Source: Streptococcus infantarius subsp. infantarius ATCC BAA-102
GTDB taxonomy: Bacteria; Bacillota; Bacilli; Lactobacillales; Streptococcaceae
DNA: 64,000 nucleotides
Assembly: GCF_000154985.1 (NCBI RefSeq)
Contig: NZ_DS572691.1
Location: forward strand, 1-64,000
Direction of reading: 5' to 3'
Shown: piece by piece, positions 1 to 64,000 of the stretch
How the letters are laid out: every line of letters begins with the position of its first letter
Numbering within the stretch: the stretch's first letter is position 1
Made by a program: the position numbers and the translations under genes
Notes under the pieces: generated by a model
Databases searched by the model: none
Told to the model about the DNA's origin: nothing
Seen by the model: only the letters and a program-made list of their open reading frames with translations

Positions 1-60
1 GAGCAGAGCAGAGCAGAGCAGAGCAGAGCAGAGCAGAGCAGAGCAGAGCAGAGCAGAGCA
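1..60 (+). repeat. GAGCA/GCAGA pentanucleotide tandem repeat, at least 12 units, cut by the window edge
   Basis: Twelve perfect GAGCA units run from the first base and probably continue upstream. The unit is 5 bp, so gain or loss of one unit changes the reading frame of any ORF crossing it. In one frame it codes for repeated Glu-Gln-Ser-Arg-Ala. It ends directly at a terminator-like hairpin ahead of a pilus operon. The same repeat and arrangement is known from S. gallolyticus pilus loci, where it causes phase variation by slipped-strand mispairing. Confidence 0.93.
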
Positions 61-186
61 GAGCCTAAAAAGGCTTTTTTTGGCGTACAGTTATTTATTT
101 TAAAAGTCACTTTTTCGTGTATCTATATAATAGTTATACGAAAAAGTGACTTTTTGTGTCTCTTAAATAGCAATGATTTTATATAA
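1..186 (+). CDS. Leader peptide of the pilus operon (3' part only; start lies upstream of the window)
   Basis: The frame beginning at base 1 is open through all 12 repeats, through both downstream hairpins, and stops at TAA 184-186. The other two frames stop early: one at TAA 66-68, in the loop of the first hairpin, and one at TAA 101-103, between the hairpins. The number of upstream repeats therefore decides where a translating ribosome ends. This fits a regulatory leader, not a functional protein. Start codon and active frame cannot be seen, so coding status is inferred from the known S. gallolyticus system. Confidence 0.5.
   Translation, partial: EQSRAEQSRAEQSRAEQSRAEPKKAFFGVQLFILKVTFSCIYIIVIRKSDFLCLLNSNDFI
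62..81 (+). terminator. Intrinsic terminator acting as pilus attenuator
   Basis: AGCC (62-65), a TAAAAA loop and GGCT (72-75) run directly into seven T residues. It sits at the end of the pentamer repeat, so a ribosome reading the leader in the long frame would cover and melt it. Confidence 0.8.
102..155 (+). terminator. Second, longer hairpin with T tract (terminator or anti-terminator)
   Basis: About 16 bp at 102-118 are the perfect reverse complement of 138-154, with T residues following. The loop contains TATAAT (126-131). A stem this long would terminate strongly by itself; it could be a second attenuation step or shield an internal promoter. Which of these applies is not visible. Confidence 0.6.
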
Positions 187-202
187 AAAGGTAAAAAACT
201 CT

Positions 203-460
203 ATGAATGAACGTACACTGAAACAATTAAAAAAGATAGAACTCTATGAGATTTTGTTGGCACAAAGTAAAGAAATTGACAGATTAAAACAAGAGTTAAT
301 AGAAACTCAACAAAAGTTAGAAAATAAGCAGATTATCATCCAAGAAGCAGGATCATTGGCAGACGCCGCTCTCAAATTAACTAAAATTTTTGAGGAGGCG
401 CAGAAAGCTGCTGATATTTATCTTAAAAATATTACGGAGAATGATGATGAAGAAAAATAA
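203..460 (+). CDS. Small hydrophilic coiled-coil protein in the pilus operon
   Basis: 85 residues from ATG 203, chosen over ATG 173 because an AAGG stretch precedes it. The product has no signal peptide and reads as a heptad-like helix rich in Lys, Glu and Gln (residues 5-55), then an Ala-rich helix and an acidic tail. It overlaps the start of the signal peptidase gene, so the two are probably translationally coupled. I do not recognise the family. An accessory or regulatory role in pilus expression is only a guess from position. Confidence 0.6.
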   Translation: MNERTLKQLKKIELYEILLAQSKEIDRLKQELIETQQKLENKQIIIQEAGSLADAALKLTKIFEEAQKAADIYLKNITENDDEEK

Positions 461-1040
461 ATCCACTAAACCACATCCTCTCCCTGAGACGACTGTTATT
501 GAACAAGCTTATAAATCAGCACAATACCGTAAAAACTTTTTGGAAATGTTTAGAAGCACTACTTTTATGTTAATTGTGGTTGCTGCCTTTGCTGTACTGG
601 TTGCAATACTATTTTTACCAATTTTACGTATTTACGGCAAGTCTATGAAGGGAACCTTGAATAGCGGAGATATAGTTGTCTCTGTCAAGAGTGGTAATTT
701 TGAGACTGGTGATGTTGTTGCCTTTTATTATAATAATAATATTTTGGTGAAGCGCGTAATTGCAGAGTCTGGTGATTGGGTTGATATGGATGAAAAAGGA
801 AATGTTTATGTTAATGGAAAAAAACTAAATGAGCCCTACTTGAGTAAGAAAGCCTATGGTAAAACCAATATTACCTTTCCTTATCAAGTACCAGAAGATC
901 GTATTTTTGTTATGGGGGATAACCGTGAAGTGTCGATTGATTCACGAAATACTTCTATCGGAGCAGTTTCAGATGAGCAAATTGTTGGACGTTTAGTTTT
1001 TAAAGTTTGGCCTCTTTCAGAAATGGGAATCATTGAATAG
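447..1040 (+). CDS. Type I signal peptidase of the pilus operon
   Basis: Membrane-bound serine protease that removes signal peptides from secreted precursors. One N-terminal transmembrane helix (about residues 30-55) is followed by the catalytic Ser motif (GKSMKGTL), the general-base Lys in LVKRVIAESGD and the conserved box FVMGDNREVSIDSR. Serine and lysine are both present, so unlike the inactive SipA chaperones of some S. pyogenes pilus islands it should be catalytic. Three in-frame ATGs (441, 444, 447) overlap the upstream gene; 447 is best spaced from GGAG at 436-439. Being just before the adhesin and pilin suggests that it processes pilin precursors. Confidence 0.85.
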   Translation: MKKNKSTKPHPLPETTVIEQAYKSAQYRKNFLEMFRSTTFMLIVVAAFAVLVAILFLPILRIYGKSMKGTLNSGDIVVSVKSGNFETGDVVAFYYNNNILVKRVIAESGDWVDMDEKGNVYVNGKKLNEPYLSKKAYGKTNITFPYQVPEDRIFVMGDNREVSIDSRNTSIGAVSDEQIVGRLVFKVWPLSEMGIIE

Positions 1041-1080
1041 TGGCTTTATTAGTTAATATGAGAAAGGAGGATGAAAATTT

Positions 1081-4000
1081 ATGAAGAAATTTTTTAGGAG
1101 AGAATATTTAGCTCAGTTCAAGGCTAAGTATAAGAAAGTAATTGGTGCTATTGCTGTAATTGTCTTCTTTGTGACGACCTATGCTTTGATATTGCCAACA
1201 TTGACTTTAGATAGTAATGCTGCCAATCAAACGCCTGGTATTAATACGGAACAGTCTGGCAGTGTAGATGACAATACAACAAGCACTTCCTTGAGCACAG
1301 AAAATTCAGATTCGCAGGCTGTTTCTGAAACGAATGTGTCTAGCCGAGATGAACAGCTAGTTACTACAGATACGACTTTGATTGCAGATGATAAAAATTA
1401 TCAAGTAACAGCTGATATAACAGCTGAGGCTAAATTACCAGAAAGTGTGGCACTTGAGGTTAACCAAGTTAAGCCAGAGGAAGATACTTACCAGAGTAAA
1501 CTACAAAAAATACAAGACACTTTGTCTTTAAATACTGTGGCAAATATTAGGCTTTATGATATTGCTTTCATGCAAGGTGATGCTGAAGTGGAGCCGTCTG
1601 CTTCTGTGAAGGTGACCATTACTCAAAAGGATAATTTTGAGGCTAATAAAGATAATCTAAAAGTTGTTCATATCAAAACGGATGGTTCAACAGAAGTATT
1701 GGATGCTGAAGTGGCAGGTGATGGTAATCAGGTAACAACAGTTACATTTAATAGTGATAGTTTTTCTGATTTTGCTTTAGTTGATACTAGTACATCTGAT
1801 GATTCAATATTAAATAGTTCATCAACAGGAACGGATGTTGACGCTTCCGTGGAGAGCACAACAGAAACAGAGACGACGTCACAGAGTTACACCGTGACCT
1901 TCTACAATGACGATAGCGAAATCACTTCAACGCAAATTGAGGCTGGGACAGCATTAACAATTCTGCCAGAAACTCCTTTCAAATCAGGGTATCGTTTTGA
2001 TCATTGGGAAAATGCAGAGACGCATGAAACTGTCACAGCAGATACGATTGTGACGAGTGATTTGACGGTTAAAGCAGTTTTTACGGAGATTTCAATTTAT
2101 ACGGTTACCGTAAATTACTATTATCACAATAATAGTGCCAATCAGGACGTCACCTTTGATAAGGAAATCTTCCAATTGGAAGAACGGGATACTCCCTATC
2201 AAATTACTCCACCTACCTCAACTGAAGTTAAAAGAGAAGAAGATAGTACTTTAACCGCTGATGCAATTTATTACTCACAAGAAGCAGTTATTGAACTCAA
2301 GTCAGGTGATTTGGCAATTAAGGATGAGTTAGATGGAAATATTGATGGTAAGGTGACCATCAATTTACAGTACGTGCCTTATACCGCCGAGTATACAGTA
2401 CATTATATGTTGAAAAATTTAACAGATGATGACTATACTGAGATTCAGAGTGTTACCAATCACGGTGTTCTAGGTTCTACAGTAAGACCTCAAGTTTTGT
2501 CTTATGATTATGCTACTTTTGAAAAAACAGAAGCGACAAAATTGACACAATCACAGGGACAAAATCTCTATGTTTATTACACACGCAACAGCTACACGCT
2601 TTCCTATAATACCAACGGTGGCTCTTATATCCCTTATCTGACAGGTCTATACGAAAGTAAAGTTAGTCTGACCGATAATGTGCCGACAAAAACGGGCTAC
2701 ACCTTTGTTGGTTGGCATGAAAAGGAAGATTTATCAGACACTGCTAAAACCAGTGGAACGATTACGCTGGATAGTGATAAGACACTCTATGCAGAATGGA
2801 AAGCTAATACTGTTAATTACACCATAAAATACTATAAAGAAGTTTATAATAATGCTACGAGAAAAACGAGTTATGTTTATGATAGTGCTGTATCAGCTAG
2901 TGGAAAGGTTGGTACTACCGTTCAAGCTGATCAAGCTCCTGCCTTGACAACAGTTCCAACAGGATACAAACGTGAAAGCGCCTATGGTATGAATGCTAAC
3001 TCTAATGTTACGATTGCAGCTGACGGTACATCGGTGCTGAAAGTGTATTATAGTTTGATAAGATATACGCTAGTGTTTAATTTGGATAATAGCTCTACTG
3101 CCACTGGCTATACAGACTATCGGGGGTCAAATATTACACGAAGTATGACAACAGGTCGTATTTCAATAAAAGGTGTTATTTATTCCGGCTCTACCTACAG
3201 TATAAAAGATGTTGTACTTGGTCAAGATATATCAGGCCTCTGGCCTTCGGATACATCATCTACATCTCCTGAAGTTTATGATAGCCTATCTCAACATAGT
3301 TTTATATACCAAGGGCGTTCATATTATTATTCATTGTATTTTGATTACTGGTCGAGTGGCAATGGCAATAATAAGACAAAGCGCTATGAGTTGACAGAAG
3401 ATTTAGTTGAAAATGCTAACGACAACCATGTTGTTACCTATCGAGCTTATTGGACACCAACAGGAACGATTGCTAGTGTAGAATATTGGCTTCAACAGGC
3501 AGATGGCTCTTATACGAAATCAGACACATACAGTCAATCTTTTATTCGAACAAATAAATTAGTTGCTAAAGAATTATTTGGTTACACGTACTTGGGATTA
3601 AATCAAGTACCTAGTGGTAACTATCAACCTTCTCAAACAACTACCAATCCGTATGTTTACCGTTTCTACTATAACCGTAATAGCTACAATATAGATTATT
3701 ACTATGGTAGTAAACGATTGGAAACTAAAAATGTCCTTTATGAGGCTGACATTAACTTTCCAACCTATAACTATACGCCTGAACGTCCGTCAGGTATTGA
3801 TGCTGATTACACTTGGGGAGGTTGGTATACGGATGCTGGTTTGACGGTGCCTTATACCTTTGATACTATGCCTTCCCATAACCTAGCCCTTTATGCCAAG
3901 TGGGTTTCGCCAACTTTTAATGTGACTTTTGATTTGAATGGTGGCGATGGAGTAGCGCCTACGACACAAAAAGTTAAAAAATACAAAACAGCAACTTCGG

Positions 4001-6138
4001 TAGCAGATCCAAGTCGTCAATATTATAATTTTGATGGCTGGTACACAGCAAAAGAAGGTGGTGAACGCTACGATTGGTCACAGCCGGTAACCTCAGATAC
4101 CACACTTTACGCTCATTGGTCCTTGAAACCATTGACCTACACAGTGCGTTATCTTGACGCGGACAATAATAACAATCAACTAGCAGCGGATAAAACAGTT
4201 ACCAGTCCTGCGCTAAATTACCAACAAGTGGTTAGTGAGAGTGCTTTAGCTATTACGGGTTACCACCCAGATGCTAATAGCAAGAGCGTTGTGCTTGATT
4301 ATGATGCCGACAACAATATCATCACTTTCTACTACACCAAGAAGTCTGCTCAAGTGTCTTATCGTGTCGACTATGTTTTGAAGGACAATCCGACAGTGAA
4401 AGTCGCTGAGAGCAAGTCGGTGACAGTGGACGGTAGCACGATTTCAGTTAAAGAAAGTGCGGTCACAGTTGATAAAGGTTATCTGGCTAAGCAACTCGAC
4501 ACGACGCCTGAACAACTGGATGATTACTATGCTCTGACAGATGTTGAAAGCCTAACCTTGACCTCAAGTTCAGATAACAACGTTATCACTTTCTACTACG
4601 TACCTTACGACAAGGCTCATATCACGGTTAACTATCTAGATATGGATGGCAATCCGATTGTGGGGCAAGAACCTTTGAACACGACACGCAAGAAACCAAG
4701 TCAATATACTGTCACTCACAAGACTATTAGTGGCTACACTTATGCTCAGTCTAAAGATAGCAATGGTGATAAGAACAAAGTTAATTATAAGATTGACAAG
4801 GGCGATAACATCACCATTAATCTCTATTATCAAAAAGATCTTTACATCGAAGCTGTCAGCAAGGAAAAAAATTATGACGGCATCGCTTTGGAAAATAGTG
4901 GCTTGACTGACCTCAAAGATAGCTACAAAGAACTACTGGAAACAGATGATAGTTTGACAGGGATTTCCTTCACAGGTAGTCAGATAAACGCGGGATCTAG
5001 TGCGGTGACACCAAGCATCGCCTTGGTTAGCAGTTCAACTGGCAAGGCGCGGAATTATTACTATAATATCATCTATGTCGCGGGTACTTTAACGGTTAAT
5101 AAACAGTCTGTCACCGTTATCGTCAATGGTCAAGATAAGGAAAAGACCTACGACGGTGTAGCAAAAAGTATCAGTTATGACGACTTGGTCATTAACGATA
5201 GTAGTGGTCTTTACAAAGAAAGCGACATCAGATTTACAGGTGACAAGACCTTGTCGGCAACGGATGCTGGCACCTATAATCTGACTCTACAAGGTAAATT
5301 TACCAATAGCAATGCTAACTTTGAGGTAACTTTCCAAGTAAGTGACGGTCGCCTGCTGATTAAGCCACGTCCTGTTATCTTGACCTCGGCGACTGCTGAA
5401 AAAGGTTATGATGGCATGGCTTTAACAGCCCAAACAGTAACTGCTAGTGAGCCAACAGCTGACACAGGTTTTGTGACGGGTGAGGGTCTGCTCTATGATG
5501 TAACAGGTAGTCAAACAGCTACTGGCTCGTCTGACAATACTTTCACTTATACAGCTATGAATGCTGCTACCAAACTGTCTAACTATGACATTGCCACAGT
5601 CTATGGTCGCTTGACTGTGACACCAACGGTCAATATTCAAAAGACCAAGACGGATTGGACAGCCTTGACAGGTGGTAAGTTTGAGATTAGCAAGTGGAAC
5701 GGCAATACTTGGACATCTATTGATGGCGTATCGGATTTGACTATCACTTCAACTGATGGTGTGACTATTCCTGTTGGTCTAAATACTGGTCGTTACCGTA
5801 TCACAGAGACAGCGGCGCCCGATGGCTATGTTATCCTTGATAACTCAGTTTATTTTGCTGTAACAGAAAGCCAAGCAGAGAATGGTCAGTCTAGCTTTGC
5901 CATTTCCCTAACAGATGAAAATGGGAATACTATTTCTAGCTTAGAGAATGTGAAAGTCTTGGAGGGAAATAGTAGTTATAGTACACGTATTCAAATTGCT
6001 AATGAGACTGGAAAGGCACTACCTCATACGGGTGGTAGCGGTCGTATGTTTTACGTGTTAGTCGGACTAGCTCTGATGTTGGTTACTCTGGCTTATCGTC
6101 AATATCAGAAACATCGTGAAAGGAGTGATTTGCCTTAA
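1081..6138 (+). CDS. Large LPXTG pilus-associated adhesin with InlB-B, MucBP-like, MBG and SpaA-type repeats
   Basis: 1685 residues, likely the minor or tip pilin that binds the host. The N-terminus has the TTYALILPTLTL signal typical of streptococcal pilus adhesins. After a Ser/Thr-rich linker come several InlB-type B repeats ending in YAEWK, YAKWV or YAHWS (about 270-335, 500-575, 860-1020). Next are MucBP-like modules with FYY and NYLDMDG motifs (about 1020-1260), three MBG-like units each opening with a YDG motif (KNYDG, KTYDG, KGYDG; about 1260-1515) and a SpaA/Cna-B domain ending TETAAPDGYVIL. The C-terminus is LPHTG, a hydrophobic helix and a charged tail. A strong AAAGGAGG site precedes the ATG. 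The mucin-binding-like modules recall the S. gallolyticus Pil3 adhesin more than the collagen-binding Pil1 adhesin; this is inference. Confidence 0.92.
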   Translation: MKKFFRREYLAQFKAKYKKVIGAIAVIVFFVTTYALILPTLTLDSNAANQTPGINTEQSGSVDDNTTSTSLSTENSDSQAVSETNVSSRDEQLVTTDTTLIADDKNYQVTADITAEAKLPESVALEVNQVKPEEDTYQSKLQKIQDTLSLNTVANIRLYDIAFMQGDAEVEPSASVKVTITQKDNFEANKDNLKVVHIKTDGSTEVLDAEVAGDGNQVTTVTFNSDSFSDFALVDTSTSDDSILNSSSTGTDVDASVESTTETETTSQSYTVTFYNDDSEITSTQIEAGTALTILPETPFKSGYRFDHWENAETHETVTADTIVTSDLTVKAVFTEISIYTVTVNYYYHNNSANQDVTFDKEIFQLEERDTPYQITPPTSTEVKREEDSTLTADAIYYSQEAVIELKSGDLAIKDELDGNIDGKVTINLQYVPYTAEYTVHYMLKNLTDDDYTEIQSVTNHGVLGSTVRPQVLSYDYATFEKTEATKLTQSQGQNLYVYYTRNSYTLSYNTNGGSYIPYLTGLYESKVSLTDNVPTKTGYTFVGWHEKEDLSDTAKTSGTITLDSDKTLYAEWKANTVNYTIKYYKEVYNNATRKTSYVYDSAVSASGKVGTTVQADQAPALTTVPTGYKRESAYGMNANSNVTIAADGTSVLKVYYSLIRYTLVFNLDNSSTATGYTDYRGSNITRSMTTGRISIKGVIYSGSTYSIKDVVLGQDISGLWPSDTSSTSPEVYDSLSQHSFIYQGRSYYYSLYFDYWSSGNGNNKTKRYELTEDLVENANDNHVVTYRAYWTPTGTIASVEYWLQQADGSYTKSDTYSQSFIRTNKLVAKELFGYTYLGLNQVPSGNYQPSQTTTNPYVYRFYYNRNSYNIDYYYGSKRLETKNVLYEADINFPTYNYTPERPSGIDADYTWGGWYTDAGLTVPYTFDTMPSHNLALYAKWVSPTFNVTFDLNGGDGVAPTTQKVKKYKTATSVADPSRQYYNFDGWYTAKEGGERYDWSQPVTSDTTLYAHWSLKPLTYTVRYLDADNNNNQLAADKTVTSPALNYQQVVSESALAITGYHPDANSKSVVLDYDADNNIITFYYTKKSAQVSYRVDYVLKDNPTVKVAESKSVTVDGSTISVKESAVTVDKGYLAKQLDTTPEQLDDYYALTDVESLTLTSSSDNNVITFYYVPYDKAHITVNYLDMDGNPIVGQEPLNTTRKKPSQYTVTHKTISGYTYAQSKDSNGDKNKVNYKIDKGDNITINLYYQKDLYIEAVSKEKNYDGIALENSGLTDLKDSYKELLETDDSLTGISFTGSQINAGSSAVTPSIALVSSSTGKARNYYYNIIYVAGTLTVNKQSVTVIVNGQDKEKTYDGVAKSISYDDLVINDSSGLYKESDIRFTGDKTLSATDAGTYNLTLQGKFTNSNANFEVTFQVSDGRLLIKPRPVILTSATAEKGYDGMALTAQTVTASEPTADTGFVTGEGLLYDVTGSQTATGSSDNTFTYTAMNAATKLSNYDIATVYGRLTVTPTVNIQKTKTDWTALTGGKFEISKWNGNTWTSIDGVSDLTITSTDGVTIPVGLNTGRYRITETAAPDGYVILDNSVYFAVTESQAENGQSSFAISLTDENGNTISSLENVKVLEGNSSYSTRIQIANETGKALPHTGGSGRMFYVLVGLALMLVTLAYRQYQKHRERSDLP

Positions 6139-6228
6139 GAACTCCTAAAATACGTTAAGGGCTTGATTCTAACCTAACTTTTACAGTTTTTTTCTAAAAT
6201 TATCATTATGAAAAGAAAGAGGATTCTC

Positions 6229-7665
6229 ATGAATAACCTTAAAAAGATTTTAACTCCCTTTTTGACCGTCCTCGCGTTGGTCTTTGTGTGTGGTGCAGTA
6301 AGTGCACAAACAGTTGACTCAGGTGCTGGTGGATCAGCAACAATCACTATCAATAATGCTTCTCAAGGGCAAACCTACACGGTTTATAAACTCTTTGATG
6401 CAACTGTTGATGGCAATGGTGCCATCTCTTACAAATTACCAAGTGGTAAAACTTCCCTTGAAGACGGTTCAACTTGGTTTGAAGTAGATGCCAAGGGCAA
6501 TGTCACTGCTAAAGAAAATGCAGATGTGTCATCTGATGCCTTCAAAACATGGGCAGCTAGCTTTGGTACCCAAGCAGCTACAGCAACAGCTGAAGACAAC
6601 ACTGTCACATTTACCAACCTTGCCTATGGTTACTACTATGTGCAATCATCACTCGGTGCGACGATCACAGTTGATAGCACAAATCCAGATGCGACAATCA
6701 AAGATAAAAATACCACTGCACCAAATATCCCAGATGACAATAATGGCGGTGGTAAACATATCCTTGTGAATGGTGAAACAGTTGATAGCACAACTGCCAA
6801 AGTTGGTGACACAGTAAATTATCAAATCAAATTTGAAGCAACTAACTATGTTACAACTAAAACAGATTCAAAACAAATCACGAAGTATACTATTATTGAT
6901 ACACCAACAAATTTAAGCATTGATCAATCAAGTGTGAAAGTCCTTGTTAAAGGAACAGAAGCTAAAGCTGCTAATGTTTCAACAACTTTTGATGATGCTG
7001 GTAAAATGACTATCGTCTTAACATGGGCAGATAAAAGTGGTAAAACCATTTATGACTCACCAGCTGATGTTGTCATTACTTATAACGCTACTGTTACAAA
7101 AGGTGCTGCTGACGCTGCTGCAACCAACTCAGCAACTATTGGCTATAATACAGCTGATAACCCTAATGAAGATCCTACACCAGTCGATCCTGACAAACCA
7201 ACCGATACGACTGAGGTTAAAACTTACCAGTTTACTTTAAACAAAGTTGATACGTCAAGTAATCAATTGACTGGTGCAACATTCAAACTTTATGATGCTG
7301 CAACAGATGGTAACGAAATTAAAGTCGTGAAAGTATCTGATGGAGTTTATCGTGTTGCAGAAGCAAGTGAAGAAGGTACTGAAATTGAAGCTGGTTCAGC
7401 TATTATCAAAGGTCTTAAAGGGGATGATACGAAATATTATCTTGAAGAAACTAAAGCGCCTAACGGTTACAACATTCTGACAGAACGTAAAGAAGTAACA
7501 ATCTCATCAACAGAAACAAATACTTCAAATGTTATCAATAAAGCTGGTGCAGAATTGCCTTCAACAGGGTCATTTGGTACTAAGGTATTCTATCTTGTTG
7601 GTTCAATATTACTCATTGGTGCCTTAATTTTCATGATTTCAAAACGTCGCATGAATAATATGTAA
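6229..7665 (+). CDS. Major (backbone) pilin, LPSTG-anchored
   Basis: 478 residues from ATG 6229, preferred to ATG 6208 because AAAGAGG lies 6 bp upstream. A signal peptide ends near VSAQT. The middle is a fimbrial isopeptide domain, then a linker rich in Pro, Asp and Thr. A C-terminal Cna-B fold carries the E-box-like YYLEETKAPNGYNIL (the Glu that catalyses the intramolecular Lys-Asn bond). LPSTG, a hydrophobic segment and KRRMNNM complete the sorting signal. Order adhesin, backbone, sortase is the standard two-pilin operon, and this product is expected to be polymerised by the sortase that follows. Confidence 0.93.
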   Translation: MNNLKKILTPFLTVLALVFVCGAVSAQTVDSGAGGSATITINNASQGQTYTVYKLFDATVDGNGAISYKLPSGKTSLEDGSTWFEVDAKGNVTAKENADVSSDAFKTWAASFGTQAATATAEDNTVTFTNLAYGYYYVQSSLGATITVDSTNPDATIKDKNTTAPNIPDDNNGGGKHILVNGETVDSTTAKVGDTVNYQIKFEATNYVTTKTDSKQITKYTIIDTPTNLSIDQSSVKVLVKGTEAKAANVSTTFDDAGKMTIVLTWADKSGKTIYDSPADVVITYNATVTKGAADAAATNSATIGYNTADNPNEDPTPVDPDKPTDTTEVKTYQFTLNKVDTSSNQLTGATFKLYDAATDGNEIKVVKVSDGVYRVAEASEEGTEIEAGSAIIKGLKGDDTKYYLEETKAPNGYNILTERKEVTISSTETNTSNVINKAGAELPSTGSFGTKVFYLVGSILLIGALIFMISKRRMNNM

Positions 7666-7682
7666 TTTTATCAAATAGAGTT

Positions 7683-7724
7683 ATCTTCGGAAGGTTTGGC
7701 TTAATCGCTTTTTCCGAAGATTTT
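7683..7724 (+). terminator. Hairpin between pilin and sortase genes
   Basis: ATCTTCGGAA (7683-7692) pairs with TTCCGAAGAT (7712-7721), followed by TTTTC. A second weaker inverted repeat, TCTTTAAA with TTTAAAGA, follows before the sortase. Partial termination here would give much pilin and little sortase. Confidence 0.65.
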
Positions 7725-7809
7725 CTCTTTAAATCTAGTTCTCATACTTATTGGGACTAAGTTTAAAGAGAGGAACATACAGAGCACGGAGAAGGGAGGT
7801 GGTCAGCTG

Positions 7810-8748
7810 ATGATCTGGCTAAAGCAAAAACTTTCTAAATTCGCTTTGCCATTTATTTTTATTATGGGCTTAGGGTTACTGACCTATCCGACTATCAGTG
7901 ACTACTGGAATTCTTTTCATCAGTCTGAAGCTATTATGTCATACACTAAAAGTGTGTCCAAGATGTCAACAGAAGACTATAAACGCATTTTGGCAAGTGC
8001 CAAGCAGTATAATGCAACGCATGGTATGGATTGGAATTTTTCAGATGAGGATAAGGCAGCCTATGAAAAAGAACTTAATTTTAATAATGATGGTTCTATG
8101 GGCTACATTGATATTCCCAAAATTAACGTTAAGCTGACCATTTTCCACGGCACAGATGAATCTGTTTTGCAAACGTCTATTGGGCATTTGGAGGGAACTT
8201 CCTTGCCTGTCGGTGGAAAAGGAACACATAGCGTTCTATCAGGGCATCGTGGTTTGCCATCGGCTAAGTTGTTCTCAGATTTGGATCAGTTACGTGAAGG
8301 GGATACCTTTACTATTCATGTTCTCAACGAAACTTTAACGTATGAAGTGGATCAGATTCGTGTGGTAGAACCAACAGATTTATCTAATTTAAGCATTGAT
8401 CCTGACCAAGATTACGTGACTTTAGTTACCTGTACCCCATACGGAATCAATACTCACCGCCTCTTGGTTCGTGGGCATCGTATTGCCAATTCTGATGGTG
8501 ATGCAAATGTCATATCAGATGCTGTGCAGATTAAGCCGATTTATATTGCACCATTTCTTGCGACTCCTATTTGTGTCGTTTTACTAATGTATATCTTTAT
8601 CATAACAAGTAAGCACTACCGTAAAAAACACGCCAACCGCGTTGCGAATTACTTAGCTCAAAAAGAAATTAATTATCGTCCACAAGTTGATAGAAATGTT
8701 TATAAAGGTATTATTGAGCAACTAAAAAAATTCTTTGAAGATAGTTAA
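7810..8748 (+). CDS. srtC: Class C (pilus-polymerising) sortase
   Basis: 312-residue membrane transpeptidase that cleaves LPXTG between Thr and Gly and links pilins to each other. An N-terminal transmembrane helix (about 10-28), the catalytic His in LSGHRG, the active-site Cys in TLVTCTP and the Arg in RLLVRGHR are all present. The C-terminal hydrophobic helix (about 240-265) plus basic tail is typical of class C. AAGGGAGGTGG precedes ATG 7810. Immediately after the backbone pilin, so it presumably builds this pilus. Confidence 0.95.
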   Translation: MIWLKQKLSKFALPFIFIMGLGLLTYPTISDYWNSFHQSEAIMSYTKSVSKMSTEDYKRILASAKQYNATHGMDWNFSDEDKAAYEKELNFNNDGSMGYIDIPKINVKLTIFHGTDESVLQTSIGHLEGTSLPVGGKGTHSVLSGHRGLPSAKLFSDLDQLREGDTFTIHVLNETLTYEVDQIRVVEPTDLSNLSIDPDQDYVTLVTCTPYGINTHRLLVRGHRIANSDGDANVISDAVQIKPIYIAPFLATPICVVLLMYIFIITSKHYRKKHANRVANYLAQKEINYRPQVDRNVYKGIIEQLKKFFEDS

Positions 8749-8802
8749 ATGAATTAGGAAAGCTATATAACCGCTCTTTGTCAACTGTAATAGGTGTCAA
8801 AG

Positions 8803-9191
8803 TTAAACTCTAGCGAGAACAAATGATGTTCTCGCTTTTTTGATGTTTAAAGCGAGGTAAATGCGTTTTTTAAAGTTGTCAAAGTTCCTGTAACCAAAAG
8901 TGTTTCGTTTAATATCTTTGATGAGTTTGTTAGTAGCTTCAGGTTTGACGTTAGAATAAGGGAGTAGCATTAGTGATGTATTTCTGATAACGGATAAAGG
9001 CTGTAGTATTTTTCAAGTTGCGGAACGTGTTTAAAAATCTTGTCTAAACACTCTTTAGGCGTTAACGTTTCTCTGAAAGTCCTTGAATAAAAAGCATTGG
9101 GCGATAATTTTCGACTATCCTTTTGAATGAGTTTCCAGTAATATTTTAGAACACGGTATTCAAGAGTTTTTTCACGCCCATAAATAGTCAC
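8803..9191 (-). pseudogene. Remnant of an ISL3-family transposase
   Basis: Only the C-terminal third survives, in two frames. The first (9191-8970) reads like the transposase from IYGREKTLEYRVLKYYWKL to a stop after SEIHH. The other, shifted frame carries the ISL3-like end NKLIKDIKRNTFGYRNFDNF and stops at 8803. A stretch near 8771-8796, CTCTTTGTCAACTGTAATAG, resembles ISL3 terminal repeats. No other element end was found, so it cannot move by itself. It marks past insertion between the pilus operon and the metal ATPase. Confidence 0.8.
8812..8841 (+). terminator. Intrinsic terminator downstream of srtC
   Basis: AGCGAGAAC (8812-8820) and GTTCTCGCT (8828-8836) form a perfect 9-bp stem with a seven-base loop followed by T residues. 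It overlaps the end of the transposase remnant and may have arrived with it. Confidence 0.8.
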
Positions 9192-9293
9192 TTACTGCAT
9201 TCTATGAAGTTAGATAAAAGTCACACTATGATAATAAGATATATTGACTTAGCTCAGTAAAATATTTGTTGCACTTAATAATTTGATTTTTAT

Positions 9294-9308
9294 TTATAAT
9301 CATTATAA
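9294..9308. promoter_or_regulatory. Per box (PerR operator)
   Basis: TTATAATCATTATAA is a perfect match to the Per-box consensus TTATAATNATTATAA, and the palindrome extends to 9292-9310. It lies about 22 bp upstream of a TATAAT -10 (9332-9337) for the metal ATPase, where PerR binding would block transcription. Peroxide or loss of iron or manganese should relieve it. Confidence 0.88.
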
Positions 9309-9366
9309 ATAAGTAGTTTTTTTGGAACTATTATAATATAATAGAAGTATGAAAGAGGTGAATAGA

Positions 9367-11163
9367 ATGTCAAACTTCAAAAAATTACTTACAACTCTAA
9401 CTATTGCACTATGTGCATTGGTTATTAATTTTATTCTTCATAAACCAGATTTGGCCTACATTCTAGTGGCTATTGCCGGCGGTATTATGTCTTTATCAAT
9501 GCTTATTGATATGATTAAGACTTTAAAATCTGGTCAGTACGGTGTTGATATTCTAGCTATTTCAGCTATTATTGCTACCTTACTTGTTGGTGATTATTGG
9601 GCTAGTCTTATGATTCTCATCATGCTTACAGGTGGGGAAAGTCTTGAAGATTATGCCAGTAAACAGGCCAGTCGTGAATTACGAAGTCTTCTTGATAATA
9701 GTCCCAAAATTGCACATCGCTTGATTGGACACGAGTTGGAAGATGTTCCTGTTGAAGCTTTAAAAATTGGTGATGTAGTCGTCGTTAGACCTGATGAGAT
9801 GGTGCCAGTAGATGGACGTATTTTACGTGGAGAATCTGATTTTAATGAAGCCTCACTGACTGGTGAATCTAAACCAATTGAAAAGAAGGTTGGAGATAAT
9901 ATTTTATCTGGTTCTATGAATGGTTCAAATTCTATCCAATTTGAAGTTACTTCACTGGCTGAAGATAGTCAATACCAACAATTGGTGAGATTGGTAAAAG
10001 AGTCAACTTCAAATCCTGCACCATTTGTTAGACTTGCTGATCGCTATTCAATTCCTTTTACAGTCATTGCTTATGTAATCGGTGGATTTGCTTGGTTTGT
10101 CTCAAAAGATCCAGTGCGTTTTGCTCAAGTCCTTGTTGTAGCTTCGCCATGCCCCCTAATATTAGCAGCCCCTGTAGCACTGGTTGCTGGCATGAGTCAA
10201 GCATCAAAGAACGGGATTATTATTAGAACAGGGACAACCCTAGAAAAGTTGTCTGGTGCAAAATCTGTAGCTTTTGATAAGACGGGTACTATTACACAAG
10301 GAAACCTAGCTGTCAATCAAATCATCGCAGTTGAAGGGACCACGGAAGAAGAACTCATTCAGCTTGCAGCAAGTCTTGAACAAAATTCATCACATATCTT
10401 AGCACGTTCACTAGTACAATACGCTAAAAGTAAAGGTATTACATTTTTACCTGTCACATCAGCAACTGAAGTAACGGCTCAAGGTATCATAGGAAAGATT
10501 TCAGGTAATGAAGTTTCAGTAGGCAAACCGAGCCTTATCAAAAACTTTAGTTCTGAAAATCTTTCAAAAGAAACTAGCATTTATGTTGGTAAAAACGATC
10601 ATCTGCTCGGATATATTACTTTTAAGGACTCCGTTCGACCTGAAGCTAAGGAAACAATGCAAAAACTCCAACAAATGGATGTTGAAAACCTAGTTATGCT
10701 CACTGGAGATAAAGATTCAGTCGCTAAGGAAATAGCAGAGCAGGTTGGTATTAATAAAGTCTTCGCAGATTGTTTACCACAGGATAAAATTAAGCACTTA
10801 AAAGATATTGGAATCCAAGATAGACCAGTTTTAATGGTGGGAGATGGTGTAAATGATGCCCCAGCCCTTGTAACAGCAGATGTCGGAATTGCTATGGGTG
10901 CTCATGGATCAACAGCAGCAAGCGAGAACGCAGATGTTGTCATCATGAAAGATGATTTGAGTAAGGTCGTACAAGTTATTGCTATTGCAAAACACACCAT
11001 GAAAATCGCTAAACAATCTGTTTTAATTGGCTTATTTGTTTGTTTAGTGCTAATGGTCATTGCAGCAACAGGTGTCATCCCGACTTTATTAGGAGCTATA
11101 CTCCAAGAAGTTGTTGATACGGTTTCAATTCTCTCAGAATTACGAGCACGTAAAAATGTGTGA
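9367..11163 (+). CDS. P1B-type metal-exporting ATPase, PmtA-like (probable Fe(II) efflux)
   Basis: 598 residues from ATG 9367, which has AGAGGTG 6 bp upstream; ATG 9349 lacks a site. The phosphatase motif SLTGESKP, the membrane metal motif SPCP, the phosphorylation loop AFDKTGTIT and the hinge GDGVNDAPAL are all visible. SPC instead of CPC, and no N-terminal CxxC domain, put it near the P1B-4 group. The usual His-Pro of the nucleotide domain reads SHIL here. In S. pyogenes the PerR-regulated ATPase PmtA exports ferrous iron; the Per box upstream makes this its likely counterpart. Metal specificity is inferred. Confidence 0.88.
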   Translation: MSNFKKLLTTLTIALCALVINFILHKPDLAYILVAIAGGIMSLSMLIDMIKTLKSGQYGVDILAISAIIATLLVGDYWASLMILIMLTGGESLEDYASKQASRELRSLLDNSPKIAHRLIGHELEDVPVEALKIGDVVVVRPDEMVPVDGRILRGESDFNEASLTGESKPIEKKVGDNILSGSMNGSNSIQFEVTSLAEDSQYQQLVRLVKESTSNPAPFVRLADRYSIPFTVIAYVIGGFAWFVSKDPVRFAQVLVVASPCPLILAAPVALVAGMSQASKNGIIIRTGTTLEKLSGAKSVAFDKTGTITQGNLAVNQIIAVEGTTEEELIQLAASLEQNSSHILARSLVQYAKSKGITFLPVTSATEVTAQGIIGKISGNEVSVGKPSLIKNFSSENLSKETSIYVGKNDHLLGYITFKDSVRPEAKETMQKLQQMDVENLVMLTGDKDSVAKEIAEQVGINKVFADCLPQDKIKHLKDIGIQDRPVLMVGDGVNDAPALVTADVGIAMGAHGSTAASENADVVIMKDDLSKVVQVIAIAKHTMKIAKQSVLIGLFVCLVLMVIAATGVIPTLLGAILQEVVDTVSILSELRARKNV

Positions 11164-11247
11164 TATAATTGCTTGAGATTCAATCTGTCAATTAAATTAG
11201 ACATAAAAATCTATGTTAGATTAGATGATACACTACCGATGATAATT

Positions 11248-13581
11248 ATGAAGAAGTTATTTTCTATATTAGTTGTTTTATTATCAGTGCTATGTTTTTT
11301 AGGTGGGGAAAAGGGAGTATTAGCTGAATCTAATAGTTTAGAGACTTTTCGAGGTTATGTAAATAATGATGGTAAGAGTAGCGAAAGCCGATTAGGTATT
11401 AATAATATTTATATAGATGACAATAGTCAGACTATTGTAGGGTACTGTTTTAATATCAAAAAGCAGTATTCTAGTATGTATGGAGATCGGTATACTAAAT
11501 GTACTAATGTAACTGTGGAGCAAATGAAAGAGAACAGTAGCAGTACATTGGAAGATGCGGTGTTATACGATTCGGTTATGAAAGTTTTATATAACGGTTA
11601 TCCAAATAATGGGAGTAGCATTCAACAAAAGTATCAGTTAACTGATGATCAGTTTAGAGGAATTACTCAGCTAGTTATTTGGAAATTCACAGATAGCTAT
11701 ACAGGGTATTCGTTTAGCTCTGACAATTTAGAAAATGTTTATAATGAATTAAGGAATGTTTCACAGTTAACTTATCCTTCAAATTTTAAATTAAATTTGT
11801 ACCTAAGTACAAATCCTTATGTACAAAATTTTCTGGCAGCAGAAATGTTGCCAGAAAATCAAACTGAATACACAAGTGTATCTGTCAATAAAGTTTGGGA
11901 TGATGCAAACAATCAAGATGGATAACGTTCAAGTGAAGTTACTGTTCAATTGTTAGCAAATGGAGTGGAAGTCTCTGGTCAGCAATTAGTGCTAAGTGAT
12001 GCCAATGGTTGGAATGGTACTTTTGAAAATCTTGATAAATATGACTCTGACAATGTTCTTATTGATTACACTGTAAAAGAAGTTACAGATTTATCTGGTT
12101 ATCAATCTGTGATTTCGGGAAGTGACAATAACTACACTATTACAAATACTCATGTTCCAGAGGTAATTAGTTTATCAGGAACAAAGACATGGGATGACAA
12201 TAATAACCAAGATGGTATCCGTCCAGAATCAATTGTTGTTCATCTACTTGCAAATGGTGTAGATACTGGTCAAACTAAAGAAGTTTCACAAACTGATAAC
12301 TGGACTTACCGATTTGAAAATTTACCGAAATATCAAAATGGTCAAGAAGTTGTTTATACTGTTTCAGAAGACAGTGTTGGTGGTTATGAAACTATCATTT
12401 CTGAATTTAACATTACAAACAGTCATACCCCAGACACGACAGAAGTGTTTGGAACAAAGACATGGAATGACAATGATGACCAAGATGGTAAACGTCCAGA
12501 TTCGAGTACAGTTAACCTTTTAGCCAATGGAACTAAGGTAGCTTCACAAGAAGTAACAGCTGATACGAATTGGACATATACGTTTTTAAATCTTGCCAAA
12601 TATGCAAATGGTAGTGCTATTACTTACGCAGTAACTGAAGATAGTGTTGACAATTACACGGTAACAATTAATGGATATGACATTACAAATAACTATACTC
12701 CAGGTAAAACAAGTTTGACAGTCACAAAAGTTTGGGATGATAGCGATGATCAAGATGGCTTTGTCCTAATTCTATTGATGTCCAATTATATGCTAATGGC
12801 AAAAAATCTGGTGATGTTGTGACGTTAACAGCAGCGAATAAGTGGACATATACATGGAGAAATCTTGCTGAAAAAGCAAATAAAAAGATATTGTTTACTC
12901 TGTCAAAAAAGTGACTGAAGTTGATGACTATACAACTACTGAAGGAAAAGTAGAGAACGGAAATGTAACCATTACGAATACGCATGTGCCAGTAATTCCA
13001 GAAGAACCAGAGGACCCTAAGACAACAGATGTGACATTTAGCAAAGTTGAAGTTAACGGTAGCGCCGAACTCCCAGGTGCATCGCTCAAAGTTGTTTCAG
13101 GTGAAACCGCAGACGGTCAAATCGCCACAGATGCAAAAACGGGTGAAAACTTAGCGTGGACTTCAGGTGATACAGCCAAAGTGTTCAGCTTGTCAGAGGG
13201 CGCCTACACTATGGTGGAAAGTCAAGCGCCAGCAGGTTATGACTTAGCAGAGTCAATCACTTTCCGTGTCACAGCAGACGGTCAAGTCGAGGTAAAAGGA
13301 ACAGACGGTTCATGGACAGTCCAAGCCGATGCGATAATCAAAATGGAAGATGCTAAAACACCAGTAATTCCAGAAAAAAACAGTCAAATACCCCAACAGT
13401 TGATGATCCAACAACTCTGTCAAGTAATTCTGATAAACAATCAGAGAAGAAACAAGAAAAGAAATCACTCCTTCCGTCAACAGGAGATAGCAGCGGTCTA
13501 GGATTGATGATACTTGGTCTAGTACTTGTATTATCAGTTATCTTTGGTTTTGTTTATAAAGCAAAAAAAGCTAAAGCATAG
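11248..13581 (+). pseudogene. Decayed thioester-domain/Cna-B cell-wall adhesin (LPSTG)
   Basis: A signal peptide (KKLFSILVVLLSVL) precedes a thioester-type domain with VGYCFN and TQLVIWKFTD, the positions of the Cys-Gln bond that couples covalently to host surfaces. Four Cna-B-like repeats follow, with the signatures VWDD or TWDD and NQDG or DQDG, then a SpaA-like domain (MVESQAPAGYDL) and LPSTGDSSG with a membrane helix. The reading frame is broken by TAA 11923-11925 where Gln or Lys is expected, and by three one-base losses near 12760, 12886 and in the A run at 13373-13380. Restored, the protein would be 778 residues. At least the nonsense codon argues for real decay. No sortase or pilin adjoins it. 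Confidence 0.85.
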
Positions 13582-13615
13582 TATTAGTTAGTAATTGAAT
13601 CGAACCTTTTAAAAA

Positions 13616-13640
13616 AGAGAGCCAATTTGGTTCTCTTTTT
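13616..13640 (+). terminator. Terminator after the adhesin pseudogene
   Basis: AGAGAGCCA (13616-13624) and TGGTTCTCT (13628-13636) form a stem with one G-T pair, followed by T residues. Confidence 0.8.
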
Positions 13641-13702
13641 GTGTTTATCTTTGATATTTTACCGCTTTACTTGTACTTGGCTTTGGTCTCTCTTGTGGTC
13701 TG

Positions 13703-13711
13703 TGTTATAAT
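13703..13711 (+). promoter_or_regulatory. Extended -10 promoter directing a leaderless tatD mRNA
   Basis: TGTTATAAT is a perfect extended -10 (TGn-TATAAT). The expected transcription start, 6-8 bp downstream, coincides with the tatD ATG at 13718, and no Shine-Dalgarno sequence lies between. Confidence 0.65.
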
Positions 13712-13717
13712 AAAATC

Positions 13718-14488
13718 ATGGAAATATTTGACACACACACGCATTTGAATGCTGATGATTTTGCTGGGCGTGAAGCAGAAGAATTGGCACTTGCAAAAGA
13801 AATGGGCGTCACTCGACATAATGTTGTTGGATTTGATGCACCAACTATTAAACGCGCTATTGAGTTAGCTGAAAAATACCCTGAAATCTACGCCACAATC
13901 GGTTGGCACCCAACGGAAGCAGGTTCATATACTCAAGAAATTGAGGATATGATTGTTGCCAATCTATCACACCCCAAAGTGATTGGTCTTGGTGAGATTG
14001 GCCTTGATTACTACTGGATGGAAGACCCAAAAGACGTCCAAATTGAGGTTTTTAAACGTCAGATTCAGCTTTCAAAAGACCACAACCTCCCTTTTATTGT
14101 CCACACTCGTGATGCTATGGAAGATACTTACAAAGTTATCAAAGAGGTCGGTGTTGGACCATGTGGTGGGATTATTCACTCATTTTCTGGTTCTTTGGAA
14201 ATGGCAGAGCGTTTTATCGAGCTTGGCATGATGATTTCATTTTCAGGTGTTGTGACCTTTAAAAAAGCTCTTGATGTTCAAGAAGCTGCGCAAAAATTAC
14301 CGCTTGATAAGATTCTAGTTGAAACGGATGCGCCTTATCTTGCCCCAGTTCCAAAACGTGGTTGTGAAAACCGCACCGCTTATACTCGCTATGTTGTAGA
14401 TAAAATTGCTGAACTTCGTGCATTAACAAGCGAAGAAGTGGCAAAAGCAACATCAGACAATGCAAAGAGGTTATTTAACTGTGACTGA
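13718..14488 (+). CDS. tatD: TatD-family metal-dependent hydrolase (DNase)
   Basis: 256 residues, the usual length. The metal-binding opening FDTHTHLN, the later GEIGLDYYW, VHTRDAMEDT, GGIIHSFSG and ETDAPYLAP motifs are those of TatD nucleases (TIM-barrel amidohydrolase fold). Cytoplasmic; linked in other bacteria to DNA repair and 3'-5' nuclease activity. The start is fixed by the DTHTH motif, since there is no room for a longer N-terminus. Its 3' end overlaps rnmV, the usual streptococcal arrangement. Confidence 0.95.
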   Translation: MEIFDTHTHLNADDFAGREAEELALAKEMGVTRHNVVGFDAPTIKRAIELAEKYPEIYATIGWHPTEAGSYTQEIEDMIVANLSHPKVIGLGEIGLDYYWMEDPKDVQIEVFKRQIQLSKDHNLPFIVHTRDAMEDTYKVIKEVGVGPCGGIIHSFSGSLEMAERFIELGMMISFSGVVTFKKALDVQEAAQKLPLDKILVETDAPYLAPVPKRGCENRTAYTRYVVDKIAELRALTSEEVAKATSDNAKRLFNCD

Positions 14489-15050
14489 AAAAATTAAAAT
14501 CCAAGAAGTCTTAGTCGTTGAAGGGAAAGACGATACTGCAAATTTGCGTCGCTTTTACGACGTGGACACTTACGAAACACGAGGTTCAGCTATCAATGAC
14601 GATGACCTTGAACGCATTGAAAAACTAAATGACCTGCGTGGGGTCATTGTCTTTACGGACCCAGATTATAACGGAGAACGCATTCGAAAAATCATCATGA
14701 ATGCTATCCCAAATGTTAAACACGCTTTTTTAAATCGTGATGAAGCTGCACCAAAATCAAAAAGTAAAGGTCGTTCACTCGGCGTTGAGCACGCAAGTTT
14801 CGAAGATTTGCAAAAAGCTCTTTCTGTCGTATTAGGAAATTTTGATGATGATAATCAATTCGACATCACAAAAGCTGACTTGATGCGCATGGGGCTTTTA
14901 ATGGGAAATGATAGCCGCAGGCGCCGTGAATATTTGGGCGAAAAGCTCCGCATTGGTTACAGCAACGGTAAACAACTCCTTAAACGCTTAGAACTCTTTG
15001 GCATCACTTTAGCCGAAGTAGAAGAAGCTATGGAGAGATATGAGGGATAA
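14481..15050 (+). CDS. rnmV: Ribonuclease M5 (5S rRNA maturation)
   Basis: 189 residues with a Toprim domain: VLVVEGKDDTANLRRF carries the catalytic Glu, and FTDPDYNGERIRK the DxD-type motif. It cleaves 5S rRNA precursors bound by ribosomal protein uL18. GTG 14481 (VTEKIKIQ) is preferred because AAGAGG sits about 10 bp upstream and homologues begin there; ATG 14460 would add seven residues. It overlaps tatD by 8 bp and is probably coupled to it. Confidence 0.93.
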   Translation: MTEKIKIQEVLVVEGKDDTANLRRFYDVDTYETRGSAINDDDLERIEKLNDLRGVIVFTDPDYNGERIRKIIMNAIPNVKHAFLNRDEAAPKSKSKGRSLGVEHASFEDLQKALSVVLGNFDDDNQFDITKADLMRMGLLMGNDSRRRREYLGEKLRIGYSNGKQLLKRLELFGITLAEVEEAMERYEG

Positions 15051-15571
15051 AAAAAGTTGCGCTTTTACGGGGAGTTACACCAGTTGGGCAGAATCGTATT
15101 ACTAAAATGGCTTATCTGGCAGAGATTTTAACAGAAGCAGGTCTTGAAAATGTTAAGACATATATTCAAAGTGGCAATATCGTTTTTGAGACAACCTTAT
15201 CTGACGATGACGTTTGTACATTGATTCATGACACGATTCAGGCAAAAATCGGTGCTGATTTATCGGTTATCCTAAAAACGCAAGCCCAGTTTACAACGGC
15301 TCTTGCTGAAAGTCTCTTTGATGAAAGCTATGACGTTTCACGTGTTCACCTTGTTTTTACAAATGACCAGTTTTCGCAGGATAAGTTAGCTGACCTGTTA
15401 GAAACTGACTTTGGTGATGAAATCTTGCGAGCAGGAAGTGAATGCCTCTATCTCTATTTACCAAGAGAAGCCAAGAAAAAACGACTGAATACCAATTATT
15501 TAGAAAAACAATTATACATCACAGCTACCATGCGAAAGCTCAGAAGTGTTTCACGTTTAAGCCAGATGTGA
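15040..15571 (+). pseudogene. DUF1697 family protein, frameshifted at the start
   Basis: The body reads VALLRGVTPVGQNRITK and QSGNIVFETTLSD, typical of DUF1697, whose function is unknown. It has no start codon in its own frame. The ATG at 15040, overlapping the rnmV stop, would fit if the seven-A run at 15049-15055 had one A fewer, giving 177 residues. This may be a homopolymer sequencing error, not a true pseudogene. It lies between rnmV and ksgA, probably in the same transcript. Confidence 0.75.
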
Positions 15572-15659
15572 TACAATAGTAAATTGCATTGACAGAAATG
15601 AAAGGAATGACAAAACCTTATTTTGGGGATAACTTGTGGATAAGGTAGTTAAATAAATT

Positions 15660-16532
15660 ATGAGAATTGCTGATTACAGTGTGACGCGTGCTGTCCTTGA
15701 GCGTCATGGATTTACATTTAAAAAATCATTTGGACAGAACTTTTTGACAGACACTAACATTCTACAAAAAATTGTGGATACTGCTGAGATTGATAAGAAT
15801 GTCAACGTTATCGAAATTGGTCCTGGTATCGGTGCATTGACAGAATTTTTGGCTGAAAATGCTGCTGAAGTCATGGCGTTTGAAATTGACGACCGTTTGA
15901 TTCCGATTTTGGCTGATACGCTTCGTGATTTTGACAATGTCAAAGTCATCAATGAAGATATCTTGAAATCAGACCTTCAAAGCCGTATCAAAGAATTTGC
16001 TAACCCAGACCTTCCAATCAAGGTCGTAGCAAATCTTCCTTACTACATCACAACACCAATCTTGATGCACTTGATTGAATCAAAAATTCCATTTGCAGAA
16101 TTTGTCGTGATGATGCAAAAAGAAGTAGCGGACCGTATCTCAGCAGAACCAAATACCAAAGCTTACGGTTCACTTTCAATTGCGGTGCAATATTATATGA
16201 CCGCTAAAGTTGCTTTTGTTGTACCACGTACAGTCTTTGTACCAGCACCAAATGTGGATTCAGCGATTTTAAAAATGACTCGCCGTGAACAACCACTCGT
16301 TCAAGTCAAAGACGAAGATTTCTTCTTCCGTGTTTCAAAAATTGGCTTTGTTCACCGCCGCAAAACCCTTTGGAACAACCTAACAAGCCATTTTGGAAAA
16401 GCAGACGAAATCAAAGCCAAACTTGAACAAGCGCTTGAAATCGCAGAAATCAAACCATCCATTCGTGGAGAAGCCCTATCAATTGCCGAATTTGCCAAAC
16501 TAGCAGACGCCCTAAAAGAAGTCGGATTATAA
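15660..16532 (+). CDS. ksgA: 16S rRNA (adenine1518/1519-N6) dimethyltransferase
   Basis: 290 residues, full length. RsmA/KsgA dimethylates two adjacent adenines near the 3' end of 16S rRNA late in 30S assembly. SAM-binding motifs [10 protein letters not shown] and [13 protein letters not shown], acidic FEIDDRL and the catalytic [10 protein letters not shown] are all present. In related streptococci rsgA follows it directly; here the bacteriocin locus intervenes. Confidence 0.97.
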
Positions 16533-16537
16533 AAATG

Positions 16538-16566
16538 AACCCCAGTCATTATTATGGCTGGGGTTA
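16538..16566 (+). terminator. Hairpin downstream of ksgA
   Basis: AACCCCAG (16538-16545) pairs with CTGGGGTT (16558-16565). There is no real T run after it, so it may be a weak terminator or simply a transcript-end stabiliser. Confidence 0.5.
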
Positions 16567-16665
16567 AATAATCTACTATTTATTTGAAATAAAAATCCAT
16601 TCTTTATTACTATGAATTTTAAGAGAATTTATTTATAGTAATTATGAGCTATTCTTTTCAAAATA

Positions 16666-18060
16666 TCAAAAATCTTTTAATAGCTTGTCTTTGTAATAAT
16701 TAAAGAAAGTTTTTTTGCCGATAGTGCTGATTGTTTTGCCTTGTAAACCATATTTTAATTTGGAGCTATCTTGTTTATCAACGGTGGCTAGTGCTGTCAC
16801 CTCAAAGACATTTCCTTCTTTGGTTTGTGTGGCAGAACTTGCAATTTTACTGATTTTGCCAGTGATAACAATGGCGTGATTGCTAATTTTTTCAAGGGTT
16901 AGGCGAACAGTCTGTCCTTTTTTCAATTGACTAACATGAGTGGAGTCAACGTAATAGCGGATAGCGACTTGCTGTGTTTTGGCAATTTCTGGGTAAATCT
17001 CTGCAATCTGACTGCCTTGCGGCAAGAGCGTTTGCCCTTCAAATTCATCAGAAACATGTAAAATGCCACTTTGACTAGCTTTTAAAACGGTGTCAGCTTT
17101 GGAGAGATTTGTCTGGTCAAGCTGCGCTTGCAAATTTTCTTTTTCTTGAGTAATTTGCGTAAGTTGTGTTTCAGCTTGTGTCAATTCCTGCTGACGCAAG
17201 CTTTCAATTTGATTAGTGGCACTAGTGTCATAACTTCCCGTTGAATAATTGGAAGCAGCTTGTGTTTGCAAACTAGAGATAGAGGTATTAATGCTATCAA
17301 TCTGCCCTTGTAGGTCTGTTAAAAATTGATTTTTAACACTTTCTTTGCTAGCAGAATTGTTGTCAGTTGAACTGCTTTGTGTATCGATTGTTTGAATTTG
17401 GCTAAGATAGCTATTAAGAGTAGTTGCATATGGATTATTGCCAGATACATTTGTTTTATCAGTTTGAATAGCATCTTTAACTTCTTGATATTGACTGGCT
17501 TGGGTTTGTAGGTTAGCAATCTGATTGGCGATAGCTGCATTTGCTTGGTTGACACCAGCTTCTTGTTTAGCAACTGATTGGTTTGATTGAGAAACTTGAG
17601 CAGTAATTGTTTGAGATTGATTTAAAAAATGCTCAACGGTTGCTGAATAATCAAACTCATCATCACCTGTAAAAAGGTTTTGTCCTTGCTTTAGACTTTC
17701 TTTCAATTGATTGAGTGCCTCTTGTTGACGTTCATATCTTTCGATTTGTGTTTGAATGGCATTAAGTTGACTATCTTCCAATTTGTCGGAGTATTGGATG
17801 AGTAAATCCCCCTTTTTGACTGCCTTATTTTCACTAAGATTATTGGTTAAAACGGTGTTATTACTACTTGATTGAACAACAGCGATGACTTTTGTTGGTC
17901 TAATACTACCAAGTGTCGTAACGGTAATTTCTTTTTTACCAATGAGAGAAAAGGCAAGGAGAAAAAAGACCAAGAGTGTCATTGGAATCACTAAGACAGT
18001 CGCAAAATTATGATAACGCCTATGATAAAATTCAGCAGATTGAAATAATTTAGGATTCAT
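16666..18060 (-). CDS. blpB: Bacteriocin/pheromone export accessory protein (HlyD/ComB/BlpB type)
   Basis: 464 residues. The membrane-fusion-like partner of the peptidase ABC exporter. One transmembrane helix near residues 22-43, a lipoyl-like half (NKAVKKGDLLIQYSDKL), a long Gln/Ser-rich coiled coil (about 90-320) and a C-terminal beta-rich domain. It begins 11 bp after the exporter gene ends, so the two form one leftward operon. Together they should process and export every double-glycine peptide in this locus, including the pheromone. Confidence 0.92.
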   Translation of the reverse strand: MNPKLFQSAEFYHRRYHNFATVLVIPMTLLVFFLLAFSLIGKKEITVTTLGSIRPTKVIAVVQSSSNNTVLTNNLSENKAVKKGDLLIQYSDKLEDSQLNAIQTQIERYERQQEALNQLKESLKQGQNLFTGDDEFDYSATVEHFLNQSQTITAQVSQSNQSVAKQEAGVNQANAAIANQIANLQTQASQYQEVKDAIQTDKTNVSGNNPYATTLNSYLSQIQTIDTQSSSTDNNSASKESVKNQFLTDLQGQIDSINTSISSLQTQAASNYSTGSYDTSATNQIESLRQQELTQAETQLTQITQEKENLQAQLDQTNLSKADTVLKASQSGILHVSDEFEGQTLLPQGSQIAEIYPEIAKTQQVAIRYYVDSTHVSQLKKGQTVRLTLEKISNHAIVITGKISKIASSATQTKEGNVFEVTALATVDKQDSSKLKYGLQGKTISTIGKKTFFNYYKDKLLKDF

Positions 18061-18071
18061 ATGGTCTCCTT

Positions 18072-20219
18072 TTATTCATGAAATAACTGTGCATAGAAAC
18101 CTTGATTTTGGATGAGTTGTTTATGATGCCCTTCTTCGATAACGTGTCCTTTATCTAGAACAATGACACGGTCAGATTGTTCAGCAATGCTCAAACGGTG
18201 GGCAACAAAAATAATAGTTTTGTCTGTGAGAGATAGTAAATTTTTAATCACACGTTTTTCCGTTAGAACATCAAGACCACTTGTGGCTTCATCTAAAATC
18301 AAGACGGGAGCTTGTGTCAGTAAAGCGCGTGCTAAAGCTAAACGTTGCTTTTGCCCACCAGATAACCCAGCACCATCTGAAAGTTCGGTATGGTATGCTA
18401 GTGGCATCAATTCAATATCAGCACGGATTTCAGCGATTTCACAAGCTTTCAGAATTTCTTCTTGCGTGATATTGTCAGGTGCTCCCAAGGTTAAATTTTC
18501 TAAAATTGTCCCTGAAAAGACGTAAGACTGTTGTGGTAGGTAATTAATGTATTGACGAATGGCTTTTTTATCAATGGTTTTTAAATCGTAGCCACCAAGG
18601 GTAATCTGTCCATGGTTAGGTGTGTAAAAATTGACAATCATTTTAGCTAAGGTTGTCTTACCAGAGCCGCTGATACCAACTAGGCTAATTTTTTCACCTT
18701 TCTTAATGTGTAAATTCACATGACTCAGCGTGTCACGACCAAAACCATATTTATAAGAAACATCATCAAAAACAATATCTCCTTGTAGAAAATGGCTGTC
18801 ATTTAAGAGTTGTTTGCTATCAAATTCAGATGACACTAAGTAAACTTCGTTGAGACGATTATTAGCTACTTTGGCAGATTGTAGTTTGGTTTGCAGATTG
18901 ATAATATTTTCCATTGGCGTTGTAAAGTACGACAGAAGCGTATTGTAAGTAATCAATTGTCCTACTGAAATGTTCCCAGCCATGACTAAACGTGAACCAT
19001 ACCAGAGAATGGCGACGTTTAAAATTAGCTGTGCTCCCTGTTTTAACGACGTTTGCACAGCTTCATACTTACTAAGCGTAAAACTTTTATCCAAATAATC
19101 CACAAATTCACGGTCAATATTTTGATAACGGACTTCCTCACTAGTCAAAGATTTAATCGTTTCAATACCATTGATATCTTCGATAATCGCAGAGCTAACC
19201 ATAGAATTGGCTTGCATGACATCGTGATTCATTCGCTCAAAAGGCTTCATAAAAGCCAAAATAATAATAGCATAGATAGGCAATGCTATTAAGGTGATGA
19301 AAAAGAGATTGGTATTTTGCAGAATTAAGACACTTCCGACAATAAACAAAATACTCACATCTAAAAATAAAGAGAGAATCGTTGATGCCAGTGCATCAAT
19401 AATCGAGTTAGCATCGGTGAAACGTGAGATCACTTCACCTGTCCGCCTTGTGGCAAAAAAAGACATGGGCAATTCAAAAATGTGACGAATATAAGACAAA
19501 ATCACGTCAATTGTTAACCGTTGGCTCAGCACAACAAGTAAATAATTTTGTGAAAAGCTCATGATTTGTTGCATTATGTAGGTTACAATCAACCCAACCG
19601 AGACAATGCCAAGAGTGGATTGCAATTGATTAGGAATATAATCGTCTAAGATTCCTTGCAAATAGTAAGACCCAACAATGTTAATCAAGGTCACGAGCAA
19701 ACTTGCCAGAATGATATAAGTTAGCAGTGCCTTTTGTTTGAAAATAATTGGTAAAAAGCTTGTTAAGCCATTTTTCTTATCTTTATGCGGTTGATAATGC
19801 GGAGCAGGTGCTAAGAAAATGGCGACACCTGTCCATTCCTTTTTAAAGCGCTCCTTGGGCATTTTGGTCACTTTGACACTGGGGTCTGGATCACCGATGA
19901 TAAGGTGGTTTTTCTTAGCTTTGTAAACGACATAATAGTGCTGCAGTTTGCCTTCTTTGTTAACATGAACAATAAAAGGATAGGGAATATCGGCCATATC
20001 AAACAGTTCCATGTTAGCTTGAATGGCGCGTGTTTCAAAGCCAATGGCTTTAGCTGCCTCGACTATCCCTAACGCTGTCGTCCCTTCCTTAGTTGTTTTA
20101 GCTAATTCCCTTAGGTGTGCCAGTGAGAAATCAGATCCATAATGCTTGGCAACTGATGCCAAAGCTGCCACACCACAATCTCGCAAATCAATCTGACTAA
20201 CATACTTGTATCTCCTCAT
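18072..20219 (-). CDS. blpA: Peptidase-containing ABC exporter for double-glycine peptides (ComA/BlpA type)
   Basis: 715 residues from ATG 20219, chosen because AAGGAAA precedes it and homologues start MRRYKYVSQIDLRDCG; an upstream ATG at 20294 would add 25 atypical residues. The N-terminal C39 peptidase has catalytic Cys in DLRDCGVAALAS and His in QHYYVVYK, and cuts after Gly-Gly. About six membrane helices (about 165-440) are followed by an ATPase with Walker A GISGSGKTT, signature LSGGQKQRLALARAL and Walker B VLILDEATSGLD. It is intact and is the only dedicated exporter seen in the window. Its promoter carries the same boxes as the bacteriocin genes. Confidence 0.95.
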   Translation of the reverse strand: MRRYKYVSQIDLRDCGVAALASVAKHYGSDFSLAHLRELAKTTKEGTTALGIVEAAKAIGFETRAIQANMELFDMADIPYPFIVHVNKEGKLQHYYVVYKAKKNHLIIGDPDPSVKVTKMPKERFKKEWTGVAIFLAPAPHYQPHKDKKNGLTSFLPIIFKQKALLTYIILASLLVTLINIVGSYYLQGILDDYIPNQLQSTLGIVSVGLIVTYIMQQIMSFSQNYLLVVLSQRLTIDVILSYIRHIFELPMSFFATRRTGEVISRFTDANSIIDALASTILSLFLDVSILFIVGSVLILQNTNLFFITLIALPIYAIIILAFMKPFERMNHDVMQANSMVSSAIIEDINGIETIKSLTSEEVRYQNIDREFVDYLDKSFTLSKYEAVQTSLKQGAQLILNVAILWYGSRLVMAGNISVGQLITYNTLLSYFTTPMENIINLQTKLQSAKVANNRLNEVYLVSSEFDSKQLLNDSHFLQGDIVFDDVSYKYGFGRDTLSHVNLHIKKGEKISLVGISGSGKTTLAKMIVNFYTPNHGQITLGGYDLKTIDKKAIRQYINYLPQQSYVFSGTILENLTLGAPDNITQEEILKACEIAEIRADIELMPLAYHTELSDGAGLSGGQKQRLALARALLTQAPVLILDEATSGLDVLTEKRVIKNLLSLTDKTIIFVAHRLSIAEQSDRVIVLDKGHVIEEGHHKQLIQNQGFYAQLFHE

Positions 20220-20306
20220 AACAGATTTCCTTCTAAAGAACCTAGTTTCAATAGATATGCTAAATAGACCATTGTTAATGTAGGTTCTAACCATTTGATA
20301 GACTTA

Positions 20307-20373
20307 TTATGCCATAAGAAAGAGGTTTAGAACTATCAAAGTCCTAAACGGTCATTTTGAGTTCTTGAATGGT
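20307..20373 (-). promoter_or_regulatory. Regulator-box promoter of the exporter operon
   Basis: Read leftward: ACCATTCAAGAACT (20373-20360), then ACCGTTTAGGACTT (20352-20339), start-to-start 21 bp, then CATAAT (20312-20307) as -10 after 26 bp. Divergent from and only 9 bp away from the boxes of the first bacteriocin module. Confidence 0.8.
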
Positions 20374-20382
20374 AACTCAATT

Positions 20383-20449
20383 ACCGTTTAGGAACTCAAA
20401 ATGAACTTTTACGACTTGGGCGTTCATTTTTCTAAAAAAGGGTTATACT
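20383..20449 (+). promoter_or_regulatory. Regulator-box promoter of bacteriocin module 1
   Basis: Boxes at 20383-20396 (ACCGTTTAGGAACT) and 20404-20417 are 21 bp apart; -10 TATACT at 20444-20449 begins 27 bp after the second box. No TTGACA-like -35 is present, as expected for an activator-dependent promoter. Confidence 0.85.
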
Positions 20450-20493
20450 ATACTTGTTTCCGGAAATATAAAAATTAATAAGGAGGTATTCAG

Positions 20494-20751
20494 ATGAATA
20501 CAAAAGCATTTGAACAATTTGGTGTCATGAACGAAGTAGAACTTTCAGCGGTTGAAGGTGGGTATAGTGCAATAGATTGCCGAAATGCAATGCTGACCGG
20601 TATTGCAAGTGGAATAATTGCTGGAGGCACGGGAGCAGGACTTGCAACATTGGGTGTTGGAGGATTAGCAGGTGCCTTTGTTGGTGCGCACATTGGAGCT
20701 ATTGGTGGTGGTTTGACATGTGTTGGCGGAATGATTGGAAATAAGTTTTGA
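20494..20751 (+). CDS. Double-glycine bacteriocin, thermophilin 13 ThmA-like
   Basis: 85 residues. Leader [23 protein letters not shown], with cleavage expected after Gly-Gly, leaves a mature peptide of 62 residues with two Cys and repeated GxxxG motifs. Its end, GAFVGAHIGAIGGG and then GGMIGNKF, closely resembles what I recall of ThmA from S. thermophilus. AAGGAGG precedes the start. The next gene encodes a second GG peptide, so this is probably a two-peptide class IIb bacteriocin. Confidence 0.85.
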   Translation: MNTKAFEQFGVMNEVELSAVEGGYSAIDCRNAMLTGIASGIIAGGTGAGLATLGVGGLAGAFVGAHIGAIGGGLTCVGGMIGNKF

Positions 20752-20768
20752 TAAAATGGGGGAAAACG

Positions 20769-20963
20769 ATGAATTTAAAGAAGATAGACATTGAAGAAAT
20801 TAGTGCTTCAGATTTAGAGGTTATTTCAGGAGGGAAAGGAAATCTAGGCTCTGCTATCGGAGGTTGCATAGGCGGAGTAATCCTTGCGGCTGCTACTGGT
20901 CCATTGACAGGTGGTGCGGCAGCTTTGGTTTGTGTTGGTTCAGGGCTTTCTGCGTACTTATAA
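20769..20963 (+). CDS. Double-glycine bacteriocin, second peptide of module 1
   Basis: 64 residues from ATG 20769. Leader MNLKKIDIEEISASDLEVISGG is different in sequence from the MNTK leaders but ends in the same Gly-Gly site. The mature part (KGNLGSAIGGCIGG onward) is Gly/Ala-rich and hydrophobic with two Cys. It starts 17 bp after the previous gene and its stop overlaps the next start (TAATG). It is the likely partner peptide. Confidence 0.8.
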   Translation: MNLKKIDIEEISASDLEVISGGKGNLGSAIGGCIGGVILAAATGPLTGGAAALVCVGSGLSAYL

Positions 20964-21133
20964 TGTTAATAAAATATACATTTCTTGTCCTAATATTTAT
21001 TGCCACCCAGTTATTAATGTTTGTGATAAGACTAAAAGATGATGAAAAAAAAACAGTTAGACGCTTCTCTATCATTTTACTAATTTCTTATATTCTAGTT
21101 GATATTTTCATTAGCATTCTTAGGATGTTGTAA
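20963..21133 (+). CDS. Small membrane protein, candidate immunity protein of module 1
   Basis: 56 residues starting in the TAATG overlap with the preceding bacteriocin gene, so translation is coupled. Two transmembrane helices (LIKYTFLVLIFIATQLLMFV and RFSIILLISYILVDIFISI) flank a short charged loop (RLKDDEKKT). No family recognised. Size, position and coupling are those of Blp-type immunity proteins; function inferred. Confidence 0.65.
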   Translation: MLIKYTFLVLIFIATQLLMFVIRLKDDEKKTVRRFSIILLISYILVDIFISILRML

Positions 21134-21158
21134 CAACTAGGAATGCTAATGAATTCAT

Positions 21159-21386
21159 ATGAATACATTAGCATTTGAACAATTTGATGTAATGAACGAA
21201 GTAGACCTTTCAGCTGTAGAAGGTGGGTATAGTGCAGGTGCATGTTTAACTGACATTGGATTAGGAATGGTTGGTGGTGGTGCTGCAGGTGTAGCTGGTG
21301 GTGTTGCAGGAATTGCTCTCGGAGTTGCTCTTGGACAAATTGGTGGTAATGTAAGATGTATTACAAGTTATGTTGGAGGAAAGTAG
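21159..21386 (+). CDS. Double-glycine bacteriocin, first peptide of module 2
   Basis: 75 residues. Leader [23 protein letters not shown]; mature part YSAGACLTDIGLGMVGGG onward is very Gly/Ala/Val-rich with two Cys and several GxxxG motifs for helix pairing. No promoter box lies ahead, so it is probably transcribed from module 1. The Shine-Dalgarno match is poor. It lies directly before another small GG peptide. Confidence 0.8.
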   Translation: MNTLAFEQFDVMNEVDLSAVEGGYSAGACLTDIGLGMVGGGAAGVAGGVAGIALGVALGQIGGNVRCITSYVGGK

Positions 21387-21387
21387 A

Positions 21388-21576
21388 ATGGAAGATTATA
21401 AAGAGTTGACCATAAATGATCTTGCTTGTATTAACAGAGGAGGAGTGAACTGGGGTGTAGCTGCTGGATATTGTGTTGCGGGTGCTTTAATAGGCGCTGC
21501 AGGAGGAGCAATTTCAGCTGGAGTGGGCTGTCTAGTCTCTGGTTTACAGGAAGTATCAGATGGGCTTTTTAAGTAA
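21388..21576 (+). CDS. Double-glycine bacteriocin, thermophilin 13 ThmB-like
   Basis: 62 residues from ATG 21388, one base after the preceding stop. Leader MEDYKELTINDLACINRGG has Arg before Gly-Gly, an unusual but tolerated position. Mature peptide VNWGVAAGYCVAGALIGAAG and the later GVGCLVSG resemble what I recall of ThmB. Pairing with the upstream peptide as a class IIb bacteriocin is likely. Its 3' end overlaps the following gene. Confidence 0.78.
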   Translation: MEDYKELTINDLACINRGGVNWGVAAGYCVAGALIGAAGGAISAGVGCLVSGLQEVSDGLFK

Positions 21577-21739
21577 TGTCATAAGAATATTATTTCCTTA
21601 CATTTTGTTGACACCAATTATGTATATTATTTCCTATTGGAAGAGCAACAAATTTTTTAAACAATATGTAAGGATTGCTATCATATTTTTTCTATTACAA
21701 ATCTTATCGGAATTGGCATATGCTATATTTAATAAGTAA
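21560..21739 (+). CDS. Small membrane protein, candidate immunity protein of module 2
   Basis: 59 residues, overlapping the bacteriocin gene by 17 bp in another frame. Two hydrophobic helices (FPYILLTPIMYIISYW and IAIIFFLLQILSELAYAIF) are separated by a basic loop. Unrecognised family; immunity role inferred from its place just after the peptide pair and before the terminator. Confidence 0.55.
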   Translation: MGFLSNVIRILFPYILLTPIMYIISYWKSNKFFKQYVRIAIIFFLLQILSELAYAIFNK

Positions 21740-21749
21740 AACTAATTTC

Positions 21750-21781
21750 GGCTGATAGTTCTCCTAGCGATCAGCCTTTTT
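21750..21781 (+). terminator. Terminator closing modules 1-2
   Basis: GGCTGAT (21750-21756) pairs with ATCAGCC (21770-21776) followed by T5. It is a near copy of the terminator at 29346-29377. Confidence 0.8.
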
Positions 21782-21802
21782 CAAAAAGAAAAGGAGTTAT
21801 TG

Positions 21803-21859
21803 ATGACCTCAAAACATCTTAAATCATTGGTATTATTATCATCTGCTCAAACCGTGTGA
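21803..21859 (+). pseudogene. Truncated 5' copy of the sortase-anchored thioredoxin gene
   Basis: From the terminator at 21750 through AAGGAG and the first 16 codons, this matches the stretch before and at the start of the gene at 29399 (shared VLLSSA). Similarity ends at 21848 and the frame stops at 21859. A recombination or deletion scar. Confidence 0.75.
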
Positions 21860-21935
21860 GCATTAAAGGGCTTCAGGAAAAGTGATAAAATTGAACTGGT
21901 AGTCTTTTGGGGCTAGCTATTTTTATACAAACTGC

Positions 21936-22002
21936 ATCTCTTGCGACTGTTTATGGTCATTTTACGCCTTGGGCGTTCATTTTTCTAAAAAAGGGTTATA
22001 CT
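21936..22002 (+). promoter_or_regulatory. Degenerate regulator-box promoter of module 3
   Basis: The downstream box (ending ACGCCTT, 21964-21970) and TATACT (21997-22002) keep the 27-bp spacing. The upstream box at 21936-21949 matches only about 9 of 14 positions, because it lies near a deletion junction. Expression may be weaker than in other modules. Confidence 0.6.
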
Positions 22003-22044
22003 ATACTTGTTTCCGGAAATATAAATTAACAAGGAGGTATTCAA

Positions 22045-22203
22045 ATGAATACAAAAGGTTTTGAACAATTTGAAATACTAGACAACACTTCTCTTGCCAA
22101 TATTAATGGTGGAGACAACATCACAAAGGGTGCGTATAAATTAGGAAAAGCAACCCGTCAAGCAGCAAAAGCAATTGGAAAAGCAGTTGGAAAATTATTT
22201 TAA
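22045..22203 (+). CDS. Short cationic double-glycine peptide, first of module 3
   Basis: 52 residues. Leader MNTKGFEQFEILDNTSLANINGG; mature 29-residue peptide starts DNITKGAYKLGKATRQ and ends AIGKAVGKLF. It is strongly basic, lacks Cys, and would form an amphipathic helix with Lys every 3-4 residues. This differs from the neutral Gly/Ala-rich peptides elsewhere in the locus. AAGGAGG precedes the start. I do not recognise it; likely half of a two-peptide bacteriocin with the next gene. Confidence 0.75.
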   Translation: MNTKGFEQFEILDNTSLANINGGDNITKGAYKLGKATRQAAKAIGKAVGKLF

Positions 22204-22230
22204 AAAATATGATAGTATAGGAGAAAAGCG

Positions 22231-22386
22231 ATGAAGAAAGAAAAAACTTTTAAAGAACTAACAAATGAAGAACTAGAACAAACTGTTGGAGGAGATGACC
22301 TTTATAAATTAGTCAATCAAGGATTTGGTGCAATCTGCTCGTTTATTGATGGATTCAATGGAAAAAAATACAGAGGTAAATGCTAG
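22231..22386 (+). CDS. Short double-glycine peptide, second of module 3
   Basis: 51 residues. Leader MKKEKTFKELTNEELEQTVGG; mature peptide of 30 residues begins DDLYKLVNQGFGAICSF and ends KKYRGKC, with two Cys that could form a disulfide. AGGAGAAAAGCG lies upstream of the ATG. Not recognised. It follows the cationic peptide by 27 bp and precedes a CPBP protein, so a bacteriocin pair with protease-family immunity is the simplest reading. Confidence 0.72.
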   Translation: MKKEKTFKELTNEELEQTVGGDDLYKLVNQGFGAICSFIDGFNGKKYRGKC

Positions 22387-22425
22387 TAAGTGAACTAGTA
22401 TTGAAGAATGGCTTAAATTTAAATT

Positions 22426-23100
22426 ATGCTAAGTAGAATTTATCAGAACTTAATAGTATTATTGAAGTATGTTAGAATTATTTTGATTGTTTTTATATTA
22501 CACTTCTTAATTCAAATTCCAGCAGCATCATCATTACCTAACGCTATTGTTAATTCTGCAATAGGTAACACTATTAGAATTTTGTTATTATTATCAGTTA
22601 TTCCGATTACAATGCTATGCTATAAATCAATTAATATTTTTTCAGAAAAACAAAGGATAGTTGGGGCTATCAAAAATATAGAATGTTCAAAAAGTGATAT
22701 TATATCTATCTTTATTCTGGGACTAATAGATTTAGCATTAGTTTTAGTCTATATTTTCATTAATGGAAGTCCTAAAAGTACGTTATGGCAAAGCGAACCT
22801 TTTATATTGTTTTTAACGTTGCTTACGACGGTTTGTACTCAACCAATTCTTGAAGAACTATTGTATAGGGGCATACTTTTAGGAAGTTTAGAAAATTGTT
22901 CTAAAATTTTAGCTTTAGTAGTGAGTAGTTTTGTTTTTAGCTATATTCATGTTTACGATTTTCGGCAAGTTATTAATTTTCATTTAATTGGTGGATTAAT
23001 TTATGGACTTGCTTTTCTTAAAACAAAGAAATTATATCCGTCAATTATTTTACACTCAATACATAACCTAATTATTTTGGTGTTAGTTTGTAAAGTTTGA
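22426..23100 (+). CDS. CPBP-family intramembrane protease homologue (bacteriocin self-immunity)
   Basis: 224 residues with six or more membrane helices. The Abi/CPBP motifs are present: EELLYRGILLG (Glu-Glu and Arg), FSYIHVYDF (His) and HSIHNL (His). Homologues next to bacteriocins, such as PlnI or SkkI types, give self-immunity. It is the last gene of module 3, 39 bp after the second peptide, with no clear Shine-Dalgarno sequence. Catalytic residues appear intact. Confidence 0.85.
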   Translation: MLSRIYQNLIVLLKYVRIILIVFILHFLIQIPAASSLPNAIVNSAIGNTIRILLLLSVIPITMLCYKSINIFSEKQRIVGAIKNIECSKSDIISIFILGLIDLALVLVYIFINGSPKSTLWQSEPFILFLTLLTTVCTQPILEELLYRGILLGSLENCSKILALVVSSFVFSYIHVYDFRQVINFHLIGGLIYGLAFLKTKKLYPSIILHSIHNLIILVLVCKV

Positions 23101-23220
23101 TAGGTTGTGAAAGAAAAGATAATTGATTGTATAACAACTTAGTATTTCAAGAGTCTGGGACAAAAAAGGCTTCGATTCTTGAAAGCTTTATTGCTAAGTC
23201 ATTTAAAAGGCTAAATTAAT

Positions 23221-23272
23221 AAAAAGCGAACAAAACAGTGAATGTCAGGGAAGCTCTGTTTGTTTGCTTTTT
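23221..23272. terminator. Bidirectional terminator after module 3
   Basis: AAAAAGCGAACAAAACAG (23221-23238) pairs imperfectly with CTGTTTGTTTGCTTTTT (23256-23272), with A and T runs on both sides. The flanking 23101-23325 holds no gene that I can support. Confidence 0.7.
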
Positions 23273-23325
23273 ATAGCTGATATTGAATTTTTATCTTAGC
23301 TTTTTACGTTTTAATCAAAAATTTT

Positions 23326-23391
23326 ACCATTTACGACCTAAAAACGATAATTACGACTTGGACATTCATTTTTCTAAAAAAGTATTATACT
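23326..23391 (+). promoter_or_regulatory. Regulator-box promoter of module 4
   Basis: ACCATTTACGACCT (23326-23339) and a second box ending ACGACTT (23353-23359), here 20 bp apart, then TATACT (23386-23391) 27 bp downstream. Confidence 0.8.
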
Positions 23392-23440
23392 AAAACTGTA
23401 AAGGTTGCAACCCTAAAAAATAATTTATGAAAGAACTATT

Positions 23441-23825
23441 ATGACTAATCACATTCGAGTATTGACAGCAGTGGTACTATCTCAGTTAATTATTGAGTGG
23501 CCAGGTTATCTTATTGGGCTGTCTATTCCTAAAATTATTGGAATTGTGTTGCTGAGTACAGCTGTTGAAGCTATTCTTCATATCTGTTGTGTCATGAAAT
23601 ACCATAGTGATATTTCTCTGGCAACCAGCTTAACTAACTTTAAACAATTTATTTGGAAAACTATTTATTACCCTATTATTGTTGTAGCGGTTATCGTAGT
23701 TGGTGTTTTTCAAAAAAAACAATATCCTTACTATTTTCTTTGAGTGGAATGCCCTAGTTGTTTTTTATACCGTAGGATTTATCATGGCTTCTAATAATGT
23801 TCCTATGAAGAAACGGCATACATAA
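23441..23825 (+). pseudogene. Membrane protein of module 4, frameshifted
   Basis: The first frame gives about 90 residues with three hydrophobic stretches (LSQLIIEWPGYLIGLS, IIGIVLLSTAVEAILHICCV, YYPIIVVAVIVVGVF) and then stops. Removing one A from the eight-A run near 23712-23719 continues into KNNILTIFFEWNALVVFYTV and a stop at 23825, about 127 residues. Family not recognised; an immunity-type membrane protein is plausible. Either a homopolymer error or real decay. Confidence 0.55.
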
Positions 23826-23836
23826 ACGTTTACTTA

Positions 23837-24025
23837 GGATATGTTGAAGGTGGAGGAAAGGGATATTGTAAGCCTGTTTATTACGCAGCAAACGGGTACT
23901 CATGTCGATATAGCAACGGTGAATGGGGCTATGTTGTTACTAAAGGTGTCTTTCAAGCAACAACAGATGTAATCGCAAACGGTTGGGTATCGTCTCTTGC
24001 TGGGGGATATTTTGGAAAACCATAG
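23837..24025 (+). pseudogene. Bovicin 255-like bacteriocin core without its leader
   Basis: In frame up to TAG 24023 the sequence reads GYVEGGGKGYCKPVYYAANG, SCRYSNGEWGYVVTKG and finally VSSLAGGYFGKP. After the Gly-Gly this matches what I remember of bovicin 255 from S. gallolyticus. The N-terminal leader (MNTK..., about 17 residues) and its start codon are missing; upstream DNA is the tail of the membrane-protein gene. The peptide could therefore not be targeted to the exporter. It looks like a deletion that fused two modules. The immunity gene behind it is intact. Confidence 0.78.
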
Positions 24026-24036
24026 AGGAGTTTTTT

Positions 24037-24339
24037 ATGTCTCAAATAACTAAAGAATACATTATGGATCAAGTTTATAATCTTATTTTAAATGTCGAAA
24101 CTAAGGAAAATGAGCGCGAAGCTCTTATCAATTTTAAAAATGAGATTGAAGCTGGGAAAGAATTTGAAAGAAATTTAATGAAGCTAGCAGAAAGTTTACG
24201 GGAAATTAGCGTAAAAAACATTTCTGAGAAAACAACAATGAGCATAGGTGTGAGAGAATTTTATAAAAATATTTCATCATATGGTCAATTGAAGAAAAAC
24301 TTCGGTCGTGGATTAGCGGTAAGCGGCTTTATGTTTTAA
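24037..24339 (+). CDS. Bacteriocin immunity protein (soluble, helical), partner of the bovicin-like gene
   Basis: 100 residues from ATG 24037 with AGAGGAG upstream, 11 bp after the bovicin-like core. Soluble, charged and all-helical in appearance (ITKEYIMDQVYNLILNVE, then a Glu/Lys-rich middle), as in the EntA-immunity fold of class IIa/IId immunity proteins. Intact although its bacteriocin is disabled, so it may now protect against a related producer. Confidence 0.7.
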   Translation: MSQITKEYIMDQVYNLILNVETKENEREALINFKNEIEAGKEFERNLMKLAESLREISVKNISEKTTMSIGVREFYKNISSYGQLKKNFGRGLAVSGFMF

Positions 24340-24345
24340 AATATC

Positions 24346-24373
24346 AAGCTGATAGATGCCTATCAGCTTTTGT
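24346..24373 (+). terminator. Terminator of module 4 (recurring AAGCTGATAG/CTATCAGCTT type)
   Basis: AAGCTGATAG pairs with CTATCAGCTT, then TTTG. The same hairpin recurs at 25532, 26220 and 27664 directly before the next promoter. Confidence 0.8.
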
Positions 24374-24387
24374 ATTAATCAAATGTT

Positions 24388-24454
24388 ACCGTTTAGGAAC
24401 TCAAATTGCCCTTTTACGACTTGGGCGTTCATTTTTCTAAAAAAGGGTTATACT
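24388..24454 (+). promoter_or_regulatory. Regulator-box promoter of module 5
   Basis: ACCGTTTAGGAACT (24388-24401), second box 24409-24422 ending ACGACTT, 21 bp apart; TATACT 24449-24454 after 27 bp. Confidence 0.85.
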
Positions 24455-24496
24455 ATACTTGTTTCCGGAAATATAAATTAACAAAGAGGTATTCAA

Positions 24497-24730
24497 ATGA
24501 ATACAAAAGCATTTGAACAATTTGATGTAATGACAGACGTAGAACTTGCTAAAGTTGAAGGTGGAAACAAATGTGTTAATGCAATTTTTGGTGGCGCATT
24601 AACAGGTGCAGGATCAGGATTTGTAGGTGGTATGGCAACGCTTGGTGTTACTTCAATTCCAGGAGCATTTGTTGGAGCCCATTTTGGAGCAATAGCTGGT
24701 GGCTTATATTGTGTAGGTGCTAGTCTTTGA
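24497..24730 (+). CDS. Double-glycine bacteriocin, ThmA/BlpM-like, module 5
   Basis: 77 residues. Leader [23 protein letters not shown]; mature 54-residue peptide NKCVNAIFGGALTGAGSG onward, with GAFVGAHFGAIAGG near its end as in thermophilin 13 A and BlpM-type peptides. Two Cys and several GxxxG motifs. AAAGAGG upstream. Followed 19 bp later by a second GG peptide, hence probably class IIb. Confidence 0.85.
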   Translation: MNTKAFEQFDVMTDVELAKVEGGNKCVNAIFGGALTGAGSGFVGGMATLGVTSIPGAFVGAHFGAIAGGLYCVGASL

Positions 24731-24749
24731 TATAAAGAGGTATTTGAGG

Positions 24750-24938
24750 ATGAATGATAAATTTCATGAAATGACAAACTCAGATTTAGAGTTAGTTTCT
24801 GGTGGAGGAAAAGTTGGAGCAGCAGTTGGTGGCTGTCTCGGAGGTATGCTTTTAGCATGGGCAGGCGGTCCAGTTACCGCGACAGGATATGCTGTTGTAT
24901 GTGGTACTGCAGGAGCAGCTGCAGCATATTTTAATTGA
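24750..24938 (+). CDS. Double-glycine bacteriocin, second peptide of module 5
   Basis: 62 residues from ATG 24750, with TTGAGG just upstream. Leader MNDKFHEMTNSDLELVSGG; mature part GKVGAAVGGCLGGMLLAWAG and later AVVCGTAGAAAAYFN. It resembles the second peptide of module 1 (GNLGSAIGGCIGG), which suggests that modules 1 and 5 descend from a common ancestor. Likely partner of the preceding peptide. Confidence 0.8.
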   Translation: MNDKFHEMTNSDLELVSGGGKVGAAVGGCLGGMLLAWAGGPVTATGYAVVCGTAGAAAAYFN

Positions 24939-24942
24939 TATA

Positions 24943-25092
24943 ATGATGGGGAGTGAATTAATTAGGCTTGTAGTAGCTCAAGTCATTATATATGTTCTAT
25001 TCTATTTGTTTGACAAAAAACATAGAGAGATGTACCCTAGATTATTTATAATAACACTACTATTTACAATAATTGTATATTTTTCGTCATAA
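24943..25092 (+). CDS. Small membrane protein, candidate immunity protein of module 5
   Basis: 49 residues, starting 4 bp after the bacteriocin stop. Two hydrophobic helices (LIRLVVAQVIIYVLFYLF and RLFIITLLFTIIVYF) around a DKKHRE loop. Same size and topology as the candidates in modules 1 and 2. Function inferred from position. Confidence 0.55.
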   Translation: MMGSELIRLVVAQVIIYVLFYLFDKKHREMYPRLFIITLLFTIIVYFSS

Positions 25093-25107
25093 ATATATAG
25101 TTTAGCT

Positions 25108-25212
25108 ATTATATAATCTATTCTTGAAAAACATAGTATTATTGTTGCTAATTTAGTATATTTCGGTGTTACTACTGCAGCTGGTGCTTACTTAGGTTAT
25201 AAATCAAATTAA
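25108..25212 (+). pseudogene. Remnant of a small hydrophobic peptide gene
   Basis: An open stretch without start codon reads IIVANLVYFGVTTAAGAYLG and ends YKSN. It looks like the end of a bacteriocin or immunity gene cut off by recombination; the duplicated segment starting at 25207 begins exactly at its end. Confidence 0.4.
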
Positions 25213-25217
25213 TTTCT

Positions 25218-25433
25218 ATGTACTATTCTATTTTTGTTATTTTATTCTGCATTATCTTAGCTATAATTTTTATTGACGGTTTCTTTATTAAGAAGAATAA
25301 TAAAGCCTCATCTTATATCATTTTTTTGACTTGTTATGTTTTAAGTCAAAAGGAAGCTAACACTAGTTTTCTGACGTTAGTCTGTTTGCTTATTTTACTA
25401 TTGATATATTATGAAAATAGAAATAAAAAATAA
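25218..25433 (+). CDS. Small two-helix membrane protein, copy A (candidate immunity protein)
   Basis: 71 residues: helix YSIFVILFCIILAIIFIDGF, a basic KKNNKASS loop, a middle segment and a second helix (FLTLVCLLILLLIYY) ending ENRNKK. The family is not recognised. The copy at 27351 differs only slightly. In copy B it follows a two-peptide bacteriocin module, so immunity is plausible; here it follows a truncated gene. Confidence 0.6.
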   Translation: MYYSIFVILFCIILAIIFIDGFFIKKNNKASSYIIFLTCYVLSQKEANTSFLTLVCLLILLLIYYENRNKK

Positions 25434-25531
25434 TAACTATTATTGATAATCAGATTCATATTTTTATGGCAATAATATTGCCTGAAAGAATAGTTTATAA
25501 TGTATTACTATTGTGATAGTCACGCATTTTT

Positions 25532-25560
25532 AAGCTAATAGATTGCCTATCAGCTTTTGT
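25532..25560 (+). terminator. Terminator after the copy A membrane gene
   Basis: AAGCTAATAG pairs with CTATCAGCTT with one mismatch, then TTTGTTTT. Member of the recurring module terminator. Confidence 0.75.
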
Positions 25561-25574
25561 TTTAATCAAATTTT

Positions 25575-25641
25575 ACCGTTGACGACCTAAAAACAACAAA
25601 TTACGATTTGGGCGTGCATTAACCTCACAATCTGTTAGAAT
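25575..25641 (+). promoter_or_regulatory. Regulator-box promoter of the class IIa bacteriocin
   Basis: ACCGTTGACGACCT (25575-25588) and a box ending ACGATTT (25596-25609), 21 bp apart; -10 TAGAAT (25636-25641) after 27 bp. The spacer differs from that of other modules but the geometry is kept. Confidence 0.8.
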
Positions 25642-25687
25642 AAAATTTGTCAGTTGCAACGACAAAATATTATTGGGAGGTATTCAA

Positions 25688-25906
25688 ATGAATACAAAAA
25701 CTTTTGAACAATTTGATGTAATGACAGATGAAGCACTTTCTACTGTGGAAGGTGGGAAAACAATTTATTATGGTAATGGATTATACTGTAATGCAAATAA
25801 ATGTTGGGTGAATTGGTCACAAACAGCTACAACGATTGCAAATAATTCAGTAATAAATGGCCTAACAGGCGGAAATGCAGGCTGGCATTCTGGAGGAATA
25901 GCTTAA
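25688..25906 (+). CDS. Class IIa (pediocin-like) bacteriocin, ubericin A-like
   Basis: 72 residues from ATG 25688 (GGGAGG upstream). Leader [23 protein letters not shown]; mature 49 residues. It contains [16 protein letters not shown], the anti-listerial YGNGV-type box with the conserved disulfide pair, then a helical half ending [14 protein letters not shown] recall ubericin A of S. uberis as nearly identical. Peptides of this class form pores through the mannose PTS of Listeria and enterococci. Its stop overlaps the immunity start (TAATG). Confidence 0.92.
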
Positions 25907-26202
25907 TGGTAGATTTAAAGTGGTTCTCAGGTGGAAAAGAAAGAAAAAATGAAGCGGTAGTTATTATTGACGAATTATTAGTATCTTTGAGTGAGGATTC
26001 AAAATATATACCGCTTAAAAAATTTTTTCTTTTTTATCGTAAGGAATTAGAGTCAAGTGGGACTTCTACGCCATTGGTATTAAGTAGGATGAATGTAGAG
26101 TTATCTAACATTCTGGTAGAAAATAAACTTCAACTATCTGATGCACAATCAAAGCAATTAAAGAGGTTAAGAAGTTTATCAAATATTAGATATGGCTATT
26201 AG
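25906..26202 (+). CDS. Class IIa bacteriocin immunity protein
   Basis: 98 residues, translationally coupled to the pediocin-like gene by TAATG. A soluble, charged, helix-rich protein (KNEAVVIIDELLVSLSEDSK, then LSDAQSKQLKRLRSL), the size and character of the EntA_Immun four-helix family, which locks the bacteriocin on the mannose-PTS receptor inside the producer. Family assignment rests on pattern and context. Confidence 0.85.
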   Translation: MVDLKWFSGGKERKNEAVVIIDELLVSLSEDSKYIPLKKFFLFYRKELESSGTSTPLVLSRMNVELSNILVENKLQLSDAQSKQLKRLRSLSNIRYGY

Positions 26203-26219
26203 ATAAAATATTTATCGTC

Positions 26220-26246
26220 AAGCTGGTAGGTCCTATCAGCTTTTGT
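26220..26246 (+). terminator. Terminator after the class IIa module
   Basis: AAGCTGGTAG pairs with CTATCAGCTT (two G-T pairs), then TTTGT. Followed 15 bp later by the next promoter. Confidence 0.75.
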
Positions 26247-26260
26247 ATTAATCAAATGTT

Positions 26261-26327
26261 ACCGTTTAGGAACTCAAAATGACCGTTTACGACTTGGGCG
26301 TTCATTTTTTTAAAAAAAGGTTATACT
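26261..26327 (+). promoter_or_regulatory. Regulator-box promoter of module 7 (closest to consensus)
   Basis: ACCGTTTAGGAACT (26261-26274) and ACCGTTTACGACTT (26282-26295), 21 bp apart; TATACT (26322-26327) 27 bp downstream. This is the clearest version of the regulon promoter. Confidence 0.88.
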
Positions 26328-26370
26328 ATACTTGTTTCCGAAAATATAAATTAACAAGGAGGCAGTCATT

Positions 26371-26604
26371 ATGAATACAAAAATTTTTGAACAATTTGAT
26401 GTAATGACAGACGCAGAACTTTCAGCCGTTGAAGGTGGCGGATGTAATTGGAAAGGTGCAGCTGCTACAGTAGCTGTAGGAGCTGTTGGTGGTGCAATAA
26501 AAGGAGCAGTAACAACATATTCATGGCAAGGGGCTGCTTTGAAGGCGGTAGGATATGGAATTAAAGCAGGAGTCGCTTACGGTGCAACCTGCCGTTGGAC
26601 ATAA
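26371..26604 (+). CDS. Double-glycine bacteriocin, module 7
   Basis: 77 residues. Leader [23 protein letters not shown]; mature part GCNWKGAAATVAVGAVGG, a mildly basic Gly/Ala-rich middle with an aromatic TYSWQG, and ending GVAYGATCRWT. Two Cys near the ends could form a long-range disulfide. AAGGAGGCAG precedes it. No obvious partner peptide follows before the next small membrane gene, so it may act singly. Confidence 0.8.
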   Translation: MNTKIFEQFDVMTDAELSAVEGGGCNWKGAAATVAVGAVGGAIKGAVTTYSWQGAALKAVGYGIKAGVAYGATCRWT

Positions 26605-26608
26605 CAGT

Positions 26609-26779
26609 ATGAAAAGATGGATTTTGGAATTCTTACTTCTAGTCTTAGTTTATAGCATCATTGCTTTACTATGGAAACAAGATAAAACATGGCAATTTTA
26701 CGCATTAAGCATGTATGCAGCCATAAGTTTATCAGATGATATTTTTAAACTTTTGTTTCTAAAGAATAAGAAAAAATAA
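26609..26779 (+). CDS. Small membrane protein, candidate immunity protein of module 7
   Basis: 56 residues starting 4 bp after the bacteriocin stop. An N-terminal helix (WILEFLLLVLVYSIIALLW), a short loop with KQDKTW, and a weaker second helix ending KNKKK. Same architecture as the other candidate immunity proteins here; inferred. Confidence 0.55.
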   Translation: MKRWILEFLLLVLVYSIIALLWKQDKTWQFYALSMYAAISLSDDIFKLLFLKNKKK

Positions 26780-26793
26780 AGGAGGTAGTCATC

Positions 26794-26994
26794 ATGAATA
26801 CAAAAGCATTTGAACAATTTGATGTAATGACAGATGCAGAACTTTCAACTGTTGAAGGTGGGAAAAGTAAAGAAGGAAGAAATATGGGATGTATACTTGG
26901 CACTGCAGGTATGGCAGGAGCAGGCTTTTTAGTAGCAGGACCAGCAGGTGCTGCCGCACTTGGCGGTGCTACCGCACTAAGAGTTTGTAGATAA
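26794..26994 (+). CDS. Double-glycine bacteriocin, first peptide of module 8
   Basis: 66 residues. Leader [23 protein letters not shown]; mature [21 protein letters not shown] onward, charged at the front and Gly/Ala-rich behind, ending ALRVCR with a second Cys. AAAGGAGG upstream but no regulator box, so it is read from the module 7 promoter. A second GG peptide follows. Confidence 0.8.
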
Positions 26995-27019
26995 GTTTAC
27001 TTTACAAGGAGGATTCTGT

Positions 27020-27202
27020 ATGGAACAATTTCAAATAATTGAAGAAAACGAACTAGAAATGATTGTTGGTGGTAAAGTTAGTCCAACCTGTGCGGCTTTG
27101 GTAGCAGCATCTATATATGGAGGACTCGCAGTAGCAGGACCAGCTGGTGTAGGTTTAGCTATGGCGGTTGGTGGTGCGGCTGCTGGAAGTTTTTGTAGAT
27201 GA
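27020..27202 (+). CDS. Double-glycine bacteriocin, second peptide of module 8
   Basis: 60 residues with a good AAGGAGG. Short leader [18 protein letters not shown]; mature [20 protein letters not shown] onward, ending [10 protein letters not shown]. The closing Cys-Arg mirrors the partner's VCR end, which supports a pair. Its stop overlaps the next start (ATGA). Confidence 0.78.
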
Positions 27203-27345
27203 AAAATTGGAGAATTATTCTAAAAAATATACTGTTTTTGGCAATGGGAGTGAAGGCAGTATTATCGACAGACGGTATGTTAGTAAAAGGAATTCTCGTT
27301 TTTTTCACAATGTTTATATTGTATAGTATAAATAAAGCAAATTAA
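27199..27345 (+). CDS. Small membrane protein, candidate immunity protein of module 8
   Basis: 48 residues, overlapping the preceding bacteriocin by 4 bp. Two hydrophobic stretches ([16 protein letters not shown] and [14 protein letters not shown]) with basic ends. Coupled translation and size fit an immunity protein; no family recognised. Confidence 0.55.
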
Positions 27346-27350
27346 TTTCT

Positions 27351-27566
27351 ATGTACTATTCTATTTTTGTTATTTTATTCTGCATTATCTTAGCTATAAT
27401 TTTTATTGACGGTTTCTTTATTAAGAAGAATAATAAAGCCTCATCTTATATCATTTTTTTGACTTGTTATGTTTTAAGTCAAAAGGAAGCTAACACTAGT
27501 TTTCTGACGATAGTCTGTTTGCTTATTTTGCTATTGATATATTATGAAAATAGAGATAAAAAATAA
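27351..27566 (+). CDS. Small two-helix membrane protein, copy B (candidate immunity protein)
   Basis: 71 residues, differing from the copy at 25218 by about one or two residues (Ile for Leu after SFLT; Asp for Asn near the end). Last gene of module 8, 5 bp after the previous stop, before a module terminator. Retention of two near-identical copies suggests recent duplication or selection. Confidence 0.6.
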   Translation: MYYSIFVILFCIILAIIFIDGFFIKKNNKASSYIIFLTCYVLSQKEANTSFLTIVCLLILLLIYYENRDKK

Positions 27567-27663
27567 TAACTATTATTGATAATCAGATTCATATTTTTAC
27601 GGCAATAATATTGCCTGAAAGAATAATTTATAATGTATTACTATTGTGATAGTCACACATTTT

Positions 27664-27692
27664 CAAGCTGATAGATTGCCTATCAGCTTTTG
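27664..27692 (+). terminator. Terminator closing module 8
   Basis: AAGCTGATAG pairs perfectly with CTATCAGCTT, followed by TTTGTTTT. Confidence 0.8.
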
Positions 27693-27707
27693 TTTTAATC
27701 AAATTTT

Positions 27708-27774
27708 ACCGTTTATGACCTAAAAATGACAAATTATGACTTGGACGTTTATTTCCAAGAGAATTTGTTAAACT
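27708..27774 (+). promoter_or_regulatory. Regulator-box promoter of module 9
   Basis: ACCGTTTATGACCT (27708-27721) and a box ending ATGACTT (27729-27742), 21 bp apart; TAAACT (27769-27774) as -10 after 27 bp. Confidence 0.78.
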
Positions 27775-27819
27775 GAAATGGTCAATCGCGGTGACAAAAA
27801 ATTATTGGGAGGTATTCAA

Positions 27820-28050
27820 ATGAATACAAAAATTTTTGAACAATTTGATGTAATGACAGACGCAGAACTTGCTAAAGTTGAAGGTGGAGGCATGGAATGG
27901 ATTGGAGATGTATTGGGTGCTATAGGTAATGCTGCGCATCCTGTTAACCCTCGTCAAGTGGTAGACCAATTAAATGGAAAGTATCCACGTCGTGGTCCTG
28001 TTCGTTCTTGCCCTCCTGGAGGAACTGGAGGAACACCTAATGCTTGTTGA
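27820..28050 (+). CDS. Unusual double-glycine peptide with Pro/Gly/Arg-rich tail, module 9
   Basis: 76 residues from ATG 27820 with GGGAGG upstream. Leader [23 protein letters not shown] is standard, so the exporter should process it. The mature part starts GMEWIGDVLGAIGNAAHPVN, then turns hydrophilic and basic (KYPRRGPVRSCPP) and ends GGTGGTPNAC. Two Cys lie within about 14 residues of the end. Unlike the other peptides it lacks a long Gly/Ala helix. I do not recognise it; it could be a new class II bacteriocin or a peptide with another target. Confidence 0.8.
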   Translation: MNTKIFEQFDVMTDAELAKVEGGGMEWIGDVLGAIGNAAHPVNPRQVVDQLNGKYPRRGPVRSCPPGGTGGTPNAC

Positions 28051-28138
28051 TAAGTTGTCTGTAGAAATTTCTAAATAATGTTATTTTAAAGATAATTTAG
28101 AAGTTTTTTTAGCAAAAAAGAAATACGGTATGTAAATT

Positions 28139-28450
28139 ATGAAAGCATTATATAATGGTCGTCTGTCTGATGTATGGGAAATAAGTAAGACGAATGTTCA
28201 ACCAGTATGGGTTCAGCAAGCTTTTAAACAAAATTATCTGAAATGGAACGATAATAAATTAATAATTTCTATGAGCGGAATAAATCCGTCTATGAAATTT
28301 AATTTGAAAATTAGCTTATTGAGTTATCCTGGTTACGCCTCTTATCCTGTGGGGTATATCGGAGATTTTTTAGATATTACTAACCATCGTGTTGTTTCAA
28401 AAAAACAATTTCATAAACATTATCAAATTATTGAAGAAGACCCTCTATAA
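28139..28450 (+). CDS. Soluble protein of unknown function, candidate immunity for module 9
   Basis: 103 residues, no signal peptide or membrane helix. Rich in Trp, Tyr and Asn (VWEISKTNVQPVWVQQAF, then KISLLSYPGYASYPVGYIG) with probable beta structure. Only 88 bp after the Pro/Gly-rich peptide, but with a weak ribosome site. Not like the helical immunity proteins elsewhere in the locus. Immunity is a guess from position. Confidence 0.5.
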   Translation: MKALYNGRLSDVWEISKTNVQPVWVQQAFKQNYLKWNDNKLIISMSGINPSMKFNLKISLLSYPGYASYPVGYIGDFLDITNHRVVSKKQFHKHYQIIEEDPL

Positions 28451-28552
28451 TTCTCATTTATGTCTAAAACTACAGTTTAAAGCTGCTTTAAATGTTCGAT
28501 AAAACTGGCGGCATACTTTTTGCCTATCAGCTTTTGTTTTAATCAAAATGTT

Positions 28553-28620
28553 ACCGTTTAGGAACTCAAAATGCCCTTTTACGACTTAGGCGTTCATTTT
28601 TCTAAAAAAAGGGTTATACT
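28553..28620 (+). promoter_or_regulatory. Regulator-box promoter of module 10
   Basis: ACCGTTTAGGAACT (28553-28566) and a box 28574-28587 ending ACGACTT, 21 bp apart; TATACT (28615-28620) after 27 bp. A half terminator (CTATCAGCTTTTG, about 28523) precedes it. Confidence 0.83.
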
Positions 28621-28663
28621 ATACTTGTTTCCGAAAATATAAATTAACAAGGAGGTAGTCATC

Positions 28664-28777
28664 ATGAATACAAAAGCATTTGAACAATTTGATGTAATGG
28701 ATGAAGTAGAACTTTCAGCCGTTGAAGGTGGAGGTTGGAAATGTGTTGCAGGAGTAGGAGGAGCATTTACTTGCTAG
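28664..28777 (+). CDS. Very short double-glycine peptide, 14-residue mature part
   Basis: 37 residues: full leader [23 protein letters not shown] and only GWKCVAGVGGAFTC after it. Promoter boxes, ribosome site (AAGGAGG) and leader are all consensus, so it is expressed and exportable. Two Cys could close a ring of 11 residues. Either a bacteriocin gene cut short by a deletion and ended by a chance stop, or a genuine mini-peptide with signalling or antimicrobial function. Confidence 0.65.
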   Translation: MNTKAFEQFDVMDEVELSAVEGGGWKCVAGVGGAFTC

Positions 28778-28813
28778 GTGGTGTGCCACTTTTCAAAGAA
28801 AAGAGGTATAACT

Positions 28814-29218
28814 ATGAAATATCATCTTTCTAGGTTAGATAAGTTATTACTTATCAGATGTTTAATGGGTCAGTTACCAATTATAGGTATACTTAGTATA
28901 TTCTTATCGCAGGAATTTTTTACCCTTCCTTTACTAACTAAAGTAGTTATAATACTAATTTTGACAACTAATATGGGAATCACTATTTACTTTACAAAGG
29001 AAATTAAACTAGAACAGGCAAAAGAAAATACTCATTTTCATGCTAAAGCTATGCAGATTTCTTTCATCGTGATTGCCTTGATTTTTGGTTTTATAGGCTT
29101 GTATAGGGGCGTAACTGCAGTAGAAACGTACCAACAAGTTATAGGGTATATAGGCGCTTTTATATGTATTGTTATAGCAGGTTTATTAGTTTGGGGGTTG
29201 AAATTTATTAAAGACTAA
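28814..29218 (+). CDS. Four-helix membrane protein of module 10, candidate immunity protein
   Basis: 134 residues from ATG 28814 (AGAGGT upstream). Four hydrophobic segments (MGQLPIIGILSIFL; LLTKVVIILILTTNMGITI; AMQISFIVIALIFGFIGLY; VIGYIGAFICIVIAGLLVW). Two pairs of helices around a charged KEIKLEQAKENTH loop. No family recognised. It is the last gene before a terminator, behind the mini-peptide. Confidence 0.6.
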   Translation: MKYHLSRLDKLLLIRCLMGQLPIIGILSIFLSQEFFTLPLLTKVVIILILTTNMGITIYFTKEIKLEQAKENTHFHAKAMQISFIVIALIFGFIGLYRGVTAVETYQQVIGYIGAFICIVIAGLLVWGLKFIKD

Positions 29219-29345
29219 GCCTAAGGATTTTAATAAATACTTTTCTACCCAACTTATAGTATTCCTAATTAAGCAGTATCGTTAGAAACTTTATTCTTGA
29301 TAGCAGGAATATATCTTTTGGTAACGACTAAGTAAAACTACTTTT

Positions 29346-29377
29346 GGCTGATAGCTAGGAACACTATCAGCCTTTTT
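29346..29377 (+). terminator. Terminator before the thioredoxin gene
   Basis: GGCTGATAG (29346-29354) pairs with CTATCAGCC (29364-29372), then T5. Homologous to the terminator at 21750. Confidence 0.8.
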
Positions 29378-29398
29378 CAAAAAGAAAGGGAGTTATTT

Positions 29399-30445
29399 AT
29401 GACCTTAAAACGTATGAAATCAGTTGTATTATTATCATCTGCTTTATTGAGTATAGTAGCAGTGACAGCTTTTGCTGACGATGAGGCGACTTCGTCTAGT
29501 TCAACTATTGAAGTTGTTAATCAATCTGAAACTAGTGTGACTAGCACAGAGACTTCATCATCAAGTATCGAATCAGCGGTTACGGCTATTGAAACAGAAC
29601 CGTCTTCGGAAGAAAATCAAGCAGTTGTTGCTAAAGCTGAGGATAATACTCTCCCAGCTGAAACGACTCCAGAAGTACAGACAACACCTACTACCCAAAC
29701 CTCAGAAGATACCACACCAGTTGCTGCTGATGAAGCAGAAGAAACTGGTACTGATGATGTAACGGTTAAACAATATGAAGAAAACGTTGCTGATTTTAAT
29801 GCTGTTGGTATTTCTGATGTGTATCACATGTTTACCAAAGACAATAAGGAGCATGTCCTCTATATTGGTCGTCCGACTTGTTATTACTGCCGTCAATTTT
29901 CATCAGAACTAAAAGAGTTCAATACGCTGCTAGATGAGGGTTTGGCATATTATAATACAGATAGTGCAGATTTTGATGATAATGCGCGTGCTTTCCTTTA
30001 TGAAACGGTGGGAATTCCAGGAACTCCTACTATTTTACGATTGCAAAATGGACAACTCTTATCAGGATGGGTTGGTGGTGGCGTTAGCGCTCAACAGCTC
30101 TATGATTATCTTTTCTTAGGAATTAACCCAGAAGAATCTCAAATAGATGATCATGAGGATAATAGCACAAAAGATGAGATTACAGAAGAAAGACCTGCCT
30201 CGCAAGATACAGTCACCTTTAATCAAGGACGACCAACGACCATGCAGACAAGCCCAGCATCAGCACAATCTGTTTCTCTATCAACTCCAGCTCCAACAAG
30301 CACCGTAGTATCCACAAAAACTACGCCAACAACTCTTCCAAATACTGGTGAAGAAAAAAGCAATCTTTACAGCTTAAAGATCCTTTTTATCCTACTTAGC
30401 TTAGCCACACTTGGCTTATCAAAAATGATGAAATCAGAAGACTAA
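29399..30445 (+). CDS. Sortase-anchored thioredoxin-like protein (bacteriocin accessory)
   Basis: 348 residues. A signal peptide (VVLLSSALLSIVAVTAFA) leads to a Ser/Thr/Glu-rich spacer (about 30-125). The thioredoxin fold (about 130-240) has the active site CYYC in YIGRPTCYYCRQF and the cis-Pro loop GIPGTPTILRL. Then come a second Pro/Thr-rich spacer and LPNTG with a membrane helix. PedC/BrcD-type thioredoxins help disulfide formation in class II bacteriocins, many of which here have two Cys; display on the wall suggests folding after export. AAGGGAG precedes ATG 29399. No regulator box seen. Confidence 0.85.
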   Translation: MTLKRMKSVVLLSSALLSIVAVTAFADDEATSSSSTIEVVNQSETSVTSTETSSSSIESAVTAIETEPSSEENQAVVAKAEDNTLPAETTPEVQTTPTTQTSEDTTPVAADEAEETGTDDVTVKQYEENVADFNAVGISDVYHMFTKDNKEHVLYIGRPTCYYCRQFSSELKEFNTLLDEGLAYYNTDSADFDDNARAFLYETVGIPGTPTILRLQNGQLLSGWVGGGVSAQQLYDYLFLGINPEESQIDDHEDNSTKDEITEERPASQDTVTFNQGRPTTMQTSPASAQSVSLSTPAPTSTVVSTKTTPTTLPNTGEEKSNLYSLKILFILLSLATLGLSKMMKSED

Positions 30446-30850
30446 AATCAACTAATCTCCTTATTTCGTAGCGGAAAAGATTATCAAAATCACAAAAGAA
30501 ACACGGTGACAAAGAGCTGACTACCATGCCATAACGCCCAAGACAGTTTATAAAGACGATATTTCAGTGAAGGGAGACAGCTTGCTCCTTGCGATGTTGA
30601 CAGAAAAAGAGAAAAACGAAAAGTTGTCCTGCGCGGTCAACTTTTTTGATCAGATGAAGTCATCTTGAAAGGTACGATCAAAAGTTTTGAGAAGTTAATG
30701 AGAAATTCAAACGATCTAAACAAAAGTTATCTCAGCACATTAAAAAATTTCTCAAAAAAACCAACTTTTTTCAGATTTTTTATTTGTCTTACGAATAAAT
30801 AGATAGAGAAGAAAATCTTCTACTGTTTTTTAGGATAAGGAGACAAGAAT
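30446..30850. other. Intergenic remnant region
   Basis: No supported gene. A short open stretch (about 30527-30668, including LLLAMLTEKEKNEK) resembles protein-coding DNA but lacks a start and a recognisable family. It is probably the debris of a gene lost during rearrangement. TAGATAGAG and AAGGAG precede the next gene. Confidence 0.5.
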
Positions 30851-31615
30851 ATGTCACAAAAATATATTCAACCACAATCATTGCCACGTATTGAATTTAC
30901 AGAGTAGATTTCAACAACTTTTGATGCCATTGATAGGGAAAACTTGACGTTGGGAACAGATGAAATCATCGTTAGTCAAGCGCATAAGCTAAGAAAATTA
31001 CTCCCACAACTGGCAGCAACGATTAAGGAAAAACGTAAATCTGATATTTCCCAACAACTGGCAGAATCACAAAAACTACGTAGGGCAGATCTTCAAGCGC
31101 TTAAAGATGCCATTAAGCCTGCCAAGGTTAGTCGTTTGGTGGAGAAAAAGGATGCTTATCTGCTGTTAAATGAATTATTGAAAAAGCATAATGATGCTCA
31201 AAGCTCAGGACTAGAAAAAACGAATGGGGTGATAAAATCTCTTCTGACGAAATTAGCTTCAGAAGAATATGCTCAAGCAGTAGAAACTCTGAGGGTAGAT
31301 GAATATGTCCAAAATCTCCAAGAAAGTCATCAAAAGACCTATCAACTCTATCTCAGTCGACAACAAGAAGAACTGGTCAAATCATCATCAAATAAAAAAG
31401 AAATCAGAGAAACCATGAACAAAAGTTATCGTCTTTTCTGTAGCCATTTGGAAAATCTTGTTGATTATGATGAAGATACGTCTTACAGTTCTTTATATAC
31501 ACTGGTTGAAAAAGTCAAAAAAGACTTTGCGGAAGTGTTACAACGTCGTAAAGCCCAAGCTAAGCGTAAAAAACCTATTCAATCAGAAGAGGAGGTGGTG
31601 CCACCATCTGACTAA
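30851..31615 (+). pseudogene. DUF6261-like protein interrupted by a stop codon
   Basis: ATG 30851 opens MSQKYIQPQSLPRIEFTE, then TAG at 30905-30907, after which the same frame continues for 235 residues (ISTTFDAIDRENLTLGTDE and a long helical Lys/Glu/Gln-rich body) to 31615. Restarting at ATG 30944 would give 223 residues. The intact protein would be 254 residues. I associate it with DUF6261, function unknown, with modest confidence. No membrane segments. Confidence 0.65.
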
Positions 31616-31657
31616 GTTAGGTGTTTGTCATGACAATTTTATTTTTAATTATTTTCA

Positions 31658-31684
31658 CCCTGTCAAAAATGGCAGGGATTTTTG
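31658..31684 (+). terminator. Terminator before the regulatory operon
   Basis: CCCTGTCA (31658-31665) and TGGCAGGG (31670-31677) form a stem with one G-T pair, followed by ATTTTTG. It insulates the regulator promoter. Confidence 0.7.
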
Positions 31685-31694
31685 TATCGCGATG

Positions 31695-31762
31695 ACCGTT
31701 TACGACCTATTTTGAACCATTTACGACTTTGCTGGTTGTGAGAGAGGAAAATAGTTTATAAT
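31695..31762 (+). promoter_or_regulatory. Autoregulated promoter of the response regulator/kinase operon
   Basis: ACCGTTTACGACCT (31695-31708) and ACCATTTACGACTT (31716-31729), 21 bp apart; TATAAT (31757-31762) 27 bp later. The consensus -10 suggests some basal expression plus positive feedback. Confidence 0.85.
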
Positions 31763-31801
31763 AGTATCAAGAAATAAGGCCAACATAGTTAGGAGGAAGA
31801 C

Positions 31802-32527
31802 GTGGATATTTTTGTACTCGAAGATGATATTCCCCAACAATTCCGAATGGAGCGTGCTATTAATCTTGTGATGGAATCAAATAACTGGCATTATCGGTAT
31901 TTGGAGATTTCATCTAATCCTGATGAAATCATCGCAGTAGCAGGTAATGGTGAACATCAAATTTTCTTTCTTGATTTAGAAATTAAAGGTGAAGAGCAGC
32001 AAGGGATTGATGTTGCTAAAGCTATTCGTGAAAAAAATAGCACAGCTATTATTGTTTTTGTGACGACACATTCTGAATTCATGCTCTTAACCTATCAATC
32101 TTTAGTAGGTGCTATTGACTTTATTGACAAAGGATTAAACGAAGAAGCGTTTAATGAACGCTTATTCGTTTGTCTTAAAGAAGCTGTCAAACGCCAAGAG
32201 GGAAACTTTGGTGAACATTCCTACTTGTTTCATACCCCACAAGCCAAAGTGCGGGTAGCTTATGATGATATTTTATTTTTTGAAACGTCACCAGCACCTC
32301 ATCGTGTTATTTTGCACACTAAGAACGAACGTACAGAATTTTATGCGACCATAGCAGAAGTGGCAAAATCAGATGAACGTCTTTTTAGATGTCATCGTTC
32401 TTTTGTGGTTAACGTGGATAATATCGCTAGATTTGATATGAGGTATAAGCTCATTTATTTTGAGATGGGAGAAACCTGTCCTGTAGCTAGGGCTAAGGTG
32501 AAATTATTACAGGAGAAAATTGGATAA
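31802..32527 (+). CDS. blpR: LytTR-family response regulator (BlpR/ComE type)
   Basis: 241 residues from GTG 31802, with TTAGGAGGAAGAC upstream. The receiver domain has acidic residues in VLEDDIP, phospho-Asp in IFFLDLEIKG, and Lys in FIDKGLN. The LytTR DNA-binding domain (about 140-240) includes FETSPAPHRVILHT and FRCHRSFVVNVDNI. Such regulators bind paired direct repeats on one face of DNA about 21 bp apart, exactly the pattern at the promoters in this locus. Probably activates exporter, bacteriocins, its own operon and the pheromone gene. Confidence 0.93.
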   Translation: MDIFVLEDDIPQQFRMERAINLVMESNNWHYRYLEISSNPDEIIAVAGNGEHQIFFLDLEIKGEEQQGIDVAKAIREKNSTAIIVFVTTHSEFMLLTYQSLVGAIDFIDKGLNEEAFNERLFVCLKEAVKRQEGNFGEHSYLFHTPQAKVRVAYDDILFFETSPAPHRVILHTKNERTEFYATIAEVAKSDERLFRCHRSFVVNVDNIARFDMRYKLIYFEMGETCPVARAKVKLLQEKIG

Positions 32528-32539
32528 TGGAGAGGTAAA

Positions 32540-33859
32540 ATGTTAGATTGGGTTATAACATCGCTTATATACGATACTGTTATTTTACTAATCTACAGTA
32601 ATGTTAGAAAAAAACAGATGACATTACTGGAAATTGTATTGACAATATTAGTTATTTTTATAGCAGATCATGGCTGGTTTTACTTCATCGTTATTAAATT
32701 TTTATTTTTAATTCTTCTATCTTATTTTGGGGATGAGAATAGAGAGCTTTCCATAGTTGTTCATATTTTTTATGGCATTTTTCCTTTTGTTTTAGAAAGT
32801 GCCTTGAAACGCCTTGTAGTGTTCTTTATAATGCCAATTTTTAGCGTTAACTACATGGTTATGAGTAATAGTTTACCTCTATTTTTCATTGTTGAGCTAC
32901 TGGTTTTGATGATTTACTTTTTGCTTGTCAATCTATCAAAAGTTAATTTTCAAGATTTTATAAAAATGACTGAAGTTACAAAATTACGTAGAGTTTTAAT
33001 CTTTACTAATGTGACTATGATATTCTACAACATAGTTATTGAATTTTTGACAGGAGCAGAGTTTGAGGGTCAGGTACCTACCCTCCTTTATCGTCAGTGG
33101 TTAACGGTGATCTATTTCTTTTTCTTTATCTTTATGCTTTTTTATCTTAATCGTAGTTACCAGACATGGTTAGAGCATGAGATTGTCTTGGGAAAGGAGA
33201 AGCAGTTACAAGCATTATCAGATTACAGTAAACAAATGGAGAGCCTTTACCAAGAGGTAAGAGGCTTTCGTCATGACTATATCAATATTTTGACAAGCTT
33301 GAAGGAAGGTATTGATAGAGATGATATGGCAATGGTTAGGAAAACTTATGAAACGGTTTTAGAAGAATCTGGTTATTTTTTTAATGATAGTAAATTCGAG
33401 ATAAGCCATCTGTCTAATATTGAAAATGATGCTATCAAGAGTATTTTATCCACTAAAATGTTGGAAGCTCACTCACTAGGTATTGACATTAGCGTAGAAG
33501 TTCAAAATCTTATTGGTGCCCCGGATATTTCTTTATTGGATTATGTTCGTTTACTGTCTATTCTTTGTGACAATGCGATTGAGGCAGCGATTAAAGCAGA
33601 ACATCCTCAAATAAAAATAGCCTATTTTGATCAAGATGACAGCTATACTTTTGTTATTGAAAATACAACTAAAGACGAACGTATCCCTGTAGATTTGATT
33701 TTTAAAAAGAACTATAGTAGCAAAGGTATTGGGCGCGGTGTCGGTCTAACAACAGTCAACCACATGGTTACTACTTATTCTAACCTTACTATTCAAACAT
33801 CTAGTAAAAATCATCTGTTTAGACAGACAGTGCATATAAAAAAAGGGCCACGGAGATAA
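32540..33859 (+). CDS. blpH: HPK10-family sensor histidine kinase (BlpH/ComD type)
   Basis: 439 residues. Six to seven membrane helices fill the first 210 residues, the usual pheromone sensor. A coiled linker leads to the phospho-acceptor His in FRHDYINIL, then the HATPase domain with LLSILCDNAIEAAI (N box) and GIGRGVGLTTVNHM (G box). It lacks a classical D box, as HPK10 kinases do. 12 bp after the regulator gene, one operon. The pheromone gene lies convergently at its 3' end, the normal receptor-ligand arrangement. Confidence 0.93.
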   Translation: MLDWVITSLIYDTVILLIYSNVRKKQMTLLEIVLTILVIFIADHGWFYFIVIKFLFLILLSYFGDENRELSIVVHIFYGIFPFVLESALKRLVVFFIMPIFSVNYMVMSNSLPLFFIVELLVLMIYFLLVNLSKVNFQDFIKMTEVTKLRRVLIFTNVTMIFYNIVIEFLTGAEFEGQVPTLLYRQWLTVIYFFFFIFMLFYLNRSYQTWLEHEIVLGKEKQLQALSDYSKQMESLYQEVRGFRHDYINILTSLKEGIDRDDMAMVRKTYETVLEESGYFFNDSKFEISHLSNIENDAIKSILSTKMLEAHSLGIDISVEVQNLIGAPDISLLDYVRLLSILCDNAIEAAIKAEHPQIKIAYFDQDDSYTFVIENTTKDERIPVDLIFKKNYSSKGIGRGVGLTTVNHMVTTYSNLTIQTSSKNHLFRQTVHIKKGPRR

Positions 33860-33879
33860 ACTCTGGGCTCTTCAAATTT

Positions 33880-34029
33880 TTAAGCTTGTTTATAAGGATC
33901 GTGCCGTTTAAACCAATCCCATAATCCAGCTAGAAGGTGTGTATCACCACCCTTTGTCATTTCCAGTTCTTCGGCACTTAGTTCAGAAAATTGGTCAAGT
34001 GTTGAAAAGTGAGTTGATGTATTTTTCAT
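33880..34029 (-). CDS. Bacteriocin-inducing pheromone precursor (GSP/BlpC/ComC-like)
   Basis: 49 residues. Leader MKNTSTHFSTLDQFSELSAE continuing to EMTKGG, then a 21-residue peptide starting DTHLLAGLWDWFKR and ending HDPYKQA. It is amphipathic with an aromatic core and basic end. What I recall of the S. gallolyticus gallocin-inducing peptide GSP has the same length, an initial Asp, a central DWLK and a final Lys-His-Ala; this is clearly related but a different pherotype. CAAGGAGACAT precedes the ATG. Convergent with the kinase gene, 20 bp apart. Confidence 0.88.
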   Translation of the reverse strand: MKNTSTHFSTLDQFSELSAEELEMTKGGDTHLLAGLWDWFKRHDPYKQA

Positions 34030-34056
34030 AGTAAATGTCTCCTTGTTTTTGCAACT

Positions 34057-34123
34057 ATTATATCACAATAAGAAGAAAAGGGTGACAGAAATCATAAAAA
34101 GTCGTTTTTAAGTCGTAAACGGT
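34057..34123 (-). promoter_or_regulatory. Regulator-box promoter of the pheromone gene
   Basis: Read leftward: ACCGTTTACGACTT (34123-34110), a second box ending ATGATTT (34102-34089), 21 bp apart, and TATAAT (34062-34057), 26 bp on. Between the boxes is an extra ACGACTT half-site. This gives positive feedback on pheromone production. Confidence 0.85.
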
Positions 34124-34299
34124 CCTTGATGTACCATTCATACCTCGGATAAGTACAGTTCAACGTTTATGGAGAACTAAAATTGTCAAAATCGGGTTGG
34201 CGCCAATTGGATTATCCGAAGATTGTATGAACATAGGCTCTTAGATAAAGAGTGCACATAAAAAGCCAACCTCATCTCTGAAATTAGCCTTTATTATAA

Positions 34300-34387
34300 G
34301 GAAAGGACGGGATTTGAACCCGCGTGTGAATAACATCCACTTGCCAGATTTCGAGTCTGGTGCCGTACCAAGCTGGGCCACCTTTCC
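34300..34387 (-). tRNA. tRNA-Ser (anticodon CGA)
   Basis: 88 nt with 7-bp acceptor stem GGAAAGG/CCTTTCC, anticodon loop CTCGAAA, long variable arm typical of tRNA-Ser, and T loop GGTTCAAATCC. No encoded CCA. It reads UCG codons. It marks the right border of the bacteriocin locus. Confidence 0.95.
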
Positions 34388-34444
34388 AAATGTCGTATTT
34401 AAGCGTTGTTTGATTTCAAATGATAATGTTGCTCAAAATACCAT

Positions 34445-34527
34445 GCGGAAAAAGGGATTTGAACCCTCACGCCCATACTGGGCACATGCGCCTGAAGCAT
34501 GCGTGTCTGCCGTTCTACCACTTCCGC
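34445..34527 (-). tRNA. tRNA-Leu (anticodon CAG)
   Basis: 83 nt with acceptor GCGGAAG/CTTTCCGC-type pairing, anticodon stem CATGC/GCATG around TTCAGGC, long variable arm, and T loop GGTTCAAATCC. No encoded CCA. It reads CUG codons. Same orientation as the Ser tRNA, 57 bp apart, probably one transcript read leftward. Confidence 0.93.
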
Positions 34528-34654
34528 AAAAGACAAAGTCATTATACGACTTTTAATCAAAAAAGACAAACATGAGAAATCTTTTGGCTTGATTACTGAA
34601 TAAACGCCCATTTTTTGCTATAATGGGACTATCAATCAAAAAAAGGAAATACAT

Positions 34655-35527
34655 TTGCAAGGTAGAATTATCAAGTCTCTAGCAGGTTTCTATTATGTAG
34701 AATCTGACGGAGTTGTTTATCAAACACGTGCGCGTGGAAATTTTAGAAAAAAAGGTCAAACACCTTACGTCGGTGATTTTGTTGATTTTTCAGCAGAAGA
34801 CCATTCAGAAGGTTATATTTTAGCAATTCATGACAGAAAAAACAGTCTTGTTCGCCCACCAATTGTCAACATCGACCAAGCGGTGGTTATCATGTCAGCA
34901 AAGGAACCTGATTTTAATGCCAATTTGTTAGACCGTTTCTTGGTTTTATTAGAGCATAAGGCGATTGAACCAATTGTTTATATTTCAAAAATGGATTTAT
35001 TGACAAGTCCTGATGAGATTGCAGCGATTCAAAAACAATACCAAGAAATTGGTTATCAATTTTGCACATCTTTAGACGAATTACTTCCGCTCTTGACGGA
35101 CAAAGTAACCGTCTTTATGGGACAGACAGGTGTTGGAAAATCAACATTGCTAAACAAGATTGCTCCTGATTTGAAACTAGAAACAGGTGAAATTTCAGAT
35201 AGTCTTGGGCGTGGTCGACACACGACACGAGCTGTTAGTTTTTATAATGTCAACGGTGGTAAAATTGCTGACACGCCAGGATTTTCATCACTGGATTACG
35301 AAATAACTAATGCAGAAGACCTGAACAAAGCTTTTCCAGAGCTCCGTCGTTTAAGTCGTTTGTGTAAATTCCGTTCATGTACGCATACTCATGAACCATC
35401 GTGTGCGGTCAAAGACGCCGTTGAGTCTGGAGAACTTTGGCAGTCACGTTATGATAACTATCTTCAATTTCTCAGTGAAATTGAGAATCGTCGCGAAACA
35501 TATAAGAAAGTTGTAAAAAGAAAGTAG
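34655..35527 (+). CDS. rsgA: Ribosome small-subunit-dependent GTPase A
   Basis: 290 residues. Circularly permuted GTPase that checks late 30S assembly. N-terminal OB fold, then G4 (ISKMD), G1 ([12 protein letters not shown]), switch region GRGRHTT and G3 (DTPGF), and a C-terminal zinc finger ([14 protein letters not shown]). Start is TTG 34655 (AAAAAGGAAA upstream), because the conserved N-terminus [14 protein letters not shown] begins there. TATAAT lies at 34619. It heads an operon with rpe, thiN, rmuC and yhaM. Confidence 0.95.
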
Positions 35528-35533
35528 GTACTT

Positions 35534-36196
35534 ATGTCAAACAATAAAATCGCTCCATCAATTTTAGCTGCTGATTATGCTAACTTTGCTTCAGAATTAA
35601 AACGTATTGAAGAAACAAGTGCTGAATATGTGCACATCGATATTATGGATGGCCAATTTGTACCTAACATTACTTTTGGTGCAGATGTTGTGGCTAGCAT
35701 GCGTAAACACAGCAAACTTGTCTTTGATTGCCACTTGATGGTTGTCAATCCCGAACGCTTTGTTGATGCTTTTGCACAAGCTGGTGCTGATATCATGACA
35801 ATTCATGCAGAATCAACCCTTCACATTCATGGTGCCCTTCAAAAAATTAAAAAAGCTGGCATGAAAGCTGGTGTTGTTATCAACCCAGGAACACCTGTTT
35901 CAGCTATTGAACCTGTTTTGAGCTTGGTTGACCAAGTGCTTATCATGACAGTTAACCCAGGATTTGGTGGTCAAGCTTTCATTCCTGAAATGCTTGAAAA
36001 GGTTCAAAAAGTTGCTAAAATTCGTGACGAAAAAGGTTACGATTTTGATATTGAAGTTGACGGTGGTGTAGATAACAAGACTATTAAAGCATGCTATCAA
36101 GCCGGAGCTAACGTCTTTGTTGCAGGATCATATCTCTTTAAAGCAAGCGATTTGACTGCACAAGTAGAAACATTGCGCGTGGCTTTAGATGACTAA
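35534..36196 (+). CDS. rpe: Ribulose-phosphate 3-epimerase
   Basis: 220 residues, full length. Interconverts ribulose 5-phosphate and xylulose 5-phosphate in the pentose phosphate pathway. TIM-barrel motifs: PSILAADYANF, HIDIMDGQFVPNITFG (catalytic Asp and metal His), DCHLMV, MTVNPGFGGQ and EVDGGV. Six bp after rsgA; its end overlaps thiN by 8 bp. Confidence 0.97.
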   Translation: MSNNKIAPSILAADYANFASELKRIEETSAEYVHIDIMDGQFVPNITFGADVVASMRKHSKLVFDCHLMVVNPERFVDAFAQAGADIMTIHAESTLHIHGALQKIKKAGMKAGVVINPGTPVSAIEPVLSLVDQVLIMTVNPGFGGQAFIPEMLEKVQKVAKIRDEKGYDFDIEVDGGVDNKTIKACYQAGANVFVAGSYLFKASDLTAQVETLRVALDD

Positions 36197-36821
36197 GGTA
36201 GCTGTATTTGCTGGTGGTCAATTATCAGATTTCTCCACTGGATTTGATGTCTTTGTCGGTGTGGATCGAGGCAGTTTGTTTTTATTAGAAAATAAGCTCC
36301 CGCTGGATATTGCAGTTGGTGATTTTGACTCAGTTAGTCAAGATGAATTGCAAGGGATTCAGCATGAGGCAGGTGTTTTTATAAAAGCTAATCCTGAAAA
36401 GGATGACACTGACACAGAACTAGCTCTAAAAACTGTTTTTGAGCAGTATCCGAAAGCCCAAGTGACTATTTTCGGAGCTTTTGGTGGTCGAATTGATCAT
36501 ATGATGTCCAATCTCTTCTTGCCTGGGGATCCTGATTTAGCACCATTTATGCGTCAGATAACTTTGCGAGACAAGCAAAACAGCATTCAGTTTTATCCAG
36601 CGGGAACTTGCCAAGTTTTGCCTGAAGCCGAAATGACCTATGTGTCTTTCATGGCTGATGGGGATGCGGATTTAACCATTGAAGGAGCTAAATATAATTT
36701 GAATGCTAAAAATTTTTTTAAAAAGAAAATTTATTCTAGCAACGAATTTCTAGACCAGCAGCCTATTACAGTTACCTTAGCATCGGGTTATCTTATCGTT
36801 ATTCAGAGTAAGGATAGGTAA
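36189..36821 (+). CDS. thiN: Thiamine pyrophosphokinase
   Basis: 210 residues. Transfers pyrophosphate from ATP to thiamine, making the cofactor TPP. Recognised by VGVDRGSLFLL, AVGDFDSVS, the acidic KDDTDTELAL and GAFGGRIDHMM. It overlaps rpe and is followed after 1 bp by rmuC, the normal streptococcal order. Confidence 0.93.
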   Translation: MTKVAVFAGGQLSDFSTGFDVFVGVDRGSLFLLENKLPLDIAVGDFDSVSQDELQGIQHEAGVFIKANPEKDDTDTELALKTVFEQYPKAQVTIFGAFGGRIDHMMSNLFLPGDPDLAPFMRQITLRDKQNSIQFYPAGTCQVLPEAEMTYVSFMADGDADLTIEGAKYNLNAKNFFKKKIYSSNEFLDQQPITVTLASGYLIVIQSKDR

Positions 36822-36822
36822 T

Positions 36823-38097
36823 ATGTTAGTAATAACTTTATTGTTAGGAGTTATCGGAGTTGCTTTGTTGGTATACCTTTTATCAAAAATTGCAAAGCTA
36901 ACTGATGATTTATCACAAAAAATGGACGATAATGCAGATAATTTATCTGACCAAGTCTCTTATCAACTTGATTTAGCTCAAAAAGATCAGGTCTTGGCTT
37001 TGAATAATCAGCTTAATCGTCTGCAAAATGATTTATACACACAATTAAATGATATTCGCGATGTGCTTCATAAAAGTTTAAGCGAGAACCGCGACCGTTC
37101 TGACCAACGCCTAGAAATCATTAACCGTAATTTGACAAATTCTGTCAAAGAAATGCAAGCGTCTAATGAAAAACGCTTAGAAGAGATGCGTCAAACCGTT
37201 GAAGAAAAGCTAGAGCAGACCTTGCAGAATCGTTTGAAAGCTTCCTTTGAGACAGTTTCAAAACAATTAGAATCTGTTAATCAAGGTTTGGGTGAGATGA
37301 AAACAGTCGCTCAGGATGTTGGTACCTTGAACAAAGTGCTTTCTAATACGAAAACGCGTGGTATTCTCGGTGAATTGCAATTAGGGCAAATTATCGAAGA
37401 TATCATGACGCCAAGTCAGTACGAACGTGAAGTTCCGACCGTTTCTGGCTCAAGCGAACGCGTGGAATATGCCATCAAACTCCCAGGAGTTGAAGACGAT
37501 GGCTATGTTTATTTGCCAATCGATTCAAAATTCCCGTTGGAAGATTATTATCGTTTAGAAGATGCTTATGAAAGTGGTGATAAGGAACAAGTTGAACTTT
37601 ATCGTAAGTCACTTCTAAATAGTATCAAGCGCTTTGCTAAAGATATCAATAAAAAATACTTAAATCCACCTGAGACAACTAATTTCGGTATTATGTTTTT
37701 ACCGACAGAAGGATTATATTCAGAAGTGGTTCGCAATGCTAGCTTCTTTGATAGCTTGCGACGTGATGAGAATATTGTTGTGGCAGGCCCATCAACGCTA
37801 TCAGCTCTATTAAATTCGCTTGCTGTCGGATTCAAAACTCTTAATATTCAGAAAAATGCGAACGATATCAGCAAGATTCTAGGGAATGTTAAGGTGGAAT
37901 TTGAGAAATTTGGCAACATGCTTGTTAAAGCTCAAAAACAAATTAACACTGCGAATAATACCTTGGATAGCCTGATTTCCACACGAACAAATGCAATTAT
38001 CCGTGCGTTGAATACAGTAGAATCTTACCAAGATCAAGCGACAAAAAGCTTGCTTAACCTCCCACCATTAGAAGAAGAGGACAATCATGAAAATTAG
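36823..38097 (+). CDS. rmuC: DNA recombination protein RmuC
   Basis: 424 residues. One N-terminal membrane helix (VITLLLGVIGVALLVYLL), a long coiled coil (about 25-165), then the RmuC nuclease-like core with NTKTRGILGELQLGQI, PIDSKFPLEDY and VVAGPSTLSALLNSL. RmuC limits inversions at repeats in E. coli, presumably as a nuclease. Overlaps yhaM by 11 bp. Confidence 0.93.
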   Translation: MLVITLLLGVIGVALLVYLLSKIAKLTDDLSQKMDDNADNLSDQVSYQLDLAQKDQVLALNNQLNRLQNDLYTQLNDIRDVLHKSLSENRDRSDQRLEIINRNLTNSVKEMQASNEKRLEEMRQTVEEKLEQTLQNRLKASFETVSKQLESVNQGLGEMKTVAQDVGTLNKVLSNTKTRGILGELQLGQIIEDIMTPSQYEREVPTVSGSSERVEYAIKLPGVEDDGYVYLPIDSKFPLEDYYRLEDAYESGDKEQVELYRKSLLNSIKRFAKDINKKYLNPPETTNFGIMFLPTEGLYSEVVRNASFFDSLRRDENIVVAGPSTLSALLNSLAVGFKTLNIQKNANDISKILGNVKVEFEKFGNMLVKAQKQINTANNTLDSLISTRTNAIIRALNTVESYQDQATKSLLNLPPLEEEDNHEN

Positions 38098-39025
38098 TCA
38101 AATGAAAAAAGACGAACTCTTTGAAGGGTTCTACTTGATAAAATCTGCAGAACTTCGTAAGACAAGAGCTGGTAAAGATTACATCGCCTTCACCTTCCAA
38201 GATGATAGTGGTGAAATCTCAGGAAATCTTTGGGATGCTCAGCCTTATAACGTTGAAGAATACACTGCAGGTAAAGTTGTTTATATGAAAGGACGTCGTG
38301 AGGTCTATAACGGCACACCTCAAGTGAACCAAATTACGCTACGTAATACACGAGAAGGTGAGCCAAATGACCCACGCGATTTCAAAGAAAAATCACCTGT
38401 TGATGTTCTTGATGTTAAAGAATATCTTGAACAGATGATGTTTAAAATTGAAAATGCGGTTTGGCAACGTGTGGTCCGTGCACTTTATCGCAAATACGAC
38501 AAAGAATTCTTTACATATCCAGCTGCTAAAACCAACCACCATGCTTTTGAATCAGGCCTAGCCTACCATACAGCAACTATGGTTCGTTTAGCAGATGCGA
38601 TTGGTGATGTTTATCCGCAGCTTAATAAGAGTTTGCTTTACGCTGGTATTATGCTTCATGACTTGGCTAAAGTTATTGAATTGACAGGTCCAGACAATAC
38701 AGAGTATACAGTTCGAGGTAATCTAATCGGTCATATTGCTTTGATTGATGAAGAAATTACAAAAGTTTTGACAGAGTTAAATATTGATGATACGAAAGAA
38801 GATGTTATTATTCTCCGTCATGTTGTCTTAAGTCACCATGGTTTACTGGAATATGGTAGTCCAGTTCGTCCACGTGTCATGGAAGCAGAAATTATTCACA
38901 TGATTGATAATATCGATGCTGAAATGATGATGATGACAACAGCTTTGAGCCGTATTGATGAAGGCGAAATGACAAATCGTATCTTTGCTATGGACAACCG
39001 TTCTTTCTATAAACCAAAGCTATAA
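38087..39025 (+). CDS. yhaM: 3'-5' exoribonuclease YhaM
   Basis: 312 residues. An N-terminal OB-fold (about 10-90; AFTFQDDSGEISGNLWDA) binds RNA or ssDNA; the HD domain holds HHAFESGLAYHTATM, MLHDLAKVIEL and the later VLSHHG metal ligands. In streptococci YhaM trims a few 3' nucleotides from many mRNAs. Last gene of the rsgA operon. Confidence 0.95.
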   Translation: MKISQMKKDELFEGFYLIKSAELRKTRAGKDYIAFTFQDDSGEISGNLWDAQPYNVEEYTAGKVVYMKGRREVYNGTPQVNQITLRNTREGEPNDPRDFKEKSPVDVLDVKEYLEQMMFKIENAVWQRVVRALYRKYDKEFFTYPAAKTNHHAFESGLAYHTATMVRLADAIGDVYPQLNKSLLYAGIMLHDLAKVIELTGPDNTEYTVRGNLIGHIALIDEEITKVLTELNIDDTKEDVIILRHVVLSHHGLLEYGSPVRPRVMEAEIIHMIDNIDAEMMMMTTALSRIDEGEMTNRIFAMDNRSFYKPKL

Positions 39026-39049
39026 TTAATCGATTTTAGAAATTCTAAT

Positions 39050-39071
39050 CGTGGTTCGCCCACGGTTTTTT
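39050..39071 (+). terminator. Terminator of the rsgA-yhaM operon
   Basis: CGTGG (39050-39054) pairs with CCACG (39060-39064) around TTCGC, followed by G and seven T. Confidence 0.75.
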
Positions 39072-39125
39072 AATATAAAAAAGCTATCCAGACGGATACC
39101 TTTGAATGATGCACAGTTGTATTAT

Positions 39126-39518
39126 TTATTGCTTCGTATAGATATCTTGGCTTCCATCACCTTCAGTCAAAGTAAGTTGATTATCGTCTAATTGATAGGT
39201 TTTCATATCATCACCGATTAGGATAATCTGTTTGTCAACATTGACTTTTACTGAATCAGTATCAATTTTTTCGTCGTATTTCTTAGTTTCTAGTTGGCCA
39301 GTTCCATCCTTGATGATTAAAGTTTTAACTTCATCAAATCTTTATAAAACATAAGTTCCATCCAAAAAAGTTGAGATGCTACATTAACAATGTCTGAGCT
39401 AGAATAATTAGAGCTAGTTGTTTCGGTTTGATTTGAAGCAGTAGCGTTATTTTGCGCCCGACAAGCTCCTAAAAATCGTTGCTAGCATCAAACCAGCTAA
39501 TTTGAACAGTTTTTCCAT
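39126..39518 (-). pseudogene. Decayed lipoprotein gene (SP_0198-like)
   Basis: From ATG 39518 the product starts MEKLFKLAGLMLATIF and then loses its frame at the lipobox (GAC in the next frame). A Ser/Thr/Asn-rich linker follows. After a second frameshift near 39340 comes a calycin-like domain (DEVKTLIIKDGTGQLE to LTLTEGDGSQDIYTKQ). Restored, about 130 residues. Two or more lesions argue for a genuine pseudogene. AGGTCTGAT upstream may be the old ribosome site. Remaining 39519-39930 holds no gene; an A/T-rich inverted repeat (about 39850-39888) may be a terminator. Confidence 0.7.
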
Positions 39519-39934
39519 AATCAGACCTCCGTTTTTCATTGATTGAATCGTTGTGCAAATAGACTAAGGACCATTAATTAAACAAGAAACAATATTATTT
39601 CACTTTACGGTATCAAATCGAGATTATCAATTGCTTTATCATCTATGGTTTATTATTTATAGCTGTCTCTTCTCGCCGATGTTATATTATTGAAGATTTT
39701 TACTGTCAAAGGATAACGCTTACTATGTTGCTATGATAGCTTTTTTCCACATTTTAAGAGAGTTTATTAAAGTTATAAAGTACGTTAAATAACTCAACAT
39801 TTTAATATTACGCTCTCAAGGATCCCTTTACATTAGGAAAAAACATAAAAAACGTACATTTTTTATTAAAATGTCCGTTTTTTTCGTCTTCTTATGTTAT
39901 AATAACAAAAACAGATACTAAAAATGGAGAAATT

Positions 39935-40750
39935 ATGAAATTACGACGTAGTGAACGCATGGTTGTCATCTCCAACTATTTGATTAACAACCCTTACAAG
40001 TTGACAAGTTTAAACACTTTTGCTGAAAAATACGAAGCAGCAAAATCTTCTATTTCTGAAGACATTGCCATCATTAAAAAAGCTTTTGAAGAATCGGGCA
40101 TTGGTGAAATTGAAACTGTCACAGGGGCAAGTGGAGGTGTCATTTTTACACCAGGGATCTCTGAAGAAGAAGCAAGGTCGGTTATTGAAGATTTACGTGA
40201 TAGTATGTCAGAAAGTAATCGTATCCTTCCAGGTGGTTATATTTATTTATCAGACTTGCTAAGTACCCCACGCATTCTACAAAATGTAGGGCGTATTATT
40301 GCTAATGCCTTTAAAGGACAAAAGATTGATGCTGTTATGACAGTTGCCACAAAAGGTGTGCCATTAGCCAATGCTGTAGCTAACATTTTAAATGTACCTT
40401 TTGTTATTGTTCGCCGAGACCTTAAAATTACTGAAGGTTCTACAGTTTCTGTCAATTACGTAAGCGGATCAAGTGATCGTATTGAAAAGATGTTCTTGTC
40501 AAAACGTAGCTTGAAACCAAATAGCCGAGTATTGATTGTCGATGATTTCCTTAAAGGTGGTGGTACAATTTCTGGTATGGTTAGCCTTTTGACAGAATTT
40601 GATAGTACATTAGTTGGTGTTGCTGTCTTTGCTGAAAATGCACAAGAAAAACGTGACCGCATGAACTACAAATCATTGCTAAAAGTTTCAGAAATTGACG
40701 TTAAAAATAACCACGTTAAAGTAGAACTTGGTAATATCTTTGACAAATAA
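39935..40750 (+). CDS. purR: Pur operon repressor
   Basis: 271 residues. N-terminal winged helix (about 1-75; ANYLINNPYKLTSLNTFAEK-like region) and a PRT-fold domain with VLIVDDFLKGGGT, the PRPP-binding loop. In Gram-positives PurR represses purine genes and is relieved by PRPP. AATGGAGA precedes the ATG. The usual neighbour of rpsL in streptococci. Confidence 0.96.
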   Translation: MKLRRSERMVVISNYLINNPYKLTSLNTFAEKYEAAKSSISEDIAIIKKAFEESGIGEIETVTGASGGVIFTPGISEEEARSVIEDLRDSMSESNRILPGGYIYLSDLLSTPRILQNVGRIIANAFKGQKIDAVMTVATKGVPLANAVANILNVPFVIVRRDLKITEGSTVSVNYVSGSSDRIEKMFLSKRSLKPNSRVLIVDDFLKGGGTISGMVSLLTEFDSTLVGVAVFAENAQEKRDRMNYKSLLKVSEIDVKNNHVKVELGNIFDK

Positions 40751-40754
40751 TCAG

Positions 40755-40779
40755 AAAGAGGCGATTGCCTCTTTTTTTG
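40755..40779 (+). terminator. Terminator of purR
   Basis: AAGAGGC, GATT, GCCTCTT followed by T residues (40755-40779). Confidence 0.85.
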
Positions 40780-40995
40780 TATCTCTGAAAATAATGTTTC
40801 AAAACAGGAAAAACAAGCAAAATCAATTGACACGTTGCCAGTCTTATGGTATTATTATGAACGGTACTTTTTACTTTTGGTCTCTCCAGAGTGTACAGAG
40901 ACGTGCTGACAAATGTTGCAAAGTACACATTTTAGATAGGGACTGTCACCAAGCGCCCTATCAACCAAAATAAAAATCTTACAGGAGAAAAGTAG

Positions 40996-41409
40996 ATGCC
41001 TACAATCAACCAGTTGGTACGTAAACCACGTAAATCTAAAGTTGAAAAATCTAAATCACCAGCTCTTAACGTTGGTTACAACAGCCACAAAAAAGTTCAA
41101 ACTAACGTATCTTCACCACAAAAACGTGGTGTTGCAACACGTGTTGGAACAATGACACCTAAAAAACCTAACTCAGCCCTTCGTAAATTCGCTCGTGTAC
41201 GTTTGAGCAACCTTATCGAAGTTACTGCATACATCCCAGGTATCGGACACAACCTTCAAGAACACAGTGTTGTTCTTATCCGTGGTGGACGTGTAAAAGA
41301 CCTTCCAGGGGTACGTTACCACATCGTTCGTGGTGCACTTGATACTGCAGGTGTTGCTGACCGTAAACAAAGCCGTTCTAAATACGGTGCTAAACGTCCT
41401 AAAGGATAA
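40996..41409 (+). CDS. rpsL: 30S ribosomal protein S12
   Basis: 137 residues, full length. Lines the decoding centre; streptomycin resistance maps to the Lys in [15 protein letters not shown]. Start by [14 protein letters not shown] and an AGGAGAAAAGTAG site. The leader 40782-40995 has TTGACA near 40828 and no gene. First gene of the str operon. Confidence 0.98.
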
Positions 41410-41430
41410 TAAGAAGGGAGATAAGAAAGA

Positions 41431-41901
41431 ATGAGTCGTAAAAATAGAGCGCCAAAACGCGAAGTATTGCCAGATCCATTATACAATTCACAACTTGTAA
41501 CACGTCTTATCAACCGTGTTATGCTTGATGGTAAACGTGGTACTGCTGCATCAATCGTATATGATGCATTTGAACAAATTAAAGAAGCTACTGGAAACGA
41601 TGCACTTGAAGTATTTGAAACAGCTATGGAAAACATCATGCCTGTTCTTGAAGTACGTGCTCGTCGTGTCGGTGGTTCTAACTACCAAGTCCCAGTTGAA
41701 GTTCGTCCAGAACGTCGTACAACTCTTGGGCTTCGTTGGTTGGTAAACGCATCACGTGATCGTGGTGAACACACTATGAAAGATCGTCTTGCAAAAGAAA
41801 TCCTTGATGCTGCTAATAACACTGGTGCTTCAGTTAAAAAACGCGAAGATACACACCGTATGGCAGAAGCAAACCGTGCATTCGCACACTTCCGCTGGTA
41901 A
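41431..41901 (+). CDS. rpsG: 30S ribosomal protein S7
   Basis: 156 residues, standard bacterial length ([16 protein letters not shown] to NRAFAHFRW). Nucleates the 16S 3' domain of the 30S head. 21 bp after rpsL with AAGGGAG upstream; cotranscribed. Confidence 0.98.
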
Positions 41902-41924
41902 TCTGCAAGATAATGATACGTCAC

Positions 41925-42055
41925 TTCGAATGCATTTAATTTGTTTTACTACTGGCATTCGAAATTTGCTTAATCAGAATTTATTTTTGCTTAAGTTGTA
42001 TCAAATTTAATGAAACATCTTTAGAACGGGTAGGTCCTGCCTATCCGTTCTAAAA
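41925..42055 (+). promoter_or_regulatory. Two hairpins in the rpsG-fusA gap and a fusA promoter
   Basis: TTCGAATGC (41925-41933) pairs with GCATTCGAA (41955-41963). A longer stem follows, TTTAGAACGGGTAGG with CCTATCCGTTCTAAA (about 42020-42054). Neither has a clear T run. TTATAATA (about 42060-42067) after them suggests that fusA also has its own promoter. The second hairpin may partially terminate or protect the rpsL-rpsG mRNA. Confidence 0.55.
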
Positions 42056-42102
42056 GTATGTTATAATAAAGTAGTAAACTAAATTTATAATAGGAGAAAA
42101 AA

Positions 42103-44181
42103 ATGGCTCGCGAATTTTCACTTGAAAAAACTCGTAACATCGGTATCATGGCTCACGTCGATGCTGGTAAAACAACAACAACTGAGCGTATTCTTTACTA
42201 TACTGGTAAAATCCATAAAATCGGTGAAACACACGAAGGTGCTTCACAAATGGACTGGATGGAACAAGAGCAAGAACGTGGTATCACAATCACTTCTGCC
42301 GCTACAACTGCACAATGGAAAGACTACCGCGTAAACATTATCGACACACCAGGGCACGTGGACTTCACAATCGAAGTACAACGTTCACTTCGTGTTCTTG
42401 ATGGTGCGGTTACAGTTCTTGACTCACAATCAGGTGTAGAACCTCAAACAGAAACAGTTTGGCGTCAAGCTACTGAATACGGTGTTCCTCGTATCGTATT
42501 CTCAAACAAAATGGATAAAATCGGTGCTGACTTCCTTTACTCAGTAAGCACACTTCACGATCGTCTTCAAGCTAACGCTCACCCAATTCAATTGCCAATC
42601 GGTTCTGAAGATAGCTTCCGTGGTATCATTGACTTGGTTCGTATGAAAGCTGAAATCTACACTAACGACCTTGGTACAGATATTCTTGAAGAAGACATCC
42701 CAGCAGAATACGTAGATCAAGCTAACGAATACCGTGAAAAATTGATCGAAGCAGTTGCTGAAACTGATGAAGAATTGATGATGAAATACCTTGAAGGTGA
42801 AGAAATCACTGAAGCTGAATTGAAAGCTGCTATCCGTAAAGCAACTATCAACGTTGAATTCTTCCCAGTTCTTTGTGGTTCTGCCTTCAAAAACAAAGGT
42901 GTTCAAATGATGCTTGATGCGGTTATCGATTACCTTCCAAGTCCACTTGACATCCCTGCAATCAAAGGTGTTAACCCAGATACAGATGAAGAAGAAGAAC
43001 GCCCAGCTTCAGATGACGAACCATTTGCAGCCCTTGCGTTCAAGATCATGACTGACCCATTCGTAGGTCGTTTGACATTCTTCCGTGTTTACTCAGGTGT
43101 ATTGAACAGCGGTTCTTACGTTCTTAACACTTCTAAAGGTAAACGTGAACGTATCGGACGTATCCTTCAAATGCACGCTAACCACCGTAACGAAATCGAA
43201 ACAGTTTACGCTGGTGATATCGCCGCTGCTGTTGGTTTGAAAGATACGACAACTGGTGACTCATTGACTGATGAAAAAGCTAAAGTTATTCTTGAATCAA
43301 TCGATGTTCCAGAACCAGTTATCCAATTGATGGTTGAACCTAAATCTAAAGCTGACCAAGATAAAATGGGTATCGCTCTTCAAAAACTTGCTGAAGAAGA
43401 TCCAACATTCCGTGTTGAAACTAACGCTGAAACTGGTGAAACAGTTATCTCTGGTATGGGTGAACTTCACCTTGACGTCCTTGTTGACCGTATGAAACGT
43501 GAATTCAAAGTTGAAGCTAACGTAGGTGCTCCACAAGTATCATACCGTGAAACATTCCGTCAAGCTACTCAAGCACGTGGATTCTTCAAACGCCAATCTG
43601 GTGGTAAAGGTCAATTCGGTGATGTTTGGATTGAATTTACTCCAAATGAAGAAGGTAAAGGATTCGAATTCGAAAATGCTATCGTCGGTGGTGTGGTTCC
43701 TCGTGAATTCATCCCTGCAGTAGAAAAAGGTCTTCAAGAATCTATGGCTAACGGTGTTCTTGCTGGTTACCCAATGGTTGACATTAAAGCTAAACTTTAC
43801 GATGGTTCATACCACGATGTCGACTCATCTGAAACAGCCTTCAAGATCGCTGCATCACTTGCACTTAAAGAAGCTGCTAAAACTGCACACCCAGTTATTC
43901 TTGAACCAATGATGCTTGTTACAATCACAGCTCCAGAAGAAAACCTTGGTGACGTTATGGGTCACGTTACAGCTCGTCGTGGACGTGTTGATGGTATGGA
44001 AGCTCACGGTAACAGCCAAATCGTTCGTGCCTTCGTTCCACTTGCTGAAATGTTCGGTTACGCAACAGTTCTTCGTTCTGCAACTCAAGGACGTGGTACA
44101 TTCATGATGGTATTTGACCACTACGAAGACGTTCCTAAATCAGTTCAAGAAGAAATCATCAAGAAAAATTCTGGTGAATAA
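42103..44181 (+). CDS. fusA: Elongation factor G
   Basis: 692 residues. GTPase that drives translocation of tRNA and mRNA. G motifs [23 protein letters not shown] and [10 protein letters not shown]; domains II-V intact, including the domain IV tip [22 protein letters not shown] precedes the ATG. Strongly biased codon use, as expected for high expression. Confidence 0.98.
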
Positions 44182-44189
44182 TTACTGTT

Positions 44190-44220
44190 AAAAAGGATGC
44201 TCAAATGAGCGTCCTTTTTT
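44190..44220 (+). terminator. Terminator of fusA
   Basis: AAAAGGA...TGCTC/GAGCG...TCCTTTTTT: stem with a small loop and T6 (44190-44220). Confidence 0.85.
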
Positions 44221-44380
44221 GTAATGAAAACGGTAATAATATTTGCAATTTTAGCGAAATAGTTATATAATAATAGCGTTGAAAGGTTGATTTGTGCCTA
44301 CGTAAGTTAATCTTTTCACAATAGTGAGAGTTTGCTCTCAAAATTATATTTATTCGATTTTCATAAGGAGGAAATCACTA

Positions 44381-45391
44381 ATGGTAGTTAAAGTTGGTAT
44401 TAACGGTTTCGGCCGTATCGGTCGTCTTGCTTTCCGTCGTATCCAAAACGTAGAAGGTGTTGAAGTTACACGCATCAACGACCTTACTGATCCGGTTATG
44501 CTTGCACACTTGTTGAAATACGACACAACTCAAGGTCGTTTCGACGGTACTGTTGAAGTAAAAGATGGTGGATTCGAAGTTAACGGTAAATTCGTTAAAG
44601 TTTCTGCAGAACGTGATCCAGAACAAATCGACTGGGCTAATGATGGTGTAGAAATCGTTCTTGAAGCAACTGGTTTCTTCGCTAAGAAAGATGCTGCTGA
44701 AAAGCACTTGCACCCTGGTGGAGCTAAGAAAGTTGTTATTACTGCTCCTGGTGGAAATGATGTTAAAACAGTTGTATTTAACACTAACCACGATATCCTT
44801 GATGGTACTGAAACAGTTATCTCAGGCGCTTCATGTACTACAAACTGTTTGGCTCCAATGGCTAAAGCACTTCATGACAACTTTGGTATTGTTGAAGGGT
44901 TGATGACTACTATCCACGCTTACACTGGTGACCAAATGATCCTTGACGGACCACACCGTGGTGGTGACCTTCGTCGTGCACGTGCTGGTGCTGCAAATAT
45001 CGTTCCTAACTCAACTGGTGCTGCTAAAGCTATCGGTCTTGTAATCCCAGAATTGAACGGTAAACTTGACGGTTCTGCACAACGTGTTCCAGTTACAACT
45101 GGATCAGTTACTGAATTGGTAGCAGTTTGTGAAAAGAACGTTACTGTTGATGAAGTGAACGCAGCTATGAAAGCAGCTTCCAACGAATCATATGGATACA
45201 CAGAAGATCCGATTGTATCTTCAGATATCGTAGGTATGTCTTACGGTTCATTGTTTGACGCAACTCAAACTAAAGTTCTCGACGTTGACGGTAAACAATT
45301 GGTTAAAGTTGTTTCATGGTACGACAACGAAATGTCTTACACTTCACAACTTGTACGTACTCTTGAATACTTCGCAAAAATTGCTAAATAA
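44381..45391 (+). CDS. gap: Glyceraldehyde-3-phosphate dehydrogenase
   Basis: 336 residues from ATG 44381 (AAGGAGGAAA upstream), the normal start [17 protein letters not shown]; the longer frame from 44324 is upstream leader. Glycolytic oxidation of G3P to 1,3-bisphosphoglycerate with NAD. Catalytic Cys in [12 protein letters not shown] and His further on. Also a known surface plasmin receptor in streptococci. Own leader with small hairpins (about 44280-44345). Confidence 0.98.
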
Positions 45392-45409
45392 TCATTGAGT
45401 TGATCAGTT

Positions 45410-45437
45410 AAAGAGAGGATTTATTCCTCTCTTTTTT
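45410..45437 (+). terminator. Terminator of gap
   Basis: AAAGAGAGGA, TTTAT, TCCTCTCTTTTTT. Confidence 0.88.
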
Positions 45438-45573
45438 GTTTTCTGTAAACATGTTCTTTAGATTTCATGCGCTTGTAGAGGCTGAGGGACAAATTCTATT
45501 GATTTAACTACCTCTTTTACAGGTTTTGTGATATAATTAGCATGTATAAAAAATTTATAAGGAGTCCTATCAA

Positions 45574-46770
45574 ATGGCTAAATTGACTGTTAAAGACGTT
45601 GATTTGAAAGGCAAAAAAGTTCTTGTCCGTGTTGACTTTAACGTGCCTTTGAAAGATGGCGTTATCACTAACGACAACCGTATTTCTGCGGCTCTTCCAA
45701 CAATCAAGTACATCATCGAACAAGGTGGTCGTGCAATTCTTTTCTCTCACCTTGGACGTGTTAAAGAAGAAGCTGATAAAGAAGGTAAATCTCTTGCTCC
45801 AGTAGCAGCTGATTTGGCAGCTAAACTTGGTCAAGAAGTTGTCTTCCCAGGTGTTACACGTGGTGCTGAACTTGAAGAAGCTATCAACAACCTTAAAGAC
45901 GGTGAAGTTCTTCTTGTTGAAAACACTCGTTTTGAAGATGTTGATGGTAAAAAAGAATCTAAAAACGATCCTGAACTTGGTAAATACTGGGCATCACTTG
46001 GAGATGGTATCTTCGTAAACGATGCATTCGGTACAGCTCACCGTGCACATGCATCTAACGTTGGTATCTCAGCAAACGTTGAAAAAGCTGTTGCTGGATT
46101 CCTTCTTGAAAACGAAATTGCATACATCCAAGAAGCTGTTGAAAAACCAGTTTGTCCATTCGTGGCTATCCTTGGTGGTTCAAAAGTTTCAGATAAGATC
46201 GGTGTTATCGAAAACTTGCTTGAAAAAGCTGATAAAGTTCTTATCGGTGGTGGGATGACTTACACATTCTTCAAAGCGCAAGGTATCGAAATCGGTAACT
46301 CACTTGTGGAAGAAGACAAATTGGATGTAGCGAAAGCTCTTCTTGAAAAATCAAATGGTAAATTGATTTTGCCAGTTGACTCAAAAGAAGCAAACGCATT
46401 TGCTGACTACACTGAAGTGAAATATACTGAAGGTGAAGCAGTAGACCCAGGTTTCCTTGGTCTTGATATTGGTCCAAAATCTATCGCTAAATTCGACGAA
46501 GCTTTGACTGGTGCTAAAACAGTTGTATGGAATGGTCCTATGGGTGTATTTGAAAACCCTGACTTCCAAGCTGGTACAATCGGTGTGATGGACGCTATTG
46601 TGAAACAACCAGGTGTTAAATCAATCATCGGTGGTGGTGACTCAGCTGCTGCAGCTATCAACCTTGGATATGCAGACAAATTCTCATGGATCTCTACTGG
46701 TGGTGGTGCATCTATGGAACTTCTTGAAGGTAAAGTACTTCCAGGTCTTGCTGCATTGACTGAAAAATAA
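45574..46770 (+). CDS. pgk: Phosphoglycerate kinase
   Basis: 398 residues. Makes ATP from 1,3-bisphosphoglycerate. Substrate-binding [20 protein letters not shown], hinge region and nucleotide-binding GGGDSAAAA with [21 protein letters not shown] precedes the ATG and TATAAT lies near 45533. Highly expressed codon pattern. Confidence 0.98.
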
Positions 46771-46788
46771 TTCTCAACTTTGAGAATA

Positions 46789-46815
46789 GAAGAGCCCTTT
46801 GGGGCTCTTCTTTTA
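46789..46815 (+). terminator. Terminator of pgk
   Basis: GAAGAGCCC, TTTG, GGGCTCTTCTTTT. Confidence 0.88.
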
Positions 46816-46903
46816 TTTACACTTGAAAAAGTAAACGCATTCCAGTCTAGCGAAAACGATTTAAAATGTGTTAAAATAAAGAAAATATATTGGGTTGTGG
46901 GTT

Positions 46904-47449
46904 ATGAAGTATTTGAAAGATCTTTTATCAAATTATAAATTTGATCCGAGTAAGTTTAAGTTAGGGATGCGAACGTTGAAGACAGGTTTGTCTGTCTTTT
47001 TGGTTCTTTTATTATTTCATTTATTTAGTTGGGAAGGGCTGCAGATTGGAACGCTGACGGCTGTTTTCAGTTTACGTGAAAGTTTGGATAAAAGTGTTCA
47101 CTTTGGCTTTTCACGTATTGTTGGAAATAGTGTCGGTGGTTTTCTATCTTTGCTCTTCTTTTTAATTAATCAATTTTTTCACAACGAATTTTGGGTGACT
47201 CTGTTTTTTGTCCCAGTATTTACCATGCTTGGCATTATGATAAATGTTTCGATTAATAATAAAGCAGGGATTATTGGTGGAACATCGGCACTTTTAATTA
47301 TTACGCTATCAATCCCTGCTGGGGATACGATTTTGTATGTCTTTGCAAGGGTATTTGAAACATTCTGCGGAGTCTTTGTTGCTATACTCGTTAATTCTGA
47401 TGTAGACATGGTTCGCGAGTGGTTGAAAAATAAAAATGAAAAAAATTGA
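46904..47449 (+). CDS. Aromatic acid exporter-like membrane protein (FUSC/ArAE_1, DUF939)
   Basis: 181 residues from ATG 46904. Four to five membrane helices (TGLSVFLVLLLFHLFSW, VGGFLSLLFFLINQF, WVTLFFVPVFTMLGIMINV, GTSALLIITLSIPAGD). It begins with MRTLKTGLSVF, typical of ArAE_1 proteins. Substrate unknown. The ribosome site is weak. Same place, between pgk and glnR, as in other streptococci. Confidence 0.8.
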   Translation: MKYLKDLLSNYKFDPSKFKLGMRTLKTGLSVFLVLLLFHLFSWEGLQIGTLTAVFSLRESLDKSVHFGFSRIVGNSVGGFLSLLFFLINQFFHNEFWVTLFFVPVFTMLGIMINVSINNKAGIIGGTSALLIITLSIPAGDTILYVFARVFETFCGVFVAILVNSDVDMVREWLKNKNEKN

Positions 47450-47456
47450 GTCTTAA

Positions 47457-47509
47457 TGTCATATTTCCTGACATATAGGGTTGACAGTTTAGAATTTTCA
47501 GACTATAAT
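47457..47509 (+). promoter_or_regulatory. GlnR operator and promoter of glnRA
   Basis: TGTCA-N7-TGACA (47457-47473) is a perfect GlnR/TnrA box (TGTNA-N7-TNACA). It is followed by TTGACA (47481-47486), 17 bp and TATAAT (47504-47509), an ideal promoter. GlnR with feedback-inhibited glutamine synthetase would repress it when nitrogen is plentiful. Confidence 0.9.
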
Positions 47510-47530
47510 AATTATCGGAAGGAGGTCATC

Positions 47531-47902
47531 ATGAAAGAAAAAGAACTCAGACGTTCCATGGCGGTTTTTCCCATTGGGACAGTAATGAAATTGACCGATT
47601 TAACAGCACGTCAGATTCGTTATTATGAGGATCAAGGGTTAATAACCCCAGAACGTACTTCAGGTAACCGTCGTATGTTTTCATTGAACGATATGGATCG
47701 ATTGCTTGAAATTAAAGATTTCCTTGACGAGGGGCTTAATATTGCGGCTATCAAGCGTGAATACGCGGATAGACAAGATAAAGCACTTCAAAAGCAGAAG
47801 TCTTTAACTGATGCTGATGTTCGTCGAATCTTACAAGATGAACTCCGAAACCAAGGTCGTTTTTCGGCCCCATCACAGTATATTAGCAATTGGCGCATCT
47901 AA
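47531..47902 (+). CDS. glnR: Nitrogen repressor GlnR (MerR family)
   Basis: 123 residues from ATG 47531 (GGAAGGAGG upstream). N-terminal MerR helix-turn-helix (LTDLTARQIRYYEDQGLI) with wing, then dimer helix and the flexible C-terminal tail that senses glutamine synthetase (ending SQYISNWRI). Represses glnRA and other glutamine/glutamate genes. 46 bp before glnA, one operon. Confidence 0.96.
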   Translation: MKEKELRRSMAVFPIGTVMKLTDLTARQIRYYEDQGLITPERTSGNRRMFSLNDMDRLLEIKDFLDEGLNIAAIKREYADRQDKALQKQKSLTDADVRRILQDELRNQGRFSAPSQYISNWRI

Positions 47903-47948
47903 ATAAGCGCCGCTCGGTTATTTCGGTTTTAAAAGGAGACCTAAATTC

Positions 47949-49295
47949 ATGACTATTACAGCAGCTGACATCCGTCGCGAAGTCAAAGAAAAAAATGTTA
48001 CATTTTTACGCTTGATGTTCTCAGATATCGCTGGAACATTGAAAAACGTAGAAATCCCAGCAACTGACGAACAACTTGACAAAGTATTGTCAAACAAAGC
48101 AATGTTTGATGGATCTTCAATCGAAGGTTTTGTACGTATCAACGAATCTGATATGTTCTTGCACCCAGATCTTGATACATGGATAGTGTTCCCTTGGGGT
48201 GGTGAAAATGGTGCTGTTGCAGGTTTGATCTGTGATATCTACACTCCAGAAGGTGAACCATTTGCAGGTGACCCACGTGGCAACTTGAAACGTGCACTTC
48301 GTCACATGGAAAAAGTTGGTTTCAAATCATTTAACCTTGGTCCAGAACCAGAATTCTTCTTGTTCAAATTGGATGAAAAAGGTGATCCAACTCTTGAAGT
48401 AAACGACCGCGGTGGTTACTTTGACCTTGCACCAACTGACCTTGCAGATAACACTCGTCGTGAAATCGTTAATGTTTTGACTGAAATGGGATTTGAAGTT
48501 GAAGCAAGTCACCACGAAGTTGCGATTGGTCAACACGAAATCGACTTTAAATATGCTGATGTTTTGAAAGCTTGTGATAACATTCAAATTTTCAAACTTG
48601 TTGTTAAAACAATTGCTCGTAAACACGGTCTTTATGCTACATTCATGGCTAAACCTAAATTTGGTATCAACGGTTCAGGTATGCACTGTAACATGTCATT
48701 GTTTGACTACGATGGAAATAATGCATTCTTTGATACTGAAGATCCAAAAGGTATGCAATTGTCTGAAACAGCATATTACTTCCTTGGCGGTTTGATGAAA
48801 CACGCTTATAACTACACTGCAATCATGAACCCAACTGTAAACTCATACAAACGTTTGGTTCCTGGTTATGAAGCACCAGTTTACATCGCATGGGCTGGAC
48901 GTAACCGTTCACCACTTATCCGCGTACCTGCATCACGTGGAATGGGTACTCGTTTGGAACTTCGTTCAGTTGACCCAACTGCTAACCCATATCTTGCTCT
49001 TGCTGTCCTTCTTGAAGCAGGTCTTGATGGTATTGAAAACAAAATTGAAGCACCAGGTCCAGTTGAATCAAATATCTACATCATGACTCAAGAAGAACGT
49101 AAAGAAGCTGGAATTCGTGATCTTCCATCAACATTGCACAATGCCGTTAAAGCATTGCAAGATGATGAAGTGGTTAAAGCTGCTCTTGGAAATCACATCT
49201 TTACAAACTTTGTGGAAGCTAAGAAAATTGAATGGTCAAGCTATGCGGCCTTTGTTTCACAATGGGAAATCGACAACTATCTAGATCTTTACTAA
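47949..49295 (+). CDS. glnA: Glutamine synthetase type I
   Basis: 448 residues, the short GSI-alpha form without the adenylylation insert. Makes glutamine from glutamate, ammonia and ATP. Motifs [28 protein letters not shown] and NRSPLIRVP. The active GSI-alpha feedback-inhibited form also chaperones GlnR. AAAAGGAG precedes ATG 47949. Confidence 0.98.
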
Positions 49296-49310
49296 GAAGT
49301 AGTAGTAAGT

Positions 49311-49338
49311 AAGACAGCTTCTAGCTGTCTTTTTTTTT
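49311..49338 (+). terminator. Terminator of glnRA
   Basis: AAGACAGC, TTCTA, GCTGTCTT and a T run. Confidence 0.88.
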
Positions 49339-49347
49339 CCTAAAAAA

Positions 49348-49410
49348 TACCACATTCTAAATAGAAAGCTTAAATAAGAGCTATTCTAATTAGAGAGAAT
49401 GTGGTATAAT
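49348..49410 (+). promoter_or_regulatory. gltB promoter with long inverted repeat (candidate operator)
   Basis: TACCACATTCT (49348-49358) and AGAATGTGGTA (49396-49406) are perfect 11-bp inverted arms 37 bp apart. The right arm overlaps TATAAT (49405-49410). TAGAA and TTCTA are nested inside. No GlnR box is seen, so an unidentified regulator or DNA looping is suspected. Confidence 0.6.
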
Positions 49411-49433
49411 GTGAAGTAAATATTCTGAATAAT

Positions 49434-49460
49434 TAGACTATTTTAGTCTATTTTAGACTA
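49434..49460 (+). repeat. 10-bp alternating TAGACTA/TAGTCTA repeat in the gltB leader
   Basis: TAGACTA (49434), TAGTCTA (49444) and TAGACTA (49454) with TTT between. Unit 2 can pair with either unit 1 or unit 3, giving two exclusive small hairpins just ahead of the ribosome site. Confidence 0.6.
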
Positions 49461-49487
49461 TTTGTATTAATGATAGGAGTAAGAGCT

Positions 49488-52400
49488 ATGAATGAAAGTG
49501 CTTTGAGGGCGCAGCAGACAACGCTTTGGGATCCATCTTTTGAATCAGATGCCTGTGGGATGGGGTTTGTTGCACAACTCGATGGTGAAGCAAGTCATAC
49601 TTTGATTGATTATGCCTTGACAATGTTGACACGTATGAATCACCGTGGTGGTACAGGTGCAGAGCCTGATACTGGTGATGGTGCCGGAATGTTGCTTGCT
49701 TTGCCAGATGAATTTTTCCAAGTAAAAGCAAAAGAAGCAGGTTATGATTTACCTAACAAAGGTGACTACGCTGTTGCACAACTATTTTTACCTCAAGATA
49801 CTGAGGCTAAAGATAGCCTTCTAGAAGCAGTTAAAGCAGAAATTAAATCAGCTGGTTTCCATGTCTTGATGACTCGTGATGTGCCATTCAATTATGACAA
49901 TTGTGGTCCAGCGGCACAAGAAATTATGCCAAGTTTTGTACAAGTTTTTGTTAAAAAACCTGATGATACTAAAGCTGGTCGTGATTTTGAAGACAAATTG
50001 TTCCGCTTGCGTCGTCAACTTGAAAAGAGCTTTTCATCTGATGAATTTTTCATCTGTTCTCTTTCAAGCAAAACAATTGTGTATAAAGGGATGCTTCATG
50101 CCTTTCAAGTAGGGCTATTCTACCCTGACTTGCAAGATGAACATTTTAAATCACACATTGCATTGACACACTCACGTTTCTCTACTAATACTTTCCCTTC
50201 TTGGGACCGTGCTCAACCATTCCGTTTCTTGGCACACAATGGTGAAATCAATACCCTTCGTGGTGCAGAAAACTGGATGCACAGCCACCAGATTGAAGTT
50301 TATAATGAAGAAAACTCAGATTCTGCCAAGTTGGAAAACTGTTTAGAGTACCTTTATCGTAATGGTCGTGATATTCCACAAAGTCTATTGATGATGGTAC
50401 CAGAAGCTTGGGGTAACGAGTCAGGTCTTCCTGATGACCTTAAAGCATTTTATGAATATGCATCAAGTTTTGTAGCTCCATGGGATGGTCCAGCTGCTCT
50501 TGTCTTTACAGATGGTGACATGGTTGGTGCTCGTTTGGACCGTAATGGTTTGCGTCCTAGCCGCTACTCATTGACAAAAGATAATTTCTTAATCTGTTCA
50601 AGTGAATCTGGTGTTGTTGACCTTGAACCAAGTCGCGTTATCGAAAAAGGTGTGCTTGGACCTGGTAACATGATGTTGATTGACACAATTTCTGGTAAAT
50701 TGATGCGTAATGAAGAAGTCAAAGCCTACTATGCTGCACAACATCCATACAAAGAATGGGTTGAAGAAAATATTGCACATCTTAATGACTTTGAAGCTTC
50801 AGAATTAACTCAAGAAACAAATGACATTGAAACAATGTGGAAAGCTTACGGATATAATGAAGAAGTTATTCGTACAGTTATCCTCCCAATGTCTGAAAAA
50901 GGTGAAGAACCTGTTATTTCTATGGGATTTGATAGCCCACTAGCAGTTCTTTCTAATAAGAGTCAATCTCTTTTCACTTTCTTTAAACAACAATTTGCCC
51001 AAGTTACAAACCCACCAATCGATGCGATTCGTGAACAAATTGTCGTTTCAACAAGTGTTTACCTTGGTGGTGATGGGAACTTCAAAGCTGATGGTGCTGA
51101 TAACTGTGTCAAACTTAAAATTGATAGTCCAGTTCTTTCAAGCGAAGATTTTGCCAAAATCGCTAACTTGCAAGACGAACGTTATCGTGCAACAACTCTC
51201 TCAACAGTTTACGATGTTGTTGAACCATCACATAATCGTTTGCAACGTGCGTTAGAAAATCTTTTCAAAGCGGCTGAAAAAGCTGTTGATAATGGTAGCA
51301 AGATTATTATCCTTTCAGACCGCAATGTAAAAGAAAACCAAACAACAATCCCAATGCTTTTGGCTGTTTCTGGTTTGAATAACTACATGGTTGTCAAAGG
51401 AAAAGCTAGTCAATTCTCAATCGTTGTGGATACGGCAGAAGCAATTGAAGTTCATCATTTTGCTACTTTGGTTGGTTATGGTGCTGCAGCCGTTCACCCT
51501 TATGGTGCTTATGCAACATTGAAAGAATATGGAAAAGATGCAACTACCTTTGAAAAATATCGTAAAGCAGCTGAAAAAGGTATCGTTAAAGTTATGAGCC
51601 GTATGGGGATTTCGACAATCCTTGGTTACAAAGGGGCTCAATTATTTGAAGCAGTTGGTCTTTCAGACTCAGTTGTTAACAAATACTTTACAGGTACAGT
51701 AACACGTATCGGTGGATTGTCTCTTGACCAAATTGAAAAAGAATATCTTCAACGTATGGAAGATGCCTTTGGACCTCGTCGTGGAGACTATTTGCAAAGT
51801 GGCGGTATTTATCAATTTAAAGCTGATGGTGAATATCACCTCTTCAATCCACATACAATCTACAATTTCCAACAAGCTGTTCGTAAAGGAGATTACAAAC
51901 TCTTCAAAGAATACACTGCTGAATTGGATAAAGAAGCCTTGTCAACTCCGACGACACTTCGTTCAATCTGGGAATTTAAATCAGATCGTCCAAAAGTTGA
52001 CCTTTCTGAGGTTGAACCAGCAGAAGCAATTGTTAAACGTTTCAAAGTTGGTGCCATGAGTTTTGGTTCACTTTCTAAAGAAGCGCATGAAACAATCGCT
52101 GAAGCAATGAACTCAATTGGAGCTAAATCTAACTCTGGTGAAGGTGGCGAAAACCGTAATCGTTTCAAAGTGCAACCAGATGGTCGTAACTTGAACTCTA
52201 AGATTAAACAAGTCGCTTCAGGACGTTTTGGTGTCAATGCTGAATACCTTATGTCTGCTGAAGAAATCCAAATCAAGTTGGCACAAGGTGCAAAACCTGG
52301 TGAAGGTGGTCAGTTGCCTGGTCAAAAAGTCTTCCCATGGGTTGCTGAAATTCGTGGTGCAACCCCTGGTGTGCGTTTGATTTCACCACCACCTCACCAT

Positions 52401-54005
52401 GATATCTACTCAATCGAAGATTTGGCTCAATTGATTTATGACCTTAAAGCTATTAATCCTTATGCTAAAATCAATGTTAAATTGGTTTCAAGTACTGGTG
52501 TTGGTACAATCGCTACAGGTTGTGTAAAAGCTGGTGCTGATAAGGTTGTTATCTCTGGTTATGATGGTGGTACAGGAGCTTCTCCTCGTAACTCTGTTCG
52601 TGATGCTGGTCTTCCATGGGAAATGGGATTGGCTGAAGCTCATCAAACATTGTCACTTAATCGCCTTCGTCAACGTATGACCCTTGAAACTGATGGTAAA
52701 TTAATGACTGGTCGCGATGTTGCCATTGCCACTCTTCTTGGAGCGGAAGAATATTCATTTGCAAGTCTAGCATTGATTTCTATTGGTTGTGTGATGATGC
52801 GTGTTTGCTCATTGAATACTTGTCCTGTTGGTGTAGCAACTCAAAATCCAGAACTTCGTAAACATTTTGCAGGTAAACCTGAACATGTGATTAACATGAT
52901 GATGTTTATGGCAGAAGAATTGCGTGAATATATGGCTGAACTTGGTTTCCGTTCTGTTGACGAAATGGTTGGTCATTCAGAAATCTTGAAAGCGAAATTC
53001 ATTCCAAAAGGTAAAGCAAAATCGCTTGATTTTTCACGTATGCTTGGTACAGCTTATCCAATTGACCGCAAGACAGAAGATCCATTTGCTGAAGCACGTC
53101 AATGGAAAGAATTGGACGGATTTGCCAAAGCTGCTGTTGATAATGGCGCAAGCGTGACGGTTAAAGAATCAATTAACAATGTTCAACGTGCAGTCGGTGC
53201 TCGAATGGCAGGCTGGATGGCTGAACGTTATGGAAATGATACCGTTGAACCAGGTTTGATTAAATATGAATATACTGGTATTGCTGGTCAATCATTTGCA
53301 AGCTTTATCACACAAGGTATGGAATTAACACTAGTTGGTGAAGCAAATGACTACATTGCCAAATCAATGTCAGGTGGACGTTTGATTGTTAAGCCGCCAC
53401 ATGATGCCGCTTATGATGTTGAAAATTCACCAATCGTTGGTAACGTTGCTCTCTTTGGTGCGGTTAAGGGTGAAGCTTATTTCGCTGGTCGCGCAGGTGA
53501 ACGTTTCTGTGTTCGTAATTCTGGTGCTAAAGTTGTTGTTGAAGGTGTTGGAGCACACGGTTGTGAATATATGACAGGTGGTGTTGCTGTTATCCTTGGA
53601 ACAACAGGACGTAACTTCGCTGCTGGTATGAGTGGTGGTATTGCCTATGTTTATGATGTGGACGGTGATTTTGCCGAAAAAGTTAACCAAGAAATGGTTG
53701 ATCTTTACAAAGTCGGTGAAACTCGTGGGGATGATGTCTTGGTTGATATGATTCAAAAACACTATGAATACACAGGTAGCGCTAAAGCAAAACGCTTGCT
53801 TGACAACTGGGCACAAGAAGTTGATAAATTCATTAAAGTTTATCCAACTGAATTCCATGAAATTAACAATATTGAATACGCACTTGCCAATACTGGCTTA
53901 GAAGGTGATGAACTTGAATTGCGTACCTTCGAAATTGCCACAGGTGGTGCAGAAACTGCTGCCGAGAAAGAAGAACTTCTCGCACAAGTAACAGGAGGTA
54001 AGTAA
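49488..54005 (+). CDS. gltB: Glutamate synthase (NADPH) large subunit
   Basis: 1505 residues from ATG 49488 (ATAGGAG upstream; ATG 49470 lies before that site). Converts glutamine and 2-oxoglutarate to two glutamates. N-terminal class II amidotransferase with a short propeptide before the catalytic Cys in DACGMGFVAQ, central domain, FMN-binding synthase domain (about 800-1190, MSFGSLSKEAHE, GYDGGTGASP), the 3Fe-4S cysteine motif CVMMRVCSLNTCPVG and the C-terminal beta-helix. Full length. It forms an operon with gltD. Confidence 0.97.
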   Translation: MNESALRAQQTTLWDPSFESDACGMGFVAQLDGEASHTLIDYALTMLTRMNHRGGTGAEPDTGDGAGMLLALPDEFFQVKAKEAGYDLPNKGDYAVAQLFLPQDTEAKDSLLEAVKAEIKSAGFHVLMTRDVPFNYDNCGPAAQEIMPSFVQVFVKKPDDTKAGRDFEDKLFRLRRQLEKSFSSDEFFICSLSSKTIVYKGMLHAFQVGLFYPDLQDEHFKSHIALTHSRFSTNTFPSWDRAQPFRFLAHNGEINTLRGAENWMHSHQIEVYNEENSDSAKLENCLEYLYRNGRDIPQSLLMMVPEAWGNESGLPDDLKAFYEYASSFVAPWDGPAALVFTDGDMVGARLDRNGLRPSRYSLTKDNFLICSSESGVVDLEPSRVIEKGVLGPGNMMLIDTISGKLMRNEEVKAYYAAQHPYKEWVEENIAHLNDFEASELTQETNDIETMWKAYGYNEEVIRTVILPMSEKGEEPVISMGFDSPLAVLSNKSQSLFTFFKQQFAQVTNPPIDAIREQIVVSTSVYLGGDGNFKADGADNCVKLKIDSPVLSSEDFAKIANLQDERYRATTLSTVYDVVEPSHNRLQRALENLFKAAEKAVDNGSKIIILSDRNVKENQTTIPMLLAVSGLNNYMVVKGKASQFSIVVDTAEAIEVHHFATLVGYGAAAVHPYGAYATLKEYGKDATTFEKYRKAAEKGIVKVMSRMGISTILGYKGAQLFEAVGLSDSVVNKYFTGTVTRIGGLSLDQIEKEYLQRMEDAFGPRRGDYLQSGGIYQFKADGEYHLFNPHTIYNFQQAVRKGDYKLFKEYTAELDKEALSTPTTLRSIWEFKSDRPKVDLSEVEPAEAIVKRFKVGAMSFGSLSKEAHETIAEAMNSIGAKSNSGEGGENRNRFKVQPDGRNLNSKIKQVASGRFGVNAEYLMSAEEIQIKLAQGAKPGEGGQLPGQKVFPWVAEIRGATPGVRLISPPPHHDIYSIEDLAQLIYDLKAINPYAKINVKLVSSTGVGTIATGCVKAGADKVVISGYDGGTGASPRNSVRDAGLPWEMGLAEAHQTLSLNRLRQRMTLETDGKLMTGRDVAIATLLGAEEYSFASLALISIGCVMMRVCSLNTCPVGVATQNPELRKHFAGKPEHVINMMMFMAEELREYMAELGFRSVDEMVGHSEILKAKFIPKGKAKSLDFSRMLGTAYPIDRKTEDPFAEARQWKELDGFAKAAVDNGASVTVKESINNVQRAVGARMAGWMAERYGNDTVEPGLIKYEYTGIAGQSFASFITQGMELTLVGEANDYIAKSMSGGRLIVKPPHDAAYDVENSPIVGNVALFGAVKGEAYFAGRAGERFCVRNSGAKVVVEGVGAHGCEYMTGGVAVILGTTGRNFAAGMSGGIAYVYDVDGDFAEKVNQEMVDLYKVGETRGDDVLVDMIQKHYEYTGSAKAKRLLDNWAQEVDKFIKVYPTEFHEINNIEYALANTGLEGDELELRTFEIATGGAETAAEKEELLAQVTGGK

Positions 54006-54006
54006 A

Positions 54007-55446
54007 ATGGCTGATCCATTTGGATTTTTGAAATATGAACGTAAAGATAATCCGTTTCGTCCTGTTGCTGAACGCATCTTGGACTTTGAGGAATTACAAG
54101 TTCCGTTGTCAGAAGAGGACCGTCAAAAACAAGCCGCACGTTGTATGGCTTGTGGGATTCCTTTCTGTCATTCAGGTGCCTTTTATGGTGGAGGCCGAGC
54201 AGTATCAGGATGTCCTAACGATAACCTGATTCCTGAGTGGAATGATTTGGTTTACAAAGGAGACTTCAAGCGTGCCTTTGAGCGATTGAGCCGTACCAAC
54301 CCACTTCCTGAGATGACAGGTCGTGTCTGTCCTGCACCATGTGAAAAAGGGTGTACAGAAGGATTAAATGGCTCAGGTGTTACCATTCATGACAATGAAC
54401 GATTTATCATTGATACTGCTTTTGAAAATGGTTGGGTCGAAGAATCGGGTCGTCCTTCTCAGCGTACAGGTTTTAAAATTGCTGTGGTTGGTTCAGGTCC
54501 GGCTGGCTTATCGGCAGCATGGAGACTTAATAAACTTGGTCATAGTGTGACTGTTTATGAGCGTGGTGACAGATTTGGTGGTCTTCTCATGTACGGTATC
54601 CCAAATATGAAATTGGATAAGGAAATTGTTCAACGTCGTATTGATGTCATGTCTAAGTTGGGAGTTAACTTTGTCGCAAATACTGAAATTGGTCGCGATA
54701 TTACTGCTGACGAACTTTTGGAGCAATATGATCGTGTGATTTTAGCAACTGGTGCTAGTGTGCCTCGTGATTTGGAAGTTCCGGGTCGTCACCTTAGTGG
54801 TGTTCGTTTCGCTGTTGATTTTTTAACAGAGACAACAAAAAATGTTCTTGCTTCAGGCAATAAAAAACTTGGTCGCACCTTAGAAGGTAAGCATGTTCTT
54901 GTTATCGGTGGCGGAGATACTGGTAATGACTGTATCGGAACTGCTGTTCGTTTGGGAGCGGCTAGTGTTAAACAACTTGAAATCACTCCAGAACCGCCAG
55001 AAAAACGCTTACCAACAAATCCATGGCCTCAGTATCCAATGATTAAACGCGTCGGTTATGGGCAAGAGGAAGCCGACTATGTTCAAGATACAGAACTGAC
55101 AGCTTATGCAACCTCAACAACTGAGTTTATTGGTGCTGATCGAGGGCAAGTTATTGCTGCTAAAACTGTTAAAGTTGGTCCTGGTTTCAAACCAATCGAA
55201 GGTACCGAAGAAACGATTAAAGCTGACCTTGTCTTGTTAGCAATGGGATTCACTGGTGCTGAAAAATCACTTTTTGAACAATTTGGTGTCCAAAGTGTTT
55301 ATGATGATTATTCAACTAACAACGATCGTGTCTTTGTTGCTGGTGATGCTCGTCGTGGTCCAAGTCTTGTCATTTGGGGAATCCGTGAAGGACGTAAGGC
55401 TGCTGAACAAATCGACCAAGGCCTTCGTGTCATGGTTGCTCAATAA
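54007..55446 (+). CDS. gltD: Glutamate synthase small subunit
   Basis: 479 residues, one base after gltB. Oxidises NADPH and passes electrons via Fe-S clusters to GltB. N-terminal cysteine motifs (CMACGIPFCHSG, CPAPCEKGC), FAD-binding VVGSGPAGLSAAW and NADPH-binding VIGGGDTGNDC. Full length. Confidence 0.97.
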   Translation: MADPFGFLKYERKDNPFRPVAERILDFEELQVPLSEEDRQKQAARCMACGIPFCHSGAFYGGGRAVSGCPNDNLIPEWNDLVYKGDFKRAFERLSRTNPLPEMTGRVCPAPCEKGCTEGLNGSGVTIHDNERFIIDTAFENGWVEESGRPSQRTGFKIAVVGSGPAGLSAAWRLNKLGHSVTVYERGDRFGGLLMYGIPNMKLDKEIVQRRIDVMSKLGVNFVANTEIGRDITADELLEQYDRVILATGASVPRDLEVPGRHLSGVRFAVDFLTETTKNVLASGNKKLGRTLEGKHVLVIGGGDTGNDCIGTAVRLGAASVKQLEITPEPPEKRLPTNPWPQYPMIKRVGYGQEEADYVQDTELTAYATSTTEFIGADRGQVIAAKTVKVGPGFKPIEGTEETIKADLVLLAMGFTGAEKSLFEQFGVQSVYDDYSTNNDRVFVAGDARRGPSLVIWGIREGRKAAEQIDQGLRVMVAQ

Positions 55447-55492
55447 TGAATTAATCTAAGCGTTTAACACACTTTCTTGTTTTCAATCATAA

Positions 55493-55520
55493 AAAAACTG
55501 TCCATTGGGCAGTTTTTTTT
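55493..55520 (+). terminator. Terminator of gltBD
   Basis: AAAACTGTCC, ATT, GGGCAGTTTT and T residues. Confidence 0.85.
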
Positions 55521-55632
55521 GTAACGTTCATTTTGCAAATTGAGATTTCGTGAAATATAACGCTTACAATCCTTTATATCATTTGTAATATTGGCTTGCT
55601 GTACTAGTGTTCATAAAGGGAGGAAGATTTTT

Positions 55633-56295
55633 ATGAATTATAAAACAAAATTAGTTCTAGCTACGGCGACATTGTCAGGTGCTTTGCTATTTTCACAAGT
55701 AAATGTAAAAGCAGATACTTATACCTTGCAAAGTGCTGATTCATTTTATAGTGTGGCGCAGATGTATGGACTGAGTGCTTATGATTTAGCAGCCTTAAAT
55801 GGTATGTCGATTTATGACACTATTGTTCCTGGGCAAGTGCTACAGATACCTGATAAGACACCAATTGATCCATTTGTGACTAATTTGTTAACATCAAGTA
55901 GGAATTCTGAGGCAAGCCAAACTGATGTGCCAGCATCAAAGCAGGACAGCTCGACTAATACTTACCCTGTTGGGCAATGCACTTGGGGTGTTAAGCAGGT
56001 AGCTACTTGGGCAAGTAATTGGTGGGGAAATGCTAGCGACTGGGCAGCCAATGCCGCTTCACAAGGTTATGTGATTGGGACATAAGCTGAAGTAGGAGCT
56101 ATTGTCTGTTGGACTGATCCAGATAGTTATGGGCATGTGGCTTACGTGACAGCTGTAAATGCTAGTGGGCAAATTCAAGTTTCAGAATCTAATTATGGCA
56201 ATAAACAATGGATTGATAATTATCGTGGTTGGTTTGATCCAACAAAGAGTAACACTGCTGGAACAGTCAGCTATATCTATCCAGAAAGTTATTAA
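55633..56295 (+). pseudogene. Secreted LysM-CHAP cell-wall protein with an internal stop
   Basis: ATG 55633 (AAAGGGAGGAAG upstream) starts a signal peptide (LVLATATLSGALLFSQ...VKA), one LysM domain (about 33-76), a Ser/Gln-rich linker and a CHAP amidase/endopeptidase domain with catalytic Cys in GQCTWGVKQ and His in GHVAYVTAV. TAA at 56083-56085 interrupts the CHAP domain after GYVIGT, but the same frame continues with AEVGAIVCWTDPDSYGH to TAA 56293. The restored product is 220 residues. A single substitution could cause this, so true loss of function or a base error are both possible. Confidence 0.8.
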
Positions 56296-56307
56296 CAAGA
56301 TAGAATA

Positions 56308-56333
56308 AGTCTGGAAAAATTCCAGGCTTTTTT
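56308..56333 (+). terminator. Terminator after the CHAP gene
   Basis: AGTCTGGAA, AAA, TTCCAGGCTTTTTT. Confidence 0.82.
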
Positions 56334-56356
56334 ATTTCTGTGGATAAGTTGTTGAT

Positions 56357-56389
56357 AAAAAGCTAGTTGATGTGATCAACTAGCTTTTT
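56357..56389 (-). terminator. Terminator of rnjA
   Basis: AAAGCTAGTTGAT (56358-56371) pairs perfectly with ATCAACTAGCTTT (56375-56387). A and T runs flank it, so it works in both directions; it lies just after the rnjA stop. Confidence 0.88.
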
Positions 56390-56391
56390 GA

Positions 56392-58074
56392 TTATTTATC
56401 ATCTGGTGTGAGAATCATTGGAATAATGATTGGTTCACGTTCAGTTTTTTCGTATAGGAATGGACGAAGCGCGTTAACGATAGCACCGTTAACAGATTGG
56501 ATACTTGCATCTTTGTTTTTCAAAGCAATGCGGATAGCATTGAAGAGAACACGTTGACTTTCGCGAATAAGGTTACCAGATTCACGCATGTAGATAAATC
56601 CACGACTAAGAATGTCTGGACCCGCCAAAATCATTTGGCTATCAAAGTCAACAGTAGCAACGGCAAGAACAACACCGTCTTCAGATAAATCACGGCGGTC
56701 ACGAAGTACGGCAGCACCGATATCTCCGATACCATTACCATCAACATAGATATCCTGGGCGTTAAAGTGTCCAGCACGACGAGCTGAGTTGGCTGTAAGA
56801 GCTAGCACATCACCATTTTCCATGATAAAGATATTGTCTTTTGGCACACCTGTGTCCACCGCTAAACCAGCGTGGATTTTAAGCATGCGGTATTCACCGT
56901 GAACTGGCATGAAGAATTTTGGTTTCATCAAGCGGAGCATAAGTTTTTGCTCTTGTTGTCCACCGTGACCAGATGTGTGGATATTGTTAACTTTTCCGTG
57001 GATAACTTCTACACCAGCTTCTTGGATAGTGTTGATAAGTTTGTTAACACTTGTTGTATTACCAGGAATTGGGCTAGAAGAGAAGATAACAGTATCGCCA
57101 GGTTGTAGTGTAACTTGACGGTGTGTACCATTAGCAATACGTGCTAGCGCAGCCATTGATTCACCTTGGCTACCTGTACACATAATCAAGATTTCACTAG
57201 CGTGGTAGTCTTTGATTTCGCTTGGTTCGATAAATGTTCCTTTTGGAACTTTGATGTAACCAAGTTCAATACCGTTTACAATGGCTTTTTCCATTGAACG
57301 TCCGAAAACAACAATTTTACGTCCTGTTTTAACGGCAGCTTCGGCAGCTTGTTGGAGACGGTAGATATTTGAAGCAAATGACGCAAAAATAATACGTCCA
57401 TGAATGCCTTCAATAATCTTCATGATAGATTGTCCAACGACTTTTTCTGAATTTGTAAAGGTTGGAATTTCAGCATTGGTTGAGTCTGATAATAAACAGA
57501 GAACGCCATCTTCACCAAGGGCAGCCATGCGGTGGATATCTGCTGGCTCACCAACTGGTGTCCAGTCAAATTTGAAGTCCCCTGTGCAGACAATTTTACC
57601 TTGTGGTGTGTGGATAACGATTCCAAGAGGTTCTGGAATTGAGTGGGTTGTGCGGAAGAAAGTAACGCTAAGGTTTTTAAATGTTAATTCTGTATTAGCA
57701 TTAATTTCATAGAGTTTAGCATCACGGAGAAGTCCGTGTTCTTCCAACTTTCCTTTGATAAGTGCAAGAGCCAATGGTCCAGCGTAGATTGGGATATTAG
57801 CTTGTTTTAAGAGAAATGGGATTCCACCAATGTGGTCCTCATGACCATGGGTAATAACGAGCCCTTTGATACGGTCAATATTTTCAACGATATAAGAATA
57901 ATCTGGAATGACATAATCAATTCCGAGAAGGTCATCTTCAGGGAATTTGATACCAGCATCAACGATGATAATTTCATCTTTGTACTCAATACCGTAAGTA
58001 TTTTTTCCGATTTCTCCAAGACCACCAATTGCGTAAACCCCAACTTCTTCAGGTTTTAAATTGATTTGTGACAT
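56392..58074 (-). CDS. rnjA: Ribonuclease J1
   Basis: 560 residues. Metallo-beta-lactamase/beta-CASP RNase with 5'-3' exonuclease and endonuclease activity, central to mRNA decay in Firmicutes. Metal motif [10 protein letters not shown], further His and Asp ligands ([14 protein letters not shown]), beta-CASP region and C-terminal dimer domain. It follows rpoY directly, the usual arrangement. An essential gene in several streptococci. Confidence 0.97.
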
Positions 58075-58075
58075 G

Positions 58076-58307
58076 TTATAACTCCGTTAATTTAAAGACA
58101 CCTGTTTTTTTTTCGTAAGCTAGGTGTTTATCTGAAAGAAGTTCAATGTATTCAACGTTGTAAGGTGTTTTTGCCTCTACAAGTTCACGAGTTTTGATAC
58201 GTCCTTCAAGTTCGTTAGCTGCGTCAATTTCTAAATAAAGAGCTTTAGTTTGTTCGCGGCGTGGGTTACGTTCTTTTGTTTCTTGAATAAAAAACTTTAT
58301 AAATCAT
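58076..58307 (-). pseudogene. rpoY: RNA polymerase epsilon subunit RpoY, with one extra base as sequenced
   Basis: From ATG 58307 the frame reads MIYKVFY and then needs one T removed (TATTCAAG to TATCAAG) to continue [19 protein letters not shown] to [18 protein letters not shown], stop 58076. Corrected length is 76 residues, standard for this small Firmicutes polymerase subunit (DUF1447). The rest is perfectly conserved, so a sequencing error is at least as likely as a real frameshift. One base separates it from rnjA. Confidence 0.85.
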
Positions 58308-58495
58308 AGTTTTTTCCTTTCTTGATATATCTGTGGTTAATCAAACTACACAAAACACGTCAACTAGCTTGTACATACTTGCTACTTGACCAGTTCTTAT
58401 TAAATTTTTTCTGAGTAATTGATTTAAGCTTGATTCGTTGCAATTATTAAAATTATATCATAAAATAAGAAGTATAATCAAGTGAGGGAATTTAA

Positions 58496-59188
58496 ATGAT
58501 GAAAGTTTTAGCCTTTGATACTTCAAGTAAGGCTTTGTCTGTTGCCATCTTGGATGGTGAAAATTTACTAGCCGATGTAACGGTCAATATTAAGAAAAAT
58601 CACAGCATTAATTTGATGCCTGCGATTGATTTTTTGATGAAAGCAGTTGATTTAAAACCAACTGACTTGGATAGAATTTCAGTAGCTCAAGGTCCTGGCT
58701 CATACACTGGGCTACGTGTGGCAGTTGCGACTGCAAAAACACTGGCATACACTTTAAATATTGAGTTGGTAGGTGTTTCTAGTCTTTACGCGCTTGCCGC
58801 TGCAGCTGATTTTGATGGCTTAGTTGTCCCAGTGATTGATGCTCGTCGTAATAATGTGTATGCTGGTTTTTACAAAGATGGTCAATCTCTTAAAGACGAC
58901 CAACACATGAACTTTGCCGATGTTCTTGAAGCAGTTAAGGATGAAGAATCTGTTATGTTTGTTGGTGAAGTGGCTAATTTCAGCAATCAAATTGCTGAGA
59001 GTCTTCCGCAAGCTAAGGTTCTTTCTGTTTTGCCGTCAGCTTATGCTATTGGTAAACGTGGTCAAGAGTTACAACCAGTTGATGTGGATAGCTTTGTGCC
59101 AAGTTATCTAAAATGTGTCGAAGCAGAAGAAAATTGGCTTAAAACACACATAGAAAATCCAAGTGCAAACTATGTCAATCGCATCTAA
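58496..59188 (+). CDS. tsaB: tRNA t6A37 threonylcarbamoyladenosine synthesis protein TsaB
   Basis: 230 residues (ATG 58496 or 58499; AGTGAGGGAA upstream). ASKHA-fold partner of TsaD and TsaE in making t6A in ANN-decoding tRNAs. Motifs LAFDTSSKALSVAIL and AQGPGSYTGLRVA. It heads tsaB-rimI-tsaD, with rimI overlapping its end. Confidence 0.95.
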   Translation: MMKVLAFDTSSKALSVAILDGENLLADVTVNIKKNHSINLMPAIDFLMKAVDLKPTDLDRISVAQGPGSYTGLRVAVATAKTLAYTLNIELVGVSSLYALAAAADFDGLVVPVIDARRNNVYAGFYKDGQSLKDDQHMNFADVLEAVKDEESVMFVGEVANFSNQIAESLPQAKVLSVLPSAYAIGKRGQELQPVDVDSFVPSYLKCVEAEENWLKTHIENPSANYVNRI

Positions 59189-59607
59189 TATGAAAGATTT
59201 ACAGGCAAGTGTCACTGCTGTTTATGAGATATTGTCAGATGTTTATCCAGTATCTCCTTGGTCTGAAAAACAGATATTATCAGACATGCAACAGGATAAT
59301 GTTGATTACTTTTTTGTTCAAAAAAGATGAAAAAATTGTAGGATTTTTAGCCATTTCACAATTGGCTGGAGAACTAGAAATTACAAATATTGCCATTAAA
59401 AAAGCCTATCAAGGACATTGTTTAGGTAGTCAATTGTTGGCTAATTTGGACCATGTTGATTTCCCGATTTTCTTGGAAGTAAGAGCGTCAAATACTCCTG
59501 CACAAGCTTTGTATAAAAAATGTGGCTTTGGCATTATTGGTAAGCGTAAGCAATATTATCATGAACCAGTAGAAGATGCGATTATCATGAAGCGCGAAGG
59601 TAAATAA
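59172..59607 (+). pseudogene. rimI: Ribosomal protein S18-alanine N-acetyltransferase RimI, with one extra base as sequenced
   Basis: N-terminal frame from ATG 59172 (or 59190) gives VYEILSDVYPVSPWSEKQIL. It fails at the A6 run (59323-59328). With one A less it continues VQKDEKIVGFLAISQLAGEL, the acetyl-CoA motif QGHCLGSQLL and ALYKKCGF. Corrected, 144 residues, full length for RimI. It acetylates the N-terminal Ala of ribosomal S18 in E. coli. Likely a homopolymer error. Confidence 0.83.
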
Positions 59608-59621
59608 GAGGGAATTAATTG

Positions 59622-60633
59622 ATGAAAGATAGATATATTTTAGCCGTGGAGAGTTCTTGTGATGAAACAAGTGTTGCGGTTTTAGAAAAATGAAAGTGAG
59701 ATTTTAAGTAACGTCATTGCAAGCCAAATCGAGAGTCACAAGCGTTTTGGTGGTGTTGTGCCTGAAGTTGCTAGTCGTCACCATGTTGAAGTAATTACAA
59801 CTTGCTTTAAGGATGCTTTGGAAACTGCAGGCATTGAAGTTAGCGACTTAGATGCGGTTGCGGTCACATACGGACCTGGTTTGGTTGGTGCGATTCTGGT
59901 TGGAATGGCGGCTGCTAAAGCTTTTGCTTGGGCTAACAATTTGCCATTGATTCCAGTCAACCACATGGCAGGACACTTAATGGCGGCACGTGAAGTAAAA
60001 GAACTTCAATACCCATTGATGGCTTTATTGGTTTCTGGTGCTCACACAGAACTTGTCTATGTGTCTGAACCAGGTAATTATAAGATTGTTGGTGAAACAC
60101 GTGATGATGCTGTAGGTGAAGCTTATGACAAAGTTGGTCGTGTGATGGGATTAACTTACCCAGCAGGACGTGAAATCGATCAATTGGCACATAAAGGAAA
60201 AGATATCTATGATTTCCCACGTGCGATGATTAAAGAAGACAATCTTGAGTTTTCATTCTCAGGGTTGAAATCAGCCTTTATTAATCTCCATCATAATGCG
60301 GCTCAAAAAAGTGAAACTCTATCAAATGAAGATTTGTCAGCATCATTCCAAGCAGCTGTTTTAGATGTTCTAATGGCTAAAACCAAAAAAGCTTTGGAGA
60401 AATATCCAGTTAAAACCCTTGTGGTAGCAGGTGGTGTGGCGGCAAACCAAGGCCTTCGTGAACGTTTAGCGGATGAAATCACAGAAGCAGAAGTTGTTAT
60501 TCCACCACTGCGTCTATGTGGTGATAATGCGGGAATGGTTTCACTAGCTGCAGCTATCGAATACGACAAAGGACATTTTGCAGGACTTGATTTAAATGCT
60601 AAACCAAGTCTTGTCTTTGATACATTGGATTAA
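59622..60633 (+). pseudogene. tsaD: tRNA threonylcarbamoyltransferase TsaD, with one extra base as sequenced
   Basis: Starts MKDRYILAVESSCDETSVAV at ATG 59622 and breaks after residue 23 in TTAGAAAAATG. With four A instead of five it reads [21 protein letters not shown] and goes on to metal ligands HHVE, VNHMAGH, and the rest ([32 protein letters not shown]) to 60633, 336 residues. TsaD is essential in most bacteria, so an intact gene in the living cell is expected and the shift is probably a sequencing error. Confidence 0.88.
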
Positions 60634-60640
60634 ATATAAA

Positions 60641-60668
60641 TAAGCTCCTGAAAATTTCAGGGGCTTTT
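60641..60668 (+). terminator. Terminator of tsaB-rimI-tsaD
   Basis: AAGCTCCTGAAA, TTTCAGGGGCTTTT (one mismatch), in the gap to the convergent MarR gene. Confidence 0.78.
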
Positions 60669-60683
60669 GATTTATTACTAGGT

Positions 60684-61085
60684 TTAGTAGTTTAATTTTG
60701 ACATGAGTTTTTCGAGCTGAGAAACTTCATCTGTGGATAAGTTTGATAATAGCAAATCAGATTGTTGCTGTTCATATTCATGAGGTTGTGGATAAATGTC
60801 CATGGCTTTTTCTGTTGGGTAATGACGCTTGATTTTTTGATTAACAGAATCTTTCTTTAATTCAAAATAGCCAAGTTTAACAAGTTTTTTGATGGTTCTA
60901 AAGGCTGTTGTGCGATCAATTTGGACATTATCAGCTAATTCCCCTAAAAACATACCAGGTTGTTCACAGATACGAACGATATAGATATAAAGGTTATTAT
61001 TTAAGCCAAATTCTTTAAAGTGATTGTTAGAATCTATTTGAATAGTATGCGTAATGTCACCAATAGTACGAATGATTTTAAACAT
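60684..61085 (-). CDS. MarR-family transcriptional regulator
   Basis: 133 residues from ATG 61085 (GAGGAGATAAG upstream); an in-frame start at 61124 would lie in the operator region. Winged helix with PGMFLGELADNVQIDRTTAF (recognition helix) and KKDSVNQKIKRHYPTEKA (wing). Transcribed divergently from a GNAT acetyltransferase gene, which it probably controls with itself through the paired sites between them. Ligand unknown. Confidence 0.85.
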   Translation of the reverse strand: MFKIIRTIGDITHTIQIDSNNHFKEFGLNNNLYIYIVRICEQPGMFLGELADNVQIDRTTAFRTIKKLVKLGYFELKKDSVNQKIKRHYPTEKAMDIYPQPHEYEQQQSDLLLSNLSTDEVSQLEKLMSKLNY

Positions 61086-61117
61086 CTTATCTCCTCGAAT
61101 AAATTTTATCAAAAAAT

Positions 61118-61172
61118 ATTGCATTTACAATAAAATACGCTATAATATGAGAAATATTATTGCAAATACAAT
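61118..61172. promoter_or_regulatory. Two MarR operator candidates between divergent genes
   Basis: ATTGCATTTACAAT (61118-61131) and ATTGCAAATACAAT (61159-61172) are two copies of ATTG-N6-CAAT, 41 bp apart, on either side of TATAATATG (61141-61149), the likely -10 for the GNAT gene. Confidence 0.72.
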
Positions 61173-61192
61173 TAAATAAAAGGGGAGAGTTT

Positions 61193-61665
61193 ATGAAAAT
61201 CAGAATTTTTGAGCCAAAATTTAATCAGTCAGTAAAAGAGATGATTTTAGATATTCAACAAAATGAATTTCTACTTCCAATCACGCTATCTGATCAACCT
61301 GATTTGAACGTTCATACCAAAATAAAGGTGGACAGTTTTGGGTGGCTGTGGATAGCAGCAGTGGTCATGTAATTGGATGTCTTGGTTTAGTTGCACTTAG
61401 AGATGGGAATGTTGCTTTAAAGAAAATGTTTGTTGCAAAAACTTATCGAAAATTAGGTTTAGGGAAAAAGTTATTAGAAGAATTTATTACTTATTGTTAT
61501 GAAAATAGTAAAAGGTCGATATTTCTTGGAACAACCTCAGATTTTGAAGCTGCTCAATATTTTTATCAAAAATCTGGATTAAAAGAAATTACTTCGGCAG
61601 ATTTACCTGAAGATTTTCCACGTTTCACTGTGGATAACCGTTATTACACTTATTACATTAACTAA
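61193..61665 (+). pseudogene. GNAT-family acetyltransferase, frameshifted
   Basis: ATG 61193 (AGGGGAGAG upstream) begins MKIRIFEPKFNQSVKEMILD. It leaves the frame near ACCAAAATAAAGG (61316-61328). Adding one A restores GGQFWVAVDSSSGHVIGCLG, the acetyl-CoA loop KTYRKLGLGKKLLEE and YFYQKSGL, ending at 61665, 157 residues. Substrate unknown. Probably regulated by the MarR protein. Homopolymer error or real. Confidence 0.75.
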
Positions 61666-61690
61666 AAAAGACAGACTACGTCTGCTTTTT
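61664..61690. terminator. Bidirectional terminator between GNAT gene and rpsN
   Basis: AAAAAGACAGAC, TAC, GTCTGCTTTTT with one bulge. Confidence 0.7.
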
Positions 61691-61721
61691 GGTGATAAAA
61701 ACTTTTTTCTTTCTAGATCTA

Positions 61722-61991
61722 TTACCAGCTGGCTTTTGTGACCCCTGGGATTTTTCCTTCGTGAGCAAGATTACGGAAGTTGATACGGCTCATGCCAAAT
61801 TTTTGCATGTAAGCATGAGGACGACCGTCAATGCGGTCACGGTTTTTCAAGCGATTTGGATTTGAGTCGCGTGGTAATTTACGAAGGGCTTCGTAATCAC
61901 CTTTAGCTTTTAGTTCGCGACGCAAGTCTGCGTATTGTTCAATGAGTTTTAATTGTTTATTGTATCTAGCGATTTTTGATTTTTTAGCCAT
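61722..61991 (-). CDS. rpsN2: 30S ribosomal protein S14, zinc-independent (C-minus) paralogue
   Basis: 89 residues; [20 protein letters not shown] to [11 protein letters not shown]. The zinc-binding CxxC pairs of the short S14 type are absent and the protein has the longer N-terminal half, so it needs no zinc. Such copies replace the zinc form in zinc starvation. Two AdcR boxes lie directly upstream. AAAGGAGATATT precedes the start. Confidence 0.93.
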
Positions 61992-62006
61992 AATATCTCC
62001 TTTTAG

Positions 62007-62076
62007 TTAACTGGTTAACAAAATTAATTATAACACTTTTAGGTCAAGAATCAAGCGAAAAACCTTAACTAGTTAA
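62007..62076. promoter_or_regulatory. Two AdcR (zinc repressor) boxes upstream of rpsN
   Basis: TTAACTGGTTAA (62007-62018) and TTAACTAGTTAA (62065-62076) both match the streptococcal AdcR motif TTAACNRGTTAA perfectly. The first is 16 bp ahead of the rpsN start codon. Zinc-loaded AdcR should repress the gene. Confidence 0.9.
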
Positions 62077-62093
62077 ATATATTTTTAAAAATA

Positions 62094-62122
62094 TAAAAAA
62101 GAAATCCAAAATTGGATTTCTC
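62094..62122 (-). terminator. Terminator of the flavoprotein gene
   Basis: AGAAATCC (reading leftward), AATTTT, GGATTTCT and T6, just past the stop at 62131. Confidence 0.8.
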
Positions 62123-62130
62123 AACAATTG

Positions 62131-63315
<1,185 letters not shown>

Positions 63316-63524
63316 TCATAAAATATTTCTATCCCGTAGTCAAATGCTAATAGATATTTTTGAAATAGAGTAGCGAGTTTACAGAAAATGATAGAAAGTT
63401 GACACGATTGCGAAAAAAGCCTATCAATTCAAGCTTTAAGCAGTCAAGTAACTGGCTAAAAATTGACAATCAAGTGTTCATGTGTTATCCTTTTCATAAG
63501 TATTTCAATGTAAAAGAGGATATT

Positions 63525-64000
63525 ATGGCAATCGAGAAAACAGTTAGTGAAATTGCTGAGATTCTAGGAGTTAGCCGCCAAGCGGTTAATAATCGTGTTA
63601 AGAATCTCCCAGAAGAAGATGTAGATAAAAATGAAAAAGGTGTTACAGTAGTTAATCGTAGTGGCTTGATCAAATTAGAGGAAATCTATAAAAAAACTAT
63701 TTTTGAAGATGATCCAATTGATGAAGAAACAAAACAACGTGAACTTTTGGAAATTCTAGTTGATGAAAAAAATACAGAGATTACACGTCTCTATGAGCAA
63801 CTAAAAGCTAAGGACAAACAATTGGCTTCAAAAGATGAACAACTTCGAGTGAAAGATGTTCAAATCGGTGAGAAAGACAAGCAACTAGATCAACAACAAC
63901 AATTGACACTAGCTGCTATGGAAGATAGCAAACGTCTTCAACTTGAACTTAATGAAGCTAAGGCTGAGTTTGAAGAAATTCAAACAAAAACAGAAGAAGC
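63525..64000 (+). CDS. rocS: RocS-like chromosome segregation regulator (DUF536), 3' end outside window
   Basis: 158 codons from ATG 63525 (AAGAGG upstream), then cut by the window. The N-terminal helix-turn-helix TVSEIAEILGVSRQAVNNRV is followed by VVNRSGLIKLEEIYKKTIF and a long coiled coil of Glu, Lys and Gln (about 75-158). This matches what I recall of pneumococcal RocS, which links DNA segregation to the cell-division protein CpsD and has a C-terminal amphipathic helix; that end cannot be seen here. Confidence 0.83.
   Translation, partial: MAIEKTVSEIAEILGVSRQAVNNRVKNLPEEDVDKNEKGVTVVNRSGLIKLEEIYKKTIFEDDPIDEETKQRELLEILVDEKNTEITRLYEQLKAKDKQLASKDEQLRVKDVQIGEKDKQLDQQQQLTLAAMEDSKRLQLELNEAKAEFEEIQTKTEE

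Follow-up and report, generated by a model that had tools for sequence, protein, structure and literature searches.

The bacteriocin genes of Streptococcus infantarius subsp. infantarius ATCC BAA-102 raise the question of how the cargo of an array can be swapped, added or deleted while its regulation and export stay in order. The window, the whole stretch of 64,000 nucleotides that was analysed, carries at 20339–28777 a class II bacteriocin array of the blp type, which is the S. infantarius infantaricin locus. Gene content and order (InfA–InfH) equal those of the LP90 infantaricin locus (KJ475434; PMC7058333), and 12 of the 13 mature peptides are identical to those of LP90, InfF differing by one residue. 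In LP90, promoters, terminators and operons have been predicted and transcription of the bacteriocin genes has been demonstrated; the available text of that paper does not treat linkers as recombination sites, and its main text nowhere uses the stem "recombin" (PMC7058333). Both the locus and gene shuffling in the group are already in print, the shuffling since 2020 (PMC7417737), so that what is gained here is a mechanism and not the discovery of a system. The initial annotation held that the system deserves description; it is not wholly undescribed, but a linker mechanism with switch points in the promoter or the Gly-Gly leader was not found in the literature searched.

Architecture of the locus and its linkers

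The components of a blp-type locus were found around the array. A HlyD family export accessory protein common to all cassettes (16666..18060, minus strand; Pfam HlyD_3, E 3e-13) and an ABC transporter with a peptidase domain, of the type that removes Gly-Gly leaders (18072..20294, minus strand; Pfam Peptidase_C39 and ABC), which is 97–98% alike in G012, G135, G045 and G279, are faced by a predicted regulator box (20339..20376, minus strand; inverted repeats I1–I3) that mirrors the next box. Another box (31695..31728, plus strand; linker profile) is predicted ahead of the regulator operon, which encodes a LytTR response regulator and a GHKL sensor kinase of the BlpR/BlpH type (31802..33859, plus strand; Pfam), and the predicted boxes of the bacteriocin promoters lie in the linkers. 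A 49-residue pheromone precursor of the GSP/BlpC type (33880..34029, minus strand), recognised by its frame and Gly-Gly leader, lies near the place of LP90 orf29. Behind the array stand a BlpL-like putative immunity protein (28814..29218, plus strand; orf25 of LP90, with a weak DUF3784 match under the cut-off) and a BlpG-like thioredoxin-fold protein (29399..30445, plus strand; Pfam Thioredoxin_2, E 1.5e-7; orf26 of LP90). The LP90 paper calls orf26 an LPXTG cell wall anchor protein (PMC7058333).

That the array consists of cassettes on common linkers is confirmed. Ten linker copies (20381–28731) were matched at E 2e-53 to 3e-14 by a profile trained on nine of them, the copy at 23322 (E 3e-14) lying outside the training set, and repeat families in the window reach nine copies, far above chance. 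Box, promoter and leader had been ascribed to every linker, and this holds for the seven full copies, which run from the regulator box through the promoter to the Gly-Gly codons, but not for the copy at 23322, which has the promoter part only, or for the genes at 21159 and 26794, which have a leader and ribosome site with no recognisable box or promoter and upstream DNA 47–68% alike to that of the others. Linker-led start codons are found at 20494, 21159, 22045, 24497, 25688, 26371, 26794, 27820 and 28664. The array had been placed from 21740 and its linkers called near-identical; its real start is 20339/20381, and the linkers are only similar, with leaders 72–94% alike, the five type-A promoters 77–91% alike over 150 bp upstream, the two type-B promoters (25570 and 27703) 82% alike, and the two types 63–74% alike to each other. 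Terminators, assigned earlier to all modules, fold as hairpins at 24345, 25532, 26220 and 27665 (z -4.8, -2.3, -4.1 and -4.8), but folding gave none at 23282 and just a 3' arm at 28520. Rfam found no match in the linkers, two tRNAs at 34299–34527 being the sole matches in 16000–36000. The likeness ends at Gly-Gly, within 5 bp in 10 of the 12 repeat pairs listed (of 14) and within 15–20 bp in the other two, which bears out the claim that cargo differs after these codons.

All linkers and cassettes of the array lie on the plus strand. Linker 1, with a type-A promoter and leader (20381..20562; repeats and linker profile), precedes cassette InfC (20494..21133; ORFs, mature peptides identical in LP90), which contains InfC2 (20494–20751), InfC1 (20769–20963) and a small membrane-type ORF, a putative immunity gene (20963–21133). 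Cassette InfB (21159..21739; ORFs, LP90 match), one of the two that start from a leader without a recognisable promoter, contains ORFs at 21159–21386 and 21388–21576 and a small ORF at 21560–21739, and is followed by a scar, the truncated 5' end copy of a blpG-like gene with its terminator (21733..21847; 26 nt at 92% and 78 nt at 90% to 29329–29443), also seen in S. caballi. A type-A linker (21936..22112; linker profile) leads the InfA cassette of gallocin D type (22045..23100; LP90 match, Pfam scan), with InfA2 (22045–22203), InfA1 (22231–22386) and a CAAX protease-like immunity gene (22426–23100). The promoter-only linker (23322..23423; linker profile) is followed by a decayed cassette (23441..24339; Pfam EntA_Immun), which consists of an ORF (23441–23743), a leaderless bovicin-255-like class II core (about 23834–24027), whose relatives in S. 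caballi, G046 and G139 have a leader, and an enterocin A-type immunity gene (24037–24339). After a terminator hairpin (24345..24369) and a type-A linker (24383..24564; linker profile) comes InfD (24497..25092; ORFs, LP90 match), with InfD1 (24497–24730), InfD2 (24750–24938) and a small membrane-type ORF (about 24946–25092); this cargo is also present in G001, G279 and G018.

The second half of the array opens with a duplicated block (25199..25498, 98% to 27332–27631) that carries an orphan immunity-like ORF (25218–25433); the duplication as a whole (25199–25755 against 27332–27887) is 92% identical, and its first 300 bp 98%. A terminator and type-B linker (25532..25756; profile, folding) precede InfE (25688..26202; Pfam Bacteriocin_II and EntA_Immun), a class IIa bacteriocin gene (25688–25906) with its immunity gene (25906–26202), and a terminator and type-A linker (26220..26438; profile, folding) precede InfF (26371..26779; ORFs, LP90, Pfam), with ORFs at 26371–26604 and 26609–26779. 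InfG, the other cassette whose leader lacks a recognisable promoter (26794..27566; ORFs, LP90 match), contains InfG1 (26794–26994), InfG2 (27020–27202) and ORFs at 27199–27345 and 27351–27566; InfH (27820..28450; LP90 match), behind a terminator and type-B linker (27665..27887; profile, folding), contains ORFs at 27820–28050 and 28139–28450, and its cargo occurs in five other genomes. The array closes with the half terminator and a type-A linker (28520..28731; profile, folding) leading a short bacteriocin-like ORF (28664..28777), probably truncated, whose 14-residue core is the same in S. caballi. Five of seven tested Gly-Gly class II precursors scored above the Pfam cut-off and InfH and InfA2 below it; among the immunity genes EntA_Immun was matched twice. 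The duplication, truncated genes and leaderless core that had been expected as by-products of recombination were all found in the region, which supports the orphan and truncated genes as such by-products.

Functional constraint alone could account for similar linkers if a common regulator and transporter kept promoters and leaders alike while cargo turned over by whole-locus transfer and illegitimate recombination, an explanation that we regard as unlikely. One transporter reads all leaders, and in S. gallolyticus every promoter of the regulon contains a 30-bp operator, those tested having been shown to bind BlpR and BlpS (PMC8545106); the presence of two promoter types in one array, however, indicates that identity is not required.

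Switch points against Streptococcus caballi

The S. caballi comparison covers strain DSM 19004 and a single locus. Aligned blocks are 92.5–98.5% identical, and the arrays differ at four places, all cassette-sized: InfC, InfA and InfD are present or absent, and InfG is replaced. The InfC genes are absent in S. caballi with the switch within the leader, InfA is absent with the switch within a 49-bp promoter repeat, and InfD is absent with its left switch in the leader and its right end inside InfE (window position 25838); in place of InfG, S. caballi has a bovicin-255-like cassette from Gly-Gly (window position 26861) to the next linker. Base-by-base alignment places a switch inside a linker, in promoter or leader, in all three presence/absence differences. 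Over the four events, seven of eight window-side ends fall in linkers and the eighth inside a bacteriocin gene; as linkers cover 22% (strict) or 31% (loose) of the array, the binomial p is 1.8e-4 or 1.7e-3, a statistic on ends that is post hoc and biased toward linkers, because linkers are all alike and alignments run on to Gly-Gly. The InfC immunity region, with the leader that follows it, recurs at another place in the S. caballi array (7669–7899, 93.5%), so the InfC difference does not amount to a single clean event in which everything was lost or gained.

Constraint does not explain why one parental sequence should give way to the other within a linker. The whole-locus transfer that it invokes is itself likely, as the array backbone is about 97% identical to that of S. 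caballi whereas a 3.3-kb region at 42103–45391 is only 90% identical. Shuffling driven by IS elements or a site-specific recombinase is highly improbable: the group is described as rich in IS elements (PMC7417737), and transposase remnants have been proposed as recombination sites in pneumococcal blp loci (PMC4860687), but a Pfam scan of 20 ORFs in and beside the array turned up neither a transposase nor a recombinase, and each of the three switches resolved by base-by-base alignment falls in promoter or leader DNA. An integron-like cassette array was likewise considered and rejected on the lack of a recombinase in the 20 scanned ORFs and on the differing points of the switches in promoter and leader.

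Cassettes and linkers across related genomes

Linker matches were obtained in 65 of 284 genomes, of which 15 supplied stretches up to 20 kb long; a transporter search added G181 and G041 (both among the 65) and G060, and G218, G111, G184, G082, G177 and G274 entered the leader scan and self-repeat test only. One genome per species was compared. The table of 44 modules was compiled by hand from linker-led genes in the window and in 11 genomes, their peptides being sorted into cargo families by eye; it leaves out G060, the copy of the tandem unit in G046 that the contig end cuts, a G139 leader remnant, linker matches without a readable core (such as G135 12280), a distant InfA2-like gene of G181 (12202) and other leader types. 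A comparison of 150 bp of cargo with chance alignments had little power (cargo mean 0.43, shuffled mean 0.34, sd 0.18), and family assignment and permutations were therefore used instead.

As read from these sequences, the comparison with the 11 related genomes supports cassette exchange. Thirteen of the 19 cargo families are found in more than one genome, and 2 of 29 distinct neighbour pairs are shared (31 instances, nine with a further linker match between, of which three have the transporter between them at a distance of over 5 kb). Module order, which the initial annotation had expected to be identical if it were wrong, is scrambled between species, InfH preceding InfD in G001 and following it in the window, and the different cargo between the same linkers that it proposed to look for was found, together with the same cargo behind different linkers. 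The placing of ends at linkers fared less evenly, since apart from the one exception in S. caballi several ends in other pairs lie outside them: among 41 discontinuities over ten genome pairs, which are not independent, all four coordinates lie in linkers in 9, some in 13 and none in 19, some of which may lie outside the cargo region, and one end in G045/G279 falls inside a second peptide. G001 against the window gave no clean internal event, the alignment chain breaking ahead of the first linker.

A large ancestral array reduced by independent losses in each species, with no exchange, is very unlikely. The InfC, InfA and InfD differences are simple presence or absence, and linker repeats could have served to delete these cassettes, but such losses would still belong to the proposed mechanism; moreover, order is scrambled, InfG is replaced and not lost, and identity to S. 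caballi is higher in the array than in the nearby region.

The likeness of promoter DNA depends more on genome than on cargo. Over 120 bp upstream, the same-genome effect is +0.070 (0 of 2000 permutations as large) and the same-cargo effect +0.014 (340 of 2000), while the nearest upstream neighbour of 37 modules is from the same genome in 10, of the same cargo in 9 and neither in 18. In leader DNA the two effects are about equal (+0.037 for genome, +0.033 for cargo), and the nearest leader is from the same genome in 18 of 37 and of the same cargo in 7. On G046 contig C81, linkers ahead of three different cargos are 90–96% alike, whereas for the same cargo the linkers of C81 and the window are 70–75% alike with cores at 95%, a pattern that constraint would not give; the same contig carries a 1038-bp cassette unit in tandem, the repeat running 627 bp at 98.6% up to the contig end. 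Window linkers are not more alike among themselves (0.73) than to linkers before the same cargo elsewhere (0.74). Within genomes, second-peptide leaders, which lie outside linkers, are 66% alike (n=13) and first leaders 85% (n=89); between genomes, the lag of leader behind core hardly differs (first -0.048, second -0.025; 13 pairs), and InfC1 and its G045 relative share 55% of the second leader and 75% of the core.

Linker similarity had been expected to exceed cargo similarity, and for the same cargo in two genomes the opposite was found, linkers being less alike than cores in 47 of 47 pairs (leader alone, 40 of 47). Movement of cargo out of its linker would give such a pattern, although faster change of non-coding DNA must also contribute. 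Self-repeats like the linkers and ending at or near Gly-Gly occur in four genomes whose matches score lower, G077 (96%, 191 bp) and, more weakly, G082, G184 and G030, and in a 3-kb locus of G279 and one locus of G042; none was found by this test, which misses some cases, in five 20-kb loci (L044, L045, L048, L049 and L052). It also listed no pair for L035 and L038–L041, where the linker profile matches, and thus under-reports.

Proposed mechanism and comparison with known systems

Linker-mediated cassette exchange by homologous recombination in a blp-type array is the probable explanation, and the exchange interpretation mostly holds, with partial support. The claim that recombination between linkers would swap, add or delete cassettes is supported by differing cargo at the same linker and place and by cassette-sized differences with most ends in linkers. 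A cassette comprises a single mature bacteriocin core with its immunity genes and, in many cases, a second peptide gene that is complete; a full one sits behind a linker of about 180–220 bp, in which the preceding cassette's terminator is followed by a regulator box of BlpR type, a promoter, a ribosome site and the opening 23 codons to Gly-Gly. Recombination between linkers, inside one array or with incoming DNA, could delete, insert or replace a cassette, and a core brought in this way would be quorum-regulated from the start and carry the address of the shared transporter. The sequences directly show that linkers are repeated, that cargo changes at Gly-Gly, that differences have cassette size with most ends in linkers, that order is scrambled and that promoter DNA goes more with genome than with cargo; ordinary (RecA-type) recombination would be the agent, gene conversion may homogenise the linkers, and selection may keep them alike for regulation and export. 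It is possible, though somewhat less likely than not, that streptococcal class II loci in general use the promoter-to-Gly-Gly linker as an exchange joint, homogenised per genome, with cores, their partners and immunity genes circulating between species as plug-in cassettes while regulation and export address stay constant. The proposed mechanism would give the well-known variability of streptococcal bacteriocins a concrete, testable basis, with entry points and immediate regulation and export of newcomers; it would account for the pile-up of immunity genes without a partner, cores without a leader and truncated genes, and it predicts mixable cassettes, of use in bacteriocin mining and in modelling gut and dairy strain competition.

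A close parallel is found in the gallocin A and gallocin D loci of S. gallolyticus and S. infantarius, where structural and immunity genes are swapped in a conserved locus; strain-level cases in print are S. gallolyticus LL009, in which an InfA-type set replaces gallocin A, and S. infantarius CJ18, and in the available text join positions are not treated, "promoter" and "recombin" being absent from the main text (PMC7417737). The pneumococcal blp region, like the window, combines a shared pheromone, regulator and transporter with variable bacteriocin and immunity genes; recombination has been proposed for differing blpN/blpK leaders and a blpM variant, with shared recombination blocks, and the available texts do not describe inter-cassette repeats as exchange sites (PMC4860687, PMC4517551, PMC6422914). 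In the S. anginosus group, the sil locus is a regulated bacteriocin region with ORF sets at several positions, read as recombination or transfer, and linker analysis is absent from the available text (PMC5222867). The type VI effector-immunity modules of Vibrio cholerae resemble the array in that weapon and immunity genes are displaced together and orphan immunity genes remain, but their breakpoints are scattered (PMC5361080), whereas here seven of eight fall in linkers against S. caballi.

Linkers of the infantaricin array

The window contains a complete blp-type bacteriocin locus, as judged by ORF, Pfam and reading-frame evidence, in which an export accessory protein and a peptidase-containing ABC transporter are encoded on the minus strand (16666-20294). 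The plus-strand bacteriocin/immunity array occupies 20339-29218 and is followed by the gene for a thioredoxin-fold protein (29399-30445); the response regulator, the sensor kinase and the pheromone are encoded at 31802-34029. In Streptococcus infantarius LP90 this array is known as the infantaricin locus (PMC7058333): the gene order is identical, and of the 13 mature peptides described there, 12 occur unchanged in the window, InfF differing by one residue. S. infantarius is therefore very probably the source of the window. The initial annotation had delimited the array in such a way that its first two cassettes were left out.

A nucleotide profile search located ten linker copies between 20381 and 28731, using a profile built from 44 linkers, of which nine of the ten window copies were training members and the copy at 23322 was not. 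Seven of them extend from the regulator box through the Gly-Gly codons; the 23322 copy ends after the promoter, and the linkers before 21159 and 26794 retain a ribosome site and leader with no recognisable promoter (their upstream DNA is 47-68% like that of the others). The five type-A promoters are mutually 77-91% alike and the two type-B promoters 82%, but the two types share only 63-74%, and the leaders 72-94%, so that the earlier description of the linkers as near-identical was too strong. In a self-repeat test, the likeness among linkers ends at the Gly-Gly codons or within some bases of them. Four terminator hairpins between cassettes fold, including one that folds weakly; at 28520 only the 3' arm is present, and at 23282 the terminator is absent.

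A mirror copy of the regulator box, an inverted repeat at 20339-20376, precedes the transporter operon, and a box of the same kind at 31695 precedes the regulator operon. The available text of PMC8545106 describes a conserved 30-bp operator in all promoters of the S. gallolyticus blp regulon, three of which are bound by the response regulator BlpR and its antagonist BlpS; by analogy, BlpR and BlpS may bind the operators in the window in the same manner. Outside the array, the stretch at about 8773-9170 has many partial copies elsewhere in two other genomes of the genus (G001 and G018), and is probably a mobile-element remnant or repeat.

Switch points relative to S. caballi

S. caballi DSM 19004, the only named relative found, carries the same locus (L033). 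Aligned blocks are 92.5-98.5% identical (91-97% in a looser alignment), and much of the locus (window 16668-34000 against L033) is about 97% identical. The region at 42103-45391, about 8 kb past the locus, is only 90% identical, which makes a transfer of the locus itself between the S. infantarius and S. caballi lineages probable.

Of six discontinuities in the aligned region, two fall in or close to the regulator genes, beyond the array, and four within it. The InfC genes are present at their place only in the window, with the switch within the leader; the InfC immunity region, together with the leader after it, has a 93.5% copy elsewhere in the S. caballi array. InfA is likewise present only in the window, the switch lying within a 49-bp promoter repeat, as is InfD, where the left switch is in the leader and the right end falls within InfE at 25838. 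In the fourth case, InfG of the window is replaced by a bovicin-255-like cassette in S. caballi, the left end being at Gly-Gly and the right end at the next linker. In all three presence/absence cases, the sites that distinguish the two window linkers show the S. caballi linker switching parent within its own length. Linkers, which account for 22% of the array under strict limits and 31% when margins are included, contain seven of the eight window-side ends, giving binomial p values of 1.8e-4 and 1.7e-3, respectively, that assume independence of the ends and were calculated after the data were seen. InfE itself is a mosaic relative to S. caballi: the differences cover the linker, the leader and part of the core, the mature peptide DNA is 80% identical overall, and the DNA from 25838 onward is about 96% identical, which places the switch point inside the bacteriocin core.

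S. caballi, too, has both the truncated copy of the blpG-like gene and the leaderless core, the latter with an extra stop, and these scars therefore probably predate the four array differences. The leaderless core is bovicin-255-like (window 23834-24027; L033 about 5278-5470) and has lost the same leader in both species; in the window an enterocin A-type immunity gene still lies downstream of it. The block that holds an orphan immunity gene (25218-25433) shows 98% likeness to the one that contains 27351-27566. A cassette unit in tandem is found on contig C81 of genome G046 (locus L037, 7401-9065), with a spacing of 1038 bp and 627 bp at 98.6%; the unit consists of an InfG-type cassette with the preceding immunity gene and linker, and its second copy is cut off at the contig end.

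Cassette order and linker likeness across the genus

A linker match at E <= 0.001 was found in 65 of 284 genomes of the genus, and the window and 11 of these 65 were compared in detail, yielding 44 modules in 19 cargo families assigned by eye. Although 13 of the 19 families occur in at least two genomes, just 2 of the 29 distinct neighbour pairs recur, and both are confined to the window and S. caballi. Another linker hit stands between the neighbours in nine of the 31 instances, and in three of these the pair spans the transporter, so not all are immediate neighbours. The order is thus reshuffled, and InfH, for example, has different neighbours in six genomes. Ten genome pairs, which are not independent, gave 41 discontinuities, with all four coordinates in linkers in 9, some in 13 and none in 19, a class counted as a whole. 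Among the nine are whole-cassette differences with overlaps of 186 bp (G279/G001) and 61 bp (G042/G041) and, in G139 as compared with G018, a leader-to-leader insertion of 1173 bp. Cargo-region ends outside linkers include one within a second peptide (G045/G279) and one about 385 bp before the first G279 linker (G279/G001).

When two genomes share a cargo, likeness is lower in the linker than in the mature peptide DNA in all 47 comparisons, and lower in the leader alone in 40 of the 47; faster change of non-coding DNA must explain part of this difference. Within-genome promoter likeness is the stronger test. Promoter DNA of different cassettes of one genome is more alike than expected by 0.070 (0 of 2000 permutations as large), and that of cassettes with a cargo in common by only 0.014 (340 of 2000). 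On contig C81, the linkers of three different cassettes are 90-96% alike, whereas against the same cassettes of the window the linkers are 70-75% and the cores 95% alike. The window linkers are an exception, being no more alike among themselves (0.73) than to same-cargo linkers elsewhere (0.74). For leader DNA, the genome effect (+0.037; 4/2000) and cargo effect (+0.033; 13/2000) are about equal, as crossovers inside the leader would give. The nearest upstream neighbour (n=37) shared the genome in 10 cases, the cargo in 9 and neither in 18; for the nearest leader (n=37), these counts were 18, 7 and 12.

Leaders of second peptides, which lie outside the linkers, are 66% alike within a genome (n=13) versus 85% for first leaders (n=89), and 79-100% alike between genomes for the same cargo in 12 of 13 pairs, the exception being InfC1 against its G045 relative (55%). 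This contrast is a weak point, since the lag of the leader behind the core is only slightly smaller in second genes (-0.025) than in first genes (-0.048). The arrays of G018 (L042; 12119, 12837) and G139 (L043, reverse complement; 12607, 13342) each hold two leader classes, the FEQF type near the transporter and the TLEQF type farther off, as if neighbouring linkers had been homogenised locally. Loci with lower-scoring linker matches in G077 (L020; 96% over 191 bp), G082 (L047), G184 (L046) and G030 (L031) also contain linker-like repeats that stop at Gly-Gly or close to it, and this arrangement may extend more widely through the genus.

Proposed exchange of cassettes and known systems

In the most probable mechanism, the cassette would comprise the core, partner peptide and immunity genes, and the linker in front would provide the terminator of the unit before it, quorum control, a translation start and an export address. 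Cassettes would be lost or duplicated when the linkers of an array recombine with each other, and added or replaced when they recombine with incoming linker-flanked DNA, the recombinant cassette coming under regulation and export immediately. Orphan immunity genes, the leaderless core and the blpG fragment would be leftovers of misplaced or partial events. Of these steps, the repeated linkers, the switch points, the altered cassette order and the promoters that follow the genome are seen in the sequences themselves. The agent is presumably ordinary homologous recombination; the linkers may undergo gene conversion, and selection may act on their likeness.

Earlier papers describe the infantaricin locus (PMC7058333) and, for the S. 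bovis/S. equinus complex, the shuffling of bacteriocin genes (PMC7417737); what is added here is the proposed mechanism. Searches of open-access literature brought up no description of linkers from promoter to Gly-Gly serving as exchange sites, and linker exchange is not treated in the available text of PMC8949432 and PMC13289728, which concern S. lutetiensis and a rumen collection. Related findings, in the text available for each, are the recombination affecting bacteriocin leaders proposed in pneumococcus (PMC4860687), and the promoters of several blp operons in S. thermophilus, which match one another (PMC11286413).
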